A program made the translations under genes and the position numbers. Of a stretch of 64,000 nt of DNA, positions 1 through 64,000 are shown piece after piece (position 1 is the first letter of the stretch; the number at the start of each line of letters is the position of its first letter). The stretch comes from Pedobacter mucosus. GTDB lineage: Bacteria > Bacteroidota > Bacteroidia > Sphingobacteriales > Sphingobacteriaceae. The notes under the pieces were generated by a model. The model was not told the DNA's origin. It ran no database searches and saw nothing but the letters and a program-made list of their open reading frames with translations. The stretch covers positions 3,596,001 through 3,660,000 of the forward strand of contig NZ_CP087585.1 of NCBI RefSeq assembly GCF_022200785.1, written 5' to 3'.

Positions 1-370
1 AGGTTATGGATTGCATTATTTAATTCAACATAAATATCACCGTGGATTAATTTTAAATGTAGCCTTAATTTTTTCTGGTGCTTTAGGAAACATCATCGAT
101 TCTGTTTTTTACGGAAAGATTTATAATTATGAAAGTTGGTTCCATGGCCGCGTAGTGGATATGTTTTATTTCCCAATCGCGGAAGGTCACTTTCCTGCTT
201 GGATTCCAATTTGGGGTGGCGATGAATTTGTATTCTTCAGACCGGTTTTCAACCTTGCAGATGCTGCAATTTCAGTTGGTGTAATTCTTATTTTAATCTT
301 CCAAAAAAATTATTTTAAAGAGGATGTGAAAGATGAAGTGAGTATTAACAGTGAGATTGTAGAGGATTAG
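1..370 (+). CDS. lspA: lipoprotein signal peptidase (C-terminal part)
   Basis: Signal peptidase II is an inner-membrane aspartic protease that removes the signal peptide from diacylglyceryl-modified prolipoproteins. The reading frame is open to the left edge (codons from base 2 encode GYGLHYL), so the real start lies outside the window and the TTG at 11 is not the start. Family hallmarks are visible: GALGNIIDS, GRVVDMFYF and FNLADAAISVGV. The Asp residues of the NIID and FNLAD blocks correspond to the two catalytic aspartates. The last hydrophobic stretch (VGVILILIFQ) is the final membrane helix, followed by an acidic cytosolic tail. As is common in Bacteroidota, the middle section is longer than in E. 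coli. The stop is followed by a good hairpin terminator. Identification is secure; only the N-terminal portion is missing. Confidence 0.93.
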   Translation, partial: GYGLHYLIQHKYHRGLILNVALIFSGALGNIIDSVFYGKIYNYESWFHGRVVDMFYFPIAEGHFPAWIPIWGGDEFVFFRPVFNLADAAISVGVILILIFQKNYFKEDVKDEVSINSEIVED

Positions 371-419
371 ATACGATTTAGAACTGAATTTGTTCAGTCA
401 CTTTCAGTTAATAACAAAG

Positions 420-448
420 CCCATTTCTTAATTGAGATGGGTTTTTTT
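420..448 (+). terminator. rho-independent terminator after lspA
   Basis: An 8-bp stem (420-427 pairing with 434-441, including one G-U pair) with a 6-nt loop is followed by seven T residues (442-448). It ends the lspA transcript 50 bases after the stop codon. Confidence 0.75.
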
Positions 449-493
449 ATGCGGTTTTTTCAGTCGGCATTAAGAGCAAAACTTTAACGTTTC

Positions 494-548
494 TGTCATG
501 CTGAGGAACGAAGCATCTGCAACCGATGAAACAGATTCTTCGTTCCGA
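494..548. repeat. palindromic intergenic repeat (hairpin A)
   Basis: The arms at 505-519 (GGAACGAAGCATCTG) and 532-546 (CAGATTCTTCGTTCC) are inverted copies with one mismatch around a 12-nt loop. The sequence style (GTCATGCTGAGGAACGAAG) is what I know as a dispersed intergenic palindrome of Pedobacter-like genomes. That it is multicopy in this genome is inferred. It lies in the 371-862 gap, which otherwise holds no gene. Confidence 0.6.
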
Positions 549-599
549 CCATAACAATATTTGTAACGCATTTGCGTATAACTTATAAAAGCAATACAA

Positions 600-688
600 A
601 CGGTCGTCATCCTGAACTTGTTTCAGGATCTAATTAGTAAGAACAACAAGCATTAAAGATGCTGAACTAAATCCAGCATGACGACCGT
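600..688. repeat. nested palindromic intergenic repeat (cruciform B)
   Basis: Perfect outer arms ACGGTCGTCAT (600-610) and ATGACGACCGT (678-688) enclose two further small hairpins. These are CCTGAA/TTCAGG at about 611-627 and TGCTG/CAGCA at about 660-678. The whole can fold as a three-way cruciform. It is of the same REP-like class as the repeat at 494-548. No gene is seen in this gap. Confidence 0.65.
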
Positions 689-811
689 AAAACAATAGCC
701 GACAAATTAGCTTATCCATTGCCTGATTGATACATTTTATAACATGCTAACTTCTCAGAATAACGATAAAACAAGCTTTGAAATTAATGGAGGGCTATAA
801 AATCTCAAAAC

Positions 812-840
812 AAAAAAAGCCTCGATTATTAGTCGAGGCT
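812..840 (-). terminator. terminator after sucB
   Basis: An 8-bp perfect stem, AGCCTCGA (818-825) with TCGAGGCT (833-840), is followed on the minus strand by seven T residues (complement of 812-818). It lies 23 bases beyond the sucB stop codon. Confidence 0.85.
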
Positions 841-862
841 TTAATATTTTAAATTTGAAGAA

Positions 863-2089
863 CTATATTCCTAACAACAATCTAGCTGGATCTTCTAACA
901 ATTGTTTAACACGAACTAAGAAACCAACTGACTCTCGTCCGTCGATAATTCTATGATCATATGATAAAGCAACGTACATCATCGGACGAATAACGACCTC
1001 ACCTTTTTCAGCAACCGGACGCTCAACAATGTTGTGCATTCCTAAAATAGCCGATTGTGGCGCATTAATAATTGGAGTTGACATCATCGAACCAAATACA
1101 CCACCATTAGTGATTGTAAAAGTTCCACCAGTCATTTCTTCTAATGTTAATTTGCTATCACGAGCTTTTAAAGCCAATTCCAAAACTGTTTTCTCAATTT
1201 GAGCCAGAGTCATGCTTTCTGCATTACGAATAACCGGAACAACTAAACCTTTTGGTGCTGAAACAGCAATAGAAATATCAGCGAAGTTATTGTAAACGAT
1301 TTCTTCACCTTCGATGCGTCCGTTAACGGATGGGAAATCTTTTAAAGCTTCGGTTACGGCTTTAGTAAAAAAGCTCATGAAACCTAAACCTACACCATAT
1401 TTTTCCTTAAATTGATCTTTATATTTTATGCGTAAATCCATAATTGGCTTCATGTTAACTTCGTTGAAAGTAGTTAACATAGCGGTTTCACTTTTTACTG
1501 CAACTAAACGTTTGGCAACTGTTCTACGTAAAGGCGACATTTTTTCACGGCGTTCCGTACGACTTCCGGCAGGCGCAGGAGCAGCAACAGGAGCGGTTGC
1601 TTTAGGCGCCTCAGGTTTTTTACCAGCTTCTGCTTTAACAGCATCATCTTTAGTAATTCGACCATCAACACCTGTACCTTTAATAGCACCTGTATCAATA
1701 CCTTTTTCTGCTAGAATTTTACCAGCTGCAGGAGATGGAGTTCCTGTAGCATAACTCTCACCAGATTTTTCAGCAACAGGAGCTGATGTTTTATCTTCAG
1801 CAACAACAGCTTTTTCTTCCGCTTTCGGAGCGTCAGCCTTTGCAGGAGCCGCACCACCATCTTCAATGTTACAAACTACTGCACCAATTGGTAAGGTATC
1901 ACCTTCAGCAGCTATGGTTCTTAAAGTTCCGCCCTGTTCTGCAGTTAATTCGAATGTAGCTTTATCCGATTCTAATTCGGCAATTACTTCATCCATTTCA
2001 ACAACATCACCATCGTTTTTTATCCAACGTGATAAAACAACTTCGGTTATCGACTCACCAACTGGTGGAACTTTTATCTCTAAACTCAT
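863..2089 (-). CDS. sucB: dihydrolipoyllysine succinyltransferase, E2 of 2-oxoglutarate dehydrogenase
   Basis: E2 core enzyme of the 2-oxoglutarate dehydrogenase complex (TCA cycle, cytosol); it transfers the succinyl group from lipoamide to CoA. The 408 residues show the usual three modules. An N-terminal lipoyl domain has the lipoylated lysine at about residue 43 in ESDKATFEL. An Ala/Pro-rich linker leads to the E3-binding domain (about 116-152, [14 protein letters not shown] ... [10 protein letters not shown]). A second linker leads to the catalytic domain, which ends with the CoA-acyltransferase signature YDHRIIDG (His379, Asp383). The 105-bp gap from sucA on the same strand and the pathway link suggest one operon, closed by the terminator at 812-840. 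The alternative, pyruvate or branched-chain E2, is unlikely given the adjacent sucA. Confidence 0.96.
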
Positions 2090-2194
2090 ATTTTTAAAAT
2101 GTAATGTTTTTGTTATTATATGTTTTAAGATTGCAAAATCAAAAGCTTGAATTGTAAATCCTCATCCTTAAATCTTGAAACCCTCTACCTCAAA

Positions 2195-4993
2195 TTAATC
2201 GGCTTCCGCCATTTTTTTACTAGCTTCTTCTGCTATATCTTTCACTTCTTCTTGCTTTACTGTAGCTTCTAAAGCTCTTGCTAAGATATAAGCCTGTTGA
2301 TTTGCATGTTGTTTCGCAAAGCCAGTAGCGGTACTACTGCTTTCTCTTCTCGAAATAACATCTATACCTTTCAAAGCAGTTTTATATAATCTACGGAATA
2401 AATAAGGCCAAGCACCCATGTTTTCTGGCTCTTCTTGAACCCATAAAACTTCATTTGTATTTTTATATTTTGATTGAATAGCTTCCATCTGATCAATCGG
2501 AGTTGGGTAAAGCTGTTCTACACGCACAATTGCAACGTGCTTAACTTGATCAGTTTGTTGTTTTTCTAGCAGTTCGTAATAAATTTTACCACTACAAAAA
2601 ACGATTCTAGTTACATCTTCAACTTTAACATTTACATCATCAATTACCTCTTTAAAGCCACCTTCTGTAAATTCTTCTAATGTAGATACACAAGCTGGGT
2701 GACGCAATAAGCTTTTTGGCGTAAATACAATTAAAGGTTTACGGAAATCGCGTTTAAATTGGCGACGTAAAACATGAAAGAAATTTGCTGGCGTTGTACA
2801 GTTAGTAACTTGCATATTGTAATCTGCACAAAGCTCCATAAAACGCTCAATACGAGCAGATGAATGCTCTGGACCTTGACCCTCATAACCATGAGGAAGT
2901 AAAAGCACTAAGCCATTTTCACGTTGCCATTTAGTTTCAGCACTAGCAATATATTGATCGATAACAATTTGTGCACCATTAAAGAAATCACCAAACTGAG
3001 CTTCCCAAATCGTTAATGCATTAGGATTAGCCATTGCGTAACCATATTCGAAACCTAAAACCCCATATTCTGATAAGTGAGAATTGTAAATATCAAATGG
3101 CGCTTGTTGATCAGAAATATTTGCTAATGGCACATATTCTTCCTCACTATCTTCTAAAGTTAATACCGCATGGCGATGAGAAAACGTTCCGCGTTCTACA
3201 TCTTGTCCACTTAAACGAATACGTTTGCCTTCTGATAATAAAGTTCCATAAGCCAATTGCTCGCCCATAGCCCAATCGAAAACATTGGTTTCGTTAACCA
3301 TTTTACTACGTTCGCCAAATAATTTTTCAATTTTTTTGAAGAATTTTTTACTCGCTGGAAGCGTAGTTATGCGTTTACCAATTTCTAATAAGGTAGCTTT
3401 CTTAACCGCAGTAACAGGAGAGGTATCAAAATCTTTTGGAGTTGCAATACGCAAATCTGCCCATGCACCACCAAATTTAACTTCTGTGCTTCCAGCAACA
3501 AAATCTTTAGCTTCATTTAAGCGTTCTTGCAAAATTCCACGGAAATCTTTTTCCATTTCTTTAGCCAGACCAGCTTCTAACTTACCTTCTTTTGTTAATT
3601 GATCAATATAAATTTCCCTTGAATTAGGATGTTTTTCAATCGTTTTGTACAATAATGGTTGCGTGAATTTTGGCTCATCAGCTTCATTATGTCCAAATCT
3701 TCTGTAGCAAAGAATATCAATAAAAACATCGTTTTTATATTTCTGACGGTATTCCATTGCTAAATTAATTGCATAAACCAATGCTTCAGGATCATCTCCA
3801 TTTACATGAAAAACAGGCGATAGCGTTACTTTTGCAATATCTGTACAATAAGTACTGGTACGTGCATCTTTATAATTTGTAGTAAAACCAATCTGATTAT
3901 TAATCACTAAGTGGATTGTTCCACCCGTTTTATAACCTTCAAGTCCTGCCATTTGAATTACTTCGTAAACAATACCTTGACCAGCTACAGAAGCATCACC
4001 ATGAATTAAAATTGGAGCCAAACGACTGTTATCGCCACCATATTTGAAATCAATTTTAGAGCGACTCATTCCTTCCACAACGCCATCTACAGTTTCTAAA
4101 TGCGATGGATTTGGACATAAACTTAAGTGAACGCTTTTGCCAGCAACAGTAGTTACATCAGTTGAATAACCTAAATGATATTTTACATCACCACCAAATG
4201 GCGTATCTGGATTATAACTTTTACCTTCAAATTCTGTGAAAATATCTTTGTAGGTTTTTTGCATAATATTGGCCAACACGTTCAAACGACCGCGATGCGC
4301 CATACCGATAACAAATTCTTCGATTCCTAATTCGGCACCTTTTTCAATAACAGAATCTAAGGCAGGAATTAAAGCTTCTGCTCCTTCTAATGAAAAACGC
4401 TTTTGACCAAGAAATTTAGTCCCCAAGAAATTTTCGAAACTCACAGCTTCATTTAATTTTCTTAGGATACGTTTTTTTACATCGATCGAAAAATTAGGCG
4501 TATTACGTGTACTTTCCATTTTTTGTTGAATCCAGTTCAACACTTCTGGTGTACGTAAAAATTTATATTCTGCACCAATCGAATGTGCGTAAGTTTGCTT
4601 TAAAAAAGCTACAATATCTTTCAGCTTTGCTGCACCAATACCAATTTCGACACCAGAATTGAAAACAGTTTCCAAATCTGCATCTGATAAACCAAAATTC
4701 ACCAAATCTAAAGTTGGTAAATGTTTTCGCCTTTCGCGTACTGGGTTGGTATGTGTAAACAAGTGACCACGGGTTCTGTAGCCGTCGATCAAGTTTAAAA
4801 CATTAACCTCTTTTAAAAATTGTTCTGGAGTTTCTGATTTAACGGTTGGAGCATCTGCACCTCTACCAAAATCAAAACCTTCAAAAAATTTTTGCCAACC
4901 AAATTCAACTGATTCTGAGTCTTTCAAATAAGATTGATATAAAGACTCTATATATTCGGCGTTTGCGCCATTAAGATAAGATAAACTACCCAT
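2195..4993 (-). CDS. sucA: 2-oxoglutarate dehydrogenase E1 component
   Basis: Thiamine-diphosphate-dependent E1 of the 2-oxoglutarate dehydrogenase complex; it decarboxylates 2-oxoglutarate and succinylates the lipoyl group of the E2 encoded just downstream. At 932 residues it has the usual length of SucA. Visible hallmarks are the short N-terminal SucA segment (SLSYLNGANAEYIESLY), the GMAHRGRLNVLAN block, HGDASVAGQGIVYE followed by VINNQIGFTT (the ThDP/Mg region), YRRFGHNEADEP, and the C-terminal transketolase-like part with HGYEGQGPEHSSARIERF. The start ATG is preceded by a TAATTTTG box (5019-5026) about 26 bases upstream. It is the first gene of the sucAB pair. Confidence 0.97.
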   Translation of the reverse strand: MGSLSYLNGANAEYIESLYQSYLKDSESVEFGWQKFFEGFDFGRGADAPTVKSETPEQFLKEVNVLNLIDGYRTRGHLFTHTNPVRERRKHLPTLDLVNFGLSDADLETVFNSGVEIGIGAAKLKDIVAFLKQTYAHSIGAEYKFLRTPEVLNWIQQKMESTRNTPNFSIDVKKRILRKLNEAVSFENFLGTKFLGQKRFSLEGAEALIPALDSVIEKGAELGIEEFVIGMAHRGRLNVLANIMQKTYKDIFTEFEGKSYNPDTPFGGDVKYHLGYSTDVTTVAGKSVHLSLCPNPSHLETVDGVVEGMSRSKIDFKYGGDNSRLAPILIHGDASVAGQGIVYEVIQMAGLEGYKTGGTIHLVINNQIGFTTNYKDARTSTYCTDIAKVTLSPVFHVNGDDPEALVYAINLAMEYRQKYKNDVFIDILCYRRFGHNEADEPKFTQPLLYKTIEKHPNSREIYIDQLTKEGKLEAGLAKEMEKDFRGILQERLNEAKDFVAGSTEVKFGGAWADLRIATPKDFDTSPVTAVKKATLLEIGKRITTLPASKKFFKKIEKLFGERSKMVNETNVFDWAMGEQLAYGTLLSEGKRIRLSGQDVERGTFSHRHAVLTLEDSEEEYVPLANISDQQAPFDIYNSHLSEYGVLGFEYGYAMANPNALTIWEAQFGDFFNGAQIVIDQYIASAETKWQRENGLVLLLPHGYEGQGPEHSSARIERFMELCADYNMQVTNCTTPANFFHVLRRQFKRDFRKPLIVFTPKSLLRHPACVSTLEEFTEGGFKEVIDDVNVKVEDVTRIVFCSGKIYYELLEKQQTDQVKHVAIVRVEQLYPTPIDQMEAIQSKYKNTNEVLWVQEEPENMGAWPYLFRRLYKTALKGIDVISRRESSSTATGFAKQHANQQAYILARALEATVKQEEVKDIAEEASKKMAEAD

Positions 4994-5018
4994 TATTAAC
5001 TGTTTACTATAAGCATTA

Positions 5019-5026
5019 CAAAATTA
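5019..5026 (-). promoter_or_regulatory. putative -7 box of the sucAB promoter
   Basis: On the minus strand the octamer TAATTTTG fits the Bacteroidota -7 consensus TAnnTTTG. It sits 26 bases upstream of the sucA start, so the 5' leader would be short. No clean TTTG -33 box lies at 19-21 bp, which lowers confidence. Confidence 0.4.
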
Positions 5027-5204
5027 GAATTTTACCTTATATAAACGGTAAAAAAGTGGATTAAAAATAGAGAAAAGAATAAACAGCAAAGAACAATGAC
5101 AAATTGCCTTCTATTGTGGGCGAAGATTAAAATGAGATGAGAGAAACTTAGGATTAAAGAACATTAGAAATTCATTCAATAAGAAAAGGAAGACGATGCT
5201 AAAT

Positions 5205-5236
5205 GGTCTTCAATCTTTGCTCCCTAATCTATATTC
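5205..5236. repeat. copy of the GGTCTTTAATC intergenic repeat
   Basis: The sequence GGTCTTCAATCTTTGCTCCC followed by TAATCTATATTC matches the repeat that frames the beta-oxidation genes (14053-14083, 14470-14508, 15691-15722, 15981-16015). As in two of those, it starts only a few bases beyond a stop codon, here that of the cryptochrome. No partner copy is seen in the 5000-5200 gap. Confidence 0.6.
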
Positions 5237-5239
5237 TTG

Positions 5240-6514
5240 CTATGATGCCCAGGTTAAAGCGTAATTACCTTTTGGATCGAGGTTTTTAATGTTTTTATCA
5301 AAATCGAATACATTTTTCGTCTTCTGATCGTTGCCAACACCTGCAATATTTGCCCAATTTCCCCAATTACTTGCAGGATTATAATCGATTAATTTTTCTT
5401 CAAAATAGGCGGCACCCCAAACCCAACTCACTTCCAAATTATTAATTAAATACAGGGCAGCGGTTTGGCGAGCAATATTGGTAATGTAACCCGTTTGATT
5501 TAATTCAGTTATTACAGCATCAACAACAGCAAAACCGGTTTGTCCGCTCTTCCATTTATTAAAATTTTCTTGTTCGTTTGCCTCATCAACTAAACCTTGG
5601 CTACCAAAACCATTTGGACTAAAAAATCCATTACCATGTTTTTTGAACATAAAACGAAAATAATCTCTCCACAAAAGGCCTAATAAAATATTATTAAACA
5701 TGGCTTTGGTGTTCGGAATACTCTCCATTTTTTTGATTTCCCAGTAAACTTTACGTGGAGATAGGCAACCCATAGCTAGCCAAGCAGATAATTTTGAAGC
5801 CAAAATTAAATTTTTAGTAGTAGCGGCCTGTTGCATTGCAATAATAACTTTTTGCAGATGAATTAATCCTTCACTTTCTCCACCAATAAATTCAAAATCT
5901 GAACGTTGATCTTTTTCCTGGGGAATTAAGTTCAAATCTGCCAAAGATGGCAATAGTCCCCAATCAATAACATCGGCAACATTAATACGATCGGGCGCTA
6001 AAAAACAAGGTTTAATGATAGAATCACGTTCAATTTTTCTTTTGAACTGATTAAAAGCATCAGGAATATCTTTAATGGGAAAAGGTAAATCTTCTTTATT
6101 GTATAAAGTATGACCGATAAAATGTTTCAAATTTATACGCAGTTTCCATAAGGCATTTTCTAATAAGGTAGAAATAAATGTTTCTTCATTAGCAACCTCA
6201 CGATGATGATAAACCTCAGTAATTTCGTATTCTGAAACTAATTTTGGAATAATATCTTCAGGATAACCCTCAGCAATAAATAAATTTCCTCCTATTTTTT
6301 TTAATGAATCTCTTAATGCCAAAACACTTTCTAAAATAAACTTTGCACGAATATTTCCGGTTTTTAGGGTATCGTATTTAGTTTTTGCAAAAAGGCGAGG
6401 ATCTAAGATATAGACCGGTAAAATCGAATCTGATTTAGCTAAAGCATCAACAAGCATTTCGTTATCATGCAAACGAAGATCATTTCTAAACCAAACTAAA
6501 ATTTTTTTGGACAT
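5240..6514 (-). CDS. cryptochrome DASH-type photolyase
   Basis: Photolyase/cryptochrome family member that binds FAD and an antenna cofactor. The DASH subfamily is known to repair cyclobutane dimers in single-stranded DNA. N-terminal photolyase alpha/beta domain: ILVWFRNDLRLHDNE, VYILDPR. DASH-specific features are GHTLYNKEDLPFP, IPDAFNQFKRKI and the FAD region with KLSAWLAMGCLSPR, LLWRDYFRFM, NPASNWGNW and GVGND. At 424 residues the protein ends soon after NLDPKGNY and is shorter than the ~480-500 residues of plant and cyanobacterial DASH proteins; it lacks their C-terminal extension. Start ATG at 6514. Another photolyase lies 2.9 kb away on the other strand, so two light-repair enzymes are clustered. 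Confidence 0.9.
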   Translation of the reverse strand: MSKKILVWFRNDLRLHDNEMLVDALAKSDSILPVYILDPRLFAKTKYDTLKTGNIRAKFILESVLALRDSLKKIGGNLFIAEGYPEDIIPKLVSEYEITEVYHHREVANEETFISTLLENALWKLRINLKHFIGHTLYNKEDLPFPIKDIPDAFNQFKRKIERDSIIKPCFLAPDRINVADVIDWGLLPSLADLNLIPQEKDQRSDFEFIGGESEGLIHLQKVIIAMQQAATTKNLILASKLSAWLAMGCLSPRKVYWEIKKMESIPNTKAMFNNILLGLLWRDYFRFMFKKHGNGFFSPNGFGSQGLVDEANEQENFNKWKSGQTGFAVVDAVITELNQTGYITNIARQTAALYLINNLEVSWVWGAAYFEEKLIDYNPASNWGNWANIAGVGNDQKTKNVFDFDKNIKNLDPKGNYALTWAS

Positions 6515-6687
6515 TTTTATTGAAAACTGTATTAAAAATATGACTACAAATTTATCGAATTTTTTGTTTGCAGCCTAAACAAGGGCGATTCTTTACAAAT
6601 GGCTAACAAAATAAGGATTCAATTATGGAAAAGCGTATGTGCCTACATCATAATTTCAAATTATTTATTACATAATACGAAAATAAA

Positions 6688-8295
6688 ATGAAAATCTACA
6701 TTTTAATGCTTCTATTTCCTTTAAGCACACTTGCACAACAACAGATCAAATCCAAATCAGTTTTAGAAAGTGTAACCGTTTATAACTATGGCGCTCAATT
6801 AACACATAAAGGCAAAATAAATCTTCCGGCAGGAACTTCAGAATTGGTAATAAACAATATATCTGGTCGTATAAACGAAAATTCTATTCAAGTTGGAGTT
6901 TCATCTGGCGTTACTATTTTGGCTGTTCAATTTAATAAGGATTTTTTAAATGCTGACGCCATGAATCCAGAAATTAAAAAACTGAACGATAGCGTTAAAG
7001 TGATAAAAAACGAATTAAGCAAAACCAAAAATGCAAAAACGATCGAAGAACAAACCTTGGTTTTATTAGATGAGAATAGAAAATCGGGAGGTTATAATAA
7101 TGGAACTAACGTAGTTGAATTAGCAAAATTAGCAGAATATTACCGAAGCAAAAATAACGAAGTTAGAAATGCAATTTCCAGTTTAACTTTAATTGAAGAA
7201 AAACAAAGTCAAAGGCTAAATGCTTTAGAGCAGCAAATAGTAGAATTAAGAAACAGTCCAAATCAGCAACTTGGGCAGTTGGTTTTACAAGTTATGGCGA
7301 AAGAAAATGTAGATGCAAACTATAACATATCTTACGTTGCTCCAAATGCGAATTGGGCTGCCAGTTACGATATCAAGGCTATTAGTATTTTGAATCCTTT
7401 AGGCGTAGTTTATAAAGCTGCAATTACACAAAACACAGGTTTAGATTGGAAGAAAGTTAAGCTTTCCTTATCTACCGGAAATCCCAATTATAATATTACC
7501 GCTCCGGTTTTAAACCCTTGGTTTGTTTCAACTTATCAGCCGCAGCAAATTCGAATTAGAGGGATGTCTACTGCTAACATGATGAATGATACGCAAATGC
7601 TAAATGAAGTTGTGGTGTCCAGCAATTTGAAAGGAAAAGTAGAAGGTATTTCAACTGTTAATAATTACACTTCAGTCAATGAAACTCAGTTAGGCGTAAC
7701 CTTTAATATTGATATTCCATATGATGTAAATAGTGATAATAAACCACATACTGTTGCTTTTAAAGAATATGAAGTGCCTGCGAAATACAAATATTATGCA
7801 GCGCCAAAAGTAAGTAGTGATGCTTATTTATTGGCTGATGTAACCGATTGGGAGAAATTAAACCTTCAGGCAGGAAATGCAAATATTATTTTCGAAGGAA
7901 CTTATACAGGGAAATCATACATCGACCCTGCTAACATTTTAGATACGCTAAGTTTAAGCTTGGGAAGAGATAAAAAGATAATTATTACTAAAGAAAAACA
8001 GGCAGATTACAGCAGTACAAAGTTTGTTGGAACAAACAAAAAACAAGTATTTACTTACCTGATCAAAATTAGAAATACGAAAAAAGAAGCAATTGATTTA
8101 TCCTTAAAAGATCAATACCCTTTATCTACACAGAGTGATATTGAAATAGAATTGTTAGAAGATAGCGGCGCCGAAGTTAATAAAGAAAATGGTATGCTTT
8201 CTTGGCAACTAAAAGTTGCTCCGAACGAAACTAAAACCATCAAATTAAGCTATTCGGTTAAAGCGCCGAAGAGTAAAATAATTGCCGGCCTTTAA
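6688..8295 (+). CDS. MuiA-like DUF4139 domain protein, secreted
   Basis: Member of the mucoidy inhibitor MuiA-like family (DUF4140 at the N-terminus, DUF4139 over the C-terminal two thirds); the molecular function is not established. A signal peptide is clear (MKIYILMLLFPLSTLAQ). The DUF4140 part runs to about residue 100 (ESVTVYNYGAQLTHKGKINL), then a coiled-coil stretch of about 100 residues (TLIEEKQSQRLNALEQQIVE). DUF4139 follows (ISYVAPNANWAASYDIKA ... GLDWKKVKLSLSTGNP) and ends with GMLSWQLKVAPNETKTIKLSY. Odd feature: around residues 290-315 there is an insert with GMSTANMM and LNEVVVSSNLKG that resembles the start of a SusC/TonB plug. It stands alone upstream of the epimerase-like gene, 52 bp away on the same strand. 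Confidence 0.8.
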   Translation: MKIYILMLLFPLSTLAQQQIKSKSVLESVTVYNYGAQLTHKGKINLPAGTSELVINNISGRINENSIQVGVSSGVTILAVQFNKDFLNADAMNPEIKKLNDSVKVIKNELSKTKNAKTIEEQTLVLLDENRKSGGYNNGTNVVELAKLAEYYRSKNNEVRNAISSLTLIEEKQSQRLNALEQQIVELRNSPNQQLGQLVLQVMAKENVDANYNISYVAPNANWAASYDIKAISILNPLGVVYKAAITQNTGLDWKKVKLSLSTGNPNYNITAPVLNPWFVSTYQPQQIRIRGMSTANMMNDTQMLNEVVVSSNLKGKVEGISTVNNYTSVNETQLGVTFNIDIPYDVNSDNKPHTVAFKEYEVPAKYKYYAAPKVSSDAYLLADVTDWEKLNLQAGNANIIFEGTYTGKSYIDPANILDTLSLSLGRDKKIIITKEKQADYSSTKFVGTNKKQVFTYLIKIRNTKKEAIDLSLKDQYPLSTQSDIEIELLEDSGAEVNKENGMLSWQLKVAPNETKTIKLSYSVKAPKSKIIAGL

Positions 8296-8347
8296 CATAG
8301 TTATAACTGCAGGTAAAACCCTTTCGTATCTTTAGTGTTAATTAAAT

Positions 8348-9259
8348 ATGGCAAAAAAGATTCTGATTACTGGCGCTACCGGACTTATTGGAAAGGAACT
8401 GAAAAACCATTTATTAAGTAAAGGTTATGAAGTTAATACGCTTTCTCGAAAAAATAACAATGAATTAAACAATTACATTTGGGATGTTAATAAAGAGGAA
8501 ATCGATAAAAATGCTTTCACTAATGTAGATACTATTATTCATTTAGCGGGTGAACCTGTTGCTGATAAAAAATGGACAGATGAACGTAAAAAGCAAATAA
8601 TTGATAGTCGGGTAAAATCCACTGAGCTTCTTTATAATTCTTTAAAATCTTTGCCGAATCATCAGGTTACTTCGTTTATTTCAGCATCTGCAGTTGGTTT
8701 TTATGGTGATCGAGGTGATGAAATTCTGACCGAAGAAAGTGAAAGTGGCCAGGGATTTTTAGCTGAAGCATGCATACTTTGGGAAAATGCTGTAGATCAA
8801 GGAAACAACTTAAAGTTAAGGGTAGTAAAACTTCGAACCGGAATTGTTTTAAGTAATGATGGCGGCGCTTTACCTCAGTTAGATAAATCTGTAAAATTAT
8901 TTGTGGGTTCTTCCTTAGGGACTGGCAAACAATGGACACCATGGATTCATATAGATGATATGGTTGAAATGTATATTGAAGCAATAACAAACCTAGAAAT
9001 GGAGAACAGCTATAATGCTTGTGCTCCTTTTCCAGTTACAAATTCAGCGCTGACTAAGGCAATTGCAAAACATCTTCACCGCCCATTTTGGCCTATTAAA
9101 GTTCCAAAAGCTGCATTAAATTTATTATTGGGCGAACGAGCTGAAACTGTTTTAATGAGCAATAATACATCTGCTCAAAGAATTTTAGATGCAGGATTTA
9201 AGTTTAAGTATACGCATTTAGATGATGCGCTAGGAAAATTATATGCCCCGGCGTCCTAA
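8348..9259 (+). CDS. TIGR01777 family NAD(P)-binding epimerase-like protein
   Basis: Extended short-chain dehydrogenase/reductase of the TIGR01777 (YfcH/SulA-like) family; substrate unknown. The N-terminal dinucleotide-binding loop is GATGLIGKEL (residues 8-17), followed by the IIHLAGEPVADKKWT block that is diagnostic of the family, SASAVGFYGDRGDE, and LRTGIVLSNDGGALPQ. The C-terminal DUF1731 segment is HRPFWPIKVPKAALNLLLGERAE...LLMSNNTSAQRILDAGF-like. At 303 residues it has the normal family length. It is 52 bp downstream of the MuiA-like gene and 120 bp upstream of the photolyase gene on the same strand, so joint transcription is possible but not shown. Confidence 0.88.
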   Translation: MAKKILITGATGLIGKELKNHLLSKGYEVNTLSRKNNNELNNYIWDVNKEEIDKNAFTNVDTIIHLAGEPVADKKWTDERKKQIIDSRVKSTELLYNSLKSLPNHQVTSFISASAVGFYGDRGDEILTEESESGQGFLAEACILWENAVDQGNNLKLRVVKLRTGIVLSNDGGALPQLDKSVKLFVGSSLGTGKQWTPWIHIDDMVEMYIEAITNLEMENSYNACAPFPVTNSALTKAIAKHLHRPFWPIKVPKAALNLLLGERAETVLMSNNTSAQRILDAGFKFKYTHLDDALGKLYAPAS

Positions 9260-9379
9260 AAGGAAGTTAATAGCAGGATAAAAAGGGAAGTGGACAAGGC
9301 ATGCAGTGTAAGAGTTTTCAAAATAATTTAAAAAAATACAGATAACCTAACAACTTATCAAAATTAAAATACACTCGAA

Positions 9380-10750
9380 ATGAACAGAGGAACGGAAAGT
9401 TCCCCTTTAGGGACGGAGGAATCAATAAAATTAAAAAAGTCATCGTCAGGGGATTCAGGAATAAGCATTTTTTGGTTTCGCCGCGATTTGCGTTTAGCAG
9501 ATAATGCAGGATTATATCATGCGCTAAAAGGCGATCATTCGGTTTTGCCATTATTTATTTTCGACGCTAATATTCTTGAAAAACTAGCAAAAGATGATGC
9601 CCGTGTTACGTTCATATATCAAACTCTAATTAAAATCAAAGAAGCTGTTCAAAAAAAAGGATCTGATTTATTAATTTATTACGGGAAGCCTGAAGAAATT
9701 TGGCCGAAGATTTTGAAAGCTTATCATGTTAAAGCTGTCTACACTAATCATGATTATGAGCCTTATGCTCGCGAACGTGATGATAACATGGCTGAATTTT
9801 TAACGAGTGAAAACATTGCTTTTAAGACTTTTAAAGATCAAGTCATATTTGAAAAAGACGAGATTTTAAAAGCTGATAAAACACCTTACACGGTTTTTAC
9901 CCCTTTTTATAAACAGTGGTATGCAAAACTTAATACATTTTATACAAAAGCTTATCCAACGGAAAAATATTTTAAAAATCTTTTAAAAATAAAAGCTTTA
10001 GAATTTCCGACGCTAAAAGATATGGGTTTTGAGAAAAGTGAATTGGAGTTTCCAAAAATCGACTATAAAGACAAGCTTGATCACTATGCAAAAGAAAGAG
10101 ATTTTCCAGCTTTAGACAGCACTACACATGTTGGTTTACATTTACGTTTTGGAACTGTAAGTATCAGACAAGCGGTTCGTGACGCGATCGAAGCAAAATC
10201 TTCAGTGTGGCTTTCTGAACTTGCCTGGAGAGAATTTTATATGACCATACTTTGGCATTTTCCGTATTCAGCTTTTGATTCCTTTAAAAAACAATATGAT
10301 AAAATTATATGGCGGAATAACGAGGTTGAATTTAAGGCTTGGTGCACAGGAAATACAGGTTATCCGATTGTTGATGCAGGGATGAGACAACTTAATGAAA
10401 TGGGTTGGATGCATAACCGCATTCGAATGGTAACAGGAAGTTTTTTAAGTAAACATCTTTTGATTGATTGGCGTTGGGGCGAAGCTTATTTTGCAAGCAA
10501 ACTTCTGGATTACGAAATGGCAAGCAATGTTGGAGGATGGCAATGGGCAGCAGGATCAGGAAACGATGCAGCGCCTTACTTCAGGGTTTTTAATCCAGAA
10601 CTTCAAACTAAAAAGTTCGACTCTAAATTTGAGTACATAAAGAAATGGGTACCTGAATTTGGAACTGAAAAGTATGCTCAGCCTATAGTTGAGCATACTT
10701 TTGCAAGAGAAAGAGTTTTAAAGGCTTTTAAAGATGCTTTGTCTAGTTAG
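9380..10750 (+). CDS. phrB: deoxyribodipyrimidine photolyase (CPD photolyase)
   Basis: Light-driven DNA repair enzyme that splits cyclobutane pyrimidine dimers, using FADH- and an antenna pigment. N-terminal photolyase domain: ISIFWFRRDLRLADNAGLY, LPLFIFDANIL, VYTNHDYEPYARERD. FAD-binding domain: THVGLHLRFGTVSIRQ, WLSELAWREFYMTILWHFP, GYPIVDAGMRQLNEMGWMHN, MASNVGGWQWAAGSGNDAAP. This is the class I pattern. Length 456. The first ~27 residues before ISIFWFRR are an unusual polar extension (GTESSPLG ... KKSSSGDSG); 9380 is the only in-frame ATG available, so either the extension is real or a non-standard start is used. The 3' end overlaps the convergent FKBP gene by 8 bp. Confidence 0.92.
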   Translation: MNRGTESSPLGTEESIKLKKSSSGDSGISIFWFRRDLRLADNAGLYHALKGDHSVLPLFIFDANILEKLAKDDARVTFIYQTLIKIKEAVQKKGSDLLIYYGKPEEIWPKILKAYHVKAVYTNHDYEPYARERDDNMAEFLTSENIAFKTFKDQVIFEKDEILKADKTPYTVFTPFYKQWYAKLNTFYTKAYPTEKYFKNLLKIKALEFPTLKDMGFEKSELEFPKIDYKDKLDHYAKERDFPALDSTTHVGLHLRFGTVSIRQAVRDAIEAKSSVWLSELAWREFYMTILWHFPYSAFDSFKKQYDKIIWRNNEVEFKAWCTGNTGYPIVDAGMRQLNEMGWMHNRIRMVTGSFLSKHLLIDWRWGEAYFASKLLDYEMASNVGGWQWAAGSGNDAAPYFRVFNPELQTKKFDSKFEYIKKWVPEFGTEKYAQPIVEHTFARERVLKAFKDALSS

Positions 10751-11624
10751 TAACACTAACAATCTCAATATCAAAATCTAATACGGTGTTAGGTGCAATA
10801 GAACTATAGCCTGCTGCGCCATAGGCTAAAACAGAAGGGATAAAAAGCCTAACTTTTGCACCAGGTTTAAATTGTTTCAATATTCCCCAACCTTTTATGG
10901 TTTCGTTCAATGTAGTTGTATAAGTACCATCCGTAGATGAATCAAATTGAGTTCCATTAAGAAGTCTACCAGTATAGTTAACCACTAATGAACTTTGATT
11001 TGATATTGGCGCACCTACTATGCCAGGATTAGTTACGATATAATAAATACCGGTTGCAGCATCTTTAGTTGCTGTTAATTTATTAGCTGTTAAATAAGTG
11101 TTGATATAATAATCATCTAACTGCCATTGTTTTCTATAGGTAAGGGTATTAATATATGTATCTAATATAGCATTAGATGGTACATTAAGTGCTGGATAAC
11201 CATTTTTACCATAAGCCAAATGGGAAGGAACTAAAATTCTAACCTTTGCGCCATACTTTAATCCATTCAATGCTTTACCCCATGTTCCATTAAAAGTATC
11301 ACTCATGTAACCATAATAAGTTCCGCTAACTCCATATGTTGTGGTTGCATTGTAAACGGTTCCATCTGTAATAGATTTCTCTTGATAACTAAAGAAAACG
11401 GAATCTTTATTTGCCAAAAGATCACCAGTTCCTGCATCAATAACTTGATAATAAGATCCTGAACCATCAGGTTTCATCACAGATCCTAAATTATTAGCTT
11501 TAATATAAGTCTGAATCGCTACGTCATCAACAGATTCAATGCTTTCATATTCCTTTTTACAAGAAGTAAAAAGTACAGTAGCCAATAGAAATGCAAAAAG
11601 GCTTAGTCTAGTAATTGTATTCAT
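10743..11624 (-). CDS. FKBP-type peptidyl-prolyl isomerase lipoprotein with two FKBP domains
   Basis: Predicted lipoprotein foldase that isomerises Xaa-Pro bonds in the cell envelope. Signal peptide with lipobox LFTSC (Cys about residue 22), then SCKKEYES. Two FKBP-like domains follow. The first (about 70-165) is degenerate: FSYQEKSITDGTVYN, LKYGAKVRILVPSHLAYG. The second (about 200-292) is canonical: VVNYTGRLLNGTQFDSS, FKPGAKVRLFIPSVLAYG, PNTVLDFDIEIVSV. It follows the smaller FKBP gene by 6 bp on the same strand, so the two form an operon. Its 3' end overlaps the photolyase gene by 8 bp on the opposite strand. The pair probably arose by duplication (inference). Confidence 0.9.
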   Translation of the reverse strand: MNTITRLSLFAFLLATVLFTSCKKEYESIESVDDVAIQTYIKANNLGSVMKPDGSGSYYQVIDAGTGDLLANKDSVFFSYQEKSITDGTVYNATTTYGVSGTYYGYMSDTFNGTWGKALNGLKYGAKVRILVPSHLAYGKNGYPALNVPSNAILDTYINTLTYRKQWQLDDYYINTYLTANKLTATKDAATGIYYIVTNPGIVGAPISNQSSLVVNYTGRLLNGTQFDSSTDGTYTTTLNETIKGWGILKQFKPGAKVRLFIPSVLAYGAAGYSSIAPNTVLDFDIEIVSVTN

Positions 11625-11630
11625 TATATG

Positions 11631-12077
11631 CTATTGTACGTTTATTAATTGTATAGTAAAATCCAATACAGAATTTGCTGGGATACTGCCTGCAGCACTA
11701 TTTCCATAGCCTAAATTAGGTGGAATAATCAACCTGATTTCGCCTCCTTTTTGAATTTTGGGAATCCCGATTTGCCATCCCTGTATTAATTGCCCCAATG
11801 TGAAAGTTTGCTGAGTACCCCCACCATTATCGAATACATTGCCATTTAACAATTTGCCAACGTAAGTAATGGTGATTTTAGAATTTGCATTAATGTTTGC
11901 TGTACCCGTACCAGGCTTAGTAATTTGGTAATATAAACCTGAGGCATCTTTAATTGCGGTAATATTATTTGCTGCAATATAATCTGTTATTTGCTTATCA
12001 GCATCTTCCTCTTTTTTACAAGCAGATAGCATTGCAACACACAATAGAATTACGGAAATGTATTTAATTTTAATCAT
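11631..12077 (-). CDS. FKBP-type peptidyl-prolyl isomerase lipoprotein
   Basis: Envelope peptidyl-prolyl isomerase. I place the start at the ATG at 12077 (148 residues) because it yields a clean lipoprotein signal, MIKIKYISVILLCVAMLSAC, ending in lipobox LSAC. The frame is open further upstream to 12209, but those 44 residues are not signal-like. One FKBP domain: SKITITYVGKLLNGNVFDNG, FTLGQLIQGWQIGIPKIQKG, RLIIPPNLGYG and IPANSVLDFTIQLINV, all typical of the family. It is the first gene of a two-gene FKBP operon and lies 175 bp downstream of the acyl-CoA dehydrogenase on the same strand. Read-through from the beta-oxidation operon cannot be excluded. Confidence 0.9.
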   Translation of the reverse strand: MIKIKYISVILLCVAMLSACKKEEDADKQITDYIAANNITAIKDASGLYYQITKPGTGTANINANSKITITYVGKLLNGNVFDNGGGTQQTFTLGQLIQGWQIGIPKIQKGGEIRLIIPPNLGYGNSAAGSIPANSVLDFTIQLINVQ

Positions 12078-12252
12078 TATCCGCAAAAATAAGCTTTTAA
12101 AGCGGATGCTACAATTTTTAACCATATTTAACATTAGAGTTGAAAGTTGTGGGTTCAAAATTATAGGTAATTTCTTGAGGCAAAAAAGCTGAACGTTCGA
12201 GTTATGCACCCAAACCTTCAGCTTTTAACCTTAAACTTTTAACCCTTTTACC

Positions 12253-14043
12253 TTAAAAAATATACTTATTAGCCTCTATTAATTTCTGCGCAACCCTTTG
12301 GCGAGCATCTTTAACATTAAACGGTTCCATTTTTGTAAAGCGACGTAAACCGACTAACATCATCCGTTGTTCATCACCTTCTGCAAAGGCCCAAAGTGCT
12401 TCTTTACCCGCTTTCGCGATTCCATCAACAGCTTCAACTAAATAAATTTTCAATAAGTCAAGTTGATCAGCACAAGCTTCTTCACCACGCATCGAAACTA
12501 ATTTCTCTGTTCTAAGCAAAGCTGATTCAGCTACATAAACGTAACCTGCCATATCGGCGATGTTCATCAAAATCTCTTGCTCTTTGCTTAATGTCATCAT
12601 TAATTTTTGAACCGCAGCGCCTGCAACCATCAAAGCTGCTTTCTTCAAATTGGCCAAAACCTTTTTTTCAGCAGCAAATAAGGTGGTATCTTCTTCTCCA
12701 AAATCAGGAATACTCATTAATTCTGCTGCCACAGCTGTTGCCGGCCCCATTAAATCCAGTTCTCCTTTCATCGCACGTTTAAGCATCATATCAACGGTAA
12801 GCAACCGATTTATCTCATTTGTACCTTCGAAAATTCTGTTAATTCTTGCATCGCGATAAGCCCTGTCCATTGGTGCGTCTGCACTGAAACCCATTCCACC
12901 ATAAATTTGAACACCTTCATCAACCGTATAATCCAATGCTTCTGAACCCCAAACTTTTAAGATTGCGCATTCAACCGCAAATTGCTCAACCGATTTTAAT
13001 CTTGCTTTTCCAGATTCCATTCCACCTGCAACCAATTGATCGTAAGTATCATCAATATTTTGTCCGGCACGATAGTTTGCGGCATCAACAGCATATAACT
13101 TAGAAGCAATTTCTGCAATTTTAAAACGAATGGCACCATATTTAGAAATTGGGCGACCGAATTGAATACGTTCGTTTGAATAATTTATAGCGATGTTTAA
13201 AGTTGCTTTTGATGCGCCAATTGCTGCAGCAGATAATTTAATTCTACCAATATTTAAAATGTTCACCGCGATTTTGAAACCGTTCTCTCTCTCACTCAGC
13301 ATATTTTCTACCGGAACTTCACAGTCGTTAAAGAAAACCTGACGCGTAGATGAACCTTTAATCCCCATTTTATGCTCTTCAGGATTCATAGTAATACCAC
13401 CAAACGCTTTCTCAACGATAAATGCCGTTAGATTTTTATCATCATCAATTTTTGCGAATACGATAAAAATATCCGCGAAACCACCGTTGGTGATCCACAT
13501 TTTTTGTCCCGTAATGATGTAATGTTTCCCATCTTCACTCAACTTTGCTTTTGTTTTGCCGGAGTTTGCATCAGAGCCGGAGTTCGGTTCTGTTAAACAA
13601 TATGCTGCTTTCCATTCTCCTGAAGCAAGTTTTGGAATATATTTTGCTTTTTGTTCTTCATTGCCATAATACAAAATTGGCAATGTACCAATTCCTGTAT
13701 GCGCAGAAAGTGCAACCGCAAACGAATGACCAGCACCACAAACATCAGCAACCAACATGGAGGTATTAAAGTTTTTGCCAAAACCTCCGTATTCTTCTGG
13801 AACTGAAACACCTAAAATACCTAAAGCGCCGGCTTTATCCATCAATAATGGCATCAAACCTTCTTCCTGACTGTCAATTCGATCCAAGATGGGATTTACT
13901 TCCGAAGCCAAAAAATCACGACAAGTCTGCGCAATCATTTGTTGCTCCTCATCAAATTCTTCAGGGATAAAAATATCCTGATAAGTGGTTTCTTTAATTA
14001 AAAACTCGCCACCTTTAATTGTGTTTTTTTCAGTTGTTTCCAT
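12253..14043 (-). CDS. acyl-CoA dehydrogenase
   Basis: FAD enzyme for the first oxidation of beta-oxidation (acyl-CoA to trans-2-enoyl-CoA). The start is placed at 14043 (METTEKNTIKGGEF, 596 residues); the 14 upstream in-frame residues lie partly in the intergenic repeat and are unlikely to be translated. N-terminal helical domain from about residue 20, middle beta domain with AAYCLTEPNSGSDANSG and GQKMWITNGGFADIFIVFAK, then the C-terminal helical domain with IGRIKLSAAAIGASKATLN, QIYGGMGFSADAPMDRAYRD (glutamate-bearing active-site region) and NRIFEGTNEINR. A C-terminal extension of ~180 residues beyond the standard fold puts it in the long VLCAD-like group. It is the last enzyme of the operon with the thiolase and FadB-like genes. 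Confidence 0.93.
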   Translation of the reverse strand: METTEKNTIKGGEFLIKETTYQDIFIPEEFDEEQQMIAQTCRDFLASEVNPILDRIDSQEEGLMPLLMDKAGALGILGVSVPEEYGGFGKNFNTSMLVADVCGAGHSFAVALSAHTGIGTLPILYYGNEEQKAKYIPKLASGEWKAAYCLTEPNSGSDANSGKTKAKLSEDGKHYIITGQKMWITNGGFADIFIVFAKIDDDKNLTAFIVEKAFGGITMNPEEHKMGIKGSSTRQVFFNDCEVPVENMLSERENGFKIAVNILNIGRIKLSAAAIGASKATLNIAINYSNERIQFGRPISKYGAIRFKIAEIASKLYAVDAANYRAGQNIDDTYDQLVAGGMESGKARLKSVEQFAVECAILKVWGSEALDYTVDEGVQIYGGMGFSADAPMDRAYRDARINRIFEGTNEINRLLTVDMMLKRAMKGELDLMGPATAVAAELMSIPDFGEEDTTLFAAEKKVLANLKKAALMVAGAAVQKLMMTLSKEQEILMNIADMAGYVYVAESALLRTEKLVSMRGEEACADQLDLLKIYLVEAVDGIAKAGKEALWAFAEGDEQRMMLVGLRRFTKMEPFNVKDARQRVAQKLIEANKYIF

Positions 14044-14052
14044 TGCAGTATG

Positions 14053-14083
14053 ATTAAGGAATAAGGAGCAAGGAATAAAGACC
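14053..14083. repeat. inverted intergenic repeat, downstream-gene side (copy 1)
   Basis: The minus strand reads GGTCTTTATTCCTTGCTCCT followed by TATTCCTTAAT. It stops 10 bases before the acyl-CoA dehydrogenase start. It is an inverted partner of 14470-14508 and closely matches 15691-15722. Identity extends further out: TTGGCTAAGCAGCTT here against TTGATTGAGCAGTTA there. Confidence 0.75.
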
Positions 14084-14102
14084 AAGCTGCTTAGCCAATG
14101 TT

Positions 14103-14453
14103 TTATATAAGTGTCTTTTTAAAAGTTGAAATCTTTTTTTGTAATTGTATAATGTCAAGCATTAGTTTTTCAATGTCTCTTTGGTTTATAAAATCAAGGT
14201 CGATTGATAATTGAAGCTGGGTTTCCAATTCAAATAAGGAACCCAAAGCAATTGATATAAAATGGCTAAACTCCTTATTTGATGGTCTTGATGAACCTTC
14301 GGCAATATTTGATGGCACAGAAACTGCACATCTTGAAATCTGAGAAATTAAACCAAACTTTTCTGATGCCGGCAGATTGTTAATTTGCAAATAAGTGGTT
14401 TTGGCTATAGCCATCCCTTCTTTCCAAATCTGCAATTGCCTAAAATTATGCAT
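14103..14453 (-). CDS. four-helix bundle protein (23S rRNA intervening-sequence type)
   Basis: Small protein of the TIGR02436 / S23 four-helix-bundle family, first known from open frames in 23S rRNA intervening sequences and related to the Avd accessory proteins of diversity-generating retroelements; cellular role unknown. 116 residues. Family signatures are visible: FRQLQIWKEGMAIAKTTY, LPASEKFGLISQISRCAVSV and PSNIAEGSSRPSNKEFSHFI, then an amphipathic LFELETQLQLSIDL helix and the final LMLDIIQLQKKISTF helix. The gene sits between thiolase and acyl-CoA dehydrogenase in a beta-oxidation operon, where it has no obvious metabolic role. It is bounded on both sides by inverted copies of the ~32-bp repeat. 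That arrangement suggests a repeat-framed cassette inserted between two cistrons (inference). Confidence 0.88.
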   Translation of the reverse strand: MHNFRQLQIWKEGMAIAKTTYLQINNLPASEKFGLISQISRCAVSVPSNIAEGSSRPSNKEFSHFISIALGSLFELETQLQLSIDLDFINQRDIEKLMLDIIQLQKKISTFKKTLI

Positions 14454-14469
14454 CCTATCTTTGCTTTAT

Positions 14470-14508
14470 GTCTTTAATCCTTGCTCTTTGTTCCTTATTC
14501 TTTAATCC
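14470..14508. repeat. inverted intergenic repeat, upstream-gene side (copy 2)
   Basis: The plus strand reads GTCTTTAATCCTTGCTCTTT and continues GTTCCTTATTCTTTAATCC, abutting the thiolase stop codon. It is an inverted copy of 14053-14083 with one 6-bp internal insertion. Together the two frame the four-helix-bundle gene. Confidence 0.75.
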
Positions 14509-15683
14509 TAGAACAGCTCAAAAATCCCTGCCGCACCTTGCCCGGTTCCCACGCACATGGTTACCATTCCGTATTTTTTATTTTGTCTTTTTAATTCACT
14601 CATCATTTGAACCGTTAATTTTGCTCCGGTACAACCCAGCGGATGACCTAACGCAATTGCTCCACCATTAACGTTTATGATGTCAGGATTTAAATCCAAT
14701 GTTCTAATTACTGCTAAAGATTGTGATGCAAAAGCCTCATTCAATTCGATTAAATCAATATCGCTTTGTTTTAAACCTGCTTGTTTTAATGCTTTTGGAA
14801 TAGCTTCAATCGGTCCGATTCCCATTATTCTTGGCGGAACGCCAGCAATGCCGTAACTCACTAATCTAGCGATCGGCTCAGCATTTAGTTCTTTCATTTT
14901 CTTTTCTGAAACCACTAAAACAAAAGCTGCACCATCAGATGTTTGCGAAGAATTTCCAGCAGTTACACTTCCCATGGCATCAAAAACTGGTTTTAATTTT
15001 GCTAATTTTTCTAAAGTGGTATCAGCCCTCGGACCTTCATCAGTATCAACAACGTATGACCGAGTTTTCTTTTTCAAATTATCATCCAGATAGTTTTCAT
15101 TTATTGTGATTGGCAAAACTCCATCTTTTAAATGACCGTTTTTTATTGCATGAATCGCTTTCTCATGAGATTTTAAAGAAAATGCATCTTGATCTTCACG
15201 ACTCACCTTATATTCTTTCGCAACTGCTTCGGCAGTGAGGCCCATTCCCCAATACCAATCTGGATTATTTTTGGCAACATCAGCATTTGGAACCAATTTC
15301 CAACCGCCAAAGGGCATACCACTCATTACTTCAACACCACCTGCAATGATGCAATCAGCCATTCCAGCCTTAATTTTGGCAACTGCCGTAGCAATGGTAT
15401 CCAAACCTGAAGCGCAATATCGATTAACGGTAACGCCAGGAACTTTATCAGTATCCAAACCCATAAGCGAAATCATTCGGCCGATATTTAAGCCTTGTTC
15501 TGCCTCTGGCGTAGCGTTTCCTACAATTACATCGTCGACTTGCTCAGTATCTAAATTCGGAACTGATGCTACTAAAGCTCGAATCACTTCTGCAGCTAAA
15601 TCATCAGCTCTTGTAAAACGAAATACGCCACGGGGCGCTTTGCCCACTGCTGTACGATATCCGGCTATAATGTATGCTTCCAT
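14508..15683 (-). CDS. fadA: acetyl-CoA C-acyltransferase (3-ketoacyl-CoA thiolase)
   Basis: Thiolase for the last step of beta-oxidation, cleaving 3-ketoacyl-CoA with CoA to acetyl-CoA. The start is at 15683 (MEAYIIAGYRTAVGKAPRG, 391 residues); the upstream in-frame codons fall in the repeat. The catalytic triad is visible: nucleophile Cys90 in NRYCASGLDTIA, His347 in AIALGHPLGCTGA, Cys377 in VTMCVGTGQGAAG. Length and motifs are normal for type I thiolases. It lies 339 bp downstream of the fadB-like gene on the same strand, with a pair of inverted repeats in between, and upstream of the four-helix-bundle and acyl-CoA dehydrogenase genes. A biosynthetic acetoacetyl-CoA role is possible but less likely in this operon. 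Confidence 0.94.
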   Translation of the reverse strand: MEAYIIAGYRTAVGKAPRGVFRFTRADDLAAEVIRALVASVPNLDTEQVDDVIVGNATPEAEQGLNIGRMISLMGLDTDKVPGVTVNRYCASGLDTIATAVAKIKAGMADCIIAGGVEVMSGMPFGGWKLVPNADVAKNNPDWYWGMGLTAEAVAKEYKVSREDQDAFSLKSHEKAIHAIKNGHLKDGVLPITINENYLDDNLKKKTRSYVVDTDEGPRADTTLEKLAKLKPVFDAMGSVTAGNSSQTSDGAAFVLVVSEKKMKELNAEPIARLVSYGIAGVPPRIMGIGPIEAIPKALKQAGLKQSDIDLIELNEAFASQSLAVIRTLDLNPDIINVNGGAIALGHPLGCTGAKLTVQMMSELKRQNKKYGMVTMCVGTGQGAAGIFELF

Positions 15684-15690
15684 TTTATAT

Positions 15691-15722
15691 GAATAAGGAT
15701 TAAGGAGCAAGGATTAAAGACC
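15691..15722. repeat. inverted intergenic repeat, downstream-gene side (copy 3)
   Basis: The plus strand reads GAATAAGGATTAAGGAGCAA followed by GGATTAAAGACC, ending 8 bases from the thiolase start. It is the inverted partner of 15981-16015 and the same element as 14053-14083. Confidence 0.75.
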
Positions 15723-15980
15723 TAACTGCTCAATCAATTTATATTTTTATTTTTTTATTTAGAAAAGCAAAACCTGCATTTCATAGGTTAAAATAGTCCC
15801 GCTATTCGTTTCAATCTTTTGCGGTTTGTCAGTCAGAGCTTGTCGAAGACCTGCAACAAAAAGTATTTACACTACTATCGGGTTTAGAGAAACTAGGTTG
15901 TGTTTTCAAACTTAAAAAACACCCCGCCTTGCAGGCACCCCTCTAAAAGAGGGGAATAAGCCCTCGGGTTGCTGCAAAAA
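15723..15980. other. non-coding spacer between fadA and fadB with further repeat fragments
   Basis: No gene is seen. It holds two pieces typical of dispersed Bacteroidota intergenic repeats: GTCAGTCAGAGCTTGTCGAAGACC near 15828, and a CACCCCTCTAAAAGAGGGG palindrome at 15938-15956. The spacer lies inside the pair of inverted repeats 15691-15722 / 15981-16015, so repeats appear to be nested. Confidence 0.5.
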
Positions 15981-16015
15981 GGTCTTTGATCTTTGCTCTT
16001 TAATCTTTATTCCCC
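15981..16015. repeat. inverted intergenic repeat, upstream-gene side (copy 4)
   Basis: The plus strand reads GGTCTTTGATCTTTGCTCTT and continues TAATCTTTATTCCCC. It ends 7 bases from the stop codon of the fadB-like gene. It is the inverted partner of 15691-15722, with 258 bp between them. Confidence 0.7.
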
Positions 16016-16022
16016 TATCCTA

Positions 16023-18428
16023 TTAATTCCTCAACGGTTTTCCTTTAGTAATAATCGATTGAATTCTTTCCAAACTTTTTCTTTCTCCTGCTAACGATAA
16101 AAATGCTTCTCGTTCTAAATCCAATAAATATTGTTCACTTACTTCTGTTGGAGATGATAAATCGCCACCACACATCACGTAACCTAACTTTTCAGAGATT
16201 TTTTTATCGTGTTCGGAAATATAATGACCAGCGTACATACTATTTGCGCCTGCATATACAATTCCTAAACCTTGCTTGCCTAGAACCTTAATATCTGTTC
16301 TTTGAACCGGCTTCGTATATCCAGCATCAGCCAATTCAATAGCTTTCGCTTTTGCATCTGCCAGTAAACGGTTGCGATTCATTGATATAGAAAATTTATC
16401 TTTCTGAAGATATCCCAGTTCGTAAGCTTCTTGTCCCGATGTAGAAACCTTCGCCATTCCAATGGTTAGGAAACGTTCTTTTAATGCATTTTGAACAATC
16501 TGGTCATCTTTAAATTCATTGGAAGCACGCAAAGCAAATTCTTTTGTGCCGCCACCGCCAGGAATTACACCCACACCAAATTCCACCAATCCCATATAAG
16601 TTTCAGCAGAAAGCTGAACATGATCGGCATGTAAACTGAACTCGCAACCACCACCTAAAGTTAAATTATGTGGCGCTACGACAACTGGAATTGATGAATA
16701 ACGAATCCGCATTGATGTATTTTGAAACATCCTGATTGCCATATTTAATTCGTCCCACTCCTGTTCAACGGCCATCATAAAGATCATCCCTACATTTGCA
16801 CCAGCAGAAAAGTTTGCACCATCATTACCAATTACCAAACCACGGTAATCTTTTTCGGCCATATCAATGGCTTTGTTGATTCCAGAAATTACATCTCCGC
16901 CTATCGTATTCATTTTCGTGTGAAATTCTACATTCAGAATGCCATCACCTAAATCGATAATGGAAACACCAGAATTTTTCCAAAGAGTTTTATTCTCCCG
17001 TATATTATCTAAAATGATAAAATCATCTGTTCCAGGTAATGCTTTGTAAGCTTTAGTAGGAATATCGTAATATTTTTTGACGCCGTTTTCTACTTTATAG
17101 AATGAAGTATTTCCTGCGTCGAGCATTTCCTGAACCCAAGCCGCAGCTTTGTTTCCATACTGCTCCATGCCTTCAATTGCTCCTTTTATACCAACGGCAT
17201 CCCAAAGTTCAAACGGACCTAATTCCCAGCCAAAACCTGCTCGCATGGCATCATCAATGCGATATAGTTCATCAGAAATTTCGGGAATACGATCTGAAAC
17301 GTATTCAAATAATCCAAAAGATGAATGGCGAAATAACTCTCCGGCTTTATCTTTTCCTTTTGCGAAAATCTTCATGCGTTCGCGAAGATTTTCAACCGGC
17401 TTGGTCATTTCTAAAGTAGCAGATTTTATTTTTTGCTGAGGTTTATATTCTAAAGTTTTTAAATCTAATGCAAGGATTTCTGTTTTGCCCTCCGCCGTTT
17501 TTGTTTTTTTGTAGAAACCTTGTTGGGTTTTATCGCCTAGCCATTTGTTGGCTTCCATTTTAGTAACGTATTCTGGAAGTTTAAATAACTCATGCGCTTT
17601 ATCCTCCGGACAATTATCATAAAGTCCTTTCGCTACTTTAATCATGGTATCTAAACCAACCACATCCGAAGTACGGAAAGTAGCCGATTTCGGTCTACCC
17701 AAGGCCGGACCGGTAAATTTGTCTACCTCTTCAACGGTTAAATCTAATTTTTCAACTAAATGAAGAAGTGCCATAATAGAATAGACACCAACGCGATTTG
17801 CAATAAACGCTGGCGTATCTTTACATAGAACCGTAGTTTTGCCAAGAAATTTATCACCATAATGCATTAGGAAATCAACAATTTCTGGTTTGGTATAGGC
17901 AGTCGGAATCACTTCCAATAGCTTTAAATAACGCGGTGGATTAAAAAAATGCGTTCCACAGAAATGCGCTTTAAAATCTTCACTTCTACCCTCAGCCATT
18001 AAATGAATTGGAATACCAGAAGTATTTGAAGTTATTAAAGTTCCAGGTTTACGAAATTGCTCTACTTGCTCAAAAACTTTTTTCTTAACGTCGAGATTTT
18101 CTACTACAACTTCAATCACCCAATCAAAAAAGGCAATTTTTGACATATCATCATCGAAATTTCCAGTTTTAATTTTATTCAATACTTTTTTAGAATAAAC
18201 TGGCGATGGATTTGTTTTTACAGCAGTTTGCAAAGCTGTATTTACAACACGGTTTTTAACCGATGGATGATCCAACGTTAAACCCTTTGCCTGTTCATCA
18301 GGATTCATATCTTTAGGGGCAATATCCAATAGCAAAACCTCAACACCAATATTGGCGAAGTGGCATGCAATACGCGATCCCATGATACCCGAACCTAAAA
18401 CAGCAACTTTATTTATGCTTCGTTTCAT
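16023..18428 (-). CDS. 3-hydroxyacyl-CoA dehydrogenase / enoyl-CoA hydratase multifunctional protein
   Basis: Bifunctional beta-oxidation enzyme hydrating enoyl-CoA and oxidising 3-hydroxyacyl-CoA with NAD+. Domain order is dehydrogenase first, hydratase second, as in Bacillus FadN and unlike E. coli FadB. Residues 1-200 form a Rossmann domain with VAVLGSGIMGSRIACHFA, NTSGIPIHLMAEG and HFCGTHFFNPPRYLKLLEVI (catalytic His). The C-terminal helical dehydrogenase domains follow to ~480. The hydratase fold then covers roughly 490-700, with VIGNDGANFSAGANVGMI and LGGGCEFSLHADHVQ (oxyanion region) and GVGVIPGGGGTKEFALRA. Length 801. It follows the MarR gene by 11 bp and precedes the thiolase on the same strand, giving a complete beta-oxidation operon. 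Confidence 0.93.
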   Translation of the reverse strand: MKRSINKVAVLGSGIMGSRIACHFANIGVEVLLLDIAPKDMNPDEQAKGLTLDHPSVKNRVVNTALQTAVKTNPSPVYSKKVLNKIKTGNFDDDMSKIAFFDWVIEVVVENLDVKKKVFEQVEQFRKPGTLITSNTSGIPIHLMAEGRSEDFKAHFCGTHFFNPPRYLKLLEVIPTAYTKPEIVDFLMHYGDKFLGKTTVLCKDTPAFIANRVGVYSIMALLHLVEKLDLTVEEVDKFTGPALGRPKSATFRTSDVVGLDTMIKVAKGLYDNCPEDKAHELFKLPEYVTKMEANKWLGDKTQQGFYKKTKTAEGKTEILALDLKTLEYKPQQKIKSATLEMTKPVENLRERMKIFAKGKDKAGELFRHSSFGLFEYVSDRIPEISDELYRIDDAMRAGFGWELGPFELWDAVGIKGAIEGMEQYGNKAAAWVQEMLDAGNTSFYKVENGVKKYYDIPTKAYKALPGTDDFIILDNIRENKTLWKNSGVSIIDLGDGILNVEFHTKMNTIGGDVISGINKAIDMAEKDYRGLVIGNDGANFSAGANVGMIFMMAVEQEWDELNMAIRMFQNTSMRIRYSSIPVVVAPHNLTLGGGCEFSLHADHVQLSAETYMGLVEFGVGVIPGGGGTKEFALRASNEFKDDQIVQNALKERFLTIGMAKVSTSGQEAYELGYLQKDKFSISMNRNRLLADAKAKAIELADAGYTKPVQRTDIKVLGKQGLGIVYAGANSMYAGHYISEHDKKISEKLGYVMCGGDLSSPTEVSEQYLLDLEREAFLSLAGERKSLERIQSIITKGKPLRN

Positions 18429-18439
18429 TATAAATATAT

Positions 18440-18874
18440 TTAATCAACAGTATATGCTACCGTAATATCATTAAGTTTAATCAGCAGATTTATAAAGGTT
18501 TCTTTCTCTTTCTTTGAAAAGTGCTCATCCAAGTATTCGTTAAATTTCCGAACAACACCTTTCGCAAGCTGCTTTTTTTCTTTACCAAAATCAGTTAAAA
18601 AGATTTTCACAGATCGTTTATCATCTGCAGAATTTTCGCGATAAATTAATTTCACCTCTTCCATGTTATTTAACATTCGAGATAAACTTGTGGCTTTAAC
18701 GCCAAGAAGTGCAGCTAAATTTGAAACAGCAGTACCTTCATCATCATTAATGTTGATAAGCATATAACCAATAGCTTGAGTTATACCAAAGCTTGATGCC
18801 ATTTGGTTATACTTATTAAACATGTTTTGCCAAGCGAACTTAACGTGATAATCTAATGTTTGTTGCTGCTTCAT
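18440..18874 (-). CDS. MarR family transcriptional regulator
   Basis: Winged-helix dimeric regulator, probably a repressor of the beta-oxidation operon that it heads. 144 residues. N-terminal dimerisation helix (TLDYHVKFAWQNMFNKYNQMA), then the winged helix: GTAVSNLAALLGVKATSLSR (recognition helix), MLNNMEEVKLIYRENSADDKR and SVKIFLTDFGKEKK (the wing, with the DxR pattern), and a C-terminal dimerisation helix. The next gene (fadB-like) starts 11 bp downstream, so they are co-transcribed. The upstream region carries a long dyad over its own promoter (18893-18931), which suggests autoregulation. Inducers of MarR-type beta-oxidation regulators are often acyl-CoAs; that is inference here. Confidence 0.88.
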   Translation of the reverse strand: MKQQQTLDYHVKFAWQNMFNKYNQMASSFGITQAIGYMLININDDEGTAVSNLAALLGVKATSLSRMLNNMEEVKLIYRENSADDKRSVKIFLTDFGKEKKQLAKGVVRKFNEYLDEHFSKKEKETFINLLIKLNDITVAYTVD

Positions 18875-18892
18875 TTGGTTAATTTATTATGC

Positions 18893-18931
18893 TTGCATAA
18901 CAAAGTTAATAAATGTATTTTGTTAATGCAA
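18893..18931. promoter_or_regulatory. dyad operator candidate for the MarR regulator
   Basis: The left arm TTGCATAACAAAG (18893-18905) and right arm TTTTGTTAATGCAA (18918-18931) are inverted copies. The complement of the right arm is TTGCATTAACAAAA, differing by one inserted T and the last base. The dyad is centred near 18911 between the MarR gene and the divergent hypothetical gene, and overlaps the predicted -33 and -7 boxes. Binding by the MarR protein is inferred from position. Confidence 0.55.
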
Positions 18932-18932
18932 T
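18901..18932 (-). promoter_or_regulatory. promoter of the beta-oxidation operon
   Basis: On the minus strand an exact -7 octamer TAACTTTG (complement of 18901-18908) is preceded, 20 bp upstream, by ATTG (18929-18932). This fits the Bacteroidota TTTG-N19-21-TAnnTTTG pattern with one mismatch. It would start transcription about 20 bases before the MarR ATG. Confidence 0.6.
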
Positions 18933-18989
18933 AGTTAAATAAACATTTTTATGAAAAGATTCTTATTATTGAGTACACAATAAACACCT

Positions 18990-19943
18990 ATGAAACTCAA
19001 TAAAAAATGGCTATTTATAATCTATTTAATTTTGAATAGCGCTATTGGCAAAACCCAGGTATCTTATTTTTCTACGAATGCATTGAGTAAGGAAAAATTT
19101 GAAATATTTAAAAAGACGACCACTTTGTTTACGCTACAATATGCAGACTATGCTGAATTAGAAAAATTTGATAATGCAATAAAGAAGAGTTGGAAAATAA
19201 CGCCTTATAAAATTATCAGGCCCGAAGAATTAGCGGCATATGATACCCTTACAAATTATTCCTTTTTCTATTTTAACGCGTACAACGAAAAAATAGAGGA
19301 AACATCAAAGGCAAATATCGTTTATGTTTTAAAGCTTATTACACCGTCAAAAATTCCGAAACAGAGAGAAGAAAATGTGTTTGCATTTACTACACTTTTT
19401 GCAGATGTATACACAAACCTAAGAGTAGCTGCGCAAGATGAAAAGTTTAATACCAAAAAGAGATTAAGAGGTAAAATTTTAAATGTTCTCTATAATAACT
19501 CCAGCTTTTTAAATTGGTCTCCTGGTTTACTTGCAGGATATTTGAAACAAATTAATGATGGATTATTATCAACCGAAGGTCGATCGTTAGATTTCCAATT
19601 TTATAATAAAGTTCGATTACCGGAATTGGCAAAAGATACCCTTTATGTGCCTGAGTACGTAAGACAAGTATTTTCAACGCAAAAGACGAAAACGGATTCT
19701 TTGCAACAACCTTACACTTATAAGCTTAAATTTTTATCAACTGAAAAGCTTGATAGTTTAATATTGAAAAAGGACTCTAACATTAAATATCTGATTTACA
19801 CTCAACGCTCCACTGATAAAATTATAAGCATTTACGACAGTAAGGATAACCGAATTATCTATCAAATGTTTACAAATCAATACGCAGACTTCGAGATGAA
19901 TGATTTGAATACCATTAAAAAAATTATAAAATCCATTAAATAA
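18990..19943 (+). CDS. hypothetical secreted protein
   Basis: I do not recognise a family. 317 residues with a probable signal peptide (MKLNKKWLFIIYLILNSAIGKTQ), so probably exported to the periplasm or envelope. The mature part is rich in Lys, Tyr and Thr, with no obvious catalytic motif and no membrane segment. Recognisable stretches are FSTNALSKEKFEIFKKTTT, LQYADYAELEKFDNAIKKSW (an amphipathic helix) and a C-terminal region with SNIKYLIYTQRSTDKIISIYD. It is divergent from the MarR gene and shares the 115-bp promoter interval with it, and it ends at a strong bidirectional terminator. Membership in the same regulon as the beta-oxidation operon is possible but only inferred from that shared interval. 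Confidence 0.65.
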   Translation: MKLNKKWLFIIYLILNSAIGKTQVSYFSTNALSKEKFEIFKKTTTLFTLQYADYAELEKFDNAIKKSWKITPYKIIRPEELAAYDTLTNYSFFYFNAYNEKIEETSKANIVYVLKLITPSKIPKQREENVFAFTTLFADVYTNLRVAAQDEKFNTKKRLRGKILNVLYNNSSFLNWSPGLLAGYLKQINDGLLSTEGRSLDFQFYNKVRLPELAKDTLYVPEYVRQVFSTQKTKTDSLQQPYTYKLKFLSTEKLDSLILKKDSNIKYLIYTQRSTDKIISIYDSKDNRIIYQMFTNQYADFEMNDLNTIKKIIKSIK

Positions 19944-19945
19944 AA

Positions 19946-19974
19946 AAAGCGCCTTGATTATATCAAGGCGCTTT
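19946..19974. terminator. bidirectional terminator
   Basis: A 10-bp perfect stem, AGCGCCTTGA (19948-19957) with TCAAGGCGCT (19963-19972), is flanked by A and T runs on both sides. It serves the hypothetical gene (plus) and the OmpA gene (minus), which converge here. Confidence 0.85.
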
Positions 19975-19991
19975 GTATATTCTATTATCGA

Positions 19992-21311
19992 TTAGTAAAT
20001 CGTAAATTCTACACGACGGTTTTGTTGACGACCAGCTGCAGTTTTATTAGTTGCAATTGGTTGACCCATTCCATAACCTGTAGCTTCAATACGTGATGCA
20101 TTTGCACCTTGAGATACTAAATATGCTTTAACAGATTCAGCTCTTTCTTTAGATAAACGCAAGTTTAAAGCCTTTGAACCGGTATTATCTGTGTGACCAG
20201 CTAATTTCAAGCTAAAGTTTTTCTCCACAAGTAATGCTGCAACTCTATTTAATGATGCGAAAGATTTAGAACGAATTGTAGCTTTACCTAAATCAAATTC
20301 TAAGTTCTTAATAGCTTCTTTAACAACAGCACGATCAGCTTCAGTAACAATTACTTTTTCTGTAACCTTAGTAACAACTAATGGGCAACCAGAACCATCA
20401 ACAACTGTACCTGCTGGTGTACCAGGACATTTATCTAATTTATCAGCAACACCATCACCATCAGTATCTTTTAATAAATCATTCATTTCTGAACGAAGTT
20501 TAGCATTTTCAGCTTTTTGAGCATCTAAATCACCTTTCAAAGCATCAGCAGTTTGTTTTGCTTTTACTGCTTCATCATAAGTTAATGCAACCGGATTATG
20601 GAAAGCCAATTGTTTTCCGCTACCTAAAGCATATTCTAAACCAGCATAAGCATAGTTATATTTATCATTAGATGTTCCTTTATAAACTCCATCAAGGTTA
20701 TCACCATCAACAAAATTAATTGTCCAACCTAAGTCTAAGTTAACTGCATCAGTTAATTTAAATTTAGCGCCAACACCAACTGGAATAATTAATTCTTTAA
20801 TGTTTTTATCACCTGCATAAAGGCTAGAACCAGCAGCAGTAGTAATTGTAGGTTTGTAACCTGCTAAACCAGCACCTGCTGAAACAAAAAGTTGTAAAGC
20901 ATCTTCTTTTTTAAACATGTCAATATTAAACATGTTAACAACAGCACTTAAAGATCCAGAATATGATAATTGCGTATCAAAAGCTCTCACTGGAGAATTA
21001 TTAATTAAACCACTATCATAAGCTTCTGAATTATCGCCTTTTAACTTACCTCTAACTCCATCTAAACGTAGAGAGAAATATGGCGTAAATTGTTTCTTAA
21101 CGTATAAACCATATCCAAAGCTGGTTTTGTTATTACTGAAATCATTTTTTCCACCAAGTGGAGAAAGCGGTGTAAGGGCGCCTGCGTTAACACCAACAGA
21201 CCAAGTTCTAAATTTAGTTGTTGAGGTTACAGGTTCTTGAGCTTGTGCTACTGACCCAATAAATAAGCCAGCTAATACAACTGGCATTGATTTTAATAAA
21301 TTTAGTTTCAT
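19992..21311 (-). CDS. OmpA family outer-membrane protein
   Basis: Outer-membrane protein that anchors the membrane to peptidoglycan. The start at 21311 (439 residues) gives a clean signal peptide, MKLNLLKSMPVVLAGLFIGS ... AQAQ; the upstream in-frame ATGs do not. Residues ~30-245 are a Tyr/Gly-rich beta-barrel-like region (WSVGVNAGALTPLSPLGG, FGYGLYVKKQFTPYFSLRLD). A short coiled coil follows (DALKGDLDAQKAENAKLRSE), then a thrombospondin type-3 calcium-binding repeat (DTDGDGVADKLDKCPGTPAG) and a C-terminal OmpA domain with LKLAGHTDNTGSKALNLRLS, KERAESVKAYL and QQNRRVEFTIY. Monocistronic, ending at the terminator 19946-19974. It is separate from the PorE-like OmpA protein at 49627-51621. Confidence 0.93.
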   Translation of the reverse strand: MKLNLLKSMPVVLAGLFIGSVAQAQEPVTSTTKFRTWSVGVNAGALTPLSPLGGKNDFSNNKTSFGYGLYVKKQFTPYFSLRLDGVRGKLKGDNSEAYDSGLINNSPVRAFDTQLSYSGSLSAVVNMFNIDMFKKEDALQLFVSAGAGLAGYKPTITTAAGSSLYAGDKNIKELIIPVGVGAKFKLTDAVNLDLGWTINFVDGDNLDGVYKGTSNDKYNYAYAGLEYALGSGKQLAFHNPVALTYDEAVKAKQTADALKGDLDAQKAENAKLRSEMNDLLKDTDGDGVADKLDKCPGTPAGTVVDGSGCPLVVTKVTEKVIVTEADRAVVKEAIKNLEFDLGKATIRSKSFASLNRVAALLVEKNFSLKLAGHTDNTGSKALNLRLSKERAESVKAYLVSQGANASRIEATGYGMGQPIATNKTAAGRQQNRRVEFTIY

Positions 21312-21403
21312 GTTTTTTTTCGTTAATTGATGAGCATTTATCATTCCACTGTACAATCCTCATACCAAAAAAACTATTTATAAAAAAAACTTGTTCCACT
21401 ATG

Positions 21404-23119
21404 TTAATAACCTACTGCTTTATCATCTCCACGTGGATCTGCCCCACTTTGATAATATCCCCATTTGGTTTTTAAGATTGCGTCCACCCTGCCAATTGGT
21501 CCGCGAAGAACAATTTTATAACCTTTAGCTTTTAATTTTTCAGTTGATAAACTATCAATCGCATCTTTTTCTACATAAACCTCATCTGGCAACCATTGAT
21601 GATGAAATTTTTTGGCAGCAACAGCCGATTGCATACTCATATCAAAATCGATTACGTTAATTATTGTCTGAAAAACTGAAGTAATGATGGTTGAACCACC
21701 TGGCGTGCCAACAACCATAAATAATCTTCCATCTTTTTCTACGATACTTGGCGTCATAGAACTTAACATACGCTTGTTAGGTGCTATAGCATTGGCTTCA
21801 CCGCCAACTAAACCATACATATTTGGCGAACCTGGTTTAACAGAAAAGTCATCCATCTCATTATTCAAAAGGAAGCCAGCACCTTTTACCGCGACTAATG
21901 ATCCATACGAACCGTTTAAAGTTGTGGTAATTGAAACCGCATTTCCATCATGATCAACAATAGAAAAATGAGTGGTTTCTTCATGCTCAGCACCTTTAAT
22001 TTCTCCAGCTAAAACCTGACTGCTTGGAGTTGCCGCTACCCAATTGAAGTTTGCCATGCGGTTTTTATTGTATGCTGTGTTGAGCAAATCATGTTGTGGA
22101 ACGGTATAAAAATCTGGATCGCCTAGATGCGTGGCCCGATCCGCATAAACACGTCGTTCTGCCTCAACAATAACCTGAACAGTAGAGTCTGAATTAAACC
22201 CCCATTTTTTTAACGGATAAGGTTCTACAGATTGAAGCAATTGAACAAGCGCAATGCCGCCACTAGATGTTGGCGGCATGGTGATAATTTTATAACCTCG
22301 ATAATTTCCAACTATTGGTTTTCGCCAAATAGAATGATAACTTTTTAAGTCGGCTTTTGTGATTAAGCCTTTACCTCGATTCATTTCTGAAACGATAGAA
22401 TCTGCAACGGCACCTTCATAAAATCCGGCTCTGCCTTTTTCTTGAATAATTTTTATCGTATTAGCCAATTCATGCTGAACCAGTATATCATTTTCTTTCC
22501 AAGGACTTTCCAAGTTTACAAAAGCAGTTCCGTTTGGATTAAAATCCATCAGGTTCCTATGCAAACCGTTTAATTCACCTGCCTGACGAGTGGTAAGCTT
22601 AAATCCGTTTTCAGCCAAATCTATAGCTGGCTGAAGCACTTGTTTCCAAGTTAGCTTTCCATATTTCTGATGCGCTTCCACCATTCCATCAACCGACCCT
22701 GGTATGCCTGAAGCCAAATGGCCATATAAACTTTTAGCTACGATTGGATTTCCAGCAGAATCCAGATACATATCTCTGCTTGCACTTGTTGCAGCTTTTT
22801 CTCTAAAATCTAAAGCATTAATTTCGCCACCAGCAGCACGATAAACCATAAAACCACCACCACCAATGTTACCAGCATTTGGATAAACAACTGCTAAAGC
22901 AAATTGAACCGCAACCGCAGCATCAATAGCGTTACCACCTTTTTTTAATATTTCGACCCCAACTTCTGACGCGATTGGATTGGCTGAAACCACCATTCCA
23001 TTTCTATATTCGCCACTATTATTTTTGCCCAGTTGCCCACTTGCACAACCAGAAATAATGATGATGGCTAAAACATAAATTAAATTTATATTAATTAGGG
23101 GCTTTATAGTTTTCTGCAT
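21404..23119 (-). CDS. ggt: gamma-glutamyltransferase lipoprotein
   Basis: N-terminal nucleophile hydrolase that cleaves gamma-glutamyl bonds (glutathione) and transfers the glutamyl group. The start is at the ATG at 23119 (571 residues); the frame also opens at a TTG at 23137, but the ATG fits the signal better. The signal peptide ends in a lipobox, IIISGC (Cys25), so this is a lipoprotein rather than a free periplasmic enzyme. The large-subunit region has GGNAIDAAVAVQFALAVVYP and GNIGGGGFMVYR. The autoprocessing site and catalytic Thr lie at about residue 382 in EETTHFSIVDHDGNAVS. The small subunit has LLNNEMDDFSVKPG and MSSMTPSIVEKDGR-like blocks. The 5' end overlaps the acyl-CoA synthetase gene by 29 bp, so the two are translationally coupled. 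Confidence 0.93.
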   Translation of the reverse strand: MQKTIKPLININLIYVLAIIIISGCASGQLGKNNSGEYRNGMVVSANPIASEVGVEILKKGGNAIDAAVAVQFALAVVYPNAGNIGGGGFMVYRAAGGEINALDFREKAATSASRDMYLDSAGNPIVAKSLYGHLASGIPGSVDGMVEAHQKYGKLTWKQVLQPAIDLAENGFKLTTRQAGELNGLHRNLMDFNPNGTAFVNLESPWKENDILVQHELANTIKIIQEKGRAGFYEGAVADSIVSEMNRGKGLITKADLKSYHSIWRKPIVGNYRGYKIITMPPTSSGGIALVQLLQSVEPYPLKKWGFNSDSTVQVIVEAERRVYADRATHLGDPDFYTVPQHDLLNTAYNKNRMANFNWVAATPSSQVLAGEIKGAEHEETTHFSIVDHDGNAVSITTTLNGSYGSLVAVKGAGFLLNNEMDDFSVKPGSPNMYGLVGGEANAIAPNKRMLSSMTPSIVEKDGRLFMVVGTPGGSTIITSVFQTIINVIDFDMSMQSAVAAKKFHHQWLPDEVYVEKDAIDSLSTEKLKAKGYKIVLRGPIGRVDAILKTKWGYYQSGADPRGDDKAVGY

Positions 23120-24866
23120 CTTTATATAATTTTTCAATTACGTTAATATTTTTTTCAGTAATAACTTTTCTTTTAAAACTTAATTTAGGTGTTAATTCAC
23201 CACCATCTATACTCCATTCTTTTGGCAATAACGCAACTCTTTTAACTTGCTCCCACTTGCTAAAATCAGCGTTAGCAGCTTCAATTACTTCATCGTATTT
23301 TTTAATAACCTGTTCATTTTGTATCATTTCCTCATTAGATGTATATGCAATGCCTTTGCGGCCAGCCCAGGTTTTTAAGGTTGCGAAATTTGGAACAATC
23401 AGTGCCGAAGGAAATTTTCTATTCTCGCCCAATACCATAATTTGCTCAATAAATATAGATTCCTTGTATTTGTTTTCTAAAATTTGGGGTGCAACATATT
23501 TTCCTCCAGCCGTTTTAAACATTTCTTTTTTTCGATCGGTGATCCTTAAAAAGCGATTATCTATCAATTCGCCAATATCTCCGGTATAAAACCATCCATC
23601 TTTATCTATCGCTTCGGCTGTTAAATCCGGTCGGTTGTAATAACCTTTCATAATATGATGTCCGCGTGTTAAAACTTCCCTATCTTGAGCTATTTTCACC
23701 TCAACACCTTTAATAACTTCTCCAACTGAGCCAAACATGGTTCCGCCAAAATGATTAACTGTTATTACTGGTGAAGTTTCCGTTAAACCGTAACCTTCGA
23801 AAACTGGCATATCGGCTGCCCAAAAAATTCTGGCCAAACGTTGATTTAATGCTGCACCACCGGATACAATTACTATAATTTCTCCACCCAAAGCTTCCTG
23901 CCATTTTTTAAAAACCAACTTACGGGCAATATTTAATCTGAAATTGTACCATGCACCCGGACTAGTTGTATACTTCTCGGCCAAAGCTACCGACCAAAAG
24001 AAAATTCCTTTTTTTATGCCGTTTAATGCCTTACCTTTTTCCATTATTTTATCATAAACTTTCTCCAACAATCTGGGTACAGTAGAAAAGGAATTGGGCT
24101 TAACATGTTGTATATCTGCAACAATGGTATCCATACTTTCGGCGTAGTAAATCGAAGTGTTATTAAATAAGTAGAGGTAAATAATCATCCGCTCGAAAAT
24201 GTGCGAAAGGGGTAAAAAACTTAACGCTTTATTTACGCCTTGCGGCATCACTACCGCAGAATTTACAAAGTTCGCAACCAAATTTTTGTGTGTTAACATT
24301 ACTCCTTTTGGTGTACCGGTTGTACCCGAAGTATAAATTATGGTTAGTATATCCTCCGGTTCAACTTGTGCCCGATGATCTTCTAAATTTAGATCAGTTG
24401 CTAACTTCCCCTCATCCAATAGTGTTTTCCAACTTGCTACACCTGCTATATCACTAAAACTATAAATCTTAATTTCTGGATCCAAAGCATCGACACAAGG
24501 CTTAACTTTTTTATATAATTCTTCATCGGCTACAAAAATTATAGATATTTCAGCATCCTTTAAAATAAACTTGATATCATGCGCTGCTAATGTTGGGTAT
24601 AATGGGATTTGATATGCACCAATTTGGTTAGCTGCGAAATCAGCAATATTCCATTCGGGCCTGTTGTGAGACATTACGGCTACGCGACCACCTTTTAAAA
24701 GACCTTTTTTTAACAATCCACGGCTTAAGTTATCTACAGCATTACAGAACTTTTCTGTACTGTAATTAACCCAATTACCATTAATTTTCCCGCTAATAAA
24801 TTCTTGCTTCGGATTTTGAAGGCTATATCTTAAAAGATCAAAAACCCTTGTAATTTCTGCAGCCAT
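23091..24866 (-). CDS. long-chain acyl-CoA synthetase (AMP-binding)
   Basis: ATP-dependent fatty acid:CoA ligase (adenylate-forming family) that activates fatty acids for beta-oxidation or lipid synthesis. 591 residues. Motifs: the phosphate-binding loop IIYTSGTTGTPKGVMLTHKN (about 175-195), FLPLSHIFERM, GGAALNQRLARIFWAA, EGYGLTETSPVITVN (A5), WFYTGDIGELIDNRFLRITD (A7-A8) and the hinge/A10 region FKTAGGKYVAPQILENKYK. The long linker puts it in the FadD15/ACSL-like group. The start ATG at 24866 is supported by MAAEITRVFDLLRYSLQNP. It is the first gene of a two-gene unit with ggt. It may feed the beta-oxidation operon 5 kb away, though no direct regulatory link is visible. Confidence 0.93.
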   Translation of the reverse strand: MAAEITRVFDLLRYSLQNPKQEFISGKINGNWVNYSTEKFCNAVDNLSRGLLKKGLLKGGRVAVMSHNRPEWNIADFAANQIGAYQIPLYPTLAAHDIKFILKDAEISIIFVADEELYKKVKPCVDALDPEIKIYSFSDIAGVASWKTLLDEGKLATDLNLEDHRAQVEPEDILTIIYTSGTTGTPKGVMLTHKNLVANFVNSAVVMPQGVNKALSFLPLSHIFERMIIYLYLFNNTSIYYAESMDTIVADIQHVKPNSFSTVPRLLEKVYDKIMEKGKALNGIKKGIFFWSVALAEKYTTSPGAWYNFRLNIARKLVFKKWQEALGGEIIVIVSGGAALNQRLARIFWAADMPVFEGYGLTETSPVITVNHFGGTMFGSVGEVIKGVEVKIAQDREVLTRGHHIMKGYYNRPDLTAEAIDKDGWFYTGDIGELIDNRFLRITDRKKEMFKTAGGKYVAPQILENKYKESIFIEQIMVLGENRKFPSALIVPNFATLKTWAGRKGIAYTSNEEMIQNEQVIKKYDEVIEAANADFSKWEQVKRVALLPKEWSIDGGELTPKLSFKRKVITEKNINVIEKLYKDAENYKAPN

Positions 24867-25117
24867 ATTTTTAATATTATTTGGTTAAGTTAAAAAAAAT
24901 AGAGGTTAAGATATTATATTTCCCTGCCTAAATATCTCAATTGATCGATCTTTGCATAAAAACTATCCTCACTTTTAATTTTCGACTAAACTTAGTAATT
25001 CCAAAATTACTATGCAAGCATTGTTTTTTATCACCCAAAATTTTTACCTAAGAAGCAGAAACGGCACTAAAATTGTTAAGCGAAATAACTTATAGAAACA
25101 TTATAAACTTTTAAACT

Positions 25118-25585
25118 ATGAAAAAATTACTATTTACTATTTTTGGATGCGTTGCATTATTCACTTTCAGTATTACGGAAGTTAAAGCTCAAAATTACAA
25201 AACTGGTGTTGGTTTAGGTATCGATTTTGGCGATGGTGCTACTTTGGTTGGACCATCTTTAAGACATCACTTTAGCAGGAAAGGTGCTGTACAAGCGGAG
25301 GTTTTATTCGGCGGAAATTCAACGATAATTCAAGGTTTTCTTCAATATAATACGCCAATTAAAGGGGCGTCCGGATTAGATTTTTATGCAGGCGGCGGTC
25401 CATCAATTCAACTTTATGATGGAGGATCAAGCTTTTTCTTAGTTCCTATGGCAGGTTTAGATTATAAATTTAGTGGTGCGCCATTGGCATTGGCTTTCGA
25501 TTGGAGACCTAGAGTTTATATTGGCGATAATGACAGCGATTTTAGCGCAGGTAGATTTGGATTAGGTTTTAGATATACTTTCTAA
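25118..25585 (+). CDS. small outer-membrane beta-barrel protein
   Basis: 155 residues with a signal peptide (MKKLLFTIFGCVALFTFSIT ... VKAQ) and a mature part of alternating hydrophobic and polar residues typical of an 8-stranded porin-like barrel: YKTGVGLGIDFGDGATLVGP, GAVQAEVLFGG, LDFYAGGGPSIQLYDGG. The chain ends in GRFGLGFRYTF, with the terminal Phe of the C-terminal assembly signal recognised by BamA. No specific substrate or function can be given. It is monocistronic, with its own terminator 26 bases downstream, and lies between the acyl-CoA synthetase (divergent) and an RND efflux operon (convergent). Confidence 0.82.
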   Translation: MKKLLFTIFGCVALFTFSITEVKAQNYKTGVGLGIDFGDGATLVGPSLRHHFSRKGAVQAEVLFGGNSTIIQGFLQYNTPIKGASGLDFYAGGGPSIQLYDGGSSFFLVPMAGLDYKFSGAPLALAFDWRPRVYIGDNDSDFSAGRFGLGFRYTF

Positions 25586-25610
25586 ACTGAAAACTATAAA
25601 TTAAGACAAA

Positions 25611-25637
25611 AAATCCCGCATTGATTGCGGGATTTTT
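25611..25637 (+). terminator. terminator after the small barrel gene
   Basis: A perfect 10-bp stem, AAATCCCGCA (25611-25620) with TGCGGGATTT (25626-25635), a 5-nt loop and a downstream T run. Confidence 0.85.
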
Positions 25638-25639
25638 TT

Positions 25640-26200
25640 GTTTTTTGAGTAGTGCAAGTTTGATTCTTTAACCCCAAGTTTGATTTAAAATTGTAATCAT
25701 GCTCCTAAATATTAAATCTCTGAAGTTTAAATATCTAATTGTGAAAGAGGCATGGTTATATCATAAAGTTGCCGATATTTTCTGCATAAATTAACGAATT
25801 TCGCAAGACTTTCTCCATGCCCACTGCAGATTGAACATTTGAGACTCCGCTCATTCGTCAATTTTGTGATTAATAGCTATACTGGATTAGCAACATATAG
25901 ATTCTTCTTAAAAAGTTATCAATCAATACAAACCATAAAAACTAATCAGTGGCACGCATTTGTAATACTATAACCGCACTGAATTTTAACAATCAATAAA
26001 CCAATTCGAACAATGAGCTTATCTCAGCATAGAACACATATGGAAAAAGTAACTGTTGACTCGGGCTTAGTTCGGGGTTTGCTCGGGGTTAGTTCGGACC
26101 TGTGACAATTCTGCCCGACTAAAGCCTGAGCTAATCACGATGCAATTTCGTTTTTTACGGTATTGTTATTAATGATAGCTTATAAAATACTAATGAACTT
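25640..26200. other. intergenic stretch without a recognised gene
   Basis: About 560 bases between converging transcription units. I see no ORF longer than ~31 codons, no tRNA-like fold and no promoter with both boxes. The only marked structure is the C+G-rich inverted repeat at 26060-26130. Confidence 0.5.
26060..26130. repeat. TTCGGG-rich inverted repeat
   Basis: Arms CTCGGGCTTAGTTCGGG (26060-26076) and CCCGACTAAAGCCTGAG (26113-26129) pair imperfectly. Between them the unit TTAGTTCGG recurs (26067 and 26089). It is far richer in G+C than its surroundings and could act as a strong transcript end for the minus-strand efflux operon, whose stop lies at 26203. It resembles a dispersed intergenic element of Pedobacter-type genomes. 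Confidence 0.5.
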
Positions 26201-26202
26201 AT

Positions 26203-27636
26203 TTATTTCCATCCTCCACCCAGTGCATGATAAATATTTACTACGGCATTAAGTTGCTGTTTCTTTGTATCAATTAATTCGAGTCTCGATTGCAAAGCAT
26301 CACGCTGAGTCATTAATACTTCAAAATAATCAGCTCTTGATGACCTAAATAAATCATTAGATATTTCTATTGACTGTGTAAGTGCAACCACTTGTTTTGC
26401 TTTCAAATCATAGCTTTTTTGCAAATTACTGATGCTTGATAATTGATTCGCAACCTCCATATATCCATTTAAAATGGTTTTTTCATAATTAAAAACAGCT
26501 TGTAATTGTTTCGCATTAGCGGTTAAATACTCAGCTTTAATGGCGTTCTTATTAATTAGCGGACCAGCTAAATCTCCCGCCAAGGAATACAATAACGATT
26601 CAGGAGTTCTAATTAAATAAGCAGGATTGAATGCCTGAAAGCCAACAGTTGCAGAAATTCCCAATGATGGATAAAATTGTGCTTTGGCAACTTTAACATC
26701 CAATTTAGAGGCTGCTAAATCAAATTCTGCTTGCCTGATATCCGGGCGATTGGCTAATAATTGTGATGGAATACCGACTTGAACCGTTGGAGGAACCAAG
26801 TCTGTGAAACTGTTTTTATCTCTTGCGATTTCTTGCGGATAACGGCCAAGTAAAAAATTAATTTTGTTTTGAGATTCAGTTATATTCTGCTCGATATCAA
26901 ATTCTAAACTTTTGGAGCTCAGAACCTCTGCTTCAAACTTTCTCACCGCCAATTCTGTTACCCTGCTGGCTTGCTTTTGTATCTTCATCAGTTCCAAAGC
27001 ATTACTTTGCAGAGCAATAGTCTTCTTTACAATATCTAACTGGTTATCTTGCGCCAGCAGTTCATAATACGTATTAGCTACTTCAGCAACTAGGTTAGTT
27101 ACAACGAAATTCCTACCTTCCACTGTCGATAAATAACGATCAACTGCAGCTTTTTTAGCGTTGTGTAATTTATGCCAAATATCTGCTTCCCAATTTGCCT
27201 GCAAACCAAAAGCATAATCTGGCAAAATATCCGGCACTTCTTTTCCAGGGAGGATATCAGTAGAAGCATCACCCGCACCTGTACTGGTATAGCGCCCCAC
27301 TTTTTCTACTCCGGCCCCAACTCGATAACCTACATTAGGCAAAATATCTCCTTTTCTAACCCTGATATCGTTTTTGGCAATTTCTATATCCTGAAGGGTA
27401 ATATTTAACTCCTGATTATTTTTTAAGGCAGTATCAATTAAATCAACCAACTTTGGATCTGTAAAAAACCTACGCCATTGTAAATTTGCGGTGTTTAATG
27501 TATCCTGTGAAGCAGTAAAACCCACAGGAACATTTTTATTTTCATTTCGTTGTGCAAAATCTGGTACTTTACAAGCGATATAGGTTGCGCAAATAAAGAT
27601 TAAGCCTAAACTTTTATATAAATTATTTTTGGACAT
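26203..27636 (-). CDS. RND efflux outer-membrane channel lipoprotein (TolC/NodT family)
   Basis: Outer-membrane exit duct of a tripartite efflux pump. 477 residues with a lipoprotein-type signal ending in TYIACK (Cys about 22). NodT-family outer-membrane factor repeats: LQWRRFFTDPKLVDLIDTAL, NNQELNITLQDIEIAKND and YRVGAGVEKVGRYTSTGAGD in the first half; LLANRPDIRQAEFDLAASKL and AKAQFYPSLGISATVGFQAF in the second, with C-terminal helices ending RLELIDTKKQQLNAVVNIYH, ALGGGWK. Its 5' end overlaps the RND pump gene by 14 bp, so the two are coupled. Order in the operon: adaptor, pump, channel. Substrate unknown. Confidence 0.93.
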   Translation of the reverse strand: MSKNNLYKSLGLIFICATYIACKVPDFAQRNENKNVPVGFTASQDTLNTANLQWRRFFTDPKLVDLIDTALKNNQELNITLQDIEIAKNDIRVRKGDILPNVGYRVGAGVEKVGRYTSTGAGDASTDILPGKEVPDILPDYAFGLQANWEADIWHKLHNAKKAAVDRYLSTVEGRNFVVTNLVAEVANTYYELLAQDNQLDIVKKTIALQSNALELMKIQKQASRVTELAVRKFEAEVLSSKSLEFDIEQNITESQNKINFLLGRYPQEIARDKNSFTDLVPPTVQVGIPSQLLANRPDIRQAEFDLAASKLDVKVAKAQFYPSLGISATVGFQAFNPAYLIRTPESLLYSLAGDLAGPLINKNAIKAEYLTANAKQLQAVFNYEKTILNGYMEVANQLSSISNLQKSYDLKAKQVVALTQSIEISNDLFRSSRADYFEVLMTQRDALQSRLELIDTKKQQLNAVVNIYHALGGGWK

Positions 27637-30600
27637 TGTCTTCGATTTCTTCAGTTAATGGATCTTCTAATTCAACTTTGTTCAGTTTGTATTTTTCGGC
27701 AATGCTGGCAAATATGAAATATAAACCAGGTATAATTACAACCCCGAAAATAGTACCAAATAACATACCGCCCGCGGCTGCTGAACCAATGGTTCTATTA
27801 CCAATTTTTCCCGGACCACTTGCCATCATCAAAGGAATTAAACCTGCAATGAAAGCAAATGATGTCATTAAAATTGGGCGGAAACGAACACTTGCCCCCT
27901 CCATTGCTGCCCTTAAAACAGATAAACCCTGGGCATGCCGCTGTACCGCAAACTCTACGATTAACACGGCATTTTTACCGAGCAAACCAATAAGCATCAC
28001 CATAGCTACCTGTGCATAAATGTTATTTTCTAAGCCTAAGAGTTTGAGGAATAGGAATGCACCAAAAATCCCGGCAGGTAAAGAAAAGATTACAGATAGT
28101 GGCAATATGAAACTTTCATATTGGGCGGCCAGTACTAAATAAACAAAGCCTAAACAGATTAAGAAAATATAAATCGCCTCATTTCCTCTTGAAACTTCAT
28201 CCTTAGAAATACCAGCCCAATCGATACCAAAACCACGAGGAAGTGTTTTTTTGGCAACTTCCGTAATTGCTTTTATGGCTTCGCCAGAACTATAACCTGG
28301 CGCTGCCTGACCGCTAATTTCTGCCGAATTGTACATATTATGCCTGGTAATTTCAGATAAACCATACACTTTTTCCATCTTCATAAATACCGAAAAAGGA
28401 ACCATTTCATCGCGATCATTTTTTACCGATAGCTTTAAAATATCAGCTGGCAAAGCCCTGTATTGTGGCAATGCTTGTACCATTACCTTGTACTGGTGAT
28501 CGTATTTAATAAAACTTGTTTCGTAATTACTTCCTACGAAAGTAGAAAGCGTATTCATTGCATTATCTATGGTAACCCCTTTTTGTTGGGCAATATCATT
28601 GTCAATCTTCAACATATATTGAGGAAAACTGGCACTGTAGAAAGTAAATACTGATGATAATTCCTTTTGCTTATTAAGTTCCTTTACGAAATTATTTGCA
28701 ACAGTTTCCATCTTTTTATAGTCGCCACTTCCTGCCTTATCCAACAAACGAAGTTCGAAACCCCCTGCCGCACCATAACCTGGAACTGCTGGTGGCTGAA
28801 AGAATTCTACCGTTGCTCCAGGAATCGATTTTGCTTTTTGCTCAAGCTCATTTATTACATCCTGGGCAGAATTTTTACGTTCATTCCAATCTTTTAGATT
28901 GATTAAACAGGTTCCAGAATTTGATCCTGTACCCTCAGTTAAAATTTCATATCCTGCTAAAGAGGAAACTGATTTCACACCATCAACTGTCTGACAAATT
29001 TTTTGAAGCTTCTCTGCAATCTGGTCGGTACGCTCCAAGGTAGAACCTGGCGGCGTTTGAATGATGGCATAAACCATTCCCTGATCTTCATTCGGAATAA
29101 ACCCAGACGGAACAATTCCGCTTAAACCCCAAATGCCCAAACAAAATACGATAAGAACAGCGAACGTAAGTAGGCGGCGGCTAACAACTTTGGTTAATAT
29201 CAATTCATACTTGCCAGTAAGCTTTGCAAAACCGCGGTTAAATCCATCAAGAAAGGTATCAATAAAAGTTTTCTTTTGCGGTTTTCCATGATGATTTTTT
29301 AGCATCATGGCACATAAAGCCGGCGTAAGTGTTAGCGCAACAACACCTGATAAAATAATCGCCGTAGCCATTGTGATGGAAAACTGTCTGTAAAATATCC
29401 CCACCGGACCACTCATAAAAGTTACCGGAATAAACACCGATGCCATTAAAAATGTGATGGCGATAATAGCGCCGCTAATTTCTTTCATTGCCTCTTGCGT
29501 GGCTCGTAATGGGGAAAGCTTTGGATTGAGCGCCATTTTTGCATGGACGGCCTCGATCACTACAATTGCATCATCCACAACCACCCCAATAGCAAGCACC
29601 AATGCGAATAAAGTAATTAAGTTTAAGGTAATACCGAAAAACTGCATGAAAACAAAGGTTCCAATCAGGGAAACAGGAACGGCAATTGCCGGAATAACGG
29701 TTGAACGCCAATCTCCAAGAAAAAGAAAAACGACCAAGCCAACCAACATAAAGGCCTCAACCAAAGTGTGAATTACCTTTTCAATAGAAGCATCAAGAAA
29801 TTTAGAAACGTCGTAGCTTATTTCATAATCCATTCCTTTTGGAAATGAACTGCCTTTAATTTCGGCCATTTTTGCTTTAACATCCTTAATAACCTGACTT
29901 GCATTACTACCGTAAGATTGTTTTAAAACAATCGCTGCCGATGCTTTTCCGTTTAAGGTAGAATATAAATTATAAGCTGAACTGCTGAAATCAACATCTG
30001 CTACGTCCTTTAAACGCAACATTTCTCCATTAGGATTGGACTTTAGAATGATATTTTCATAGCCTTCTTTGGTATTAAATCTTCCCGAATATTTTAGCAC
30101 ATATTCAAAAGCCTGAGATCTTCTGCCAGAGCTTTCTCCAGTTTTACCAGGCGACGCTTCTAAACTTTGCTCATCAAGCGATTTCATAATTTCATCAACA
30201 GAAATTTTGTACGCCTGCATCCGATCAGGTTTAAGCCATATCCGCATTGCATAATCACGATCACCTAAAATATCGGCAAAACCTACTCCATCAACCCTTT
30301 TTAACTCAGCTAATAAATTTATATCAGCAAAATTATAAAGGAAGTTTTGATTCATTTTAGGATCCTTGCTGTACAAGTTAATGTACATCAACATGTTAGA
30401 TTCCTCACGCGTAATTTTAACACCTTCTCGAACCACCAAAGGCGGAAGTTTATTCGTAACTGCGGCTACACGATTTTGAACATTTAGTGATGCCTGATTT
30501 GGATCAGTACCCAAGTTAAAAACAACCTGAATACTGGCTTCACCATCATTACCAGCATCTGAAGCGATATATTTCATTCCGGGTACACCATTAAGTGCAC

Positions 30601-30799
30601 GTTCGAGCGGAATAACCACCGATTTTATTAATAGTTCGTTATTTGCTCCAGGGTATTCTGCAGTAATATTTACTTTAGGCGGAGAGATTGAAGGAAATTG
30701 GGTTACTGGAAGATAGCTGATCGCCAACACACCAAGAAACACAATGATAAGCGATATAACGATAGAAAGGACGGGCCTTTGTATGAACTTGCCAAACAT
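27623..30799 (-). CDS. RND efflux pump, HAE1 family (AcrB-like)
   Basis: Inner-membrane proton-driven exporter of hydrophobic and amphiphilic compounds. 1058 residues, the expected length. TM1 is IQRPVLSIVISLIIVFLGVLA, followed by porter subdomains (YPGANNELLIKSVVIPLERA). The TM2-6 block shows VLAIGVVVDDAIVVIEAVHA, which has the two adjacent Asp residues of the proton relay in TM4. The second half mirrors this with YLVLAAQYESFILPLSVIFS, MLIGLLGKNAVLIVEFAVQR and GASVRFRPILMTSFAFIAGL. The adaptor gene lies 21 bp upstream and the channel gene overlaps downstream. Confidence 0.96.
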   Translation of the reverse strand: MFGKFIQRPVLSIVISLIIVFLGVLAISYLPVTQFPSISPPKVNITAEYPGANNELLIKSVVIPLERALNGVPGMKYIASDAGNDGEASIQVVFNLGTDPNQASLNVQNRVAAVTNKLPPLVVREGVKITREESNMLMYINLYSKDPKMNQNFLYNFADINLLAELKRVDGVGFADILGDRDYAMRIWLKPDRMQAYKISVDEIMKSLDEQSLEASPGKTGESSGRRSQAFEYVLKYSGRFNTKEGYENIILKSNPNGEMLRLKDVADVDFSSSAYNLYSTLNGKASAAIVLKQSYGSNASQVIKDVKAKMAEIKGSSFPKGMDYEISYDVSKFLDASIEKVIHTLVEAFMLVGLVVFLFLGDWRSTVIPAIAVPVSLIGTFVFMQFFGITLNLITLFALVLAIGVVVDDAIVVIEAVHAKMALNPKLSPLRATQEAMKEISGAIIAITFLMASVFIPVTFMSGPVGIFYRQFSITMATAIILSGVVALTLTPALCAMMLKNHHGKPQKKTFIDTFLDGFNRGFAKLTGKYELILTKVVSRRLLTFAVLIVFCLGIWGLSGIVPSGFIPNEDQGMVYAIIQTPPGSTLERTDQIAEKLQKICQTVDGVKSVSSLAGYEILTEGTGSNSGTCLINLKDWNERKNSAQDVINELEQKAKSIPGATVEFFQPPAVPGYGAAGGFELRLLDKAGSGDYKKMETVANNFVKELNKQKELSSVFTFYSASFPQYMLKIDNDIAQQKGVTIDNAMNTLSTFVGSNYETSFIKYDHQYKVMVQALPQYRALPADILKLSVKNDRDEMVPFSVFMKMEKVYGLSEITRHNMYNSAEISGQAAPGYSSGEAIKAITEVAKKTLPRGFGIDWAGISKDEVSRGNEAIYIFLICLGFVYLVLAAQYESFILPLSVIFSLPAGIFGAFLFLKLLGLENNIYAQVAMVMLIGLLGKNAVLIVEFAVQRHAQGLSVLRAAMEGASVRFRPILMTSFAFIAGLIPLMMASGPGKIGNRTIGSAAAGGMLFGTIFGVVIIPGLYFIFASIAEKYKLNKVELEDPLTEEIEDNVQK

Positions 30800-30820
30800 A
30801 AAATTAGTTAAGGGATTAGA

Positions 30821-31903
30821 TTATTCTGTTTTTAATCTCAATTGTTTAATAACATCCAGGGGTTTCTGGAATTTATAGGTAATCTTATCGTCGTCTTTCA
30901 CGTTTTGGACACCCTCTAATAAGATCTTATCGCCAGCAGCAATTCCATTGGTTATGATGTATAAATCTGGCAGTTCGCCGCCAATGGTGATGGCCCGCGA
31001 GTGCACTTTATTTTTGCTATCCACCACAAAAACGAAGGTTTTATCTTGGATGTCATAAGTTGCTTTTTGCGGAATAATAATGGCATTTTTTAAAGGAACA
31101 ACCATTTGAATTTTTCCTGTTTCGCCATTTCTAAGCAAGTTATCAGCATTGTTAAATCTTGCTCTGAAAGCAATGTTTCCAGTTTCGCTATCAAATTCAC
31201 TTTCAATTAGTTCCACTTTACCTTTTGCTTTCAACATTTCATTATTGGCAAGTAACAGGCTAACTTCTTGCTGCCCTTTCGCCTTAACTGCTGATTGATA
31301 ATTGAGATATTCTGGTTCGGAAACATTAAAATATGCATAAACCTGACTGTTATCAGATAGGCTAGTTAATAGTGCGCCTTCTTCTACCATACTTCCAAGT
31401 TTTAAAGGAATACGATCGATTGTGCCATCAAATGGTGCTCTTATTTCGGTAAAACCTAAATGCATTTTAGCCATCGATGTTTCTGCATTTGCAGATTGAA
31501 GTTTGGCTTTCGCCATGGCGAGTTCATTTTTCGAAACCACATTTTTGTCGGTTAACATTTTTGTGTTTTGGAGTTCGATTTCGGCCGCCTTTGTTTCAGC
31601 CTGAGCTTTCAAAAGCTCTGCTTGCAACATTTTAGGCATAATTCTGAACAAAATCTGACCTGCTTTTACATGCTGACCTTCATCAACATAAATGTTTTGT
31701 AGGTAGCCTTTTTCTTGTCCGCGAATTTCGATATTCCGCACAGATTTAATCTGCGAAACATACTCTTTTGTAAACGAAGTATCGATTTGTAACGGCGTAG
31801 TAACCGCATAAGTAACAACCTCTTCTTTTTCTTCTTTTTTTGATGTACAACCTGTAACGTAAAGCAAAGCACTCAAAGCGAGGCACATGACATTTCTTTT
31901 CAT
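30821..31903 (-). CDS. RND efflux periplasmic adaptor lipoprotein (AcrA-like)
   Basis: Membrane-fusion protein linking pump and channel. 360 residues; the signal peptide ends at lipobox VTGC (Cys19), followed by an acidic/Lys-rich segment. Lipoyl/barrel-sandwich half-motifs are GYLQNIYVDEGQHVKAGQIL and FTEIRAPFDGTIDRIPLKLG, separated by a coiled-coil hairpin (AELLKAQAETKAAEIELQNT). The beta-barrel region has LRNGETGKIQMVVPLKNAII. It is the first gene of the three-gene efflux operon. The 372 bp upstream hold no regulator gene, only a short dyad (31977-31994). Confidence 0.94.
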   Translation of the reverse strand: MKRNVMCLALSALLYVTGCTSKKEEKEEVVTYAVTTPLQIDTSFTKEYVSQIKSVRNIEIRGQEKGYLQNIYVDEGQHVKAGQILFRIMPKMLQAELLKAQAETKAAEIELQNTKMLTDKNVVSKNELAMAKAKLQSANAETSMAKMHLGFTEIRAPFDGTIDRIPLKLGSMVEEGALLTSLSDNSQVYAYFNVSEPEYLNYQSAVKAKGQQEVSLLLANNEMLKAKGKVELIESEFDSETGNIAFRARFNNADNLLRNGETGKIQMVVPLKNAIIIPQKATYDIQDKTFVFVVDSKNKVHSRAITIGGELPDLYIITNGIAAGDKILLEGVQNVKDDDKITYKFQKPLDVIKQLRLKTE

Positions 31904-31976
31904 TTTGTTTTTTTGAATAGTTTCTTTGATTTGTTTTCTTCCTAATTAATTTTTAGGGAATCAATTTAATATCCAA

Positions 31977-31994
31977 CATCATAAAGCTATGATG
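31977..31994. promoter_or_regulatory. short dyad upstream of the efflux operon
   Basis: CATCATA (31977-31983) and TATGATG (31988-31994) form a perfect 7-bp inverted repeat with a 4-nt centre, 74 bases upstream of the adaptor start. It could be an operator or a leader hairpin. No cognate regulator is adjacent, so the role is open. The rest of the 31904-32212 gap shows nothing else. Confidence 0.3.
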
Positions 31995-32212
31995 CTGTTA
32001 ATTATTAAATTAGAATACCCTATTTGATTAATATTGATACGAAATAACTACAGATTTATGAAGTTACAATGAAGTTCAAACCTCATCATTTAGTTACTCG
32101 CAAAAAAAGCATGTTAGCAGCAAGGAAAAATAGAAAACATATTTGTTATCTGAAGCTTAACAATAAAAATTAGATTATAAAATGGTACTTATTAATGAAA
32201 ATTGAGTAAAAT

Positions 32213-32247
32213 AAAAAAGGCAACTCTCTATTCGAGAATTGCCTTTT
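32213..32247 (-). terminator. terminator after the M61 peptidase gene
   Basis: A stem of about 14 bp with one C-A mismatch (32215-32228 with 32234-32247) is followed on the minus strand by a T run (complement of 32213-32218). It lies 29 bases after the stop codon at 32276. Confidence 0.8.
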
Positions 32248-32275
32248 AAAAATGAAAGAGAATTTTTGTTCTACG

Positions 32276-34108
32276 TTAACTTCCTGTCCATTTTTTTAAT
32301 ACTACTTTTTGAGCAGGTGTTGCGTTTTCATTTATGGTCGCTTTTAACCTTACACTTGGGTTTGCTTTTAAAGTTAAAGTGATCTCTTTTTCTAAGCCAT
32401 CACGTTTAATTTTTAATTTTAAAGACTCACCAATATTTTTCTTACTTACAACAGGCAAAACATCTAAAGAAAGCATAGGGCTTCTTAATTTAATATTCGA
32501 TAATGCATCATTTACAGTAACATCATCTAAAGAAATAACCTCATCATTAACGTTTAAGCCACCAATCCACGCAGCCGAGTTTCTAGTTGTGGCCGTAATG
32601 GCTATTGTTCCGTTATTTGTTAATTGTCCGCTGGCACCAGTTACCGGTTTATTTGGCGTTGCATTTTCTGATGAAACATCCACCCCAGCATAAGCGAAAT
32701 ATTTTGCATATTCTGCATCATCAACGCCGTTTACATATTTTGCCCAAAAGTTGGTAAAATTAATGCCTGAAATTTTTTCTACCATCGCTTTAAATTCAGC
32801 ATCTGTATAACCACGTTTTAAAGTTTTGCATTGTAAATACATGGCTTTCATAACATCATCTAAACTTTTTGTGCCCTTTGTTGCATTGATGATTTCTAAA
32901 TCCATTAAAATTCCGATTACTTCACCTTTACTGTAATAAGAAATTGAATTGTTTCTAGAGTTTTCATTTGGACGGTAACTGATAATCCAGGCATCATAAC
33001 TAGAAGAAGCAGCTGATTGATATTTTGCACCTGGCGTATTTAAAACGGTTGCTATTCCGCCAGCTAGAGCATTTACAAACCCATTTGCATCAACAAAGCC
33101 TGCTCTATGCATGTATTTGTTCTCATAATATGAAGTAAAACCTTCAGCAACCCAAAGGTTGGTGGTATAATTTTCATTATCATAATCAAACGGACCTAAG
33201 GCAACCGGACGTAAACGCTTAACATTCCAAAGGTGATGATATTCGTGTGCTACTAAGCCCAAAAAGCCTTTGTAACCGCCCTCTGTTCCATATCCATCTC
33301 TTGATGCGCCTAAAGTTGTAGAGTTTAAATGCTCTAAACCGCCACCACCTCTCAAGAAATTATGTACGATAAATAAATAATATTTATTTGGATTTTCACC
33401 ATAAACTGCCGTTTCCTGATCTACAATTTTAGCCATATCTACTTTAAGTTTTTCCTTATCGTAGTTACCGCCGCCGTACATGGCTACCTCATGGCGAACG
33501 CCTGAAGCCGTAAATTCAAAAATATCCTGGTTTCCAACTTCTATCGGACTATCATATAAAATATCGAAATCCGTTGCTTTATAAGTAAAAGCTTCGCCAG
33601 CAACGGGTGTTAAACCTGTAGAAACTTTAGTCCATTTATTAAAGGGAATAATTTTTACAGTGCTTGGTGATTTAATCATTCCGTCAGGATGCATAAAAAT
33701 TCCTGTAGGAGATAAAAATGCATGTGATTCATCAATAAACGGTGTACGAACCGAAATTTCAAATGCATAAACACGGTAATTGATTTTAATGTTGGCGGCC
33801 TTTGCAGAAAATATTCTCCATGTATTTTTTCTAACCTTTTCAACTTTAACTGTTTTGCCAGCAGCTGATGCTGTAAATTCTTCTACACTCTTTTCAAATT
33901 CTCTAATCAAATAAGAACCTGGTGTCCAAACTGGCATCTTTACATCAACATAATCTTTTGCTAAGCCAGAAATATTCATTTGAACTTCTGCATAATGTGC
34001 TTGTGGTTCCCTAAATGAAACCTCATAGCTAATTTTTACCTGCGCCCTGGCTGCCATAATACACGTAAGTGATAGAACTAAACTTAAAATCGATTTTTTA
34101 TTAAACAT
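32276..34108 (-). CDS. M61 family metallopeptidase with PDZ domain
   Basis: Predicted periplasmic zinc aminopeptidase of the M61 (glycyl aminopeptidase) family. The start is placed at 34108 (610 residues), giving the signal peptide MFNKKSILSLVLSLTCIMAA followed by RAQ; the 32 upstream in-frame residues contain a second hydrophobic stretch and are unlikely to be used. N-terminal beta-sandwich (about 25-200), then the catalytic domain: substrate-binding GGGGLEHLNS (254-263), zinc motif HEYHH (288-292), and third zinc ligand Glu322 in WVAEGFTSYYEN. A C-terminal PDZ domain (about 510-590) has NSAAWIGGLNVNDEVISLDD. It stands alone between two RND efflux operons and has its own terminator. Confidence 0.92.
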   Translation of the reverse strand: MFNKKSILSLVLSLTCIMAARAQVKISYEVSFREPQAHYAEVQMNISGLAKDYVDVKMPVWTPGSYLIREFEKSVEEFTASAAGKTVKVEKVRKNTWRIFSAKAANIKINYRVYAFEISVRTPFIDESHAFLSPTGIFMHPDGMIKSPSTVKIIPFNKWTKVSTGLTPVAGEAFTYKATDFDILYDSPIEVGNQDIFEFTASGVRHEVAMYGGGNYDKEKLKVDMAKIVDQETAVYGENPNKYYLFIVHNFLRGGGGLEHLNSTTLGASRDGYGTEGGYKGFLGLVAHEYHHLWNVKRLRPVALGPFDYDNENYTTNLWVAEGFTSYYENKYMHRAGFVDANGFVNALAGGIATVLNTPGAKYQSAASSSYDAWIISYRPNENSRNNSISYYSKGEVIGILMDLEIINATKGTKSLDDVMKAMYLQCKTLKRGYTDAEFKAMVEKISGINFTNFWAKYVNGVDDAEYAKYFAYAGVDVSSENATPNKPVTGASGQLTNNGTIAITATTRNSAAWIGGLNVNDEVISLDDVTVNDALSNIKLRSPMLSLDVLPVVSKKNIGESLKLKIKRDGLEKEITLTLKANPSVRLKATINENATPAQKVVLKKWTGS

Positions 34109-34453
34109 ATTACCGTTGTTTTGCCACAAATTTATAGTTATTGATGAGTTTTTATAACTAAAAAGGCAAATGAGATGTAAAATAATTGTGAGTATTATGA
34201 GCAATAACTCTTTAATTTAGTATCGCAAGTAGATTTATTAAATTAACACTCTAGAATTAGAATAAAGATTTTTAGTTTTGGGCAATAAGTTTATTAACTA
34301 ACTTCTGATCACAGAATCAGATTGCTAACCAAATAACGCTGTAACATCCTTAATACAACGATTTTAAGCCAATACAAATTGAATATTTTTACACACTGTT
34401 TTCAATGTATAGGTTTTAAATGAAGTATTGAAAATGAACACACACACTCAAAA
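34109..34453. other. divergent intergenic region, no gene seen
   Basis: 345 AT-rich bases between the divergent M61 and efflux-adaptor genes. It should hold both promoters, but I found no pair of -33/-7 boxes that fits well on either strand. No hairpin or small ORF stands out. Confidence 0.4.
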
Positions 34454-35542
34454 ATGAAAAAAAGATACATTGTTTACGCTGTTTTGGCTTTAGGCTTGGC
34501 CTATTTAATTTATTATCGAATTAAAGCAAATAATAAACTAGAAGGAAAAGGAGGCGCTACTACTGCAGCAGGTAAAGGTGCAAAAGATGGTAAATCTGGC
34601 GCCTTAGCTGTTGATGGGATTATTGTCAAATTAACAAGCTTTGATACCGATTTAGAAGTAACCGGCGCTATTGAAGCAAATGAATCGGTTGTTCTTAAAA
34701 GTGAAGTTTCTGGCTTGGTTACTGGCATTTTCTTTAACGAAGGCACAACTGTTTCAAAAGGAAGTATTTTAGTAAAAATTAACGATAGAGATATTCAGGC
34801 CCAATTGCAAGAGGCTTTAACAAAACAAAATCTATCTGGCACTAACGAAAATAGAGCGCAGCAGTTGCTAGAAAAAGGAGCAATCAGTCAGGAAGAATAT
34901 GATACTTCGCTTGCCGATTTAAAATCTTTAAAAGCTCAATCTCAACTAATAAGAGCTCAATTAGCTAAGGCTACAATCAGGGCACCTTTTTCAGGAAAAA
35001 TTGGTTTACGAAGCATATCTGCAGGAACTTATTTAACGCCTGCAACTGTAATTGCAAATTTGGTAAGTACTAATCCGGTAAAAATCACTTTTTCGGTTCC
35101 AGAAAAATATGCCGGACAAATAAAATTAGGATCAACAATTTCATTTACTACAGATGGGTCTTCAAAAGAAAATGTTGGCAAGGTTTACGCCATAGAACCT
35201 GGAATTAATGCGGCAACCAGAACTTTACAAATTAGGGCCTTGGCTCCGAACGCCAATAACGCGTTGCTTCCTGGTTCGTTTGCTAAAATAAAACTTGCGT
35301 TAAATACTTTGCAAAATGCAATTCTTATTCCTAACGAAGCAGTAGTTCCAGTTTTAAAGGGAAAAATTGTTTACATCCAGAAAGATGGAAAAGCGAAAGA
35401 AGTTAAGGTAGAAGCCGGAACAAGAACCGATGAAAACATCGTTATTACATCTGGATTAAAGGCTGGAGATACGGTTTTAACAACTGGGTCTATGGCATTA
35501 AAAAAAGATGCGCCCGTAAAAGTTCATTTGGTTAAACAATAA
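34454..35542 (+). CDS. RND efflux periplasmic adaptor (second system)
   Basis: Membrane-fusion protein of a second tripartite pump. 362 residues. The N-terminus is a single uncleaved-looking membrane anchor (YIVYAVLALGLAYLIYYRI) rather than a lipoprotein signal, which differs from the adaptor at 30821-31903. A Gly/Ala/Lys-rich linker leads to the lipoyl half-motifs GLVTGIFFNEGTTVSKGSIL and KATIRAPFSGKIGLRSISAG, with a short coiled-coil hairpin between. A beta-barrel and membrane-proximal domain end the protein (LPGSFAKIKLALNTLQNAIL). First gene of a plus-strand operon; the pump gene follows after 2 bp. Confidence 0.93.
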   Translation: MKKRYIVYAVLALGLAYLIYYRIKANNKLEGKGGATTAAGKGAKDGKSGALAVDGIIVKLTSFDTDLEVTGAIEANESVVLKSEVSGLVTGIFFNEGTTVSKGSILVKINDRDIQAQLQEALTKQNLSGTNENRAQQLLEKGAISQEEYDTSLADLKSLKAQSQLIRAQLAKATIRAPFSGKIGLRSISAGTYLTPATVIANLVSTNPVKITFSVPEKYAGQIKLGSTISFTTDGSSKENVGKVYAIEPGINAATRTLQIRALAPNANNALLPGSFAKIKLALNTLQNAILIPNEAVVPVLKGKIVYIQKDGKAKEVKVEAGTRTDENIVITSGLKAGDTVLTTGSMALKKDAPVKVHLVKQ

Positions 35543-35544
35543 TT

Positions 35545-38500
35545 ATGAGTATTTCAACCACGAGCATAAAAAGACCCGTTCTAGCGATTGTAATGAACCT
35601 CATGATTGTCCTTTTCGGGGTAATTGGTTATACATTTCTGGGCGTTAGGGAATATCCATCAATTGATCCAACGGTAGTTTCTGTTCGAACCTCGTATCCG
35701 GGAGCAAACTCGGATATTATTGAATCGCAGATTACAGAACCTTTAGAAAAATCCATTAACTCAATTGATGGGATACGGAATATTTCATCCTCCAGTAATC
35801 AAGGAACCAGTAACATCACTATAGAATTTAACCTCGATAAAAATATTGAGGAAGCTGCAAATGATGTTCGTGATAAAGTTTCGCAAGCCGCTAGAACATT
35901 ACCAAAGGATATTGACGGCTTGCCTGTAGTAAGTAAGGCAGATGCAAACTCCGATCCTATTCTTTCCTTAACCATCCAAAGTGATAAAAGAAACACGCTA
36001 GAATTGAGTGATTTTGCGGAGAATGTTATCGCAGATCGTATACAAACCATTCCAGGTGTAAGTAGTGTTCAAATTCAGGGGCAACGAAAATATGCCATGC
36101 GAATTTGGATGGATCCAAATAAATTAAGCGCTTACGGCTTAACCTCGCAAGATATTGTTACTGCTTTAGATAATGAAAACGTAGAACTTCCTTCAGGAAA
36201 AATTACTGGGGCTACAACAGAATTAACAGTTAAAACTTTAGGTAAACTAACCAATGAAACGGAATTTAATAACCTCATTCTTAAAACAGACAGTAATCAG
36301 GTTATCAAGTTAAAAGATGTTGGTTATGCAGTTTTGGGTCCGGAAAATGAAGAAACAATTTTAAGAGAATCTGGTCGGCCAATGGTTGCAATTGCTATTA
36401 TTCCACAGCCAGGCGCAAATTACCTTGATATTAGCAAAGAATTTTATAACCGTTTCGATAAGTTAAAAGCGGATATTCCACAAGATATAAAATTGAAAGT
36501 GGCGTTGGATAATACGCTTTTTATTAAGCGTTCAGTAACAGAAGTTGCCGAAACCATTGGTTTATCGCTGGTTTTGGTAATCTTAATTATCTATCTTTTC
36601 TTTAGAGATTGGGCCATCGCTTTCCGACCTTTAATTGATATTCCCGTATCGTTAGTATTCACTTTTTTTATCATGTACGCCTTTGGCTTTTCGATAAACG
36701 TATTGAGTTTACTGGCCATTGTTTTGGCAACCGGACTAGTGGTGGATGATGGAATCGTGGTAACTGAAAATATTTTCAAAAAGGTTGAAGAAGGCATGTC
36801 GCCAATTGAAGCGGCAATCAAGGGCTCAAATGAAATTTTCTTCGCGGTAATTTCAATTTCAATTACGCTTGCAGCAGTATTTTTACCCGTAATATTTTTA
36901 CAAGGATTTGTTGGACGATTGTTTCGAGAATTTGGCGTAGTAATCGGTGCGGCAGTTTTAATATCTGCTTTTGTGTCGCTTACATTAACACCAATGCTAA
37001 ATGCTTATTTAATGAAAAAAGGTGGCCATAAGCCTTCCAGGTTTTATAACTGGACGGAGCCATTTTTCGTTAAAATGAACGATGCTTATCAATCCAACTT
37101 AAATAAATTTTTAGATAGAAGATGGCTTTCTATTCCCATCATATTAGTTTGTATGGGTTTGATTTTTCTTTTCTGGAAAATTTTACCAAAAGAAACTGCG
37201 CCTTATGATGATAGAAGTGCCATAAACATTAGTGCAAGCACTCCAGAAGGCGCATCTTTCAATTATACTGATAAATTTATTATGAAATTGAATCAGTTGG
37301 TTATTGATTCTGTTCCGGAGAAAAATGTAAATATTACCATTACCTCGCCTGGTTTTGGCGGTTCAGGCTCTGTAAATTCTGGCTTTGTTAGAATGGGTTT
37401 AGTAGATCCTGAGGATCGGAGTCGTTCACAAAAAGAGATTGCAGATCAATTAACTAAAATCACTAAAAAGTTTACCGAAGGGAAAACCATTGTAAATCAA
37501 CAGCCAACAATTTCTGTTGGTCGCCGAGGCGGATTACCAATTAGTTACATTATTCAAGCTCAAAATTTTGAGAAACTGAGGGAAAAAGTACCTCAATTTA
37601 TGGATGCTGTTGCTAAAGACCCAACATTTACGGTATCTGATGTTAACCTGAAATTTAACAAGCCAGAAATTAACTTAACTATCGATCGGGATAAAGCTAA
37701 AAACTTAGGCGTTTCCATCGCTGCAATTGCACAAACCTTAAATTTAGGTTTAAGTGGGCAGCGTTTCTCTTACTTTTTTATGAATGGGAAACAATATCAG
37801 GTTATCGGTCAGTTTGATCGAGGCGATAGAAAAGATCCGCTAGATTTAAGCTCCGTTTATGTTCGAAATGACAAAGGAGATCTTGTTCAACTTGATAACG
37901 TAGTAACTGCAAAAGAAGAAAGTAGTCCGCCACAATTGTATAGAAATAATCGTTTTATTGCAGCTACGGTTTCAGCAGGTTTAGCACCAGGAAAAAGTAT
38001 TGGAGAAGGAATTGATGCCATGGATGCCATTGCTAAAAAAGTATTGGATGAAAGTTTTTCTACCGACTTAAGTGGCGAATCGCGAGATTTTAAGGAAAGT
38101 TCTTCAAACACATTTTTCGCTTTTGGTTTAGCCCTTTTATTGGTTTACTTAATCCTCTCTGCACAATTTGAAAGTTTTAAAGATCCGGTAATTATAATAT
38201 TAACCGTACCAATGGCAGTTGCCGGCGCATTTTTATCGCTTTGGTTATGTGGCCAAAGCTGGAATATTTTTAGCCAGATTGGTACCATTATGTTAATCGG
38301 TCTAGTAACTAAAAACGGAATTTTGATTGTAGAATTTGCCAATCAACTTAAAGAAAAAGGAATACCAATTCCAGAGGCTATTCGCGAAGCTTCCGTATCT
38401 CGTTTGCGGCCTATTTTAATGACGAGTTTAGCCATTGCTATTGGTGCGCTACCTATCGCGTTAGCATTAGGTGCTGCTGCAAAAAGTAGAATGAGTATGG

Positions 38501-38655
38501 GAACTGTAATTGTTGGTGGAACGTTGTTTTCACTGATTTTAACCTTATTTGTTATTCCAGCCATCTACTCTTACTGGGCAAAACCATATAAACCAAATAA
38601 GGAATTGAAAGAAGCACATCGTTTTGAAAAGGAAGCTTTAAACATAGAAGATTAA
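35545..38655 (+). CDS. RND efflux pump, HAE1 family (second system)
   Basis: Proton-driven inner-membrane exporter, 1036 residues. TM1 is IKRPVLAIVMNLMIVLFGVI; the porter region has YPGANSDIIESQITEPLEKS. TM4 carries the double Asp in LATGLVVDDGIVVTENIFKK. C-terminal half: LLVYLILSAQFESFKDPVII, IMLIGLVTKNGILIVEFANQ and REASVSRLRPILMTSLAIAI. The sequence is clearly divergent from the pump at 27623-30799, so the two systems are not a recent local duplication. It is separated by 2 bp from the adaptor and 1 bp from the channel gene, a tight operon. Substrate unknown. Confidence 0.95.
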   Translation: MSISTTSIKRPVLAIVMNLMIVLFGVIGYTFLGVREYPSIDPTVVSVRTSYPGANSDIIESQITEPLEKSINSIDGIRNISSSSNQGTSNITIEFNLDKNIEEAANDVRDKVSQAARTLPKDIDGLPVVSKADANSDPILSLTIQSDKRNTLELSDFAENVIADRIQTIPGVSSVQIQGQRKYAMRIWMDPNKLSAYGLTSQDIVTALDNENVELPSGKITGATTELTVKTLGKLTNETEFNNLILKTDSNQVIKLKDVGYAVLGPENEETILRESGRPMVAIAIIPQPGANYLDISKEFYNRFDKLKADIPQDIKLKVALDNTLFIKRSVTEVAETIGLSLVLVILIIYLFFRDWAIAFRPLIDIPVSLVFTFFIMYAFGFSINVLSLLAIVLATGLVVDDGIVVTENIFKKVEEGMSPIEAAIKGSNEIFFAVISISITLAAVFLPVIFLQGFVGRLFREFGVVIGAAVLISAFVSLTLTPMLNAYLMKKGGHKPSRFYNWTEPFFVKMNDAYQSNLNKFLDRRWLSIPIILVCMGLIFLFWKILPKETAPYDDRSAINISASTPEGASFNYTDKFIMKLNQLVIDSVPEKNVNITITSPGFGGSGSVNSGFVRMGLVDPEDRSRSQKEIADQLTKITKKFTEGKTIVNQQPTISVGRRGGLPISYIIQAQNFEKLREKVPQFMDAVAKDPTFTVSDVNLKFNKPEINLTIDRDKAKNLGVSIAAIAQTLNLGLSGQRFSYFFMNGKQYQVIGQFDRGDRKDPLDLSSVYVRNDKGDLVQLDNVVTAKEESSPPQLYRNNRFIAATVSAGLAPGKSIGEGIDAMDAIAKKVLDESFSTDLSGESRDFKESSSNTFFAFGLALLLVYLILSAQFESFKDPVIIILTVPMAVAGAFLSLWLCGQSWNIFSQIGTIMLIGLVTKNGILIVEFANQLKEKGIPIPEAIREASVSRLRPILMTSLAIAIGALPIALALGAAAKSRMSMGTVIVGGTLFSLILTLFVIPAIYSYWAKPYKPNKELKEAHRFEKEALNIED

Positions 38656-38656
38656 G

Positions 38657-39967
38657 ATGAGCAAAATATTAAACCTACTTATATTCATACTGAGCTTATC
38701 GTTCTCTGCCATGGCGCAAGAAAAGCTTAGTTTGCAGGAAGCAATAACGATAGCACTGCAAAATAATTACGATATAAAAATTAGTAAAAACGAAACTAAC
38801 ATTGCCCGAAACAATGCAAATATTGGCAATGCAGGCATGTTACCAAATATAACCGGCGATTACAGTAATGGTGGAAGTGTTCAAAACACTAGGCAAACGC
38901 CAATAACCGGTCCTGATAGGGTAATCAATGGAGCACAAAGTACAAATAACAGTTATGGTGCGGATTTAAACTGGACCGTTTTTGATGGTTTCACGATGTT
39001 TGCCAATTACGAAAGACTAAAAGAATTACAGAAACAAGGTGAATTGAATGCAAGATTAACCATTTTAACCACAGTGGCCGATGTTATTGCTGCCTATTAT
39101 GATATTGTAAGGCAGCAACAACTTGTAATTGCTGCAGATAGCGCTTTGGATGTATCGGTACTTCGAACTACTATTGCCAAGACAAAACTTCAACTTGGTC
39201 GGGGTGCAAAACTAGATGTATTAACGGCACAAGTAGATTATAATGCGGATACATCAACTTATTTACAAACCAAAAATTTTTTACAGGTAGCTAAAGTTCG
39301 TCTAAATCAGTTAATGGTGAGGGATATCAGCACAAATTTTTCTGTAACAAATGATATAAATGTTGATAAAGGAATATTATTTAGCAAGCTGGCAGAAATG
39401 GCTGAGCAGCAAAATCCCAACGTTCAAAACGCATTTATAAATCAAAGAATTGCAGCATTAAATTTAAAATCTATTCGCGGAGCTCGATATCCGGTAATAA
39501 GTTTAAACTCTGGTTACAGTCGGGCTCGAAGTACTAGTCCTACAGGATTTAACCCGAAATTTGCAGCCAACGGACTAACTTATGGCTTAACGGCAAGCAT
39601 TAATATTTTTAATGGCTTTTTACAAAGACAGCAAGAACGGAATGCAAAAATTGATATTGAAAACGCTAATTTAAACTTTGGCAAAACCAAACTTGATATC
39701 AGCACTCAATTGCTAACGGCTTATCAAAACTACAGCACTTACTTAGATTTGATAAAATTAGAACAGCGAAATGTTGATATAGCAAAAGAAAGTTTAGAAA
39801 TAACGCTAGCAAAATATCGCTTGGGCAGCATTGCACCTTTAGAATTAAGAGAAGCACAACGAAACGCAATTGATGCACAAAACCGATTTATAGAGATGCA
39901 ATATCAAGCTAAAATAGCGGAAACTACGTTGAAAGAAATTAGTGGAAATATAAATTTGTCTAATTAA
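38657..39967 (+). CDS. RND efflux outer-membrane channel, TolC family (second system)
   Basis: Outer-membrane factor of the second pump. 436 residues with a cleavable signal peptide (MSKILNLLIFILSLSFSAMA, cut before QEKL) and no lipobox, so a TolC-type rather than NodT-lipoprotein channel. Outer-membrane-efflux repeats: LSLQEAITIALQNNYDIKIS, NITGDYSNGGSVQN, LNWTVFDGFTMFANYERLK; second half ARYPVISLNSGYSRARST and GLTASINIFNGFLQRQQE, then YRLGSIAPLELREAQRNAID. It starts 1 bp after the pump stop codon. The N-acetylglucosamine-kinase-like gene follows after 17 bp. Confidence 0.93.
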   Translation: MSKILNLLIFILSLSFSAMAQEKLSLQEAITIALQNNYDIKISKNETNIARNNANIGNAGMLPNITGDYSNGGSVQNTRQTPITGPDRVINGAQSTNNSYGADLNWTVFDGFTMFANYERLKELQKQGELNARLTILTTVADVIAAYYDIVRQQQLVIAADSALDVSVLRTTIAKTKLQLGRGAKLDVLTAQVDYNADTSTYLQTKNFLQVAKVRLNQLMVRDISTNFSVTNDINVDKGILFSKLAEMAEQQNPNVQNAFINQRIAALNLKSIRGARYPVISLNSGYSRARSTSPTGFNPKFAANGLTYGLTASINIFNGFLQRQQERNAKIDIENANLNFGKTKLDISTQLLTAYQNYSTYLDLIKLEQRNVDIAKESLEITLAKYRLGSIAPLELREAQRNAIDAQNRFIEMQYQAKIAETTLKEISGNINLSN

Positions 39968-39984
39968 TTTTTATATTTATTATC

Positions 39985-40848
39985 ATGATACTTGTAGCAG
40001 ATAGTGGCTCTTCAAAAACTGATTGGATGGGCTATCATAACGGGCAAACCATAAGTTTTAACACATTAGGCATAAACCCTTATTTTTTAAGCGAACTAGA
40101 AATCCCGAAACTACTCCTTAAGAATGAAGATGTTGTTCGCTACGCTGAAGATGTTAAAGAAATTTATTTTTTTGGCGCTGGGTGTTCTTCACCAGATAAG
40201 CATGAAGTGGTATCAAATGGCTTATCAGCAGTTTTTCGTAATGCATTTATTTCTGTAGATCACGATCTTTTAGGTTCGGTTTATGCAACTTGTGGAAACA
40301 CTGAGGGCTTAAATTGCATTTTAGGAACCGGATCAAATATTTGTTACTTTGATGGGAAAAAAGTTCATGATGGTCATCATGGCTTAGGTTATGTTTTAGG
40401 TGATGAAGGTTCTGGAACTTTTTTTGGCAAAAAGGTTTTGCTGAGTTATCTATATAATAAAATGCCTACTAATCTGGCATCTGAATTCAAAAAGGCATAT
40501 CCTGTTACAAAAGAACAAATCATTACTAATGTTTATCAAAAAGCATTTCCAAACATCTATTTAGCAGGTTTCAGTCGTTTTATGGCCGATCATAAAGATC
40601 ATCCTTTCATTCAGGATATTCTTAAAAATGGTTTCCAAGAATTTGTTGACACTAATATTAAAGATTATCCTAAGTATCAAAATATCCCTTGTCATTTTGT
40701 TGGCTCAATAGCTTATTTTTATCAGGATGAATTAAAAGAAATACTGCAAAAAAGCGGAATTACTACAGGTAAAATTCTTCATAAACCTATTGAAGAATTA
40801 TTTCATTTTATCCTCAAAAAAGAAGGTGTAATAAATCAAACAATTTAA
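39985..40848 (+). CDS. BadF/BadG-type ATPase, N-acetylglucosamine kinase-like
   Basis: Sugar kinase of the ASKHA fold, most like the N-acetylglucosamine kinases that salvage cell-wall GlcNAc (ATP-dependent 6-phosphorylation). 287 residues. N-terminal phosphate-1 loop LVADSGSSKTDWMGY; phosphate-2 and sugar region CILGTGSNICYFDGKKVHD, GYVLGDEGSGTFFGKKVLLS; C-terminal adenosine-side segment HFVGSIAYFYQDELKEIL. Length is normal for the Bacteroidota subgroup. It lies 17 bp after the TolC gene on the same strand and may be read with the efflux operon, but a functional link is not evident. Confidence 0.85.
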   Translation: MILVADSGSSKTDWMGYHNGQTISFNTLGINPYFLSELEIPKLLLKNEDVVRYAEDVKEIYFFGAGCSSPDKHEVVSNGLSAVFRNAFISVDHDLLGSVYATCGNTEGLNCILGTGSNICYFDGKKVHDGHHGLGYVLGDEGSGTFFGKKVLLSYLYNKMPTNLASEFKKAYPVTKEQIITNVYQKAFPNIYLAGFSRFMADHKDHPFIQDILKNGFQEFVDTNIKDYPKYQNIPCHFVGSIAYFYQDELKEILQKSGITTGKILHKPIEELFHFILKKEGVINQTI

Positions 40849-40962
40849 CCTATAGAATTTTAGTCTTATTCTAAATAATTGTTAAAATATTCTTAAGATT
40901 GTAAACATAATGATAACTTATGTTGTTATTATTTAATTAATATACAAATTGCTCCAACGCAC

Positions 40963-41355
40963 ATGAAGAGAATACTTGTAGTAGATGATGACATTGAGGT
41001 TTTAGAAACCATACAATTGATATTAGAAATTGGAGGCTTTAAAGTTTCTGCATTAAATAATGGAGAAGAGGTTTTTAATAGAATAGAAACTTTTAAGCCA
41101 GATTTAATCTTACTCGATATTTCTCTTGGCCATATAGATGGACGTATTTTATGTGAACAATTAAAATCTATAGACAGTACATCAAAAATTCCAATTTTGT
41201 TAATTTCTGGATTATATGAGCAAAAAGATTTTACCACTTTAAATTATGGCCAAGATGATTTCCTTTCGAAGCCTTTTCAAATGGATGTATTATTAAAGAA
41301 AATAAGTAAAATTCTTTCTTTAGAAGAAAATGAACCAAGTTTTCATTTAAATTAA
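40963..41355 (+). CDS. single-domain response regulator
   Basis: Stand-alone receiver (CheY-like) domain, 130 residues with no output domain. The acidic pocket is at VVDDDIEVLE (residues 6-8), the phosphorylated Asp at about 49 in DLILLDISLG, the switch Ser at LLISG, and the conserved Lys in DDFLSKPFQMDVLL. It would act by protein-protein contact or in a phosphorelay. No kinase is adjacent; the neighbours are a sugar kinase (114 bp upstream) and htpG (184 bp downstream). Its partner is unknown. A terminator follows after 22 bases, so it is probably monocistronic. Confidence 0.9.
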   Translation: MKRILVVDDDIEVLETIQLILEIGGFKVSALNNGEEVFNRIETFKPDLILLDISLGHIDGRILCEQLKSIDSTSKIPILLISGLYEQKDFTTLNYGQDDFLSKPFQMDVLLKKISKILSLEENEPSFHLN

Positions 41356-41377
41356 TTAAAGATCAAAATTTATATAG

Positions 41378-41409
41378 AAGCCATAAAGCTATTGTTTTAT
41401 GGCTTTTTT
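41378..41409 (+). terminator. terminator after the receiver gene
   Basis: A 10-bp stem, AAGCCATAAA (41378-41387) with TTTATGGCTT (41396-41405), followed by T residues to 41409. Confidence 0.85.
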
Positions 41410-41490
41410 GTTTTTAAAATTTAATGTTGATTGATACTAAATCAACAAATCAGATGATTTATAACCCTGTCAATTTGGCAAATTAAAAGT

Positions 41491-41507
41491 TTGGAACAGC
41501 ACTTGTT
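41491..41507 (+). promoter_or_regulatory. sigma-54-like -24/-12 element upstream of htpG
   Basis: TTGGAACA (41491-41498), four bases, then TTGTT (41503-41507) resembles the sigma-54 pattern TTGGCACG-N4-TTGCT with three substitutions. It lies 33 bases before the htpG ATG, a plausible distance. The usual TAnnTTTG box is not seen in this interval. Confidence 0.35.
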
Positions 41508-41539
41508 ATGCAGCATATAGATTAAACAAATTATTTAAT

Positions 41540-43429
41540 ATGAGCATACAAGAAAAAGGAAGTATTTCAATACACACTGAAAATATCTTCCCGATAATTA
41601 AAAAGTTTTTATATTCTGATAACGAAATTTTCCTTCGTGAATTGGTTTCGAATGCTGTAGATGCAGTTCAAAAAATTAAAAGACTTAGTTCATTAGGTCA
41701 GTTTAACGGCGAAATTGGTCAGCCATTAGTACAAGTTGCTCTTGATAAAGAAGCAAAAACCATTACCATAAGCGATAATGGTTTAGGTATGACTGCTGAA
41801 GAAATAAAAAAATATATAAATCAAGTTGCATTCTCAGGGGCAAGCGAGTTTGTTGAGAAATTTAAAGATGCAAAAGATGCTAATGAAATTATTGGCAAAT
41901 TTGGTTTAGGATTCTATTCTGCATTCATGGTTTCTGATTTAGTTGAAATTCAAACGCTATCTTATCAGGATGGTTCAGAACCAGCCCGTTGGGTTTGTGA
42001 CGGTAGCACAGAATTTGAAATAACTGAAGGAACAAGAACTACTCGTGGTACCGATATCATCATTCATGTTAACAAAGATTCAGAAGAATTTTTAGAAGAA
42101 TCTAAACTTCAGGATATTTTAGATAAATATGCTAAGTTCTTACCTGTTCCAATTAAATTTGGTACAAAAACAGAATCTATTGAAGATGGTGAAGACGAAG
42201 AAGGAAAACCAAAATATAGCGATGTTTTAGTTGATAACATTATCAATACTACAAATCCAATTTGGGCAAAAGCACCTGCAGATTTGTCAGATGAAGATTA
42301 CTTAAGTTTCTACCGCGAATTATATCCATACAGCGAAGAGCCATTATTTTGGATTCACTTAAATGTTGATTATCCTTTTAACTTAACTGGTGTTTTGTAT
42401 TTCCCTAAGTTGAAAAACGACTTTGAAATGCAACGCAACAAAATTAAATTGTACTCACGTCAGGTATTTATTACGGATGAAGTAAAAGACATTGTTCCAG
42501 AATTTTTAATGTTATTGCATGGCGTTATCGATTCTCCAGATATTCCTTTAAACGTTTCACGTAGTTTCTTGCAAGCTGATAGTAACGTTAAAAAAATCAA
42601 CAGTTACATCACTAGAAAAGTTGCTGATAAACTACAGGAACTTTTTGTTAAGGATCGTAAATCATACGAAGACAAATGGAAAGACATTGGTATGTTCGTA
42701 AAATATGGCATGATCAGTGAAGATAAATTTTATGATAAAGCCAAAGATTTTGCCTTAGTTGGAAACACTAAAAATGAATTATTTACTTTACCAGAATATA
42801 AAGAAAAAGTAGCTGCTTTACAGACTGATAAAAATGGTACGACTGTTTATTTGTATACCAATGATGCCTCTAAACAAGATGCTTTTATACAATCTGCCAA
42901 TAAAAAAGATTATGATGTTTTAGTTTTAGACTCACCAATTGATAATCACTTTATTAATCAGTTAGAGCAGAAATTAGAAAAAACATCTATAAAACGTGTC
43001 GATTCTAGCGTAGCAGATAAACTTATTGAAAAGGATGAGCAAAATGAGCATGTTTTATCTGAAGATCAGGTTAAAGACGTGACAGCAATTTTCGAAAAAG
43101 CAATCACAAAACCTGGTATGCAAATCGAAATTGTAGCATTACATCCTGAAGAACTTCCGGTAACGATTACTATGGATGAGTTTATGCGCAGAATGAAAGA
43201 TATGGCGGCAATGGGTGGCGGCGGAATGGGATTCTATGGTCAAATGCCAGACAGTTATAAAGTCGCAATTAATGGTAACCATAAATTAATTGGTAAAATT
43301 TTAAAAGCAGAGGGTGATGATCAAAGCAATTTAGCTAAACAAGCTATTGATTTGGCCTTATTGGCTCAAGGAATGTTGACAGGTGCAGAATTAACAGCAT
43401 TTGTAAGCAGAAGTGTTGAATTGATATAA
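41540..43429 (+). CDS. htpG: molecular chaperone HtpG (Hsp90)
   Basis: Cytosolic ATP-dependent dimeric chaperone of the Hsp90 family. 629 residues. N-terminal GHKL ATPase domain with FLRELVSNAVDAVQKIKRL (catalytic Glu), ITISDNGLGMTAEEIKKYIN and IIGKFGLGFYSAFMVSD. The middle domain holds RNKIKLYSRQVFITDEVKDI and NVSRSFLQAD. The C-terminal domain is the dimerisation part. The 210-240 segment is acidic (EDGEDEEGKPKYSD). Start ATG at 41540 with the typical MSIQEKGSISIHTENIFPII. Monocistronic with a strong terminator. A sigma-54-like element precedes it. Confidence 0.97.
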   Translation: MSIQEKGSISIHTENIFPIIKKFLYSDNEIFLRELVSNAVDAVQKIKRLSSLGQFNGEIGQPLVQVALDKEAKTITISDNGLGMTAEEIKKYINQVAFSGASEFVEKFKDAKDANEIIGKFGLGFYSAFMVSDLVEIQTLSYQDGSEPARWVCDGSTEFEITEGTRTTRGTDIIIHVNKDSEEFLEESKLQDILDKYAKFLPVPIKFGTKTESIEDGEDEEGKPKYSDVLVDNIINTTNPIWAKAPADLSDEDYLSFYRELYPYSEEPLFWIHLNVDYPFNLTGVLYFPKLKNDFEMQRNKIKLYSRQVFITDEVKDIVPEFLMLLHGVIDSPDIPLNVSRSFLQADSNVKKINSYITRKVADKLQELFVKDRKSYEDKWKDIGMFVKYGMISEDKFYDKAKDFALVGNTKNELFTLPEYKEKVAALQTDKNGTTVYLYTNDASKQDAFIQSANKKDYDVLVLDSPIDNHFINQLEQKLEKTSIKRVDSSVADKLIEKDEQNEHVLSEDQVKDVTAIFEKAITKPGMQIEIVALHPEELPVTITMDEFMRRMKDMAAMGGGGMGFYGQMPDSYKVAINGNHKLIGKILKAEGDDQSNLAKQAIDLALLAQGMLTGAELTAFVSRSVELI

Positions 43430-43445
43430 GTAAGTTTATTTGAAT

Positions 43446-43477
43446 AAAAGGGGATAACCAAATTGGTTTCCCCTTTT
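43446..43477 (+). terminator. terminator after htpG
   Basis: AAAAGGGG (43446-43453) pairs with CCCCTTTT (43470-43477), extended inside by AACCA/TGGTT, with a T-containing 3' flank 17 bases after the htpG stop. Confidence 0.8.
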
Positions 43478-43492
43478 ATTTGAACTAAAATG

Positions 43493-43518
43493 AAAAAGTC
43501 CTAATAAAATTAGGACTT
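43493..43518 (-). terminator. terminator after the HsdR_N-like gene
   Basis: A 10-bp perfect stem, AAGTCCTAAT (43496-43505) with ATTAGGACTT (43509-43518), has T residues following on the minus strand. It separates htpG from the convergent HsdR_N-like gene. Confidence 0.75.
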
Positions 43519-43566
43519 AGTTGATAAGAATTTTCGGGAACTCTTAGATTAAAATATAATATTTTC

Positions 43567-44055
43567 TTAACTGGCAATTGCTTTATGCTCAACGTTAAAG
43601 TAGTCTTTATGCTCTTCAATCATTTTAGCAATTGTTGCAGCTTTTGTATCTGTAATTTTAAATTCAAATAATGGCTCTTGATTTTTTTTACTTCTCACCA
43701 TTTTTTCTGTGTAAAAGCGATACACTAACCCATTTGTAAGTAAGCCATACTTAGCTTTGGTTTTTCGGAAATATTTAGATAATCTCGAATCGTGAATATC
43801 CAAATTTTCATCATGGTGTTTGCATTCAACTAAAATTGTTGGCTCTCCATCTTTCATGATCGTGTAATCAACTTTGTTGCTTTTTTTAACGCCAAAGTCT
43901 AATACTGCTTCAGATTGAACTTCTGAAGGATCAAAACCTAAAATTTGAATAAAAGGTAAAACTAATGCATTTCTTGTTAAGTCTTCAGATTGAACCTGAG
44001 GGAGCATTTTCTTAATTCTCGTGGCAAATTGGCCGATTTCGTCTTTAAGTTCCAT
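43567..44055 (-). CDS. stand-alone type I restriction R-subunit N-terminal-like (HsdR_N) nuclease domain protein
   Basis: 162 residues covering only the HsdR_N-type PD-(D/E)xK nuclease fold, without the helicase part of HsdR. Helical start (ELKDEIGQFATRIKKMLPQV), then RNALVLPFIQILGFDPSEVQ and the core KVDYTIMKDGEPTILVECKH, which holds the metal-binding Asp and the Glu-x-Lys pair. After that come SRLSKYFRKTKAKYGLLTNG and LVYRFYTEK. The active-site residues look intact. No methylase or specificity subunit is nearby, so it is not a restriction system in itself. Such solo HsdR_N proteins are widespread in Bacteroidota with unknown role. A tiny membrane peptide gene lies 27 bp upstream on the same strand. 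Confidence 0.85.
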   Translation of the reverse strand: MELKDEIGQFATRIKKMLPQVQSEDLTRNALVLPFIQILGFDPSEVQSEAVLDFGVKKSNKVDYTIMKDGEPTILVECKHHDENLDIHDSRLSKYFRKTKAKYGLLTNGLVYRFYTEKMVRSKKNQEPLFEFKITDTKAATIAKMIEEHKDYFNVEHKAIAS

Positions 44056-44082
44056 GTTAGTGCTTTTAAGTGTATTAGTTTT

Positions 44083-44199
44083 TTAAACTATACCGGTTAT
44101 TAAATAAGCCTGCAATAACTGGGTAATTAGCGCTACCATGACTAATAAGTAAATGCTGGGATTTCTTTTTAAAAAAGAATTTTTGAAGTAAAAATTCAT
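44083..44199 (-). CDS. putative 38-residue membrane peptide
   Basis: Short minus-strand frame of 38 codons (ATG at 44199, TAA at 44083). The peptide has a basic N-terminus (MNFYFKNSFLKRNPS) and then one continuous hydrophobic segment (IYLLVMVALITQLLQAYLIT), as expected for a single-pass small membrane protein. It ends 27 bp before the HsdR_N-like start on the same strand, so the two are probably co-transcribed. No Shine-Dalgarno is visible, but that is normal here. An alternative 49-codon frame (44075-44224) overlaps it in another phase and looks less protein-like. I recognise no family; it could be chance, so confidence is modest. Confidence 0.4.
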   Translation of the reverse strand: MNFYFKNSFLKRNPSIYLLVMVALITQLLQAYLITGIV

Positions 44200-44224
44200 A
44201 ATCATTAAATTTAATTTGGGACAT

Positions 44225-44477
44225 TTTTGATAGATGTAAGGATGCTTTTGATCTTATTTTTTTAAGTTATATTTTTCTATCCCATTAGCATAGCCTGATT
44301 TCTGATGCAGGCCATACATATTGGGAAGGTAGATGTTTACATTATTCATTAAATTGTACTGTAAATTTTTAACACATTGATATTTACTTTAAAGGTTATA
44401 ATTATATAGGTACTACTATATTTTTTTACATGAACCTATTAGTTTATTACACGAAAAGACATTTTTTTGACATCAAA
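44225..44477. other. AT-rich intergenic region upstream of the LytTR regulator
   Basis: No gene is seen. It holds the element at 44408-44442 that recurs upstream of the histidine kinase gene, and leads into the well-formed promoter at 44478-44508. Confidence 0.5.
44408..44442. promoter_or_regulatory. shared regulatory-element candidate, copy 1
   Basis: AGGTACTACTATATTTTTTT followed by ACATGAACCTATTAG. The 14-bp core TATATTTTTTTACA (44417-44430) is identical to 45534-45547; in both places the core is flanked by GGT on the left and ACCTA on the right, giving a weak dyad. It lies 36 bp upstream of the -33 box of the LytTR gene. Binding by the LytTR protein is inferred. Confidence 0.4.
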
Positions 44478-44508
44478 TTTGGGAGGATAATTTTTTAAGC
44501 TACCTTTG
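44478..44508 (+). promoter_or_regulatory. promoter of the LytTR response regulator gene
   Basis: TTTG (44478-44481), a 19-bp spacer, and TACCTTTG (44501-44508) match the Bacteroidota TTTG-N19-TAnnTTTG consensus exactly. Transcription would start near 44515, about 58 bases before the ATG. Confidence 0.75.
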
Positions 44509-44572
44509 TACTACCAATTTAATTTTTAATTATATTGCATTGAAATCATTCCAAACGACATATTAAGACATC

Positions 44573-45310
44573 ATGAATCTAAAGTGCATTGTTATCGACG
44601 ATGAGCAACACGCGATAGAGGTATTAACAGACCATATTGCTGAAATGCCAGGACTTACTATTTTAAAAACTTTCACAAGCCCTGTGCAAGCTTTAACTGA
44701 GATAAGTATTGAAGATGAGATTGATATTCTTTTTATGGATATTGATATGCCAGGAATTAATGGCTTGGAATTAGCCAAAAATATCCGCGAAAAATCGAAA
44801 TACTTGGTGTTTACAACTGCTCATCCAGATTATGCGCTACAAGCATTTGATGTGCAATCAGATCAGTATTTACTAAAGCCAATATCCTTCGCGAAATTTG
44901 CTATTGGAATTGATAGAATTTTAAAGAAAGAAAGTACTATTGCTAAAAATGTTAAAGAAGTAGATCCTGTTGCCGCCTTATATATTAAAGGGGATCATAA
45001 ATATGCTTTTTCAAACATAGCTATTGAAGAAATACTTTACATTAAAGCACTGCAAAATTATATTCAAATTATTACTAAATCTGAAACCCATACCACTTAT
45101 CTTACTTTAAAGGAGATTGAAAAAGCTTTAGAAACGCATGCATTTATCAGGGTAAATAAATCAAACATTGTAGCTAAAGCCGCAATCAAAAAAGTGGATG
45201 GTAATATCATCCGTTTAACAAATAACGAGATGATTCAAATCGGCGAAGGCTACAAAGAAGCTTTCTTCGCCTATGTTCAGAGCAGCTTACTAAAATCCAA
45301 TAGGAGTTAG
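44573..45310 (+). CDS. LytTR family response regulator
   Basis: Two-component DNA-binding regulator, 245 residues. Receiver domain 1-120: CIVIDDEQHAIEVL, phosphorylation site Asp56 in LFMDIDMPG, LVFTTAHPDYALQAF and the Lys102 loop QYLLKPISFAKF. LytTR DNA-binding domain about 145-240: YIKGDHKYAFSNIAIEEILY, YIQIITKSETHTTYLTLKE, HAFIRVNKSNIVAKAAIKKV and GYKEAF. It probably pairs with the LytS-type kinase at 45605-46720. It converges on the precursor-like gene, which ends 2 bp beyond this stop codon on the other strand. It has an exact promoter and an element shared with the kinase upstream region. Confidence 0.93.
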   Translation: MNLKCIVIDDEQHAIEVLTDHIAEMPGLTILKTFTSPVQALTEISIEDEIDILFMDIDMPGINGLELAKNIREKSKYLVFTTAHPDYALQAFDVQSDQYLLKPISFAKFAIGIDRILKKESTIAKNVKEVDPVAALYIKGDHKYAFSNIAIEEILYIKALQNYIQIITKSETHTTYLTLKEIEKALETHAFIRVNKSNIVAKAAIKKVDGNIIRLTNNEMIQIGEGYKEAFFAYVQSSLLKSNRS

Positions 45311-45312
45311 TA

Positions 45313-45453
45313 CTATTTATTGCAAATAAAAGTTATTACAATAGATTGTGCTGTAACTGTTGAAGGATCTGTATTGAATCCGTTTTGATCTTTGTTACTT
45401 TTATAAACAAATACTGTTTTTTTTGCAAGTCTGTTATTGTTTTGAGCTTTCAT
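45313..45453 (-). CDS. putative class I lanthipeptide precursor peptide
   Basis: A 46-codon gene (ATG at 45453, TAG at 45313). The N-terminal half is basic and Asn-rich (MKAQNNNRLAKKTVFVYK) and resembles Bacteroidota class I lanthipeptide leaders with an L-x-K-K-T motif. The C-terminal half (FNTDPSTVTAQSIVITFICN) is rich in Ser and Thr (residues 28, 31, 32, 34, 37, 41) and has a single Cys at 44. The TDP(S/T)T start of the core is a pattern I associate with these precursors. With only one Cys, at most one (methyl)lanthionine ring can form. The LanB dehydratase is encoded 1.3 kb away on the same strand. There is no double-Gly or obvious protease site. The gene lies between the two-component genes. 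Confidence 0.72.
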   Translation of the reverse strand: MKAQNNNRLAKKTVFVYKSNKDQNGFNTDPSTVTAQSIVITFICNK

Positions 45454-45525
45454 AATATATATTTTAAATTGTTTTAATTAAAAATTATTGTTGTTATTTA
45501 TTTCTGTAAAGGTGCATGAGATTAT

Positions 45526-45560
45526 CCGGTGAATATATTTTTTTACACATAACACCTAAT
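45526..45560. promoter_or_regulatory. shared regulatory-element candidate, copy 2
   Basis: Contains the core TATATTTTTTTACA (45534-45547) identical to copy 1 at 44417-44430, with GGT to the left (45528-45530) and ACCTA to the right (45554-45558). It lies in the 151-bp divergent interval between the precursor-like gene and the kinase gene, where a regulator could act on both. I found no complete -33/-7 pair in this interval on either strand. Confidence 0.4.
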
Positions 45561-45604
45561 ATAAGGAGATAAAAGGCCTTTATTCATTCATTACGAAACA
45601 AAAA

Positions 45605-46720
45605 ATGAGCTTATTTTCCTTAAAAAACTTTATTAGAAAGTATAAAATCCACTTTATAGTATGGATTATTTACATCACCTACGAAATCTATATTACCGGA
45701 TCTATGAGTAAAAGATTTGGAACAATAGGTATCTACTTTGTAATTTATACTTTAATTATTTCTATTTTTTATATTCATGCTTATTTTTATGAAAAAGAAC
45801 TAAATAGAAAAAATGTTACTTTAAAATTTATTAGAATCCCAGTAATTATCTGCCTAGAAATTATTGGTTATACTCTTCTCGCTATTTACCTTAGAATAGC
45901 CTTTAACAGGATACATATAATTGATACCGATGAGTCACAGTTGTTTATAAAAGAGTTTATAATGGGCAGCATATGGCGTTCGCTGTATTTTATTGGCTTT
46001 TCAACAGGTTATGTTTATATTTTAAAATCTTTTGAAGATCGAAAAAAAGTTGAAGCATTGGAACGTCAGAGCCTAGTAACTCAGATCGAAAAACAAACCT
46101 TGGAGAATGATTTGGTTCATTCGCAAAACAATTATTTAAGAAGCCAGATTAATCCGCATTTCTTATTTAACACGCTCAATTTCATTTATAATGACGCTCG
46201 TAAAAAAGCACCAATGGCAGCAGATGCCATTATGAACCTTGCAGAAATGATGCGTTATGCCCTTAAAAGGCCAGAAGCTTCAGAAATGGTTTCACTTAAT
46301 GAAGAAATTGAGCAAATCGAACACCTTATAAATCTTCATAAACTTAGAACAGCTAATACCATAAATTTGCAACTTGATGTAATTGGTGATATGTTTGGAT
46401 TGCGGTTCCCACCGCTTATTTTATTAACATTGGTTGAAAATATTTTTAAGCATGGAAACGTCACTCATTCCTCGCAAACTGCATTAATAAGAATTTCTTA
46501 TGAAAGAAATACCCTAAATATTACAACTATCAATATGATTAATGAAATACGTGGGGCAGAAAGAGAAAGTCATAATGTAGGCATTGATAATATCAATAAA
46601 CGTTTAAAAAACTTTTATGGAGATAATTACATCTTTAAATTTTTCAAAGATCCATTAAATAGGTTCATTACAGAAATTGACGTTAAAGTTCCGAATCCTA
46701 TGTCAACATTAATAAATTAA
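45605..46720 (+). CDS. LytS/YehU-type sensor histidine kinase
   Basis: Membrane sensor kinase, 371 residues. Four hydrophobic segments in the first 140 residues (about 15-31, 42-62, 78-97, 123-141), then a short coiled coil (ALERQSLVTQIEKQTLENDL). The His_kinase domain has the phospho-acceptor His185 in QINPHFLFNTLN and the RYALKRPEASEMVSLNEEIE block. The HATPase domain has LTLVENIFKHGN (N box) and VGIDNINKRL (G box). It has no separate extracellular sensor domain, as in peptide-sensing kinases with membrane-embedded sensing (inference). The partner is the LytTR regulator at 44573. Its stop codon overlaps the LanB stop codon (46717-46720). Confidence 0.92.
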   Translation: MSLFSLKNFIRKYKIHFIVWIIYITYEIYITGSMSKRFGTIGIYFVIYTLIISIFYIHAYFYEKELNRKNVTLKFIRIPVIICLEIIGYTLLAIYLRIAFNRIHIIDTDESQLFIKEFIMGSIWRSLYFIGFSTGYVYILKSFEDRKKVEALERQSLVTQIEKQTLENDLVHSQNNYLRSQINPHFLFNTLNFIYNDARKKAPMAADAIMNLAEMMRYALKRPEASEMVSLNEEIEQIEHLINLHKLRTANTINLQLDVIGDMFGLRFPPLILLTLVENIFKHGNVTHSSQTALIRISYERNTLNITTINMINEIRGAERESHNVGIDNINKRLKNFYGDNYIFKFFKDPLNRFITEIDVKVPNPMSTLIN

Positions 46721-49515
46721 TGTCCAAGCGCATTTAAACGCTGAATATCTTTTAATAAAAAATAATACATCACCATTTCGTGAGTTCGTTGATCTTTATC
46801 AAATAAGCGATTAACATGCATATGTATTAAATCACTGAGCAATTTTAATCTTCTATTTGGTAAACAATCTCTCAGTATAGTTAATAGGGATCGATTCATT
46901 TGCTCAAATTTGCTCAGCTGATCGGTATTAAGTTCACAGTTATTTACTTTGCGGTATAGTTGATATTGAACATTCAATTGTTTAAAATCTGCTGCATCTA
47001 GTTGATGTTCTTCATTAAATGAATCAGACATTAATCTAATCAGTTTTAATGATTCTTCTTTACTAATTATTTCTGAGTGCTGAACATTAAACATTAACGA
47101 GGCACATACTTTGTACTTACAGAAATGATCAGGTTGCGTTTCTAACATTGATAGCACAAAATTGCTATCCATATAAAAATGTTCTTCAATTTTTTCTATT
47201 AAATCTTCGCCATATCGATCTATTTCTCTTTTATAGATTTTAATTTGAAGATCGGAAACTAATCCATTTAATAATTTATCCTTTAAATAATTTGAAAACG
47301 CTGAAGTTAGAATTTGTCCATCCTCCTTATTATGCAGCAAAACTCTAAATCGAATATGGTTTCCATTTTCATTGTATCTTATAAAGAACCATAATTTAAT
47401 TTTTTCCCTGTACTCTAAAATAAATGCTGTAATAACTTCAATCAAAATTTGATCTGACCTTTGTTGATGACAATAGATTTCAAAATATAGCCAATCATTT
47501 CCTGGTAGAAAGTTTTTTGTAACCAGATTGCTTGGTTCATTATATTGCCCTTTTAAGCCTTCGTAAATTTGATTTCCATGATTAAGATTAAAAATGAATT
47601 GAGCATTATACGGCGCTAAGTTTTCGTCCTTAACACAACTATTAATGGGCAAGATAACCTCTTCAAGGTAAATGCTATCTTGCTTTTGCATAAATAGAAT
47701 AAAAGCTGATAAATCTTCATCACTATTTATAAAGAAGCAAAGCGTTTGATCCGAAACTCCGGTCTTAAAGCATTTACTAACGCCTTTTTCTATTAGATAA
47801 CTTCGACAATACTCGATCGTAGGATTTCCATTTATAAAGATTTCACGCTTTGTAACTTGCCATTTCGACATGCTTAACACAATATTTTTATACTGCAATC
47901 TTGGATAATAATTCAAATCAGGAAAAATCTGATCCAAGGAGATGGATAAGTTAACTTGTAAATCTTGATTTTGTAAGTCGCATAACAACCTAAAAACGGC
48001 AAGATCAGATCTACTATAATTATAGGCCGATGCTATTTTTGGAATGATTCTTTTATTATGTTTCTTTGAGCGCAGAATTACCGTATTGCCAGCTATTGAA
48101 ACCATAATATCATTTAAGGTAAGTGGATCGTTTGAAGTATCGAAATTTAATATAGATAACTGGTGACTGTAAACTAACTTCCGTCTGTTTATATTATCAA
48201 TATTTGTTTCTACCATGTAAGCCACATCAAAAAATAAAATATCAGGATTAGCTAATTGCTCAATCTCCGCAACCTTTTTACAGTTTTTTTCAACGGTAAT
48301 ATCTGCCAAGCTAAACCTTCCACTTAAGGCATTAGCAGTTGCGCCACCAATTTGATTAACACATAATAAGTCATCACTTATTGATAGAAGTAAACTGAAA
48401 GTGTTCGGCAATTTAACCTCCGTATCGTTTCTTTTGAGCGCTAACTTATCCAAAAATATTGTTTTGTTATCTTCAAATTTTTGAGGGATTAACACACTAC
48501 TTAAAACAGATTGAAGATTGTTTACTATTGATTCCTTAGTTTTTCTATTATTAAGTTTACTTATAAAATCAACATTTTGGCCAGCATGCTCAAGCTCATC
48601 ATAGCCAATTCCAATTTCTGGATCCATAACAGTCAGCAATGCGACTTCCTGTTGTTCAAATTTTTTAATGAATTTATCCTTAAAATTTCTTAAGGCTTCA
48701 GGTTCATTTACGGGTAAAACACTTTGTAATAAAGATATTAAATTGGGAACAGCAGAAAACAAGTTTTCGTTTAACGTTCCAGCTTTCACCTTACGCTTAG
48801 CAATAATATATTTTGGAATATTATCATCGCTCTTAATTTCTAACCGTTGAAAATAATCTTCTCCAATTATATTCGGATCGAAATCCGTAAAAACTAATTG
48901 AATAGCATGCATATCTTCCAATAAATTATAAATCGATTCTTTGTCTTCATTATTTAACTGGAGCTTTTCAAGCAAATCATAAAACTTGATAGGTTTTAAA
49001 CAAGCGACTAATATTCGAATTATTAAATCACTATTTTCTATTTCAGCAAGCTCAAATAAACCATCAGTACATGCGATATATCTAATATTTCCTGCTATTA
49101 AATAATAACTACTGTTGCTAAATAGATATAAATTTTTTTCTAAAAGATCGAAAAACGGAACTTGAATATCATTTTTAACAGGCCAATCTATAAATTCATT
49201 AACCAGCTGTTCTTCGTTTATGGTGATGTTAGCGTCTTCATTTTTAAAAGCATTTTCTAAAATACTAAAGCTAGCGAAAGTCCCGTATGGAGTTGACCGA
49301 AACTTTGCTCTATTGAAATATTTCCAAATGGTAAAGAATATTTTTGGCGGAAGGCTTTGTAAATCATCTGCTTTTATTTCTTTAATTGTTTGATAAAAGG
49401 CATCAGAAGAAATCGCTATAGATTTTTTTAATTCTTCCCAACTGGCTGCCAAATCTGAATGATAAGAAAATTTTGGAGTTCTAAAAATTACCGTGGGATC
49501 GAATTTAATTTTCAT
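46717..49515 (-). CDS. class I lanthipeptide dehydratase (LanB), full length
   Basis: LanB enzymes dehydrate Ser/Thr of a precursor peptide by tRNA-Glu-dependent glutamylation followed by elimination. 932 residues, close to NisB-type length, with both parts fused. The N-terminal glutamylation domain (Lant_dehydr_N, about 1-640) starts FDPTVIFRTPKFSY and carries the family motif FRSTPYGTFASFS (72-84). The C-terminal elimination domain (SpaB_C, about 670-925) has NDWLYFEIYCHQQ, WFFIRYNENGNHIRFRVLL (710-728) and the REIDRYG motif near 763-769. No frame damage is seen. No LanC, ABC transporter or protease gene is adjacent. The PorE-like gene lies upstream behind a terminator; the kinase gene converges with overlapping stops. 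Confidence 0.9.
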   Translation of the reverse strand: MKIKFDPTVIFRTPKFSYHSDLAASWEELKKSIAISSDAFYQTIKEIKADDLQSLPPKIFFTIWKYFNRAKFRSTPYGTFASFSILENAFKNEDANITINEEQLVNEFIDWPVKNDIQVPFFDLLEKNLYLFSNSSYYLIAGNIRYIACTDGLFELAEIENSDLIIRILVACLKPIKFYDLLEKLQLNNEDKESIYNLLEDMHAIQLVFTDFDPNIIGEDYFQRLEIKSDDNIPKYIIAKRKVKAGTLNENLFSAVPNLISLLQSVLPVNEPEALRNFKDKFIKKFEQQEVALLTVMDPEIGIGYDELEHAGQNVDFISKLNNRKTKESIVNNLQSVLSSVLIPQKFEDNKTIFLDKLALKRNDTEVKLPNTFSLLLSISDDLLCVNQIGGATANALSGRFSLADITVEKNCKKVAEIEQLANPDILFFDVAYMVETNIDNINRRKLVYSHQLSILNFDTSNDPLTLNDIMVSIAGNTVILRSKKHNKRIIPKIASAYNYSRSDLAVFRLLCDLQNQDLQVNLSISLDQIFPDLNYYPRLQYKNIVLSMSKWQVTKREIFINGNPTIEYCRSYLIEKGVSKCFKTGVSDQTLCFFINSDEDLSAFILFMQKQDSIYLEEVILPINSCVKDENLAPYNAQFIFNLNHGNQIYEGLKGQYNEPSNLVTKNFLPGNDWLYFEIYCHQQRSDQILIEVITAFILEYREKIKLWFFIRYNENGNHIRFRVLLHNKEDGQILTSAFSNYLKDKLLNGLVSDLQIKIYKREIDRYGEDLIEKIEEHFYMDSNFVLSMLETQPDHFCKYKVCASLMFNVQHSEIISKEESLKLIRLMSDSFNEEHQLDAADFKQLNVQYQLYRKVNNCELNTDQLSKFEQMNRSLLTILRDCLPNRRLKLLSDLIHMHVNRLFDKDQRTHEMVMYYFLLKDIQRLNALGH

Positions 49516-49576
49516 AGCGCTATTATAATTGGTGAAAATTACAAAGATTAATTTTTAAATTATTTGTATAAAACGC

Positions 49577-49606
49577 AAAAAAGCCATTTCCCGAAGAAAA
49601 TGGCTT
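49577..49606 (-). terminator. terminator after the T9SS surface-protein operon
   Basis: Stem AAGCCATTTC (49581-49590) with GAAAATGGCTT (49596-49606), one bulge, with T residues following on the minus strand. It closes the operon of the giant protein, PorP/SprF and the PorE-like protein, and insulates the LanB gene. Confidence 0.8.
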
Positions 49607-49626
49607 GATAAAATAAAAATTAGCGA

Positions 49627-51621
49627 TTATTTTTTGGTCACTCTAAATTCAGTTCGTCTATTTTTTGCTCTACCATCTGGATTATCTTTCTTTTTCCTAC
49701 CAACGGTTATGGTATTTGGAGCTATTGGAAAAGCTTCGCCATATCCTTTCGATGTCATCCTTGCTGCCGATATGCCTTTAGTAATTAAATAATCTACACA
49801 TGATTTTGCTCTTTTGGCAGATAAATCTAAATTATACTCATCTGTACCCATGCTATCAGTATGGGCGCCTAATTCGATTTCGATTTCAGGATTATCTTCC
49901 ATAATAGGAACGATCATATTCAAAATCGTTTTTGATGGCTCTGTTAGTTCGGCACTATTAAATTCATAATATACATTCTCTAAAACGATTACCGGATCAA
50001 TATGAACTAAGCAATAATCCTTATAAATTAACGTATCTGATTTTGCAAGCTCCTCATAAGAGTAGTTACTTGCCATAGCAAAATAGTCTTTCTTAGCAAA
50101 GAAAAGCTTTATTGGTCTTTTCGAATCCACCTTAAAATCATATTTCCCATCGATACCTGTAACTAATTTCTGCTCACCATCTACAGTCGATAGTGTTACT
50201 GATGCGCCTGCGATTGGTTTTTTTGTTTTACAATCTGATAAAATACCTTTAACTGATAAAAACTCTTTTGTTATTTCTAAAACCTCTAAACAACATGAAG
50301 ATTCTCTATCAGAACTTATATAAGCTTTCGTTCCTTTTTCGTCAACTATTGTAAAGTATACATCGTCTTTAGATGAATTAAAAGGATATCCCATATTTTT
50401 AGGAGTTGTCCAACTAACAAAATCTCCTTCCGATTCAAAGAAATCTAATCCACCAAGTCCGATTTTTCCATCCGTACTAAATAGTAATTTTTTAGTCAAT
50501 GGATTATAAAAAGGGGCCTTCTCGTCTTCTTCAGTGTTAATGGTTGGCCCAAAGTTAATAGCCTGACTTAAAGATCCATCTTCGCGAATTGCACAATACC
50601 AAAGATCATACTTTCCAAATCCGCCAGTTCTATCTGATGAAAATAAAAGAAACTTGCCATCATTTGTTATAGATGGCTGAGCCGAATTGAAATCCTTGCT
50701 ATTAACTTGTAAGCCTGCAGCTAATGGATCAGTCCACTTGCTTCCTGATTTTTTTGAAGTGAAAATTGTATACTTACCTTTATCAATCCAAGTAGTAAAG
50801 TAAGCGGTATTTCCATCAGGACTAAAAGTTGCTGCTGCAACTTCCATATTTTTTGGAAAGCTAATATCCGACGACTTAACCGAGATTTCAGCTTCATTTA
50901 ATCCGTTTTTAGTGGTATAGATGTTATTTAAGTAGGGATTTGCTTTTGTAGATACCTGCACTCCTTTACCTTCAGCTTTAATTACATCATTTTTTCCACC
51001 AACAGAAACTGGCCTGGAGGAAGTAAAATAAAATTCATCTTTTGTTTTTACTGGAGCATAATTTGAGCCTAATCCATTAATGTTATTTGGCATTTTTTTA
51101 ACCTGTAACATTCTAGGATAGCGCATTTCTTCAATGGCAAATTTGCAAGATAAAATTTCCTTTTTCGCTGGTTCAACAAGAACGTCATTAGTATGCTTAT
51201 CTATAAATAATTGAAAAGCATCAATTGCTAAATTAAACTTTTTATTTGCCCTTAAGCTTTCCGCGTAATAAAAAAGCGAATTCTTGTAGTTAGGATTGGT
51301 AAAGGTTTTTGCAATAGCATAATACTTTTCAGCATCGGCGAATTCTCTATACATTCTGCTGGACTCCGCCAGTTTAAATATCGATTCTTCATAGTCAAGA
51401 ATTATCTTTACATCCTTCTTAGATTTTCTCTCTTTTCCATAAGGTAAAATAACCTGCGAACTATCGCCAGTATTACTTAATGCCTTTTTGTAGAACGTTG
51501 AAGCTGCATAATAATCTTTATTTTCAAAATAAGTATCGGCAACTCTTTTATAATTTACTACATATTGTGCATTAGCAAAACCGCCAAAAGCTACTAATAA
51601 TAAGAGTATTAATTTTTTCAT
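49627..51621 (-). CDS. PorE-like OmpA family protein (TPR-PD40-CRD-OmpA)
   Basis: Envelope protein with the architecture of P. gingivalis PorE, a type IX secretion component that binds peptidoglycan. 664 residues. Signal peptide MKKLILLLLVAFGGFANA; TPR-like helices about 20-165 (ADTYFENKDYYAASTFYKKA, YAESLRANKKFNLAIDAFQL). PD40/WD40-like propeller blades about 185-430: AATFSPDGNTAYFTTW, QPSITNDGKFLLFSSDRTGG and KKLLFSTDGKIGLGG. A carboxypeptidase-regulatory-like domain lies about 450-520 (GILSDCKTKKPIAGASVTLS). The C-terminal OmpA domain has LGAHTDSMGTDEYNLDLSAK and GRAKNRRTEFRV. It is 11 bp downstream of the PorP/SprF gene. Other PorE-like paralogues are common in these genomes, so it may serve this surface protein rather than the core machine. 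Confidence 0.9.
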   Translation of the reverse strand: MKKLILLLLVAFGGFANAQYVVNYKRVADTYFENKDYYAASTFYKKALSNTGDSSQVILPYGKERKSKKDVKIILDYEESIFKLAESSRMYREFADAEKYYAIAKTFTNPNYKNSLFYYAESLRANKKFNLAIDAFQLFIDKHTNDVLVEPAKKEILSCKFAIEEMRYPRMLQVKKMPNNINGLGSNYAPVKTKDEFYFTSSRPVSVGGKNDVIKAEGKGVQVSTKANPYLNNIYTTKNGLNEAEISVKSSDISFPKNMEVAAATFSPDGNTAYFTTWIDKGKYTIFTSKKSGSKWTDPLAAGLQVNSKDFNSAQPSITNDGKFLLFSSDRTGGFGKYDLWYCAIREDGSLSQAINFGPTINTEEDEKAPFYNPLTKKLLFSTDGKIGLGGLDFFESEGDFVSWTTPKNMGYPFNSSKDDVYFTIVDEKGTKAYISSDRESSCCLEVLEITKEFLSVKGILSDCKTKKPIAGASVTLSTVDGEQKLVTGIDGKYDFKVDSKRPIKLFFAKKDYFAMASNYSYEELAKSDTLIYKDYCLVHIDPVIVLENVYYEFNSAELTEPSKTILNMIVPIMEDNPEIEIELGAHTDSMGTDEYNLDLSAKRAKSCVDYLITKGISAARMTSKGYGEAFPIAPNTITVGRKKKDNPDGRAKNRRTEFRVTKK

Positions 51622-51632
51622 TTGTATTTAAA

Positions 51633-52634
51633 TTATAAACGTGGACAAAAGAAGTTTGGACCGATTATACCGTTACGGCCAATCAATGAAATAGACAGTT
51701 CTAAGCCTCCGTTACTATTAGATGCACGATTAAATGATGAAGTATTTACATCGTAGCTTAATCCAAAAACCATATTCTTAAGTTGCAAACCAACAAATGC
51801 AATTGCGGCATCTTTTACCCTGTAATTACCTCCAAAGAGTATATTGGCAGCTGGATTTACATTAAGCTGAGCATAAGCCCCAACTGAAATTTCATTTGTG
51901 TTACCCTGATACATTACCAACGCATTTGGTACAATGTCCAATAGTTCCGAAGCTCGTATTCTTGCACCTCCGTGGGCAGTAAATCGAACTGGAATAACAG
52001 AATTTGTACCTGAAAAATTATCTTTTGGTCTATTTAAGTGTGCAGCACTTGCACCTACAAATACATTTACACTCTGATTTGGGTTTCCATCAAAAAACAT
52101 AACCCCAGCATTTACATCTGGCACTAGTGAAGACTGAGATGAAAGCGATTCGTTACTAGATAAACCTCCATCATAACCGGTTATAGGATTAAATTGGTTA
52201 CCAAATCTTGCTTGAGAAAAATCAAAGCTTCTATTAATAATACCTGCTTGTAATCCAAAGCTTATCATTTGTAGTCCTTCAACCCCAAATCTTAAACGAT
52301 AAGAACCCGAAACCAGAGCTGTTAGGTAATTGAAATCTAACTCCCCAGCCCTTTGATTTAAAATCGTAGCACCGAATGCAAAGTTTTTCTTTGGCGCAAA
52401 ATCGAATGAGGCCGCACCAGTTAAAAAAGAGCTATTTAATGCACTCCACTGTTGCTTAAAATTTACCGAGGCTCTATAATCACCATCAATAACACCAGTT
52501 AAAGCTGGGTTCAACCACAATGGATTAGCATAATATTGCGAAAAGTGGGGATCGGTCTGGCTAAAAGACTTAGCCGAACAAAGCAACAAGCCCAGTAATG
52601 CTACGTATATTTTAAGTGATGATATTATTTTCAT
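51633..52634 (-). CDS. PorP/SprF family type IX secretion membrane protein
   Basis: Outer-membrane beta-barrel partner that helps a specific T9SS type-B surface protein reach or attach to the surface. I place the start at 52634 (333 residues), giving the signal peptide MKIISSLKIYVALLGLLLCS ... SFSQ. An ATG at 52676 is also in frame and overlaps the giant gene's stop as TAATG, which would add 14 residues and couple translation; both are possible. Family hallmarks: QTDPHFSQYYANPLWLNPAL, TGVIDGDYRASVNFKQQW, FAFGATILNQRAGELDFNYL and MVFGLSYDVNTS. The giant-protein gene immediately upstream ends with a type-B sorting domain, which fits this pairing. Confidence 0.92.
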   Translation of the reverse strand: MKIISSLKIYVALLGLLLCSAKSFSQTDPHFSQYYANPLWLNPALTGVIDGDYRASVNFKQQWSALNSSFLTGAASFDFAPKKNFAFGATILNQRAGELDFNYLTALVSGSYRLRFGVEGLQMISFGLQAGIINRSFDFSQARFGNQFNPITGYDGGLSSNESLSSQSSLVPDVNAGVMFFDGNPNQSVNVFVGASAAHLNRPKDNFSGTNSVIPVRFTAHGGARIRASELLDIVPNALVMYQGNTNEISVGAYAQLNVNPAANILFGGNYRVKDAAIAFVGLQLKNMVFGLSYDVNTSSFNRASNSNGGLELSISLIGRNGIIGPNFFCPRL

Positions 52635-52675
52635 GGTATTCGAGTTTGTCTGTTTATAAATAATTTTACTTCTCA

Positions 52676-55600
52676 TTACCTAATTAATGTAATTGTACCT
52701 TTTCTTCTAGAATCACTACCATCATTGAAGGTTATTTCCACCATATAAACGTATACTCCGATTGGCTGATTTACACCTTTAAAAGTTCCGTCCCATCCGT
52801 TAGCAAAATTATCGGATTGGAAGATTAATTGGCCCCATTGCGTAAACACACTCATTTTAGCGCTAGCAATTGTATTTCCATAGATCAAGAAGATATCATT
52901 CTTTCCGTCATTATTTGGTGTAAATGTGTTCGGAATATAAACTGCATTTCCTAAAGGATTAGTTGCTTTACCAGTGGCTGAACCATTTGCACTAGTTTGG
53001 CAATCGATCTGACCTTTAGCCCTTACAAGAATGCTTACACTTTGATCAGGTTTCATACCTGCTACTAAGTAAGTTGTACCAGTTGATCCAGTTGTTGGGC
53101 TTACCCACGTTAAGCCATTATCTTGCGAAACTTCGTAAGCGGTAGCACCTGCAATTGCAGCCCAAGCAAATGTTACACTGGTTGGCGTTGTTGTTTGTAC
53201 TACTACTGAAGGCTTCTCTAATATTGGAAGAACATTAACGGTAACACCTGTTCTTGTTGGACTTGCACAACCGCCTAAAGCTATTGCTTCAACATAGTAA
53301 ACTGTTGTAGCAGTTAAGTTTGGTGTAGTAAAAGTTATACCTTCAGCTAATACCGGGCCACTAGAGCTTGCTGCATACCATCTGTAGATTAATCCAGTAA
53401 CTGGATTGTTTACTGTCAATATTGTTGAGCTTCCTGCGCAAATTGTTCCATTTGCAGCTGTTACTGATGCTGGTGCAACAGGCACTGGAAGTGCAATTAC
53501 ATTAACCGGTGTTCTAGATACTGATGTACAAGATCCATTTGCGCCACCAACATAATAGGTAGTGTTTGTATTAGCCACTGGAGTTGTAAAGGTTGTTCCC
53601 GTTCCAACTGGTGTTCCGCCTGTTGCTGCTGTATACCAATTATATACTACACCAATTTGAGGATTTGTAACAGTTAAAATAGCTGAACTTCCTGTACATA
53701 CACTTACCGATGTTGAAGCGACGGTAGGTACTGTTGGTTTCGCATTAACAGTAACAGTTGCTTTAACTCGTCCACTATTGCTGCTACAACCTGCTGTTCC
53801 GATTGCAAGGATATAATAATCTGTTGTTGTAGCTAAAGTTGCTACAGTAAATGTTGTACCTGTGAATAATAAATTACCCCCAGTTGCTGCATTATACCAT
53901 TCATAAGTAACACCAGCTTGAGCATTGGTAATTGTTAGTGTGGCTCCATCACCTGCACATATCCCTCCATTTGGAACAGATACTACTGGGTTATTTGGTA
54001 ATGCATTTACTGTTATGGCAACAGCTCTTGCTGTTGAAGCGTTATTTTCACATTTATTGTCACCCTTAACAGTTACATAATAAGTTGTACTTGCAGTTAA
54101 TATTGGTGTAGTAAAACTTGAACCCGTAAATACAACTGTATTTAAGCTTGCATCACTATACCAAGTGAATATTGGATTAGTAACTGTTGTGCTCGTTGCG
54201 GTTAATGTTGCTGCTGCACTTGCACAAATTGAAGTTGAGCCTGTTACCGTAATATCCGTTGCAACCGCAATTGGATTTACTGTAACGGTTACTATCTTCG
54301 CACCAGAAGCTGTGTTCTCACATTTGTTAGTCCCTTTAACCGTTACATAATAAGTAGTGGTTGCAGTTAATACAGGAGTCGTAAAGGTTGGTCCCATAAA
54401 TGCAATACTTGTTAATGAAGCATCTGTATACCAAGTAAATATCGGATTAGTAACTGTGGTAGAACTTGCACTTAATACGGCTGTACCAGAACCACATATT
54501 TTTGCCGGAGCAGGTATTGTGATATCTAATGCAACTGCAACTGCATTTACAATAACGGTTACAACTTTTGCATTCGCAGCTGAGCTTTCACATCTGTTAT
54601 CACCTTTTACAGTAAGGTAATATCTAGTTAATGCGGTTAACGCGGGCGTGTTAAAAGTTACGCCTGTAAATACCGGTGTTGTTAAGGCTGCATCACTATA
54701 CCAGGTAAATACTGGGTTAGTAACTGTTGTAGAGCTTGCAACTAAACTAGCTGATGACCCTGAACAAATGGTTGCATCTGCTGCAGTTACATCACTTGGT
54801 GAAGCGATTGGATTGACTACTATATTAATCACTTTCGCTGTAGCAGCACTATTTTCACATTTATTATCTCCTTTAACAGTAACATAATAAGTTGTACTAG
54901 TAGCCAATATAGGTGTAGTAAATACTGCGCCTACAAAAGCCACATTAGATAAAGCTGCATTAGAATACCAAGTAAATACTGGGTTAGTAACCGTTGTACT
55001 ACTTGCTGTTAGTACCGCAGCTGATCCTCCACATATATTTGTTGATCCATTGACAACAATATCACTTGCCACTGCTATTGGATTAACTTTAATGGTAACT
55101 ACCGCAGCATTTGCTGCTGTGTTTTCACATTTGTTAGCACCCTTAACTGTTACATAATAAGTAGTTGTCGTTGTTAATACTGGTGTAGTAAATATTGGGC
55201 CAGTAAATGCAACACTTGTTAGGGAAGCATCTCTATACCAAGTGAATATTGGACTAGTGACAGTTGTTGAACTAGCGTTGATAACTGCTGTACCTGACCC
55301 ACACACTATAACTGGTGTTGATAAGGTAATGTCAGATGCTAATGCAGCAGGATTAACATTTACAGTTACGATTTTCACGGTGATACTTGAGTTTTCACAT
55401 TTATTATCGCCCTTAACTGTTACATAGTATTTAGTTGTTGCATTTAATATTGGAGTAACAAACGATGTACCTACATAAGCAACCGAAGTTAATGCAGCAT
55501 TATTATACCAAGTAAATGTTGGGTTTGTTACTGTTGTTGTACTTGCTACCAAAGTGGTACCAGATCCTGAGCAGATGGTCGCATCAGCAGCTGCAATATC

Positions 55601-58600
55601 AGCAGCTGTAGAAACCGGACTAACTGTTATAGTTATTATTCTGGCAGTTCCTGGTGCATTTTCACATTTATTGTCACCCTTAACAGTTACATAAAAAGTT
55701 GTATTTGTTGTTAGAGGTGGCGTTGTATAAGTAGCCCCAATGAAACTCACATTAGTTAATGCAGCATCACTATACCAAGTAAATATTGGATTAGTTACTG
55801 TTGGAGATGTTGCACTTAATACAGCGGATGATCCTGCGCATACTACTGTGCTTCCATTTAGAATAATATCAGTAGAGATGGCTAATGGGTTAACCGTTAT
55901 AGTAACTGCTTTAGCATCTGCAGCTGTATTTTCACATTTATTTGCTCCTTTAACACTTACATAGAAAGTTGTTGTCGTTGTTAATCCAGTTACGGTAAAA
56001 GTTGGACCAGTAAATACCACACTTGTTAAAGATGCATCACTGTACCAAGTAAATAGTGGTTGCGTTACAGTTGTACTCGAAGCCATTAACATTACGGTAG
56101 AACCTGAACAGATTTGAGCATTGCTAACTGTAATATCTGCCGCAACAGCGATCTCCTTCACTGTTACCGTAACAACCTTCGCATTTGCTGGTAAATTTTC
56201 ACATTTATTATCTCCTTTTACGGTTACATAATAAGTTGTATTTGAAGTTAAAGTAGGTGTAGTGAAGCTAGCACCAATATGAGCTACCGTAGTTAAGTTT
56301 GCATTGCTATACCAGGTAAATATCGGATTGATAACTGTTGTGGTAGAAGCAGACAAATCAGTTGTCGATCCTTTACAAATCGATGTTATGCCGCTTGTAG
56401 TTATATCTAAATCAGTAGCTAATGGATTAACCGTAATGGTAATCGATTTTGCTGTAGCAGCAGTGTTCTCACATTTATTATCTCCTTTAACCGTTACATA
56501 ATAGGTTGTTGTTGCAGTAAGTACTGGAGTAGTAAAACTAGTTCCTGTAAATGCTATTGTGGTTAAAGCAGCATCACTGTACCATGTAAATATTGGATTA
56601 GTTACTGTTGTGCTTGTTGCAGTTAAAGTAACCGACGAGCCACCGCAAACGGTACTTGTCCCTGCTAAATTAATATCAGTAGGAACAGCAATCGGATTTA
56701 CTGTTACGGTAACTTCTTTTGCATTACCTGGTGTATTTGCGCATTTATTTGTTCCACTAACTGTTACAAAATATTTAGTGGTTACTGCGATGGCTGGTGT
56801 ATTAAACACTGCACCAACAAAGGCAACTTGTGTTAAAGCGGCGTTAGTATACCAGGTAAAAACTGGGTTAGTAACTGTTGAACTGGTCGCTGTAAGTATT
56901 GTTGTACCTGAAGCACATAATGATGTTGTTCCAGTTACTGTTAAATCTGTAGGATCTGCAAATGGATTCACAATAATAGAAACAACGGCACGGGTTGAGT
57001 TTGAACAACCTGTTCCACTCACCGCTTCAACATAATAACTATATGTTCCTGCTGATAGCGACGTTGGTGTTGTAAAGCTACTGTTATTTGTTACCAACAT
57101 GTTTCCGCCAATAGCTGCATCATACCAGTTATAAACTACTCCTGCAACTGCCTGTACACTTAAAGTAGCAGGTGAGCCAATACAAGTTGTAGCTGGGTTA
57201 GTAGTTGATGGAATTGGTGCTGCAGGTGGCGCTAAAATTGTTACCACTACTTCAGTTCCTAAAGTTTCACAACCATTAGCCGTTGCCCTTACTGAATAAG
57301 TATAAGCTCCAGCAGATAAAGCTGGATCTGTTAAAAATGTTGCACCGTCTTTTCCAGTTTGATATGTTGTTCCTAAATACCATTTGTAAATGATATTCGC
57401 TTGTGGATTCTGAACACTTAAGGTTGCGGAAGCACCTTGACAAGCACTTGCTGTTACTGCAGTTAATATAGGCTTAGCGATTACTCTTTGTGCGTAATCT
57501 AGATTAACAGATGTTAATGCACCTAAAATACCTGAGCTTAATCTCAATTCTACCCCGTCAAATCTACTAGTTGGTACAAAAGTTAAGATGGCAGATGTTC
57601 CACCTGCTAACAATTTTAAGCTAATTAATGGGTTAGATATAGAAACCGCATCGTTATTACTAGTTGTACCTTGGAAAGTTGTTACGGTTAAGTTTGGCAA
57701 CACAGCTAAGGAAAGCAATGCACCAGGATTAGAAATTTTTATCGTTAAGGCATCACCAACATTTGATAAACCTGTAAAACCTACTTGGTGATAAGCAGAA
57801 GCTCCTAATAATCCTACTGGGATTACTAAACTAGATCCTGTGTTAATGTCATTATCGACTGCAAATGTTGGGTTATAAACACCCCCTAACAAACCTAAAC
57901 CAGTAAAACCGCTAGCAACTGTAGTAGTGGCAGCTCCACATGGAGTAGTTTCTGGTGTTCCTGGAGGAACAACAGTAACCGTTACTGTTGCTCTACTAGT
58001 TGCTGTACAACCACCTAAAATAGTAGCTTCAACATAATACGTTGTTGTCGCATTTAATGGTGGCGTTACAAAAGTTTCACCTGTAAATACTGGAACTATT
58101 CCGTTTGCAGTAGTATACCAGTTAATGGTTGCACCTGTTGTACTAGAAGTTGCTTTCAACTCTGCAACAGATCCTCTGCTAATGGTGATTGACGGTGGCG
58201 TAATCACCGGAACATCAATTGTTCCTAATGTGATTTTGCCTTCTGTTCTTGTTGATGAAGTACCACAACTATTTACCGCAGATACAAAATAACTTGTATT
58301 TGCAGTAACTAAAGGTGTTACAAAAGTATCTCCTGTAAACAATACAGTTGTAGAAATTGCACTGCTATACCAGTTGTAAGTGGTTCCTGCAATTGGATTT
58401 TTAACTTGGAATGTAACTGATGTATTTGGACATGTATTAACGGATGCAGAAAGTAAATCTGGTGTTACTGGCGCAGGATTGGTAGTTACAGTTACTAATG
58501 TTTTGTAGCTTACACAACCAGATGCAGAAACTGCTGCAACATAAAATTTAGTATCACCGGTTAAAATTGGTGTAGTAAATATGATACCGTCTTTACCTGT

Positions 58601-61600
58601 TAAGTAAGTACCAGTAGCATCATACCATTTATAGGTTAAGCTAGCGGAAGGATTACTTACTTCAATTTGTGTAGTTTGACCAACACAAGCTGTAACATTT
58701 GCAGATTTTACCGTTGGCGCAACTAATATGCGTTGTGCATAGTTTAAATTGATCGATGTTAAAGCGCCTAATATGCCTGAGTTCAACCTTACTTCTACCC
58801 CATCAAAAACATTAGTTGGAACAAAAGTGATCAAAGCTTGCGTATTACCGCTTAACAATTGAATATTTAATAAGCCACTATTTAACAACCTTGAATCCCC
58901 ATTGCTGTTGGTTCCAACATAAGTGGTAATTGCTGCGTTTCCTAATAATGAAAGAGACAATAGTTTTCCAGGTGATGAGACTAAAACACGTACCGTGTCA
59001 CCGATTTGACTTAATGAACCAAAACCAACTCTTTGGTAAACTGATGCTGCAAGTGCACCAACTGGCATTACCAATGAAGATGCTGTTTGGGTATCATTAT
59101 CAATTGCTAATGCAGGGTTAAATACACCTGATAATAATGCAACACCTGTAACACCGTTAACCTGTGTAGTTGCTGCCTCGCATGGAACCGGATTTGGAGT
59201 ATTACCATCAACTGTGATCGTAACCTGAACACGGCTTGCAGATGTACAGCCATTGGTAGAAACCGATGCTACAAAATAGGTTGTAGTAATTAATAATGGC
59301 GGTGTTACATAAGTAGAACCTACATAAACCGGTGTTGTTGAAGTATTAGAAGTATACCAATTGAAGGTATTGGTTGCATCTAAAGAACTAGCAGTTAAAA
59401 TTGCAGTTTGTCCAGCACTTACTGTTGATGAACTTGCAGTTACAACTGGTAAAACCGGACGAGGGTTAACAGAAACGGCTGCAGCAGCACGAACTGCACT
59501 TGTGCAGTTTCCTTGAGAAGCCTCAACATAGTAAGTCGTTGCAGTTGTTAATATCGGAGTTGAAAATACCGGACCTGTGAATAGTAAGGTTCCGGATGTT
59601 GCTGCATCATACCATTTGTAAGTTACTGCAGCATCTGGATTAGCAACCGATAAAGTTGCTGATGATCCTTCACATACATTGGCGATGGTTGCCAATACTG
59701 GTGTTGGAAGTGCTGGTGTAACTGTTATAGTTACAGGCACTCTTGTTAAGTTAGCACAGGTTCCTTTGCTAATTTGAATATAATATGTAGTTGAAGTAGA
59801 TAAAACAGGAGTGGTAAATGTTTCGCCAGTGGCTAATTGTGTACCACCAGTTGCTGCATCGTACCATGCTAATGTTGTACCGCCGTTTGCTGTTGCAGTT
59901 AAAGTTGCCGTACTACCAGCGCAAATGGTTTGCGCACCTGCTGTAATTGTTGGTCTAGGATAAATTACTGTTGCTCCGTATATATCTAAACTAGTAACAG
60001 CGGTAACTAAAGCACCGAAACTTACTCGAACTCTATCGTAAGCACCTCCTGCCAATATAGTTGCTGCGAAACGGCTACCAGAAAGTAGTTGAAGATTTAA
60101 TAATGATGAATTTAATTGAACCGTTCTAACCACTGTAGAACCATTCATTACATTTAAAGTAACATTACCTAAGGCAGTTAAATCTAATAAACCACCCGGT
60201 AAAGCTAAGTCTAAACGAAGACTATCTGTAGCAGTTCCAACTGTTGGAAATATTAATTGCTGATAACCAGATGCACCAACACCCACAGAAAGAGATATTC
60301 TTGTAAAGTTATTAGGATTAGCATCGGTAGAATTTCCTGCGTCAGTAATTCCGCATAAAACACAAAGTCCGGTTATTCCTGAATTTTGTGAATTAGCTGC
60401 ATTACAATCAGCACCACCACCATTTATTATTACTGTAACAGTTACTGGTACACGTGTTACACTTTTACAACCGTTAGCATTTGTAGTTTCTACATAATAA
60501 ATTGTTGTTGCTGATAATACTGGAGTAGTAAATGAATTACCAGACCCCACTTGGTTTCCTCCTGTATTAGCATCGTACCATTGTATGGTATTTCCAGCAT
60601 CAGCGGTAGCAAGTAAAGTAGTAGACTGACCTGCATTAATTACTTGACTATTTGTAGTAACTGTTGCTAAAGTTGCTGATGGATTGATTGAAACGGTAAC
60701 AGCAACTCTCGAACTAACTGCTGTTCCTGAAATCGCTTCTACATAAAATACGGTAGATGAAGATACAGCTGGAGTTATAAAAGTACCGTTGTTACCAGTT
60801 ACTAATGGTGTACTACCAGTAGAGGCGTACCAGTTATAGGTAACACCCGACAGTAAATTGCTTACACTTAATGTTGCAGAACTTCCAGCACAAACTGTTG
60901 CCGAGGCAACTATTGGATCACCAACTGTTACCGTTAAGCTGTATGCAGTTGTTGCTTTATTTCCATTTGCATCCGTTGCTGTTAAAGAAATAGTAAAAGT
61001 TCCACCTAATGTTGGTGTTCCTGTAATTTCTCTTGTTGCAGTATTAAAATTTAATCCCGGAGGAAGATTTGTGGCTAAGTAAGTATATGGAGCAGTTCCG
61101 CCTACTACTGCTGGCAAAGTTTGAGGTGCATAAGGTGAGCCTACTATACCATTTGGTAAAGTTGCGCCTGGCAATGATAACACACCAATTATTTTAAGTG
61201 CATAAGTATTACTTGCTTTTCTACCTTCGCTATCTGTGGCAGTTACACCAATAGAATAATTTCCGGCCTGCGTAGGTGTTCCAGAAACTTCTCTTGTGCT
61301 TTGGTTATAAGATAATCCAGCAGGAAGATTACTTGCTACGTATGTATATGGGCCAACACCACCAAGTGCTGAAGGCAAGGTTTGAGTAGTGTAAACTGTC
61401 CCTTCTGTTCCATCAGGCAAAATTGCTCCAGGTAGTGAAAAAGGATCAATAACTATGATTGAATAATTATTAGTTGCTGTTCTTCCATCAGCATCGGTAA
61501 CCGTTACTGGTACCGAAAATGTTCCTGATTGTGTAGGTATTCCTGTGATTGCCCTAGTTGCAGGATCGAAGGTTAATCCTGGAGGAAGACCTGTAGTTGA

Positions 61601-64000
61601 TGCGTAAGTATATGGACCTGTTCCACCTGTTGCAGACGGAATAGTTTGCGGTGTATATGTAGTTCCGGTTGTTCCGTTAGCTAGTGTAGCTGCTGGTAAA
61701 ACCAATGGATCAATCACTTTAAGCGTATAATTAGCCGTGATTACATTACCATTAGCATCTGTTACGGTAACTGGAATTGTAAAGTTTCCAATTTGAGTAG
61801 GTGTACCAGCAATTATTCTAGTTGAAGGATCAAAAGTTAATCCCGGAGGAAGACTAGTAGCTGAATAAGTATATGGGCCTGTGCCACCTGTAGCAGTTGG
61901 AATTCCATTTGTTGAATATGGTGTGCCAGTTATACCATTTGGCAATGCTCCAGGAGCTAAAGCCAAAACCGATGTTACTGTTAAGTTAAATGTTGCGTTT
62001 GTGCTACAGCCTTTAGTATCAGTTGCTGTAACTTCAAATGTTGGATTACCTATTGCGGTTGGTGTTCCGCTTACTAAACCACTTGGGGATAAAGTTAAAC
62101 CAGCTGGTAGATTACTGCCTGTAGCCAAAGTATAAATGAAACCTGGTGTACCGCCAGTAGCTAATGGAAGCTGTTTGCTATAAGGAGATGCAATTGTTGC
62201 ATTCGTTAAGGTTGTCCCTGCAAATATAATTGCTGGATTGACAGTAACAGTTACTGGAACCCTAGTTACATTTGAACAAGAGCCTTTACTTACCTGAACG
62301 TAATAGGTAGTTGTTGAAGATAAAGCTGGAGTTGTAAAATTAGCTCCTGTGCCCACTTGTGTTCCACCTGTTGGGGCAGTAAACCAAGCTAACGTTGTAC
62401 CACCATTTGCAGTTGCACTTAAAGTTGCTGTGGTACCTGAACAAATGGATTGAGCACCAGATATAAATGTTGGATTTGGATAAATTACAGTTGCACCATA
62501 AACATCTAAACTTGTTAAAGCTGTAACTAATGCACCAAAACTAACCTGAACTCTATCGTAAGTTCCACCTGCTAAAACAGTTGCTGTGAAACGATTTCCC
62601 GATAGAAGTTTAAGATCTAATAATGCGCCATTTAACTGCACTGTTCTTACAACTGATGTGCCATTGAAAATAGTAACGGTTACATTGTTTAATAAACCAA
62701 CATCAGCTAAACCAGTTGGTAAAGCTAAGTCTAAACGGATACTATCCGTAGCTACTCCTGTAGAAGGAAAAATTAACTGTTGACGACCAATTGAACCAAC
62801 ACCTACAGAAAGTGTTATTCTAGTAAAATTATTAGGATTAGCGTCCGTAGAATTACCTGCATCCGTTATACCGCAAACTAAACATAATCCGGTTATACCA
62901 GAGCTTTGAGAATTAGCAGCATTACAAGCAGCACCACCACCATTGGTTAAAACAGTTACGGTTACAGGAACACGACTTGCGCTCTTACATCCATTTGTGC
63001 TAGTTGTTTCAATATAATAAATTTTTGTTGCCGTTAAAGCAGGAGTAGTGAAAGCGTTTCCTGATCCAACTTGCGTACCTGCTGTTGCTGCATCAAACCA
63101 TGCGATGGTGTTACCTGCATCAGCAGTTGCAGTTAATGTTGTAGTTTGACCAGCATTTATAACTTGACTATTAGTTGTTACTGTCGCTAAAGTAGCTGGT
63201 GGGTTAATGGATACAGAAACAGGTGTTCTTGTACTTGTTGCCGTTCCTGAAACTGCCTCTGCATAAAATATTGTTGCTGAGGTAACAGCTGGAGTTACAA
63301 AAGTACCATTGTTACCTGTTACTAATGGTGTGCTTCCTGTTGAAGCATACCAGTTATATGTTACGCCAGGCTGAAGGTTACTTACTGTTAAAGTAGCACT
63401 GCTACCAGTACATACAGTGGCAGAAGCTACTGTTGGAGCATCTACCGTTACAGTTATCGAATAAGTAGTAGTGGCCTTATTATTATTTGCATCTGTAGCA
63501 GTTAAAGAAACATTAAAGGTTCCGCCTTGTGTTGGAGTGCCAGTGATTTCTCTTGTAGTTGGATTAAAACTTAATCCTGGAGGAAGATTTGAAGCTACAT
63601 ATGAATAAGGAGCTGTTCCACCTGTTACTGCTGGTAGAATTTGCGTTGGATAAGGGTGATTAACAATTCCGTTTGGTAAAGTTTTAGATGGTAAACTTAG
63701 CGTTCCAATTACCTTAATTGAATAAGTATTGCTGGCTTGTTTACCTTGACTATCAGTTACTGTAACACCAATAATATAATTTCCTGCCTGTGTTGGTGTA
63801 CCAGAAACCGCTCTTGTGGTTGGGTTGTAAGCTAATCCAGCAGGAATATTTGAGCCAACATAAGTATAAGGACCAACACCGCCTGTTGCAACAGGTAGAA
63901 TCTGTGTGGCATAAACCGCTCCTTCTGTTCCATCTGGCAAAGTTGCCGCTGGTAATAAAAGTAAACTATTTACAGTGATACTATAATTAGTTGTAACCGA
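52676..64000 (-). CDS. giant T9SS-exported multi-domain surface protein (N-terminal end outside window)
   Basis: Over 3,770 codons are open to the right edge; the apparent TTG start at 63940 is not the real start, since the frame reads on as VTTNYSITVNSLLLLPAAT. The visible order is as follows. Putative-Ig (He_PIG) domains with GGTAPYSYVASNLPPGLSF-type repeats alternate with CHU-type Ig-like domains (GSSATLSVSN, YYVE). Four ~165-residue domains of unknown family lie among them. Eleven 90-residue units follow, each with an xICxGS and an NKCEN cysteine, then four Ig-like domains, an Fn3-like domain (PTSVTFAWAAIAGATAYEVS), and the C-terminal type-B sorting domain (YIPNTFTPNNDGKNDIFLI, WDGTFKGVNQPIGVYVYMVE). 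Probably an adhesin or filament. PorP/SprF and PorE-like genes follow in the same operon. Confidence 0.92.
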   Translation of the reverse strand, partial: SVTTNYSITVNSLLLLPAATLPDGTEGAVYATQILPVATGGVGPYTYVGSNIPAGLAYNPTTRAVSGTPTQAGNYIIGVTVTDSQGKQASNTYSIKVIGTLSLPSKTLPNGIVNHPYPTQILPAVTGGTAPYSYVASNLPPGLSFNPTTREITGTPTQGGTFNVSLTATDANNNKATTTYSITVTVDAPTVASATVCTGSSATLTVSNLQPGVTYNWYASTGSTPLVTGNNGTFVTPAVTSATIFYAEAVSGTATSTRTPVSVSINPPATLATVTTNSQVINAGQTTTLTATADAGNTIAWFDAATAGTQVGSGNAFTTPALTATKIYYIETTSTNGCKSASRVPVTVTVLTNGGGAACNAANSQSSGITGLCLVCGITDAGNSTDANPNNFTRITLSVGVGSIGRQQLIFPSTGVATDSIRLDLALPTGLADVGLLNNVTVTIFNGTSVVRTVQLNGALLDLKLLSGNRFTATVLAGGTYDRVQVSFGALVTALTSLDVYGATVIYPNPTFISGAQSICSGTTATLSATANGGTTLAWFTAPTGGTQVGTGANFTTPALSSTTTYYVQVSKGSCSNVTRVPVTVTVNPAIIFAGTTLTNATIASPYSKQLPLATGGTPGFIYTLATGSNLPAGLTLSPSGLVSGTPTAIGNPTFEVTATDTKGCSTNATFNLTVTSVLALAPGALPNGITGTPYSTNGIPTATGGTGPYTYSATSLPPGLTFDPSTRIIAGTPTQIGNFTIPVTVTDANGNVITANYTLKVIDPLVLPAATLANGTTGTTYTPQTIPSATGGTGPYTYASTTGLPPGLTFDPATRAITGIPTQSGTFSVPVTVTDADGRTATNNYSIIVIDPFSLPGAILPDGTEGTVYTTQTLPSALGGVGPYTYVASNLPAGLSYNQSTREVSGTPTQAGNYSIGVTATDSEGRKASNTYALKIIGVLSLPGATLPNGIVGSPYAPQTLPAVVGGTAPYTYLATNLPPGLNFNTATREITGTPTLGGTFTISLTATDANGNKATTAYSLTVTVGDPIVASATVCAGSSATLSVSNLLSGVTYNWYASTGSTPLVTGNNGTFITPAVSSSTVFYVEAISGTAVSSRVAVTVSINPSATLATVTTNSQVINAGQSTTLLATADAGNTIQWYDANTGGNQVGSGNSFTTPVLSATTIYYVETTNANGCKSVTRVPVTVTVIINGGGADCNAANSQNSGITGLCVLCGITDAGNSTDANPNNFTRISLSVGVGASGYQQLIFPTVGTATDSLRLDLALPGGLLDLTALGNVTLNVMNGSTVVRTVQLNSSLLNLQLLSGSRFAATILAGGAYDRVRVSFGALVTAVTSLDIYGATVIYPRPTITAGAQTICAGSTATLTATANGGTTLAWYDAATGGTQLATGETFTTPVLSTSTTYYIQISKGTCANLTRVPVTITVTPALPTPVLATIANVCEGSSATLSVANPDAAVTYKWYDAATSGTLLFTGPVFSTPILTTATTYYVEASQGNCTSAVRAAAAVSVNPRPVLPVVTASSSTVSAGQTAILTASSLDATNTFNWYTSNTSTTPVYVGSTYVTPPLLITTTYFVASVSTNGCTSASRVQVTITVDGNTPNPVPCEAATTQVNGVTGVALLSGVFNPALAIDNDTQTASSLVMPVGALAASVYQRVGFGSLSQIGDTVRVLVSSPGKLLSLSLLGNAAITTYVGTNSNGDSRLLNSGLLNIQLLSGNTQALITFVPTNVFDGVEVRLNSGILGALTSINLNYAQRILVAPTVKSANVTACVGQTTQIEVSNPSASLTYKWYDATGTYLTGKDGIIFTTPILTGDTKFYVAAVSASGCVSYKTLVTVTTNPAPVTPDLLSASVNTCPNTSVTFQVKNPIAGTTYNWYSSAISTTVLFTGDTFVTPLVTANTSYFVSAVNSCGTSSTRTEGKITLGTIDVPVITPPSITISRGSVAELKATSSTTGATINWYTTANGIVPVFTGETFVTPPLNATTTYYVEATILGGCTATSRATVTVTVVPPGTPETTPCGAATTTVASGFTGLGLLGGVYNPTFAVDNDINTGSSLVIPVGLLGASAYHQVGFTGLSNVGDALTIKISNPGALLSLAVLPNLTVTTFQGTTSNNDAVSISNPLISLKLLAGGTSAILTFVPTSRFDGVELRLSSGILGALTSVNLDYAQRVIAKPILTAVTASACQGASATLSVQNPQANIIYKWYLGTTYQTGKDGATFLTDPALSAGAYTYSVRATANGCETLGTEVVVTILAPPAAPIPSTTNPATTCIGSPATLSVQAVAGVVYNWYDAAIGGNMLVTNNSSFTTPTSLSAGTYSYYVEAVSGTGCSNSTRAVVSIIVNPFADPTDLTVTGTTSLCASGTTILTATSSTVTNPVFTWYTNAALTQVAFVGAVFNTPAIAVTTKYFVTVSGTNKCANTPGNAKEVTVTVNPIAVPTDINLAGTSTVCGGSSVTLTATSTTVTNPIFTWYSDAALTTIAFTGTSFTTPVLTATTTYYVTVKGDNKCENTAATAKSITITVNPLATDLDITTSGITSICKGSTTDLSASTTTVINPIFTWYSNANLTTVAHIGASFTTPTLTSNTTYYVTVKGDNKCENLPANAKVVTVTVKEIAVAADITVSNAQICSGSTVMLMASSTTVTQPLFTWYSDASLTSVVFTGPTFTVTGLTTTTTFYVSVKGANKCENTAADAKAVTITVNPLAISTDIILNGSTVVCAGSSAVLSATSPTVTNPIFTWYSDAALTNVSFIGATYTTPPLTTNTTFYVTVKGDNKCENAPGTARIITITVSPVSTAADIAAADATICSGSGTTLVASTTTVTNPTFTWYNNAALTSVAYVGTSFVTPILNATTKYYVTVKGDNKCENSSITVKIVTVNVNPAALASDITLSTPVIVCGSGTAVINASSTTVTSPIFTWYRDASLTSVAFTGPIFTTPVLTTTTTYYVTVKGANKCENTAANAAVVTIKVNPIAVASDIVVNGSTNICGGSAAVLTASSTTVTNPVFTWYSNAALSNVAFVGAVFTTPILATSTTYYVTVKGDNKCENSAATAKVINIVVNPIASPSDVTAADATICSGSSASLVASSTTVTNPVFTWYSDAALTTPVFTGVTFNTPALTALTRYYLTVKGDNRCESSAANAKVVTVIVNAVAVALDITIPAPAKICGSGTAVLSASSTTVTNPIFTWYTDASLTSIAFMGPTFTTPVLTATTTYYVTVKGTNKCENTASGAKIVTVTVNPIAVATDITVTGSTSICASAAATLTATSTTVTNPIFTWYSDASLNTVVFTGSSFTTPILTASTTYYVTVKGDNKCENNASTARAVAITVNALPNNPVVSVPNGGICAGDGATLTITNAQAGVTYEWYNAATGGNLLFTGTTFTVATLATTTDYYILAIGTAGCSSNSGRVKATVTVNAKPTVPTVASTSVSVCTGSSAILTVTNPQIGVVYNWYTAATGGTPVGTGTTFTTPVANTNTTYYVGGANGSCTSVSRTPVNVIALPVPVAPASVTAANGTICAGSSTILTVNNPVTGLIYRWYAASSSGPVLAEGITFTTPNLTATTVYYVEAIALGGCASPTRTGVTVNVLPILEKPSVVVQTTTPTSVTFAWAAIAGATAYEVSQDNGLTWVSPTTGSTGTTYLVAGMKPDQSVSILVRAKGQIDCQTSANGSATGKATNPLGNAVYIPNTFTPNNDGKNDIFLIYGNTIASAKMSVFTQWGQLIFQSDNFANGWDGTFKGVNQPIGVYVYMVEITFNDGSDSRRKGTITLIR
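54010..56960 (-). repeat. tandem array of eleven 270-bp coding units
   Basis: Eleven in-frame units of 270 bp (90 residues). The NKCEN codons recur near 54050, 54320, 54590, 54855, 55120, 55395, 55660, 55930, 56200, 56470 and 56740. Each unit has the pattern TTTYYVTVKGDNKCEN, then xxICxGSxxxLxASSTTVT, NPIFTWYSDAALTxVAFTG, and TTPxL. The outermost (56740) is the most divergent (GTNKCANTPGNAK). Spacing is nearly constant, consistent with expansion by unequal recombination. Confidence 0.85.
57475..57955 (-). repeat. unassigned ~165-residue domain, copy 4
   Basis: Protein region from PCGAATTTVASGFTGLGLLG through VDNDINTGSSLVIPVG and FVPTSRFDGVELRLSSGILG to LDYAQRVIAKP. It is homologous to the regions at 58725-59190, 59950-60420 and 62470-62945. 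I know no family name for it. Confidence 0.7.
58725..59190 (-). repeat. unassigned ~165-residue domain, copy 3
   Basis: Region from PCEAATTQVNGVTGVALLSG through AIDNDTQTASSLVMPVG and FVPTNVFDGVEVRLNSGILG to LNYAQRILVAP. It shares the pattern A-x-D/N ... S-L-V-x-P-V-G ... F-D-G-V-E-V-R ... G-x-L-T-S with copy 4 and, more distantly, copies 1 and 2. Confidence 0.7.
59950..60420 (-). repeat. unassigned ~165-residue domain, copy 2
   Basis: Region from DCNAANSQNSGITGLCVLCG through TDANPNNFTRISLSVGVG and GGAYDRVRVSFGALVTAVTS to LDIYGATVIYP. It has two extra Cys (LCVLCG) not present in copies 3 and 4. It is part of the 2,520-bp super-duplication with copy 1. Confidence 0.7.
62470..62945 (-). repeat. 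unassigned ~165-residue domain, copy 1
   Basis: Region from ACNAANSQSSGITGLCLVCG through TDANPNNFTRITLSVGVG and GGTYDRVQVSFGALVTALTS to LDVYGATVIYP. It is nearly the same as copy 2, at a distance of exactly 2,520 bp. Confidence 0.7.

Follow-up and report, generated by a model that had tools for sequence, protein, structure and literature searches.

The four genes that lie between positions 44573 and 49515 of the window, by which we mean the whole 64,000-nucleotide stretch of the Pedobacter mucosus genome analysed here, quite probably form an agr-like pherotype locus in Bacteroidota, in which a LanB-type dehydratase would make a Ser/Thr-rich peptide signal for the sensor kinase encoded beside it. 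This is the best-supported reading of the sequence comparisons reported below, and its self-sensing part is stronger than its chemistry part. LanB peptides are usually antimicrobials, and peptide quorum sensing via two-component systems has mostly been described in Gram-positive bacteria. The original prediction had offered self-sensing with a LytTR output as a guess, which now has strong comparative support from the co-variation of core and sensor, the swapping of cassettes between species, and repeats with LytTR spacing.

Gene content and conservation of the locus

The locus consists of a LytTR response regulator gene (44573-45310, plus strand, 245 aa, Response_reg and LytTR domains), a precursor peptide gene (45313-45453, minus strand, 46 aa, single copy in the window), a LytS-type sensor kinase gene (45605-46720, plus strand, 371 aa, His_kinase PF06580), and a gene for a full-length LanB-type dehydratase (46717-49515, minus strand, 932 aa, Lant_dehydr_N and Lant_dehydr_C). 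All four open reading frames were placed exactly where the original prediction had put them, and the domains of the regulator, the kinase, and LanB passed the curated Pfam cut-offs. The 3' end of the LanB gene overlaps the kinase gene by 4 bp in the window, and an overlap of a few bases between these two 3' ends is found in most loci, L088 having a 567-bp gap instead. The host genome is a single contig of 4.93 Mb, in which the window LanB is the sole PF04738 (LanB) gene found.

A same-genus search covered 145 genomes, 116 of which gave some LanB match and 56 of which, the window genome included, carry an orthologue (51-59% identity, full length); the orthologue set excludes the partial LanB of G090, which comes from a draft genome and spans only 350 residues. 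The gene order that we had been led to check, regulator (+), peptide (-), kinase (+), LanB (-), is kept in 56/56 orthologous loci, so the peptide is bracketed by its own kinase and regulator throughout, and every one of the 56 has a homologous peptide at the same place and on the same strand, whose absence beside LanB in relatives would have spoken against the proposal. The regulator is 86-92% identical in the 55 other loci and the kinase 57-71% across the orthologous loci. The position of the locus is also fixed, with HtpG and HSDR_N-like genes adjoining it in every orthologous locus of the 56 whose retrieved stretch extends that far (HtpG lies outside L033). As in an agr-type system, the genes for the membrane sensor kinase and the LytTR regulator thus sit in one unit with that for the presumed signal. 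No transporter, protease, or peptidase was found in the conserved unit, which counts against the pherotype reading, and there is no AgrB-type protease among the four genes. The C39 peptidase (PF03412) had no match in the host genome, and a GG-type exporter is therefore not the export route. By eye, a distant LanB locus (L069, 7861-11398) has two adjoining genes, one of them for a C39-peptidase-like ABC transporter, a possible export route in that branch.

Some neighbouring genes deserve mention in their own right. The HSDR_N-like protein of the window (43567-44055, minus strand, 162 aa) is 82-96% conserved, which is unusually high, and it may share a minus-strand transcript. A 49-aa open reading frame at 44075-44224 (minus strand) looks like an internally deleted remnant of one of about 125 aa, which is found at the same place where the gap between the regulator and HSDR genes is longer, e.g., in L077, L101, and L055. 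On the other side, a 3754-aa repetitive surface protein is encoded at 52676-63940 (minus strand) with OmpA-like and PorP-like genes adjoining, and this synteny recurs in many relatives.

Beyond the orthologues, 150 LanB stretches picked by similarity to the window LanB fell into groups in which a kinase and regulator lie within 3.5 kb of LanB in 56/56, 52/54, 20/20, and 16/20 stretches, the last group being the long LanBs. Among named loci, which include Pedobacter, Mucilaginibacter, Olivibacter, Hufsiella, and Taibaiella, 76/80 have the kinase/regulator pair, with genomes that partly overlap the 150-stretch sample. The description of the locus as minimal was consequently too narrow, since Sphingobacteriaceae commonly have LanB next to a LytS/LytTR-type pair, with the genes arranged in several ways. 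A motif search outside the orthologue set recovered 43 peptides at the matching place in 43/94 stretches, six of them with Cys, and some distant peptides of the family resemble, by eye, the LxLxKx5L leader motif given in a LanC-centred survey (Walker 2020, PMC7268733). In a phylum-wide sample, 29/296 genomes have any LanB relative of the window query.

The LanB enzyme and the precursor peptide

The LanB motifs RSTPYG, SGRF, HIRFR, REIDRYG, and IHMHVNRL align with NisB for both half reactions, which confirms the earlier observation of intact motifs (including REIDRYG), and several of the NisB-aligned residues are invariant in 41 relatives. The locus thus has what a class I lanthipeptide system has in this respect, a full-length LanB with glutamylation and elimination domains. 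The lanthipeptide label itself did not survive the comparison, as LanC (PF05147) has no match in the host genome (4.93 Mb, single contig), is absent from 56/56 orthologous stretches, and has no match in 28/56 orthologue genomes, while the peptides are nearly Cys-free. The other 28 genomes have LanC somewhere, and in G066 a LanC-like gene (G066:C1:4179701-4180789) is separated from the LanB orthologue by about 6 kb, on the far side of HtpG and past the limits of the retrieved stretch L077. In the 150 LanB stretches, LanC was found in three, never alongside the kinase/regulator pair (0/150 by two-seed phmmer, in a sample chosen by similarity to the window LanB).

The window precursor has a leader that reaches to about residue 26 and includes the conserved KKTVFVYK, followed by the Ser/Thr-rich core NTDPSTVTAQSIVITFICNK. 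Each locus holds 1-8 peptide genes, 145 copies being kept overall and 24 loci being single-copy (assembly gaps make the number for L048 uncertain); 15 open reading frames without the leader motif were excluded from the count, including a frameshifted copy in L039 and a copy at an assembly gap in L048. The window peptide matched no family in Pfam or NCBIfam at E<=1, and ten peptides of the family matched no NCBIfam family. In 88 close between-species pairs, which are mutually non-independent, the pooled dN/dS was 0.16 for the leader and 0.14 for the core, and these values together with the homologues in place in all 56 loci led us to reject a chance open reading frame. The Ser/Thr content is 33% in cores and 15% in leaders, so this element of the original description stands, whereas the single Cys that it also listed as a feature is an exception. 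Cys occurs in 6/145 copies, four in L040, one in the window, and one in L048, where it sits in a spurious N-terminal extension at an assembly gap, and the peptides are Cys-free in 54/56 loci. With so little Cys and no LanC, the expected products would be linear Dha/Dhb peptides, and LanB probably dehydrates the Ser/Thr-rich peptide into a pheromone of this kind.

Leaders share 67% identity and cores 46% when different loci are compared (1540 pairs), and within tandem arrays the cores are the more alike, at 89% against 79% for leaders (221 pairs). The within-array cores show a dN/dS of 0.07 at a pS of 0.46 (125 overlapping pairs, for which no p-value is claimed), indicating that core identity is kept by selection and not by conversion alone. 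Selection thus keeps the cores constant inside a genome, yet they differ among species.

Co-variation of sensor and core

The sensor region of the kinase (aa 1-150) is hydrophobic and hypervariable, as seen from the region scan and hydropathy peaks, and the H-box NPHFLFN is invariant in 50 aligned kinases. Distances were tested in 54 loci, the near-duplicate L039 and L098 with its mis-called kinase start being dropped. The mean distances were 0.06 for the regulator, 0.10 for the HSDR_N-like neighbour, 0.18 for the kinase domain, 0.35-0.41 for LanB, 0.53 for the sensor (residues 1-150), and 0.59 for the core, a picture in which signal and sensor are hypervariable together on a conserved backbone, as in agr-type systems. 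In partial Mantel tests, core and sensor were correlated at r=0.63 with HSDR as control and r=0.57 with five controls (p=0.0005, the lowest value that 2000 permutations allow), and at r=0.61 (p=0.001) with leader, LanB, kinase, regulator, and HSDR as controls. For 27 disjoint nearest pairs, the Spearman coefficient was 0.86 and the partial coefficient 0.82 (permutation p=0.0002). A scan of the kinase in 25-residue steps placed the correlation with the core in residues 1-150 (r 0.25-0.54), while the steps past residue 150 were in part weakly positive (<=0.19) and in part negative (to -0.29). Two results count against the pherotype reading: the core also tracks, weakly, the middle part of LanB (partial r 0.22, p=0.0015) and the kinase domain (0.13, p=0.02), and the leader-sensor Spearman coefficient was 0.63 before adjustment, a correlation that vanishes given the core (r=0.04, p=0.28).

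Swapped cassettes of sensor and core are found in pairs of close species. Between L042 and L043, the DNA identity is 0.98 in the regulator, 0.57 in kinase residues 1-150, 0.96 in the kinase part, and 0.95 in LanB, so that HSDR, regulator, kinase part, and LanB are all 95-98% identical around a diverged sensor; divergence in swaps extends to the gap that separates peptide and kinase (0.69-0.96). Such swap-type pairs number 34/1431 and are drawn from 24/54 loci. The nearest relative of the sensor differs from that of the backbone in 40/54 loci, and the core sides with the sensor and not with the backbone in 25/26 informative loci (those with a clear gap). The sensor distance is below 0.2 in 37 pairs, in none of which does the core distance exceed 0.25, and identical cores are sometimes paired with diverged sensors (distance 0.35-0.45), which indicates that the sensor-core constraint is one-sided. 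A search of plasmids for the kinase returned only matches below 60% identity.

Putative regulatory repeats and the non-coding block

A LytTR-like direct-repeat array with units about 22 bp apart lies upstream of the peptide gene (45536-45600, minus strand), with TTATGTGTAAAAAAA nearest the peptide and then TTTTATCTCC. Three such repeats are conserved upstream of the peptide, and the nearest holds TGTAAAAA, which is invariant in 55/55 aligned upstream regions; a strict pair pattern was found in only 4/55 peptide upstream regions, which counts against the pherotype reading; the repeats are conserved in the 55 aligned regions. A GCA(C/T)CTTTACA block that follows the repeats (45504-45515, minus strand), invariant or nearly so in 54/55, may be a -7 element of the peptide promoter. 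The regulator gene is preceded by three TTNRTSTAA-like units with 21-bp spacing (44426-44476, minus strand), two of them forming an exact pair and the other having one mismatch. An adjacent pair with at most one mismatch per unit is found there on the minus strand in 55/55 loci, this being the strict pattern that only 4/55 peptide upstream regions show. With two mismatches allowed, the pattern has five matches in the window, and 2.1 are expected by shuffling, so the case for the regulator array rests on conservation. The spacing and direct orientation fit those of LytTR sites, and the arrays, as predicted sites before the peptide and regulator genes, suggest feedback.

In the host genome, exact pairs gave five matches at four places and the reversed control two. 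Triple arrays gave 40 matches in 35/56 genomes and none in the control, 32 at this locus and eight elsewhere. Four of the eight precede, by 137-281 bp and in matching orientation, genes for secreted-looking or lipoprotein-like proteins (N-termini judged by eye), one is divergent from such a gene, and three face no gene start; as putative regulon sites they are a lead only. A triple array of the window's genome (L218, near 5592-5643) lies 105 bp from a divergent gene for a 1167-aa secreted-looking protein, a possible regulon member.

Just downstream of the 44426-44476 array, a conserved non-coding block (44281-44389, minus strand) contains a 13-bp hairpin with a C-rich 5' flank. It was matched in 48/54 loci tested and occurs once per genome, at this locus, in 8/8 genomes, five further matches being its own opposite strand. 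The hairpin arms hardly vary across loci, and the covariation analysis was unsupportive: of 500 shuffles, 92 reached the observed number of paired cells, 25 the covariation score, and 464 the number of pairs changed on both sides. Rfam gave no match over 43500-50000. The block is possibly a LytTR-controlled small RNA or a 5' UTR.

Discussion

The proposed agr-like pherotype system would work as follows. The small gene would yield a precursor with a conserved leader and a C-terminal core acting as the signal; LanB would recognise the leader and dehydrate Ser/Thr of this core to a Dha/Dhb peptide that is mostly linear because LanC and Cys are lacking. The peptide would then be exported and its leader removed, and the N-terminal membrane region of the kinase would bind its cognate core. 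The kinase would phosphorylate the LytTR regulator, which may bind the direct-repeat arrays upstream of the peptide genes, closing a positive feedback loop, as well as the arrays before its own gene, and may control further targets.

In its layout, the locus resembles agr (AgrB, D, C, A) of Firmicutes, which likewise has a peptide gene beside a membrane-sensor kinase and LytTR regulator, a segment of signal and sensor that is hypervariable while the output is conserved, direct repeats for LytTR ahead of the signal gene (here putative), and possibly a divergent small RNA (here a candidate). It differs in having LanB where agr has AgrB, a predicted dehydrated linear peptide where agr has a thiolactone, interleaved strands, and a host in Bacteroidota. 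With nisin (NisA, B, C, T, P, R, K), the locus shares a LanB-type dehydratase, a leader-bearing precursor, and a two-component system, whereas the unit described here lacks LanC, transporter, and protease and has a LytTR-type regulator, Cys-poor cores, and a hypervariable sensor. The class I lanthipeptides of Bacteroidetes (pinensins; PedA of Pedobacter lusitanus) share the phylum and LanB, but they contain Cys and come with LanC. PMC8895600 credits Bacteroidetes with similarity matches to every Nis protein except two and lists complete Agr only for other groups. In the open-access library searched, we found no published description of the unit; subscription papers on pinensin and Pedobacter lusitanus could hold part of it.

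A nisin-like product, an antimicrobial that induces its own synthesis and whose core diversity reflects competition with the sensor following, would accord with the usual role of LanB peptides, and its autoinduction would yield the same core-sensor co-variation. We nevertheless consider it unlikely, because the conserved unit has no LanC, immunity gene, exporter, or protease, its site beside the HtpG and HSDR_N-like genes is fixed in the 56 orthologous loci where the stretch reaches, and the cores are nearly without Cys. More improbable still is that the co-variation reflects linkage only, the peptide and sensor segment being a recombination hot spot and the kinase sensing something else, e.g., the envelope state. 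Peptide and sensor are adjacent and one recombination event moves both, so part of the co-variation may indeed be linkage, and the divergence of the peptide-kinase gap in swaps fits this. However, the leader lies between core and sensor, and it is the leader that loses its correlation with the sensor given the core (r=0.04), while the core keeps its own given the leader (r=0.61) and follows the sensor in all but one of the 26 informative loci.

A canonical class I lanthipeptide, with a cyclase encoded elsewhere or spontaneous cyclisation, was rejected and seems to us highly improbable. The one Cys of the window core and the LanC genes found somewhere in half of the orthologue genomes, including the one about 6 kb from LanB in G066, would suit it, but the 4.9-Mb single-contig genome has no LanC match, 54/56 loci are Cys-free, and none of the 150 similarity-picked stretches joins LanC to the kinase/regulator pair. 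The agr-like pherotype reading remains the preferred one. Whether it extends to a separate kind of cell-cell communication is, in our estimation, an evenly balanced question; this would comprise linear Dha/Dhb pheromones made by LanC-free LanBs, coevolving membrane kinases, a LytTR output, exchangeable pherotype cassettes, and perhaps the control of a small RNA, and it would be found across Sphingobacteriaceae and in at least one genus of Chitinophagaceae.

If true, this would be an unusual signalling language for this bacterial group, and the social biology of a Gram-negative soil genus would become testable through its pherotype system. LanB enzymes without LanC would gain a function, and specificity could be studied with the matched and mismatched pairs of sensor and core that occur in nature. 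A further consequence would be a warning that many Bacteroidota loci called "lanthipeptide" may serve in signalling.
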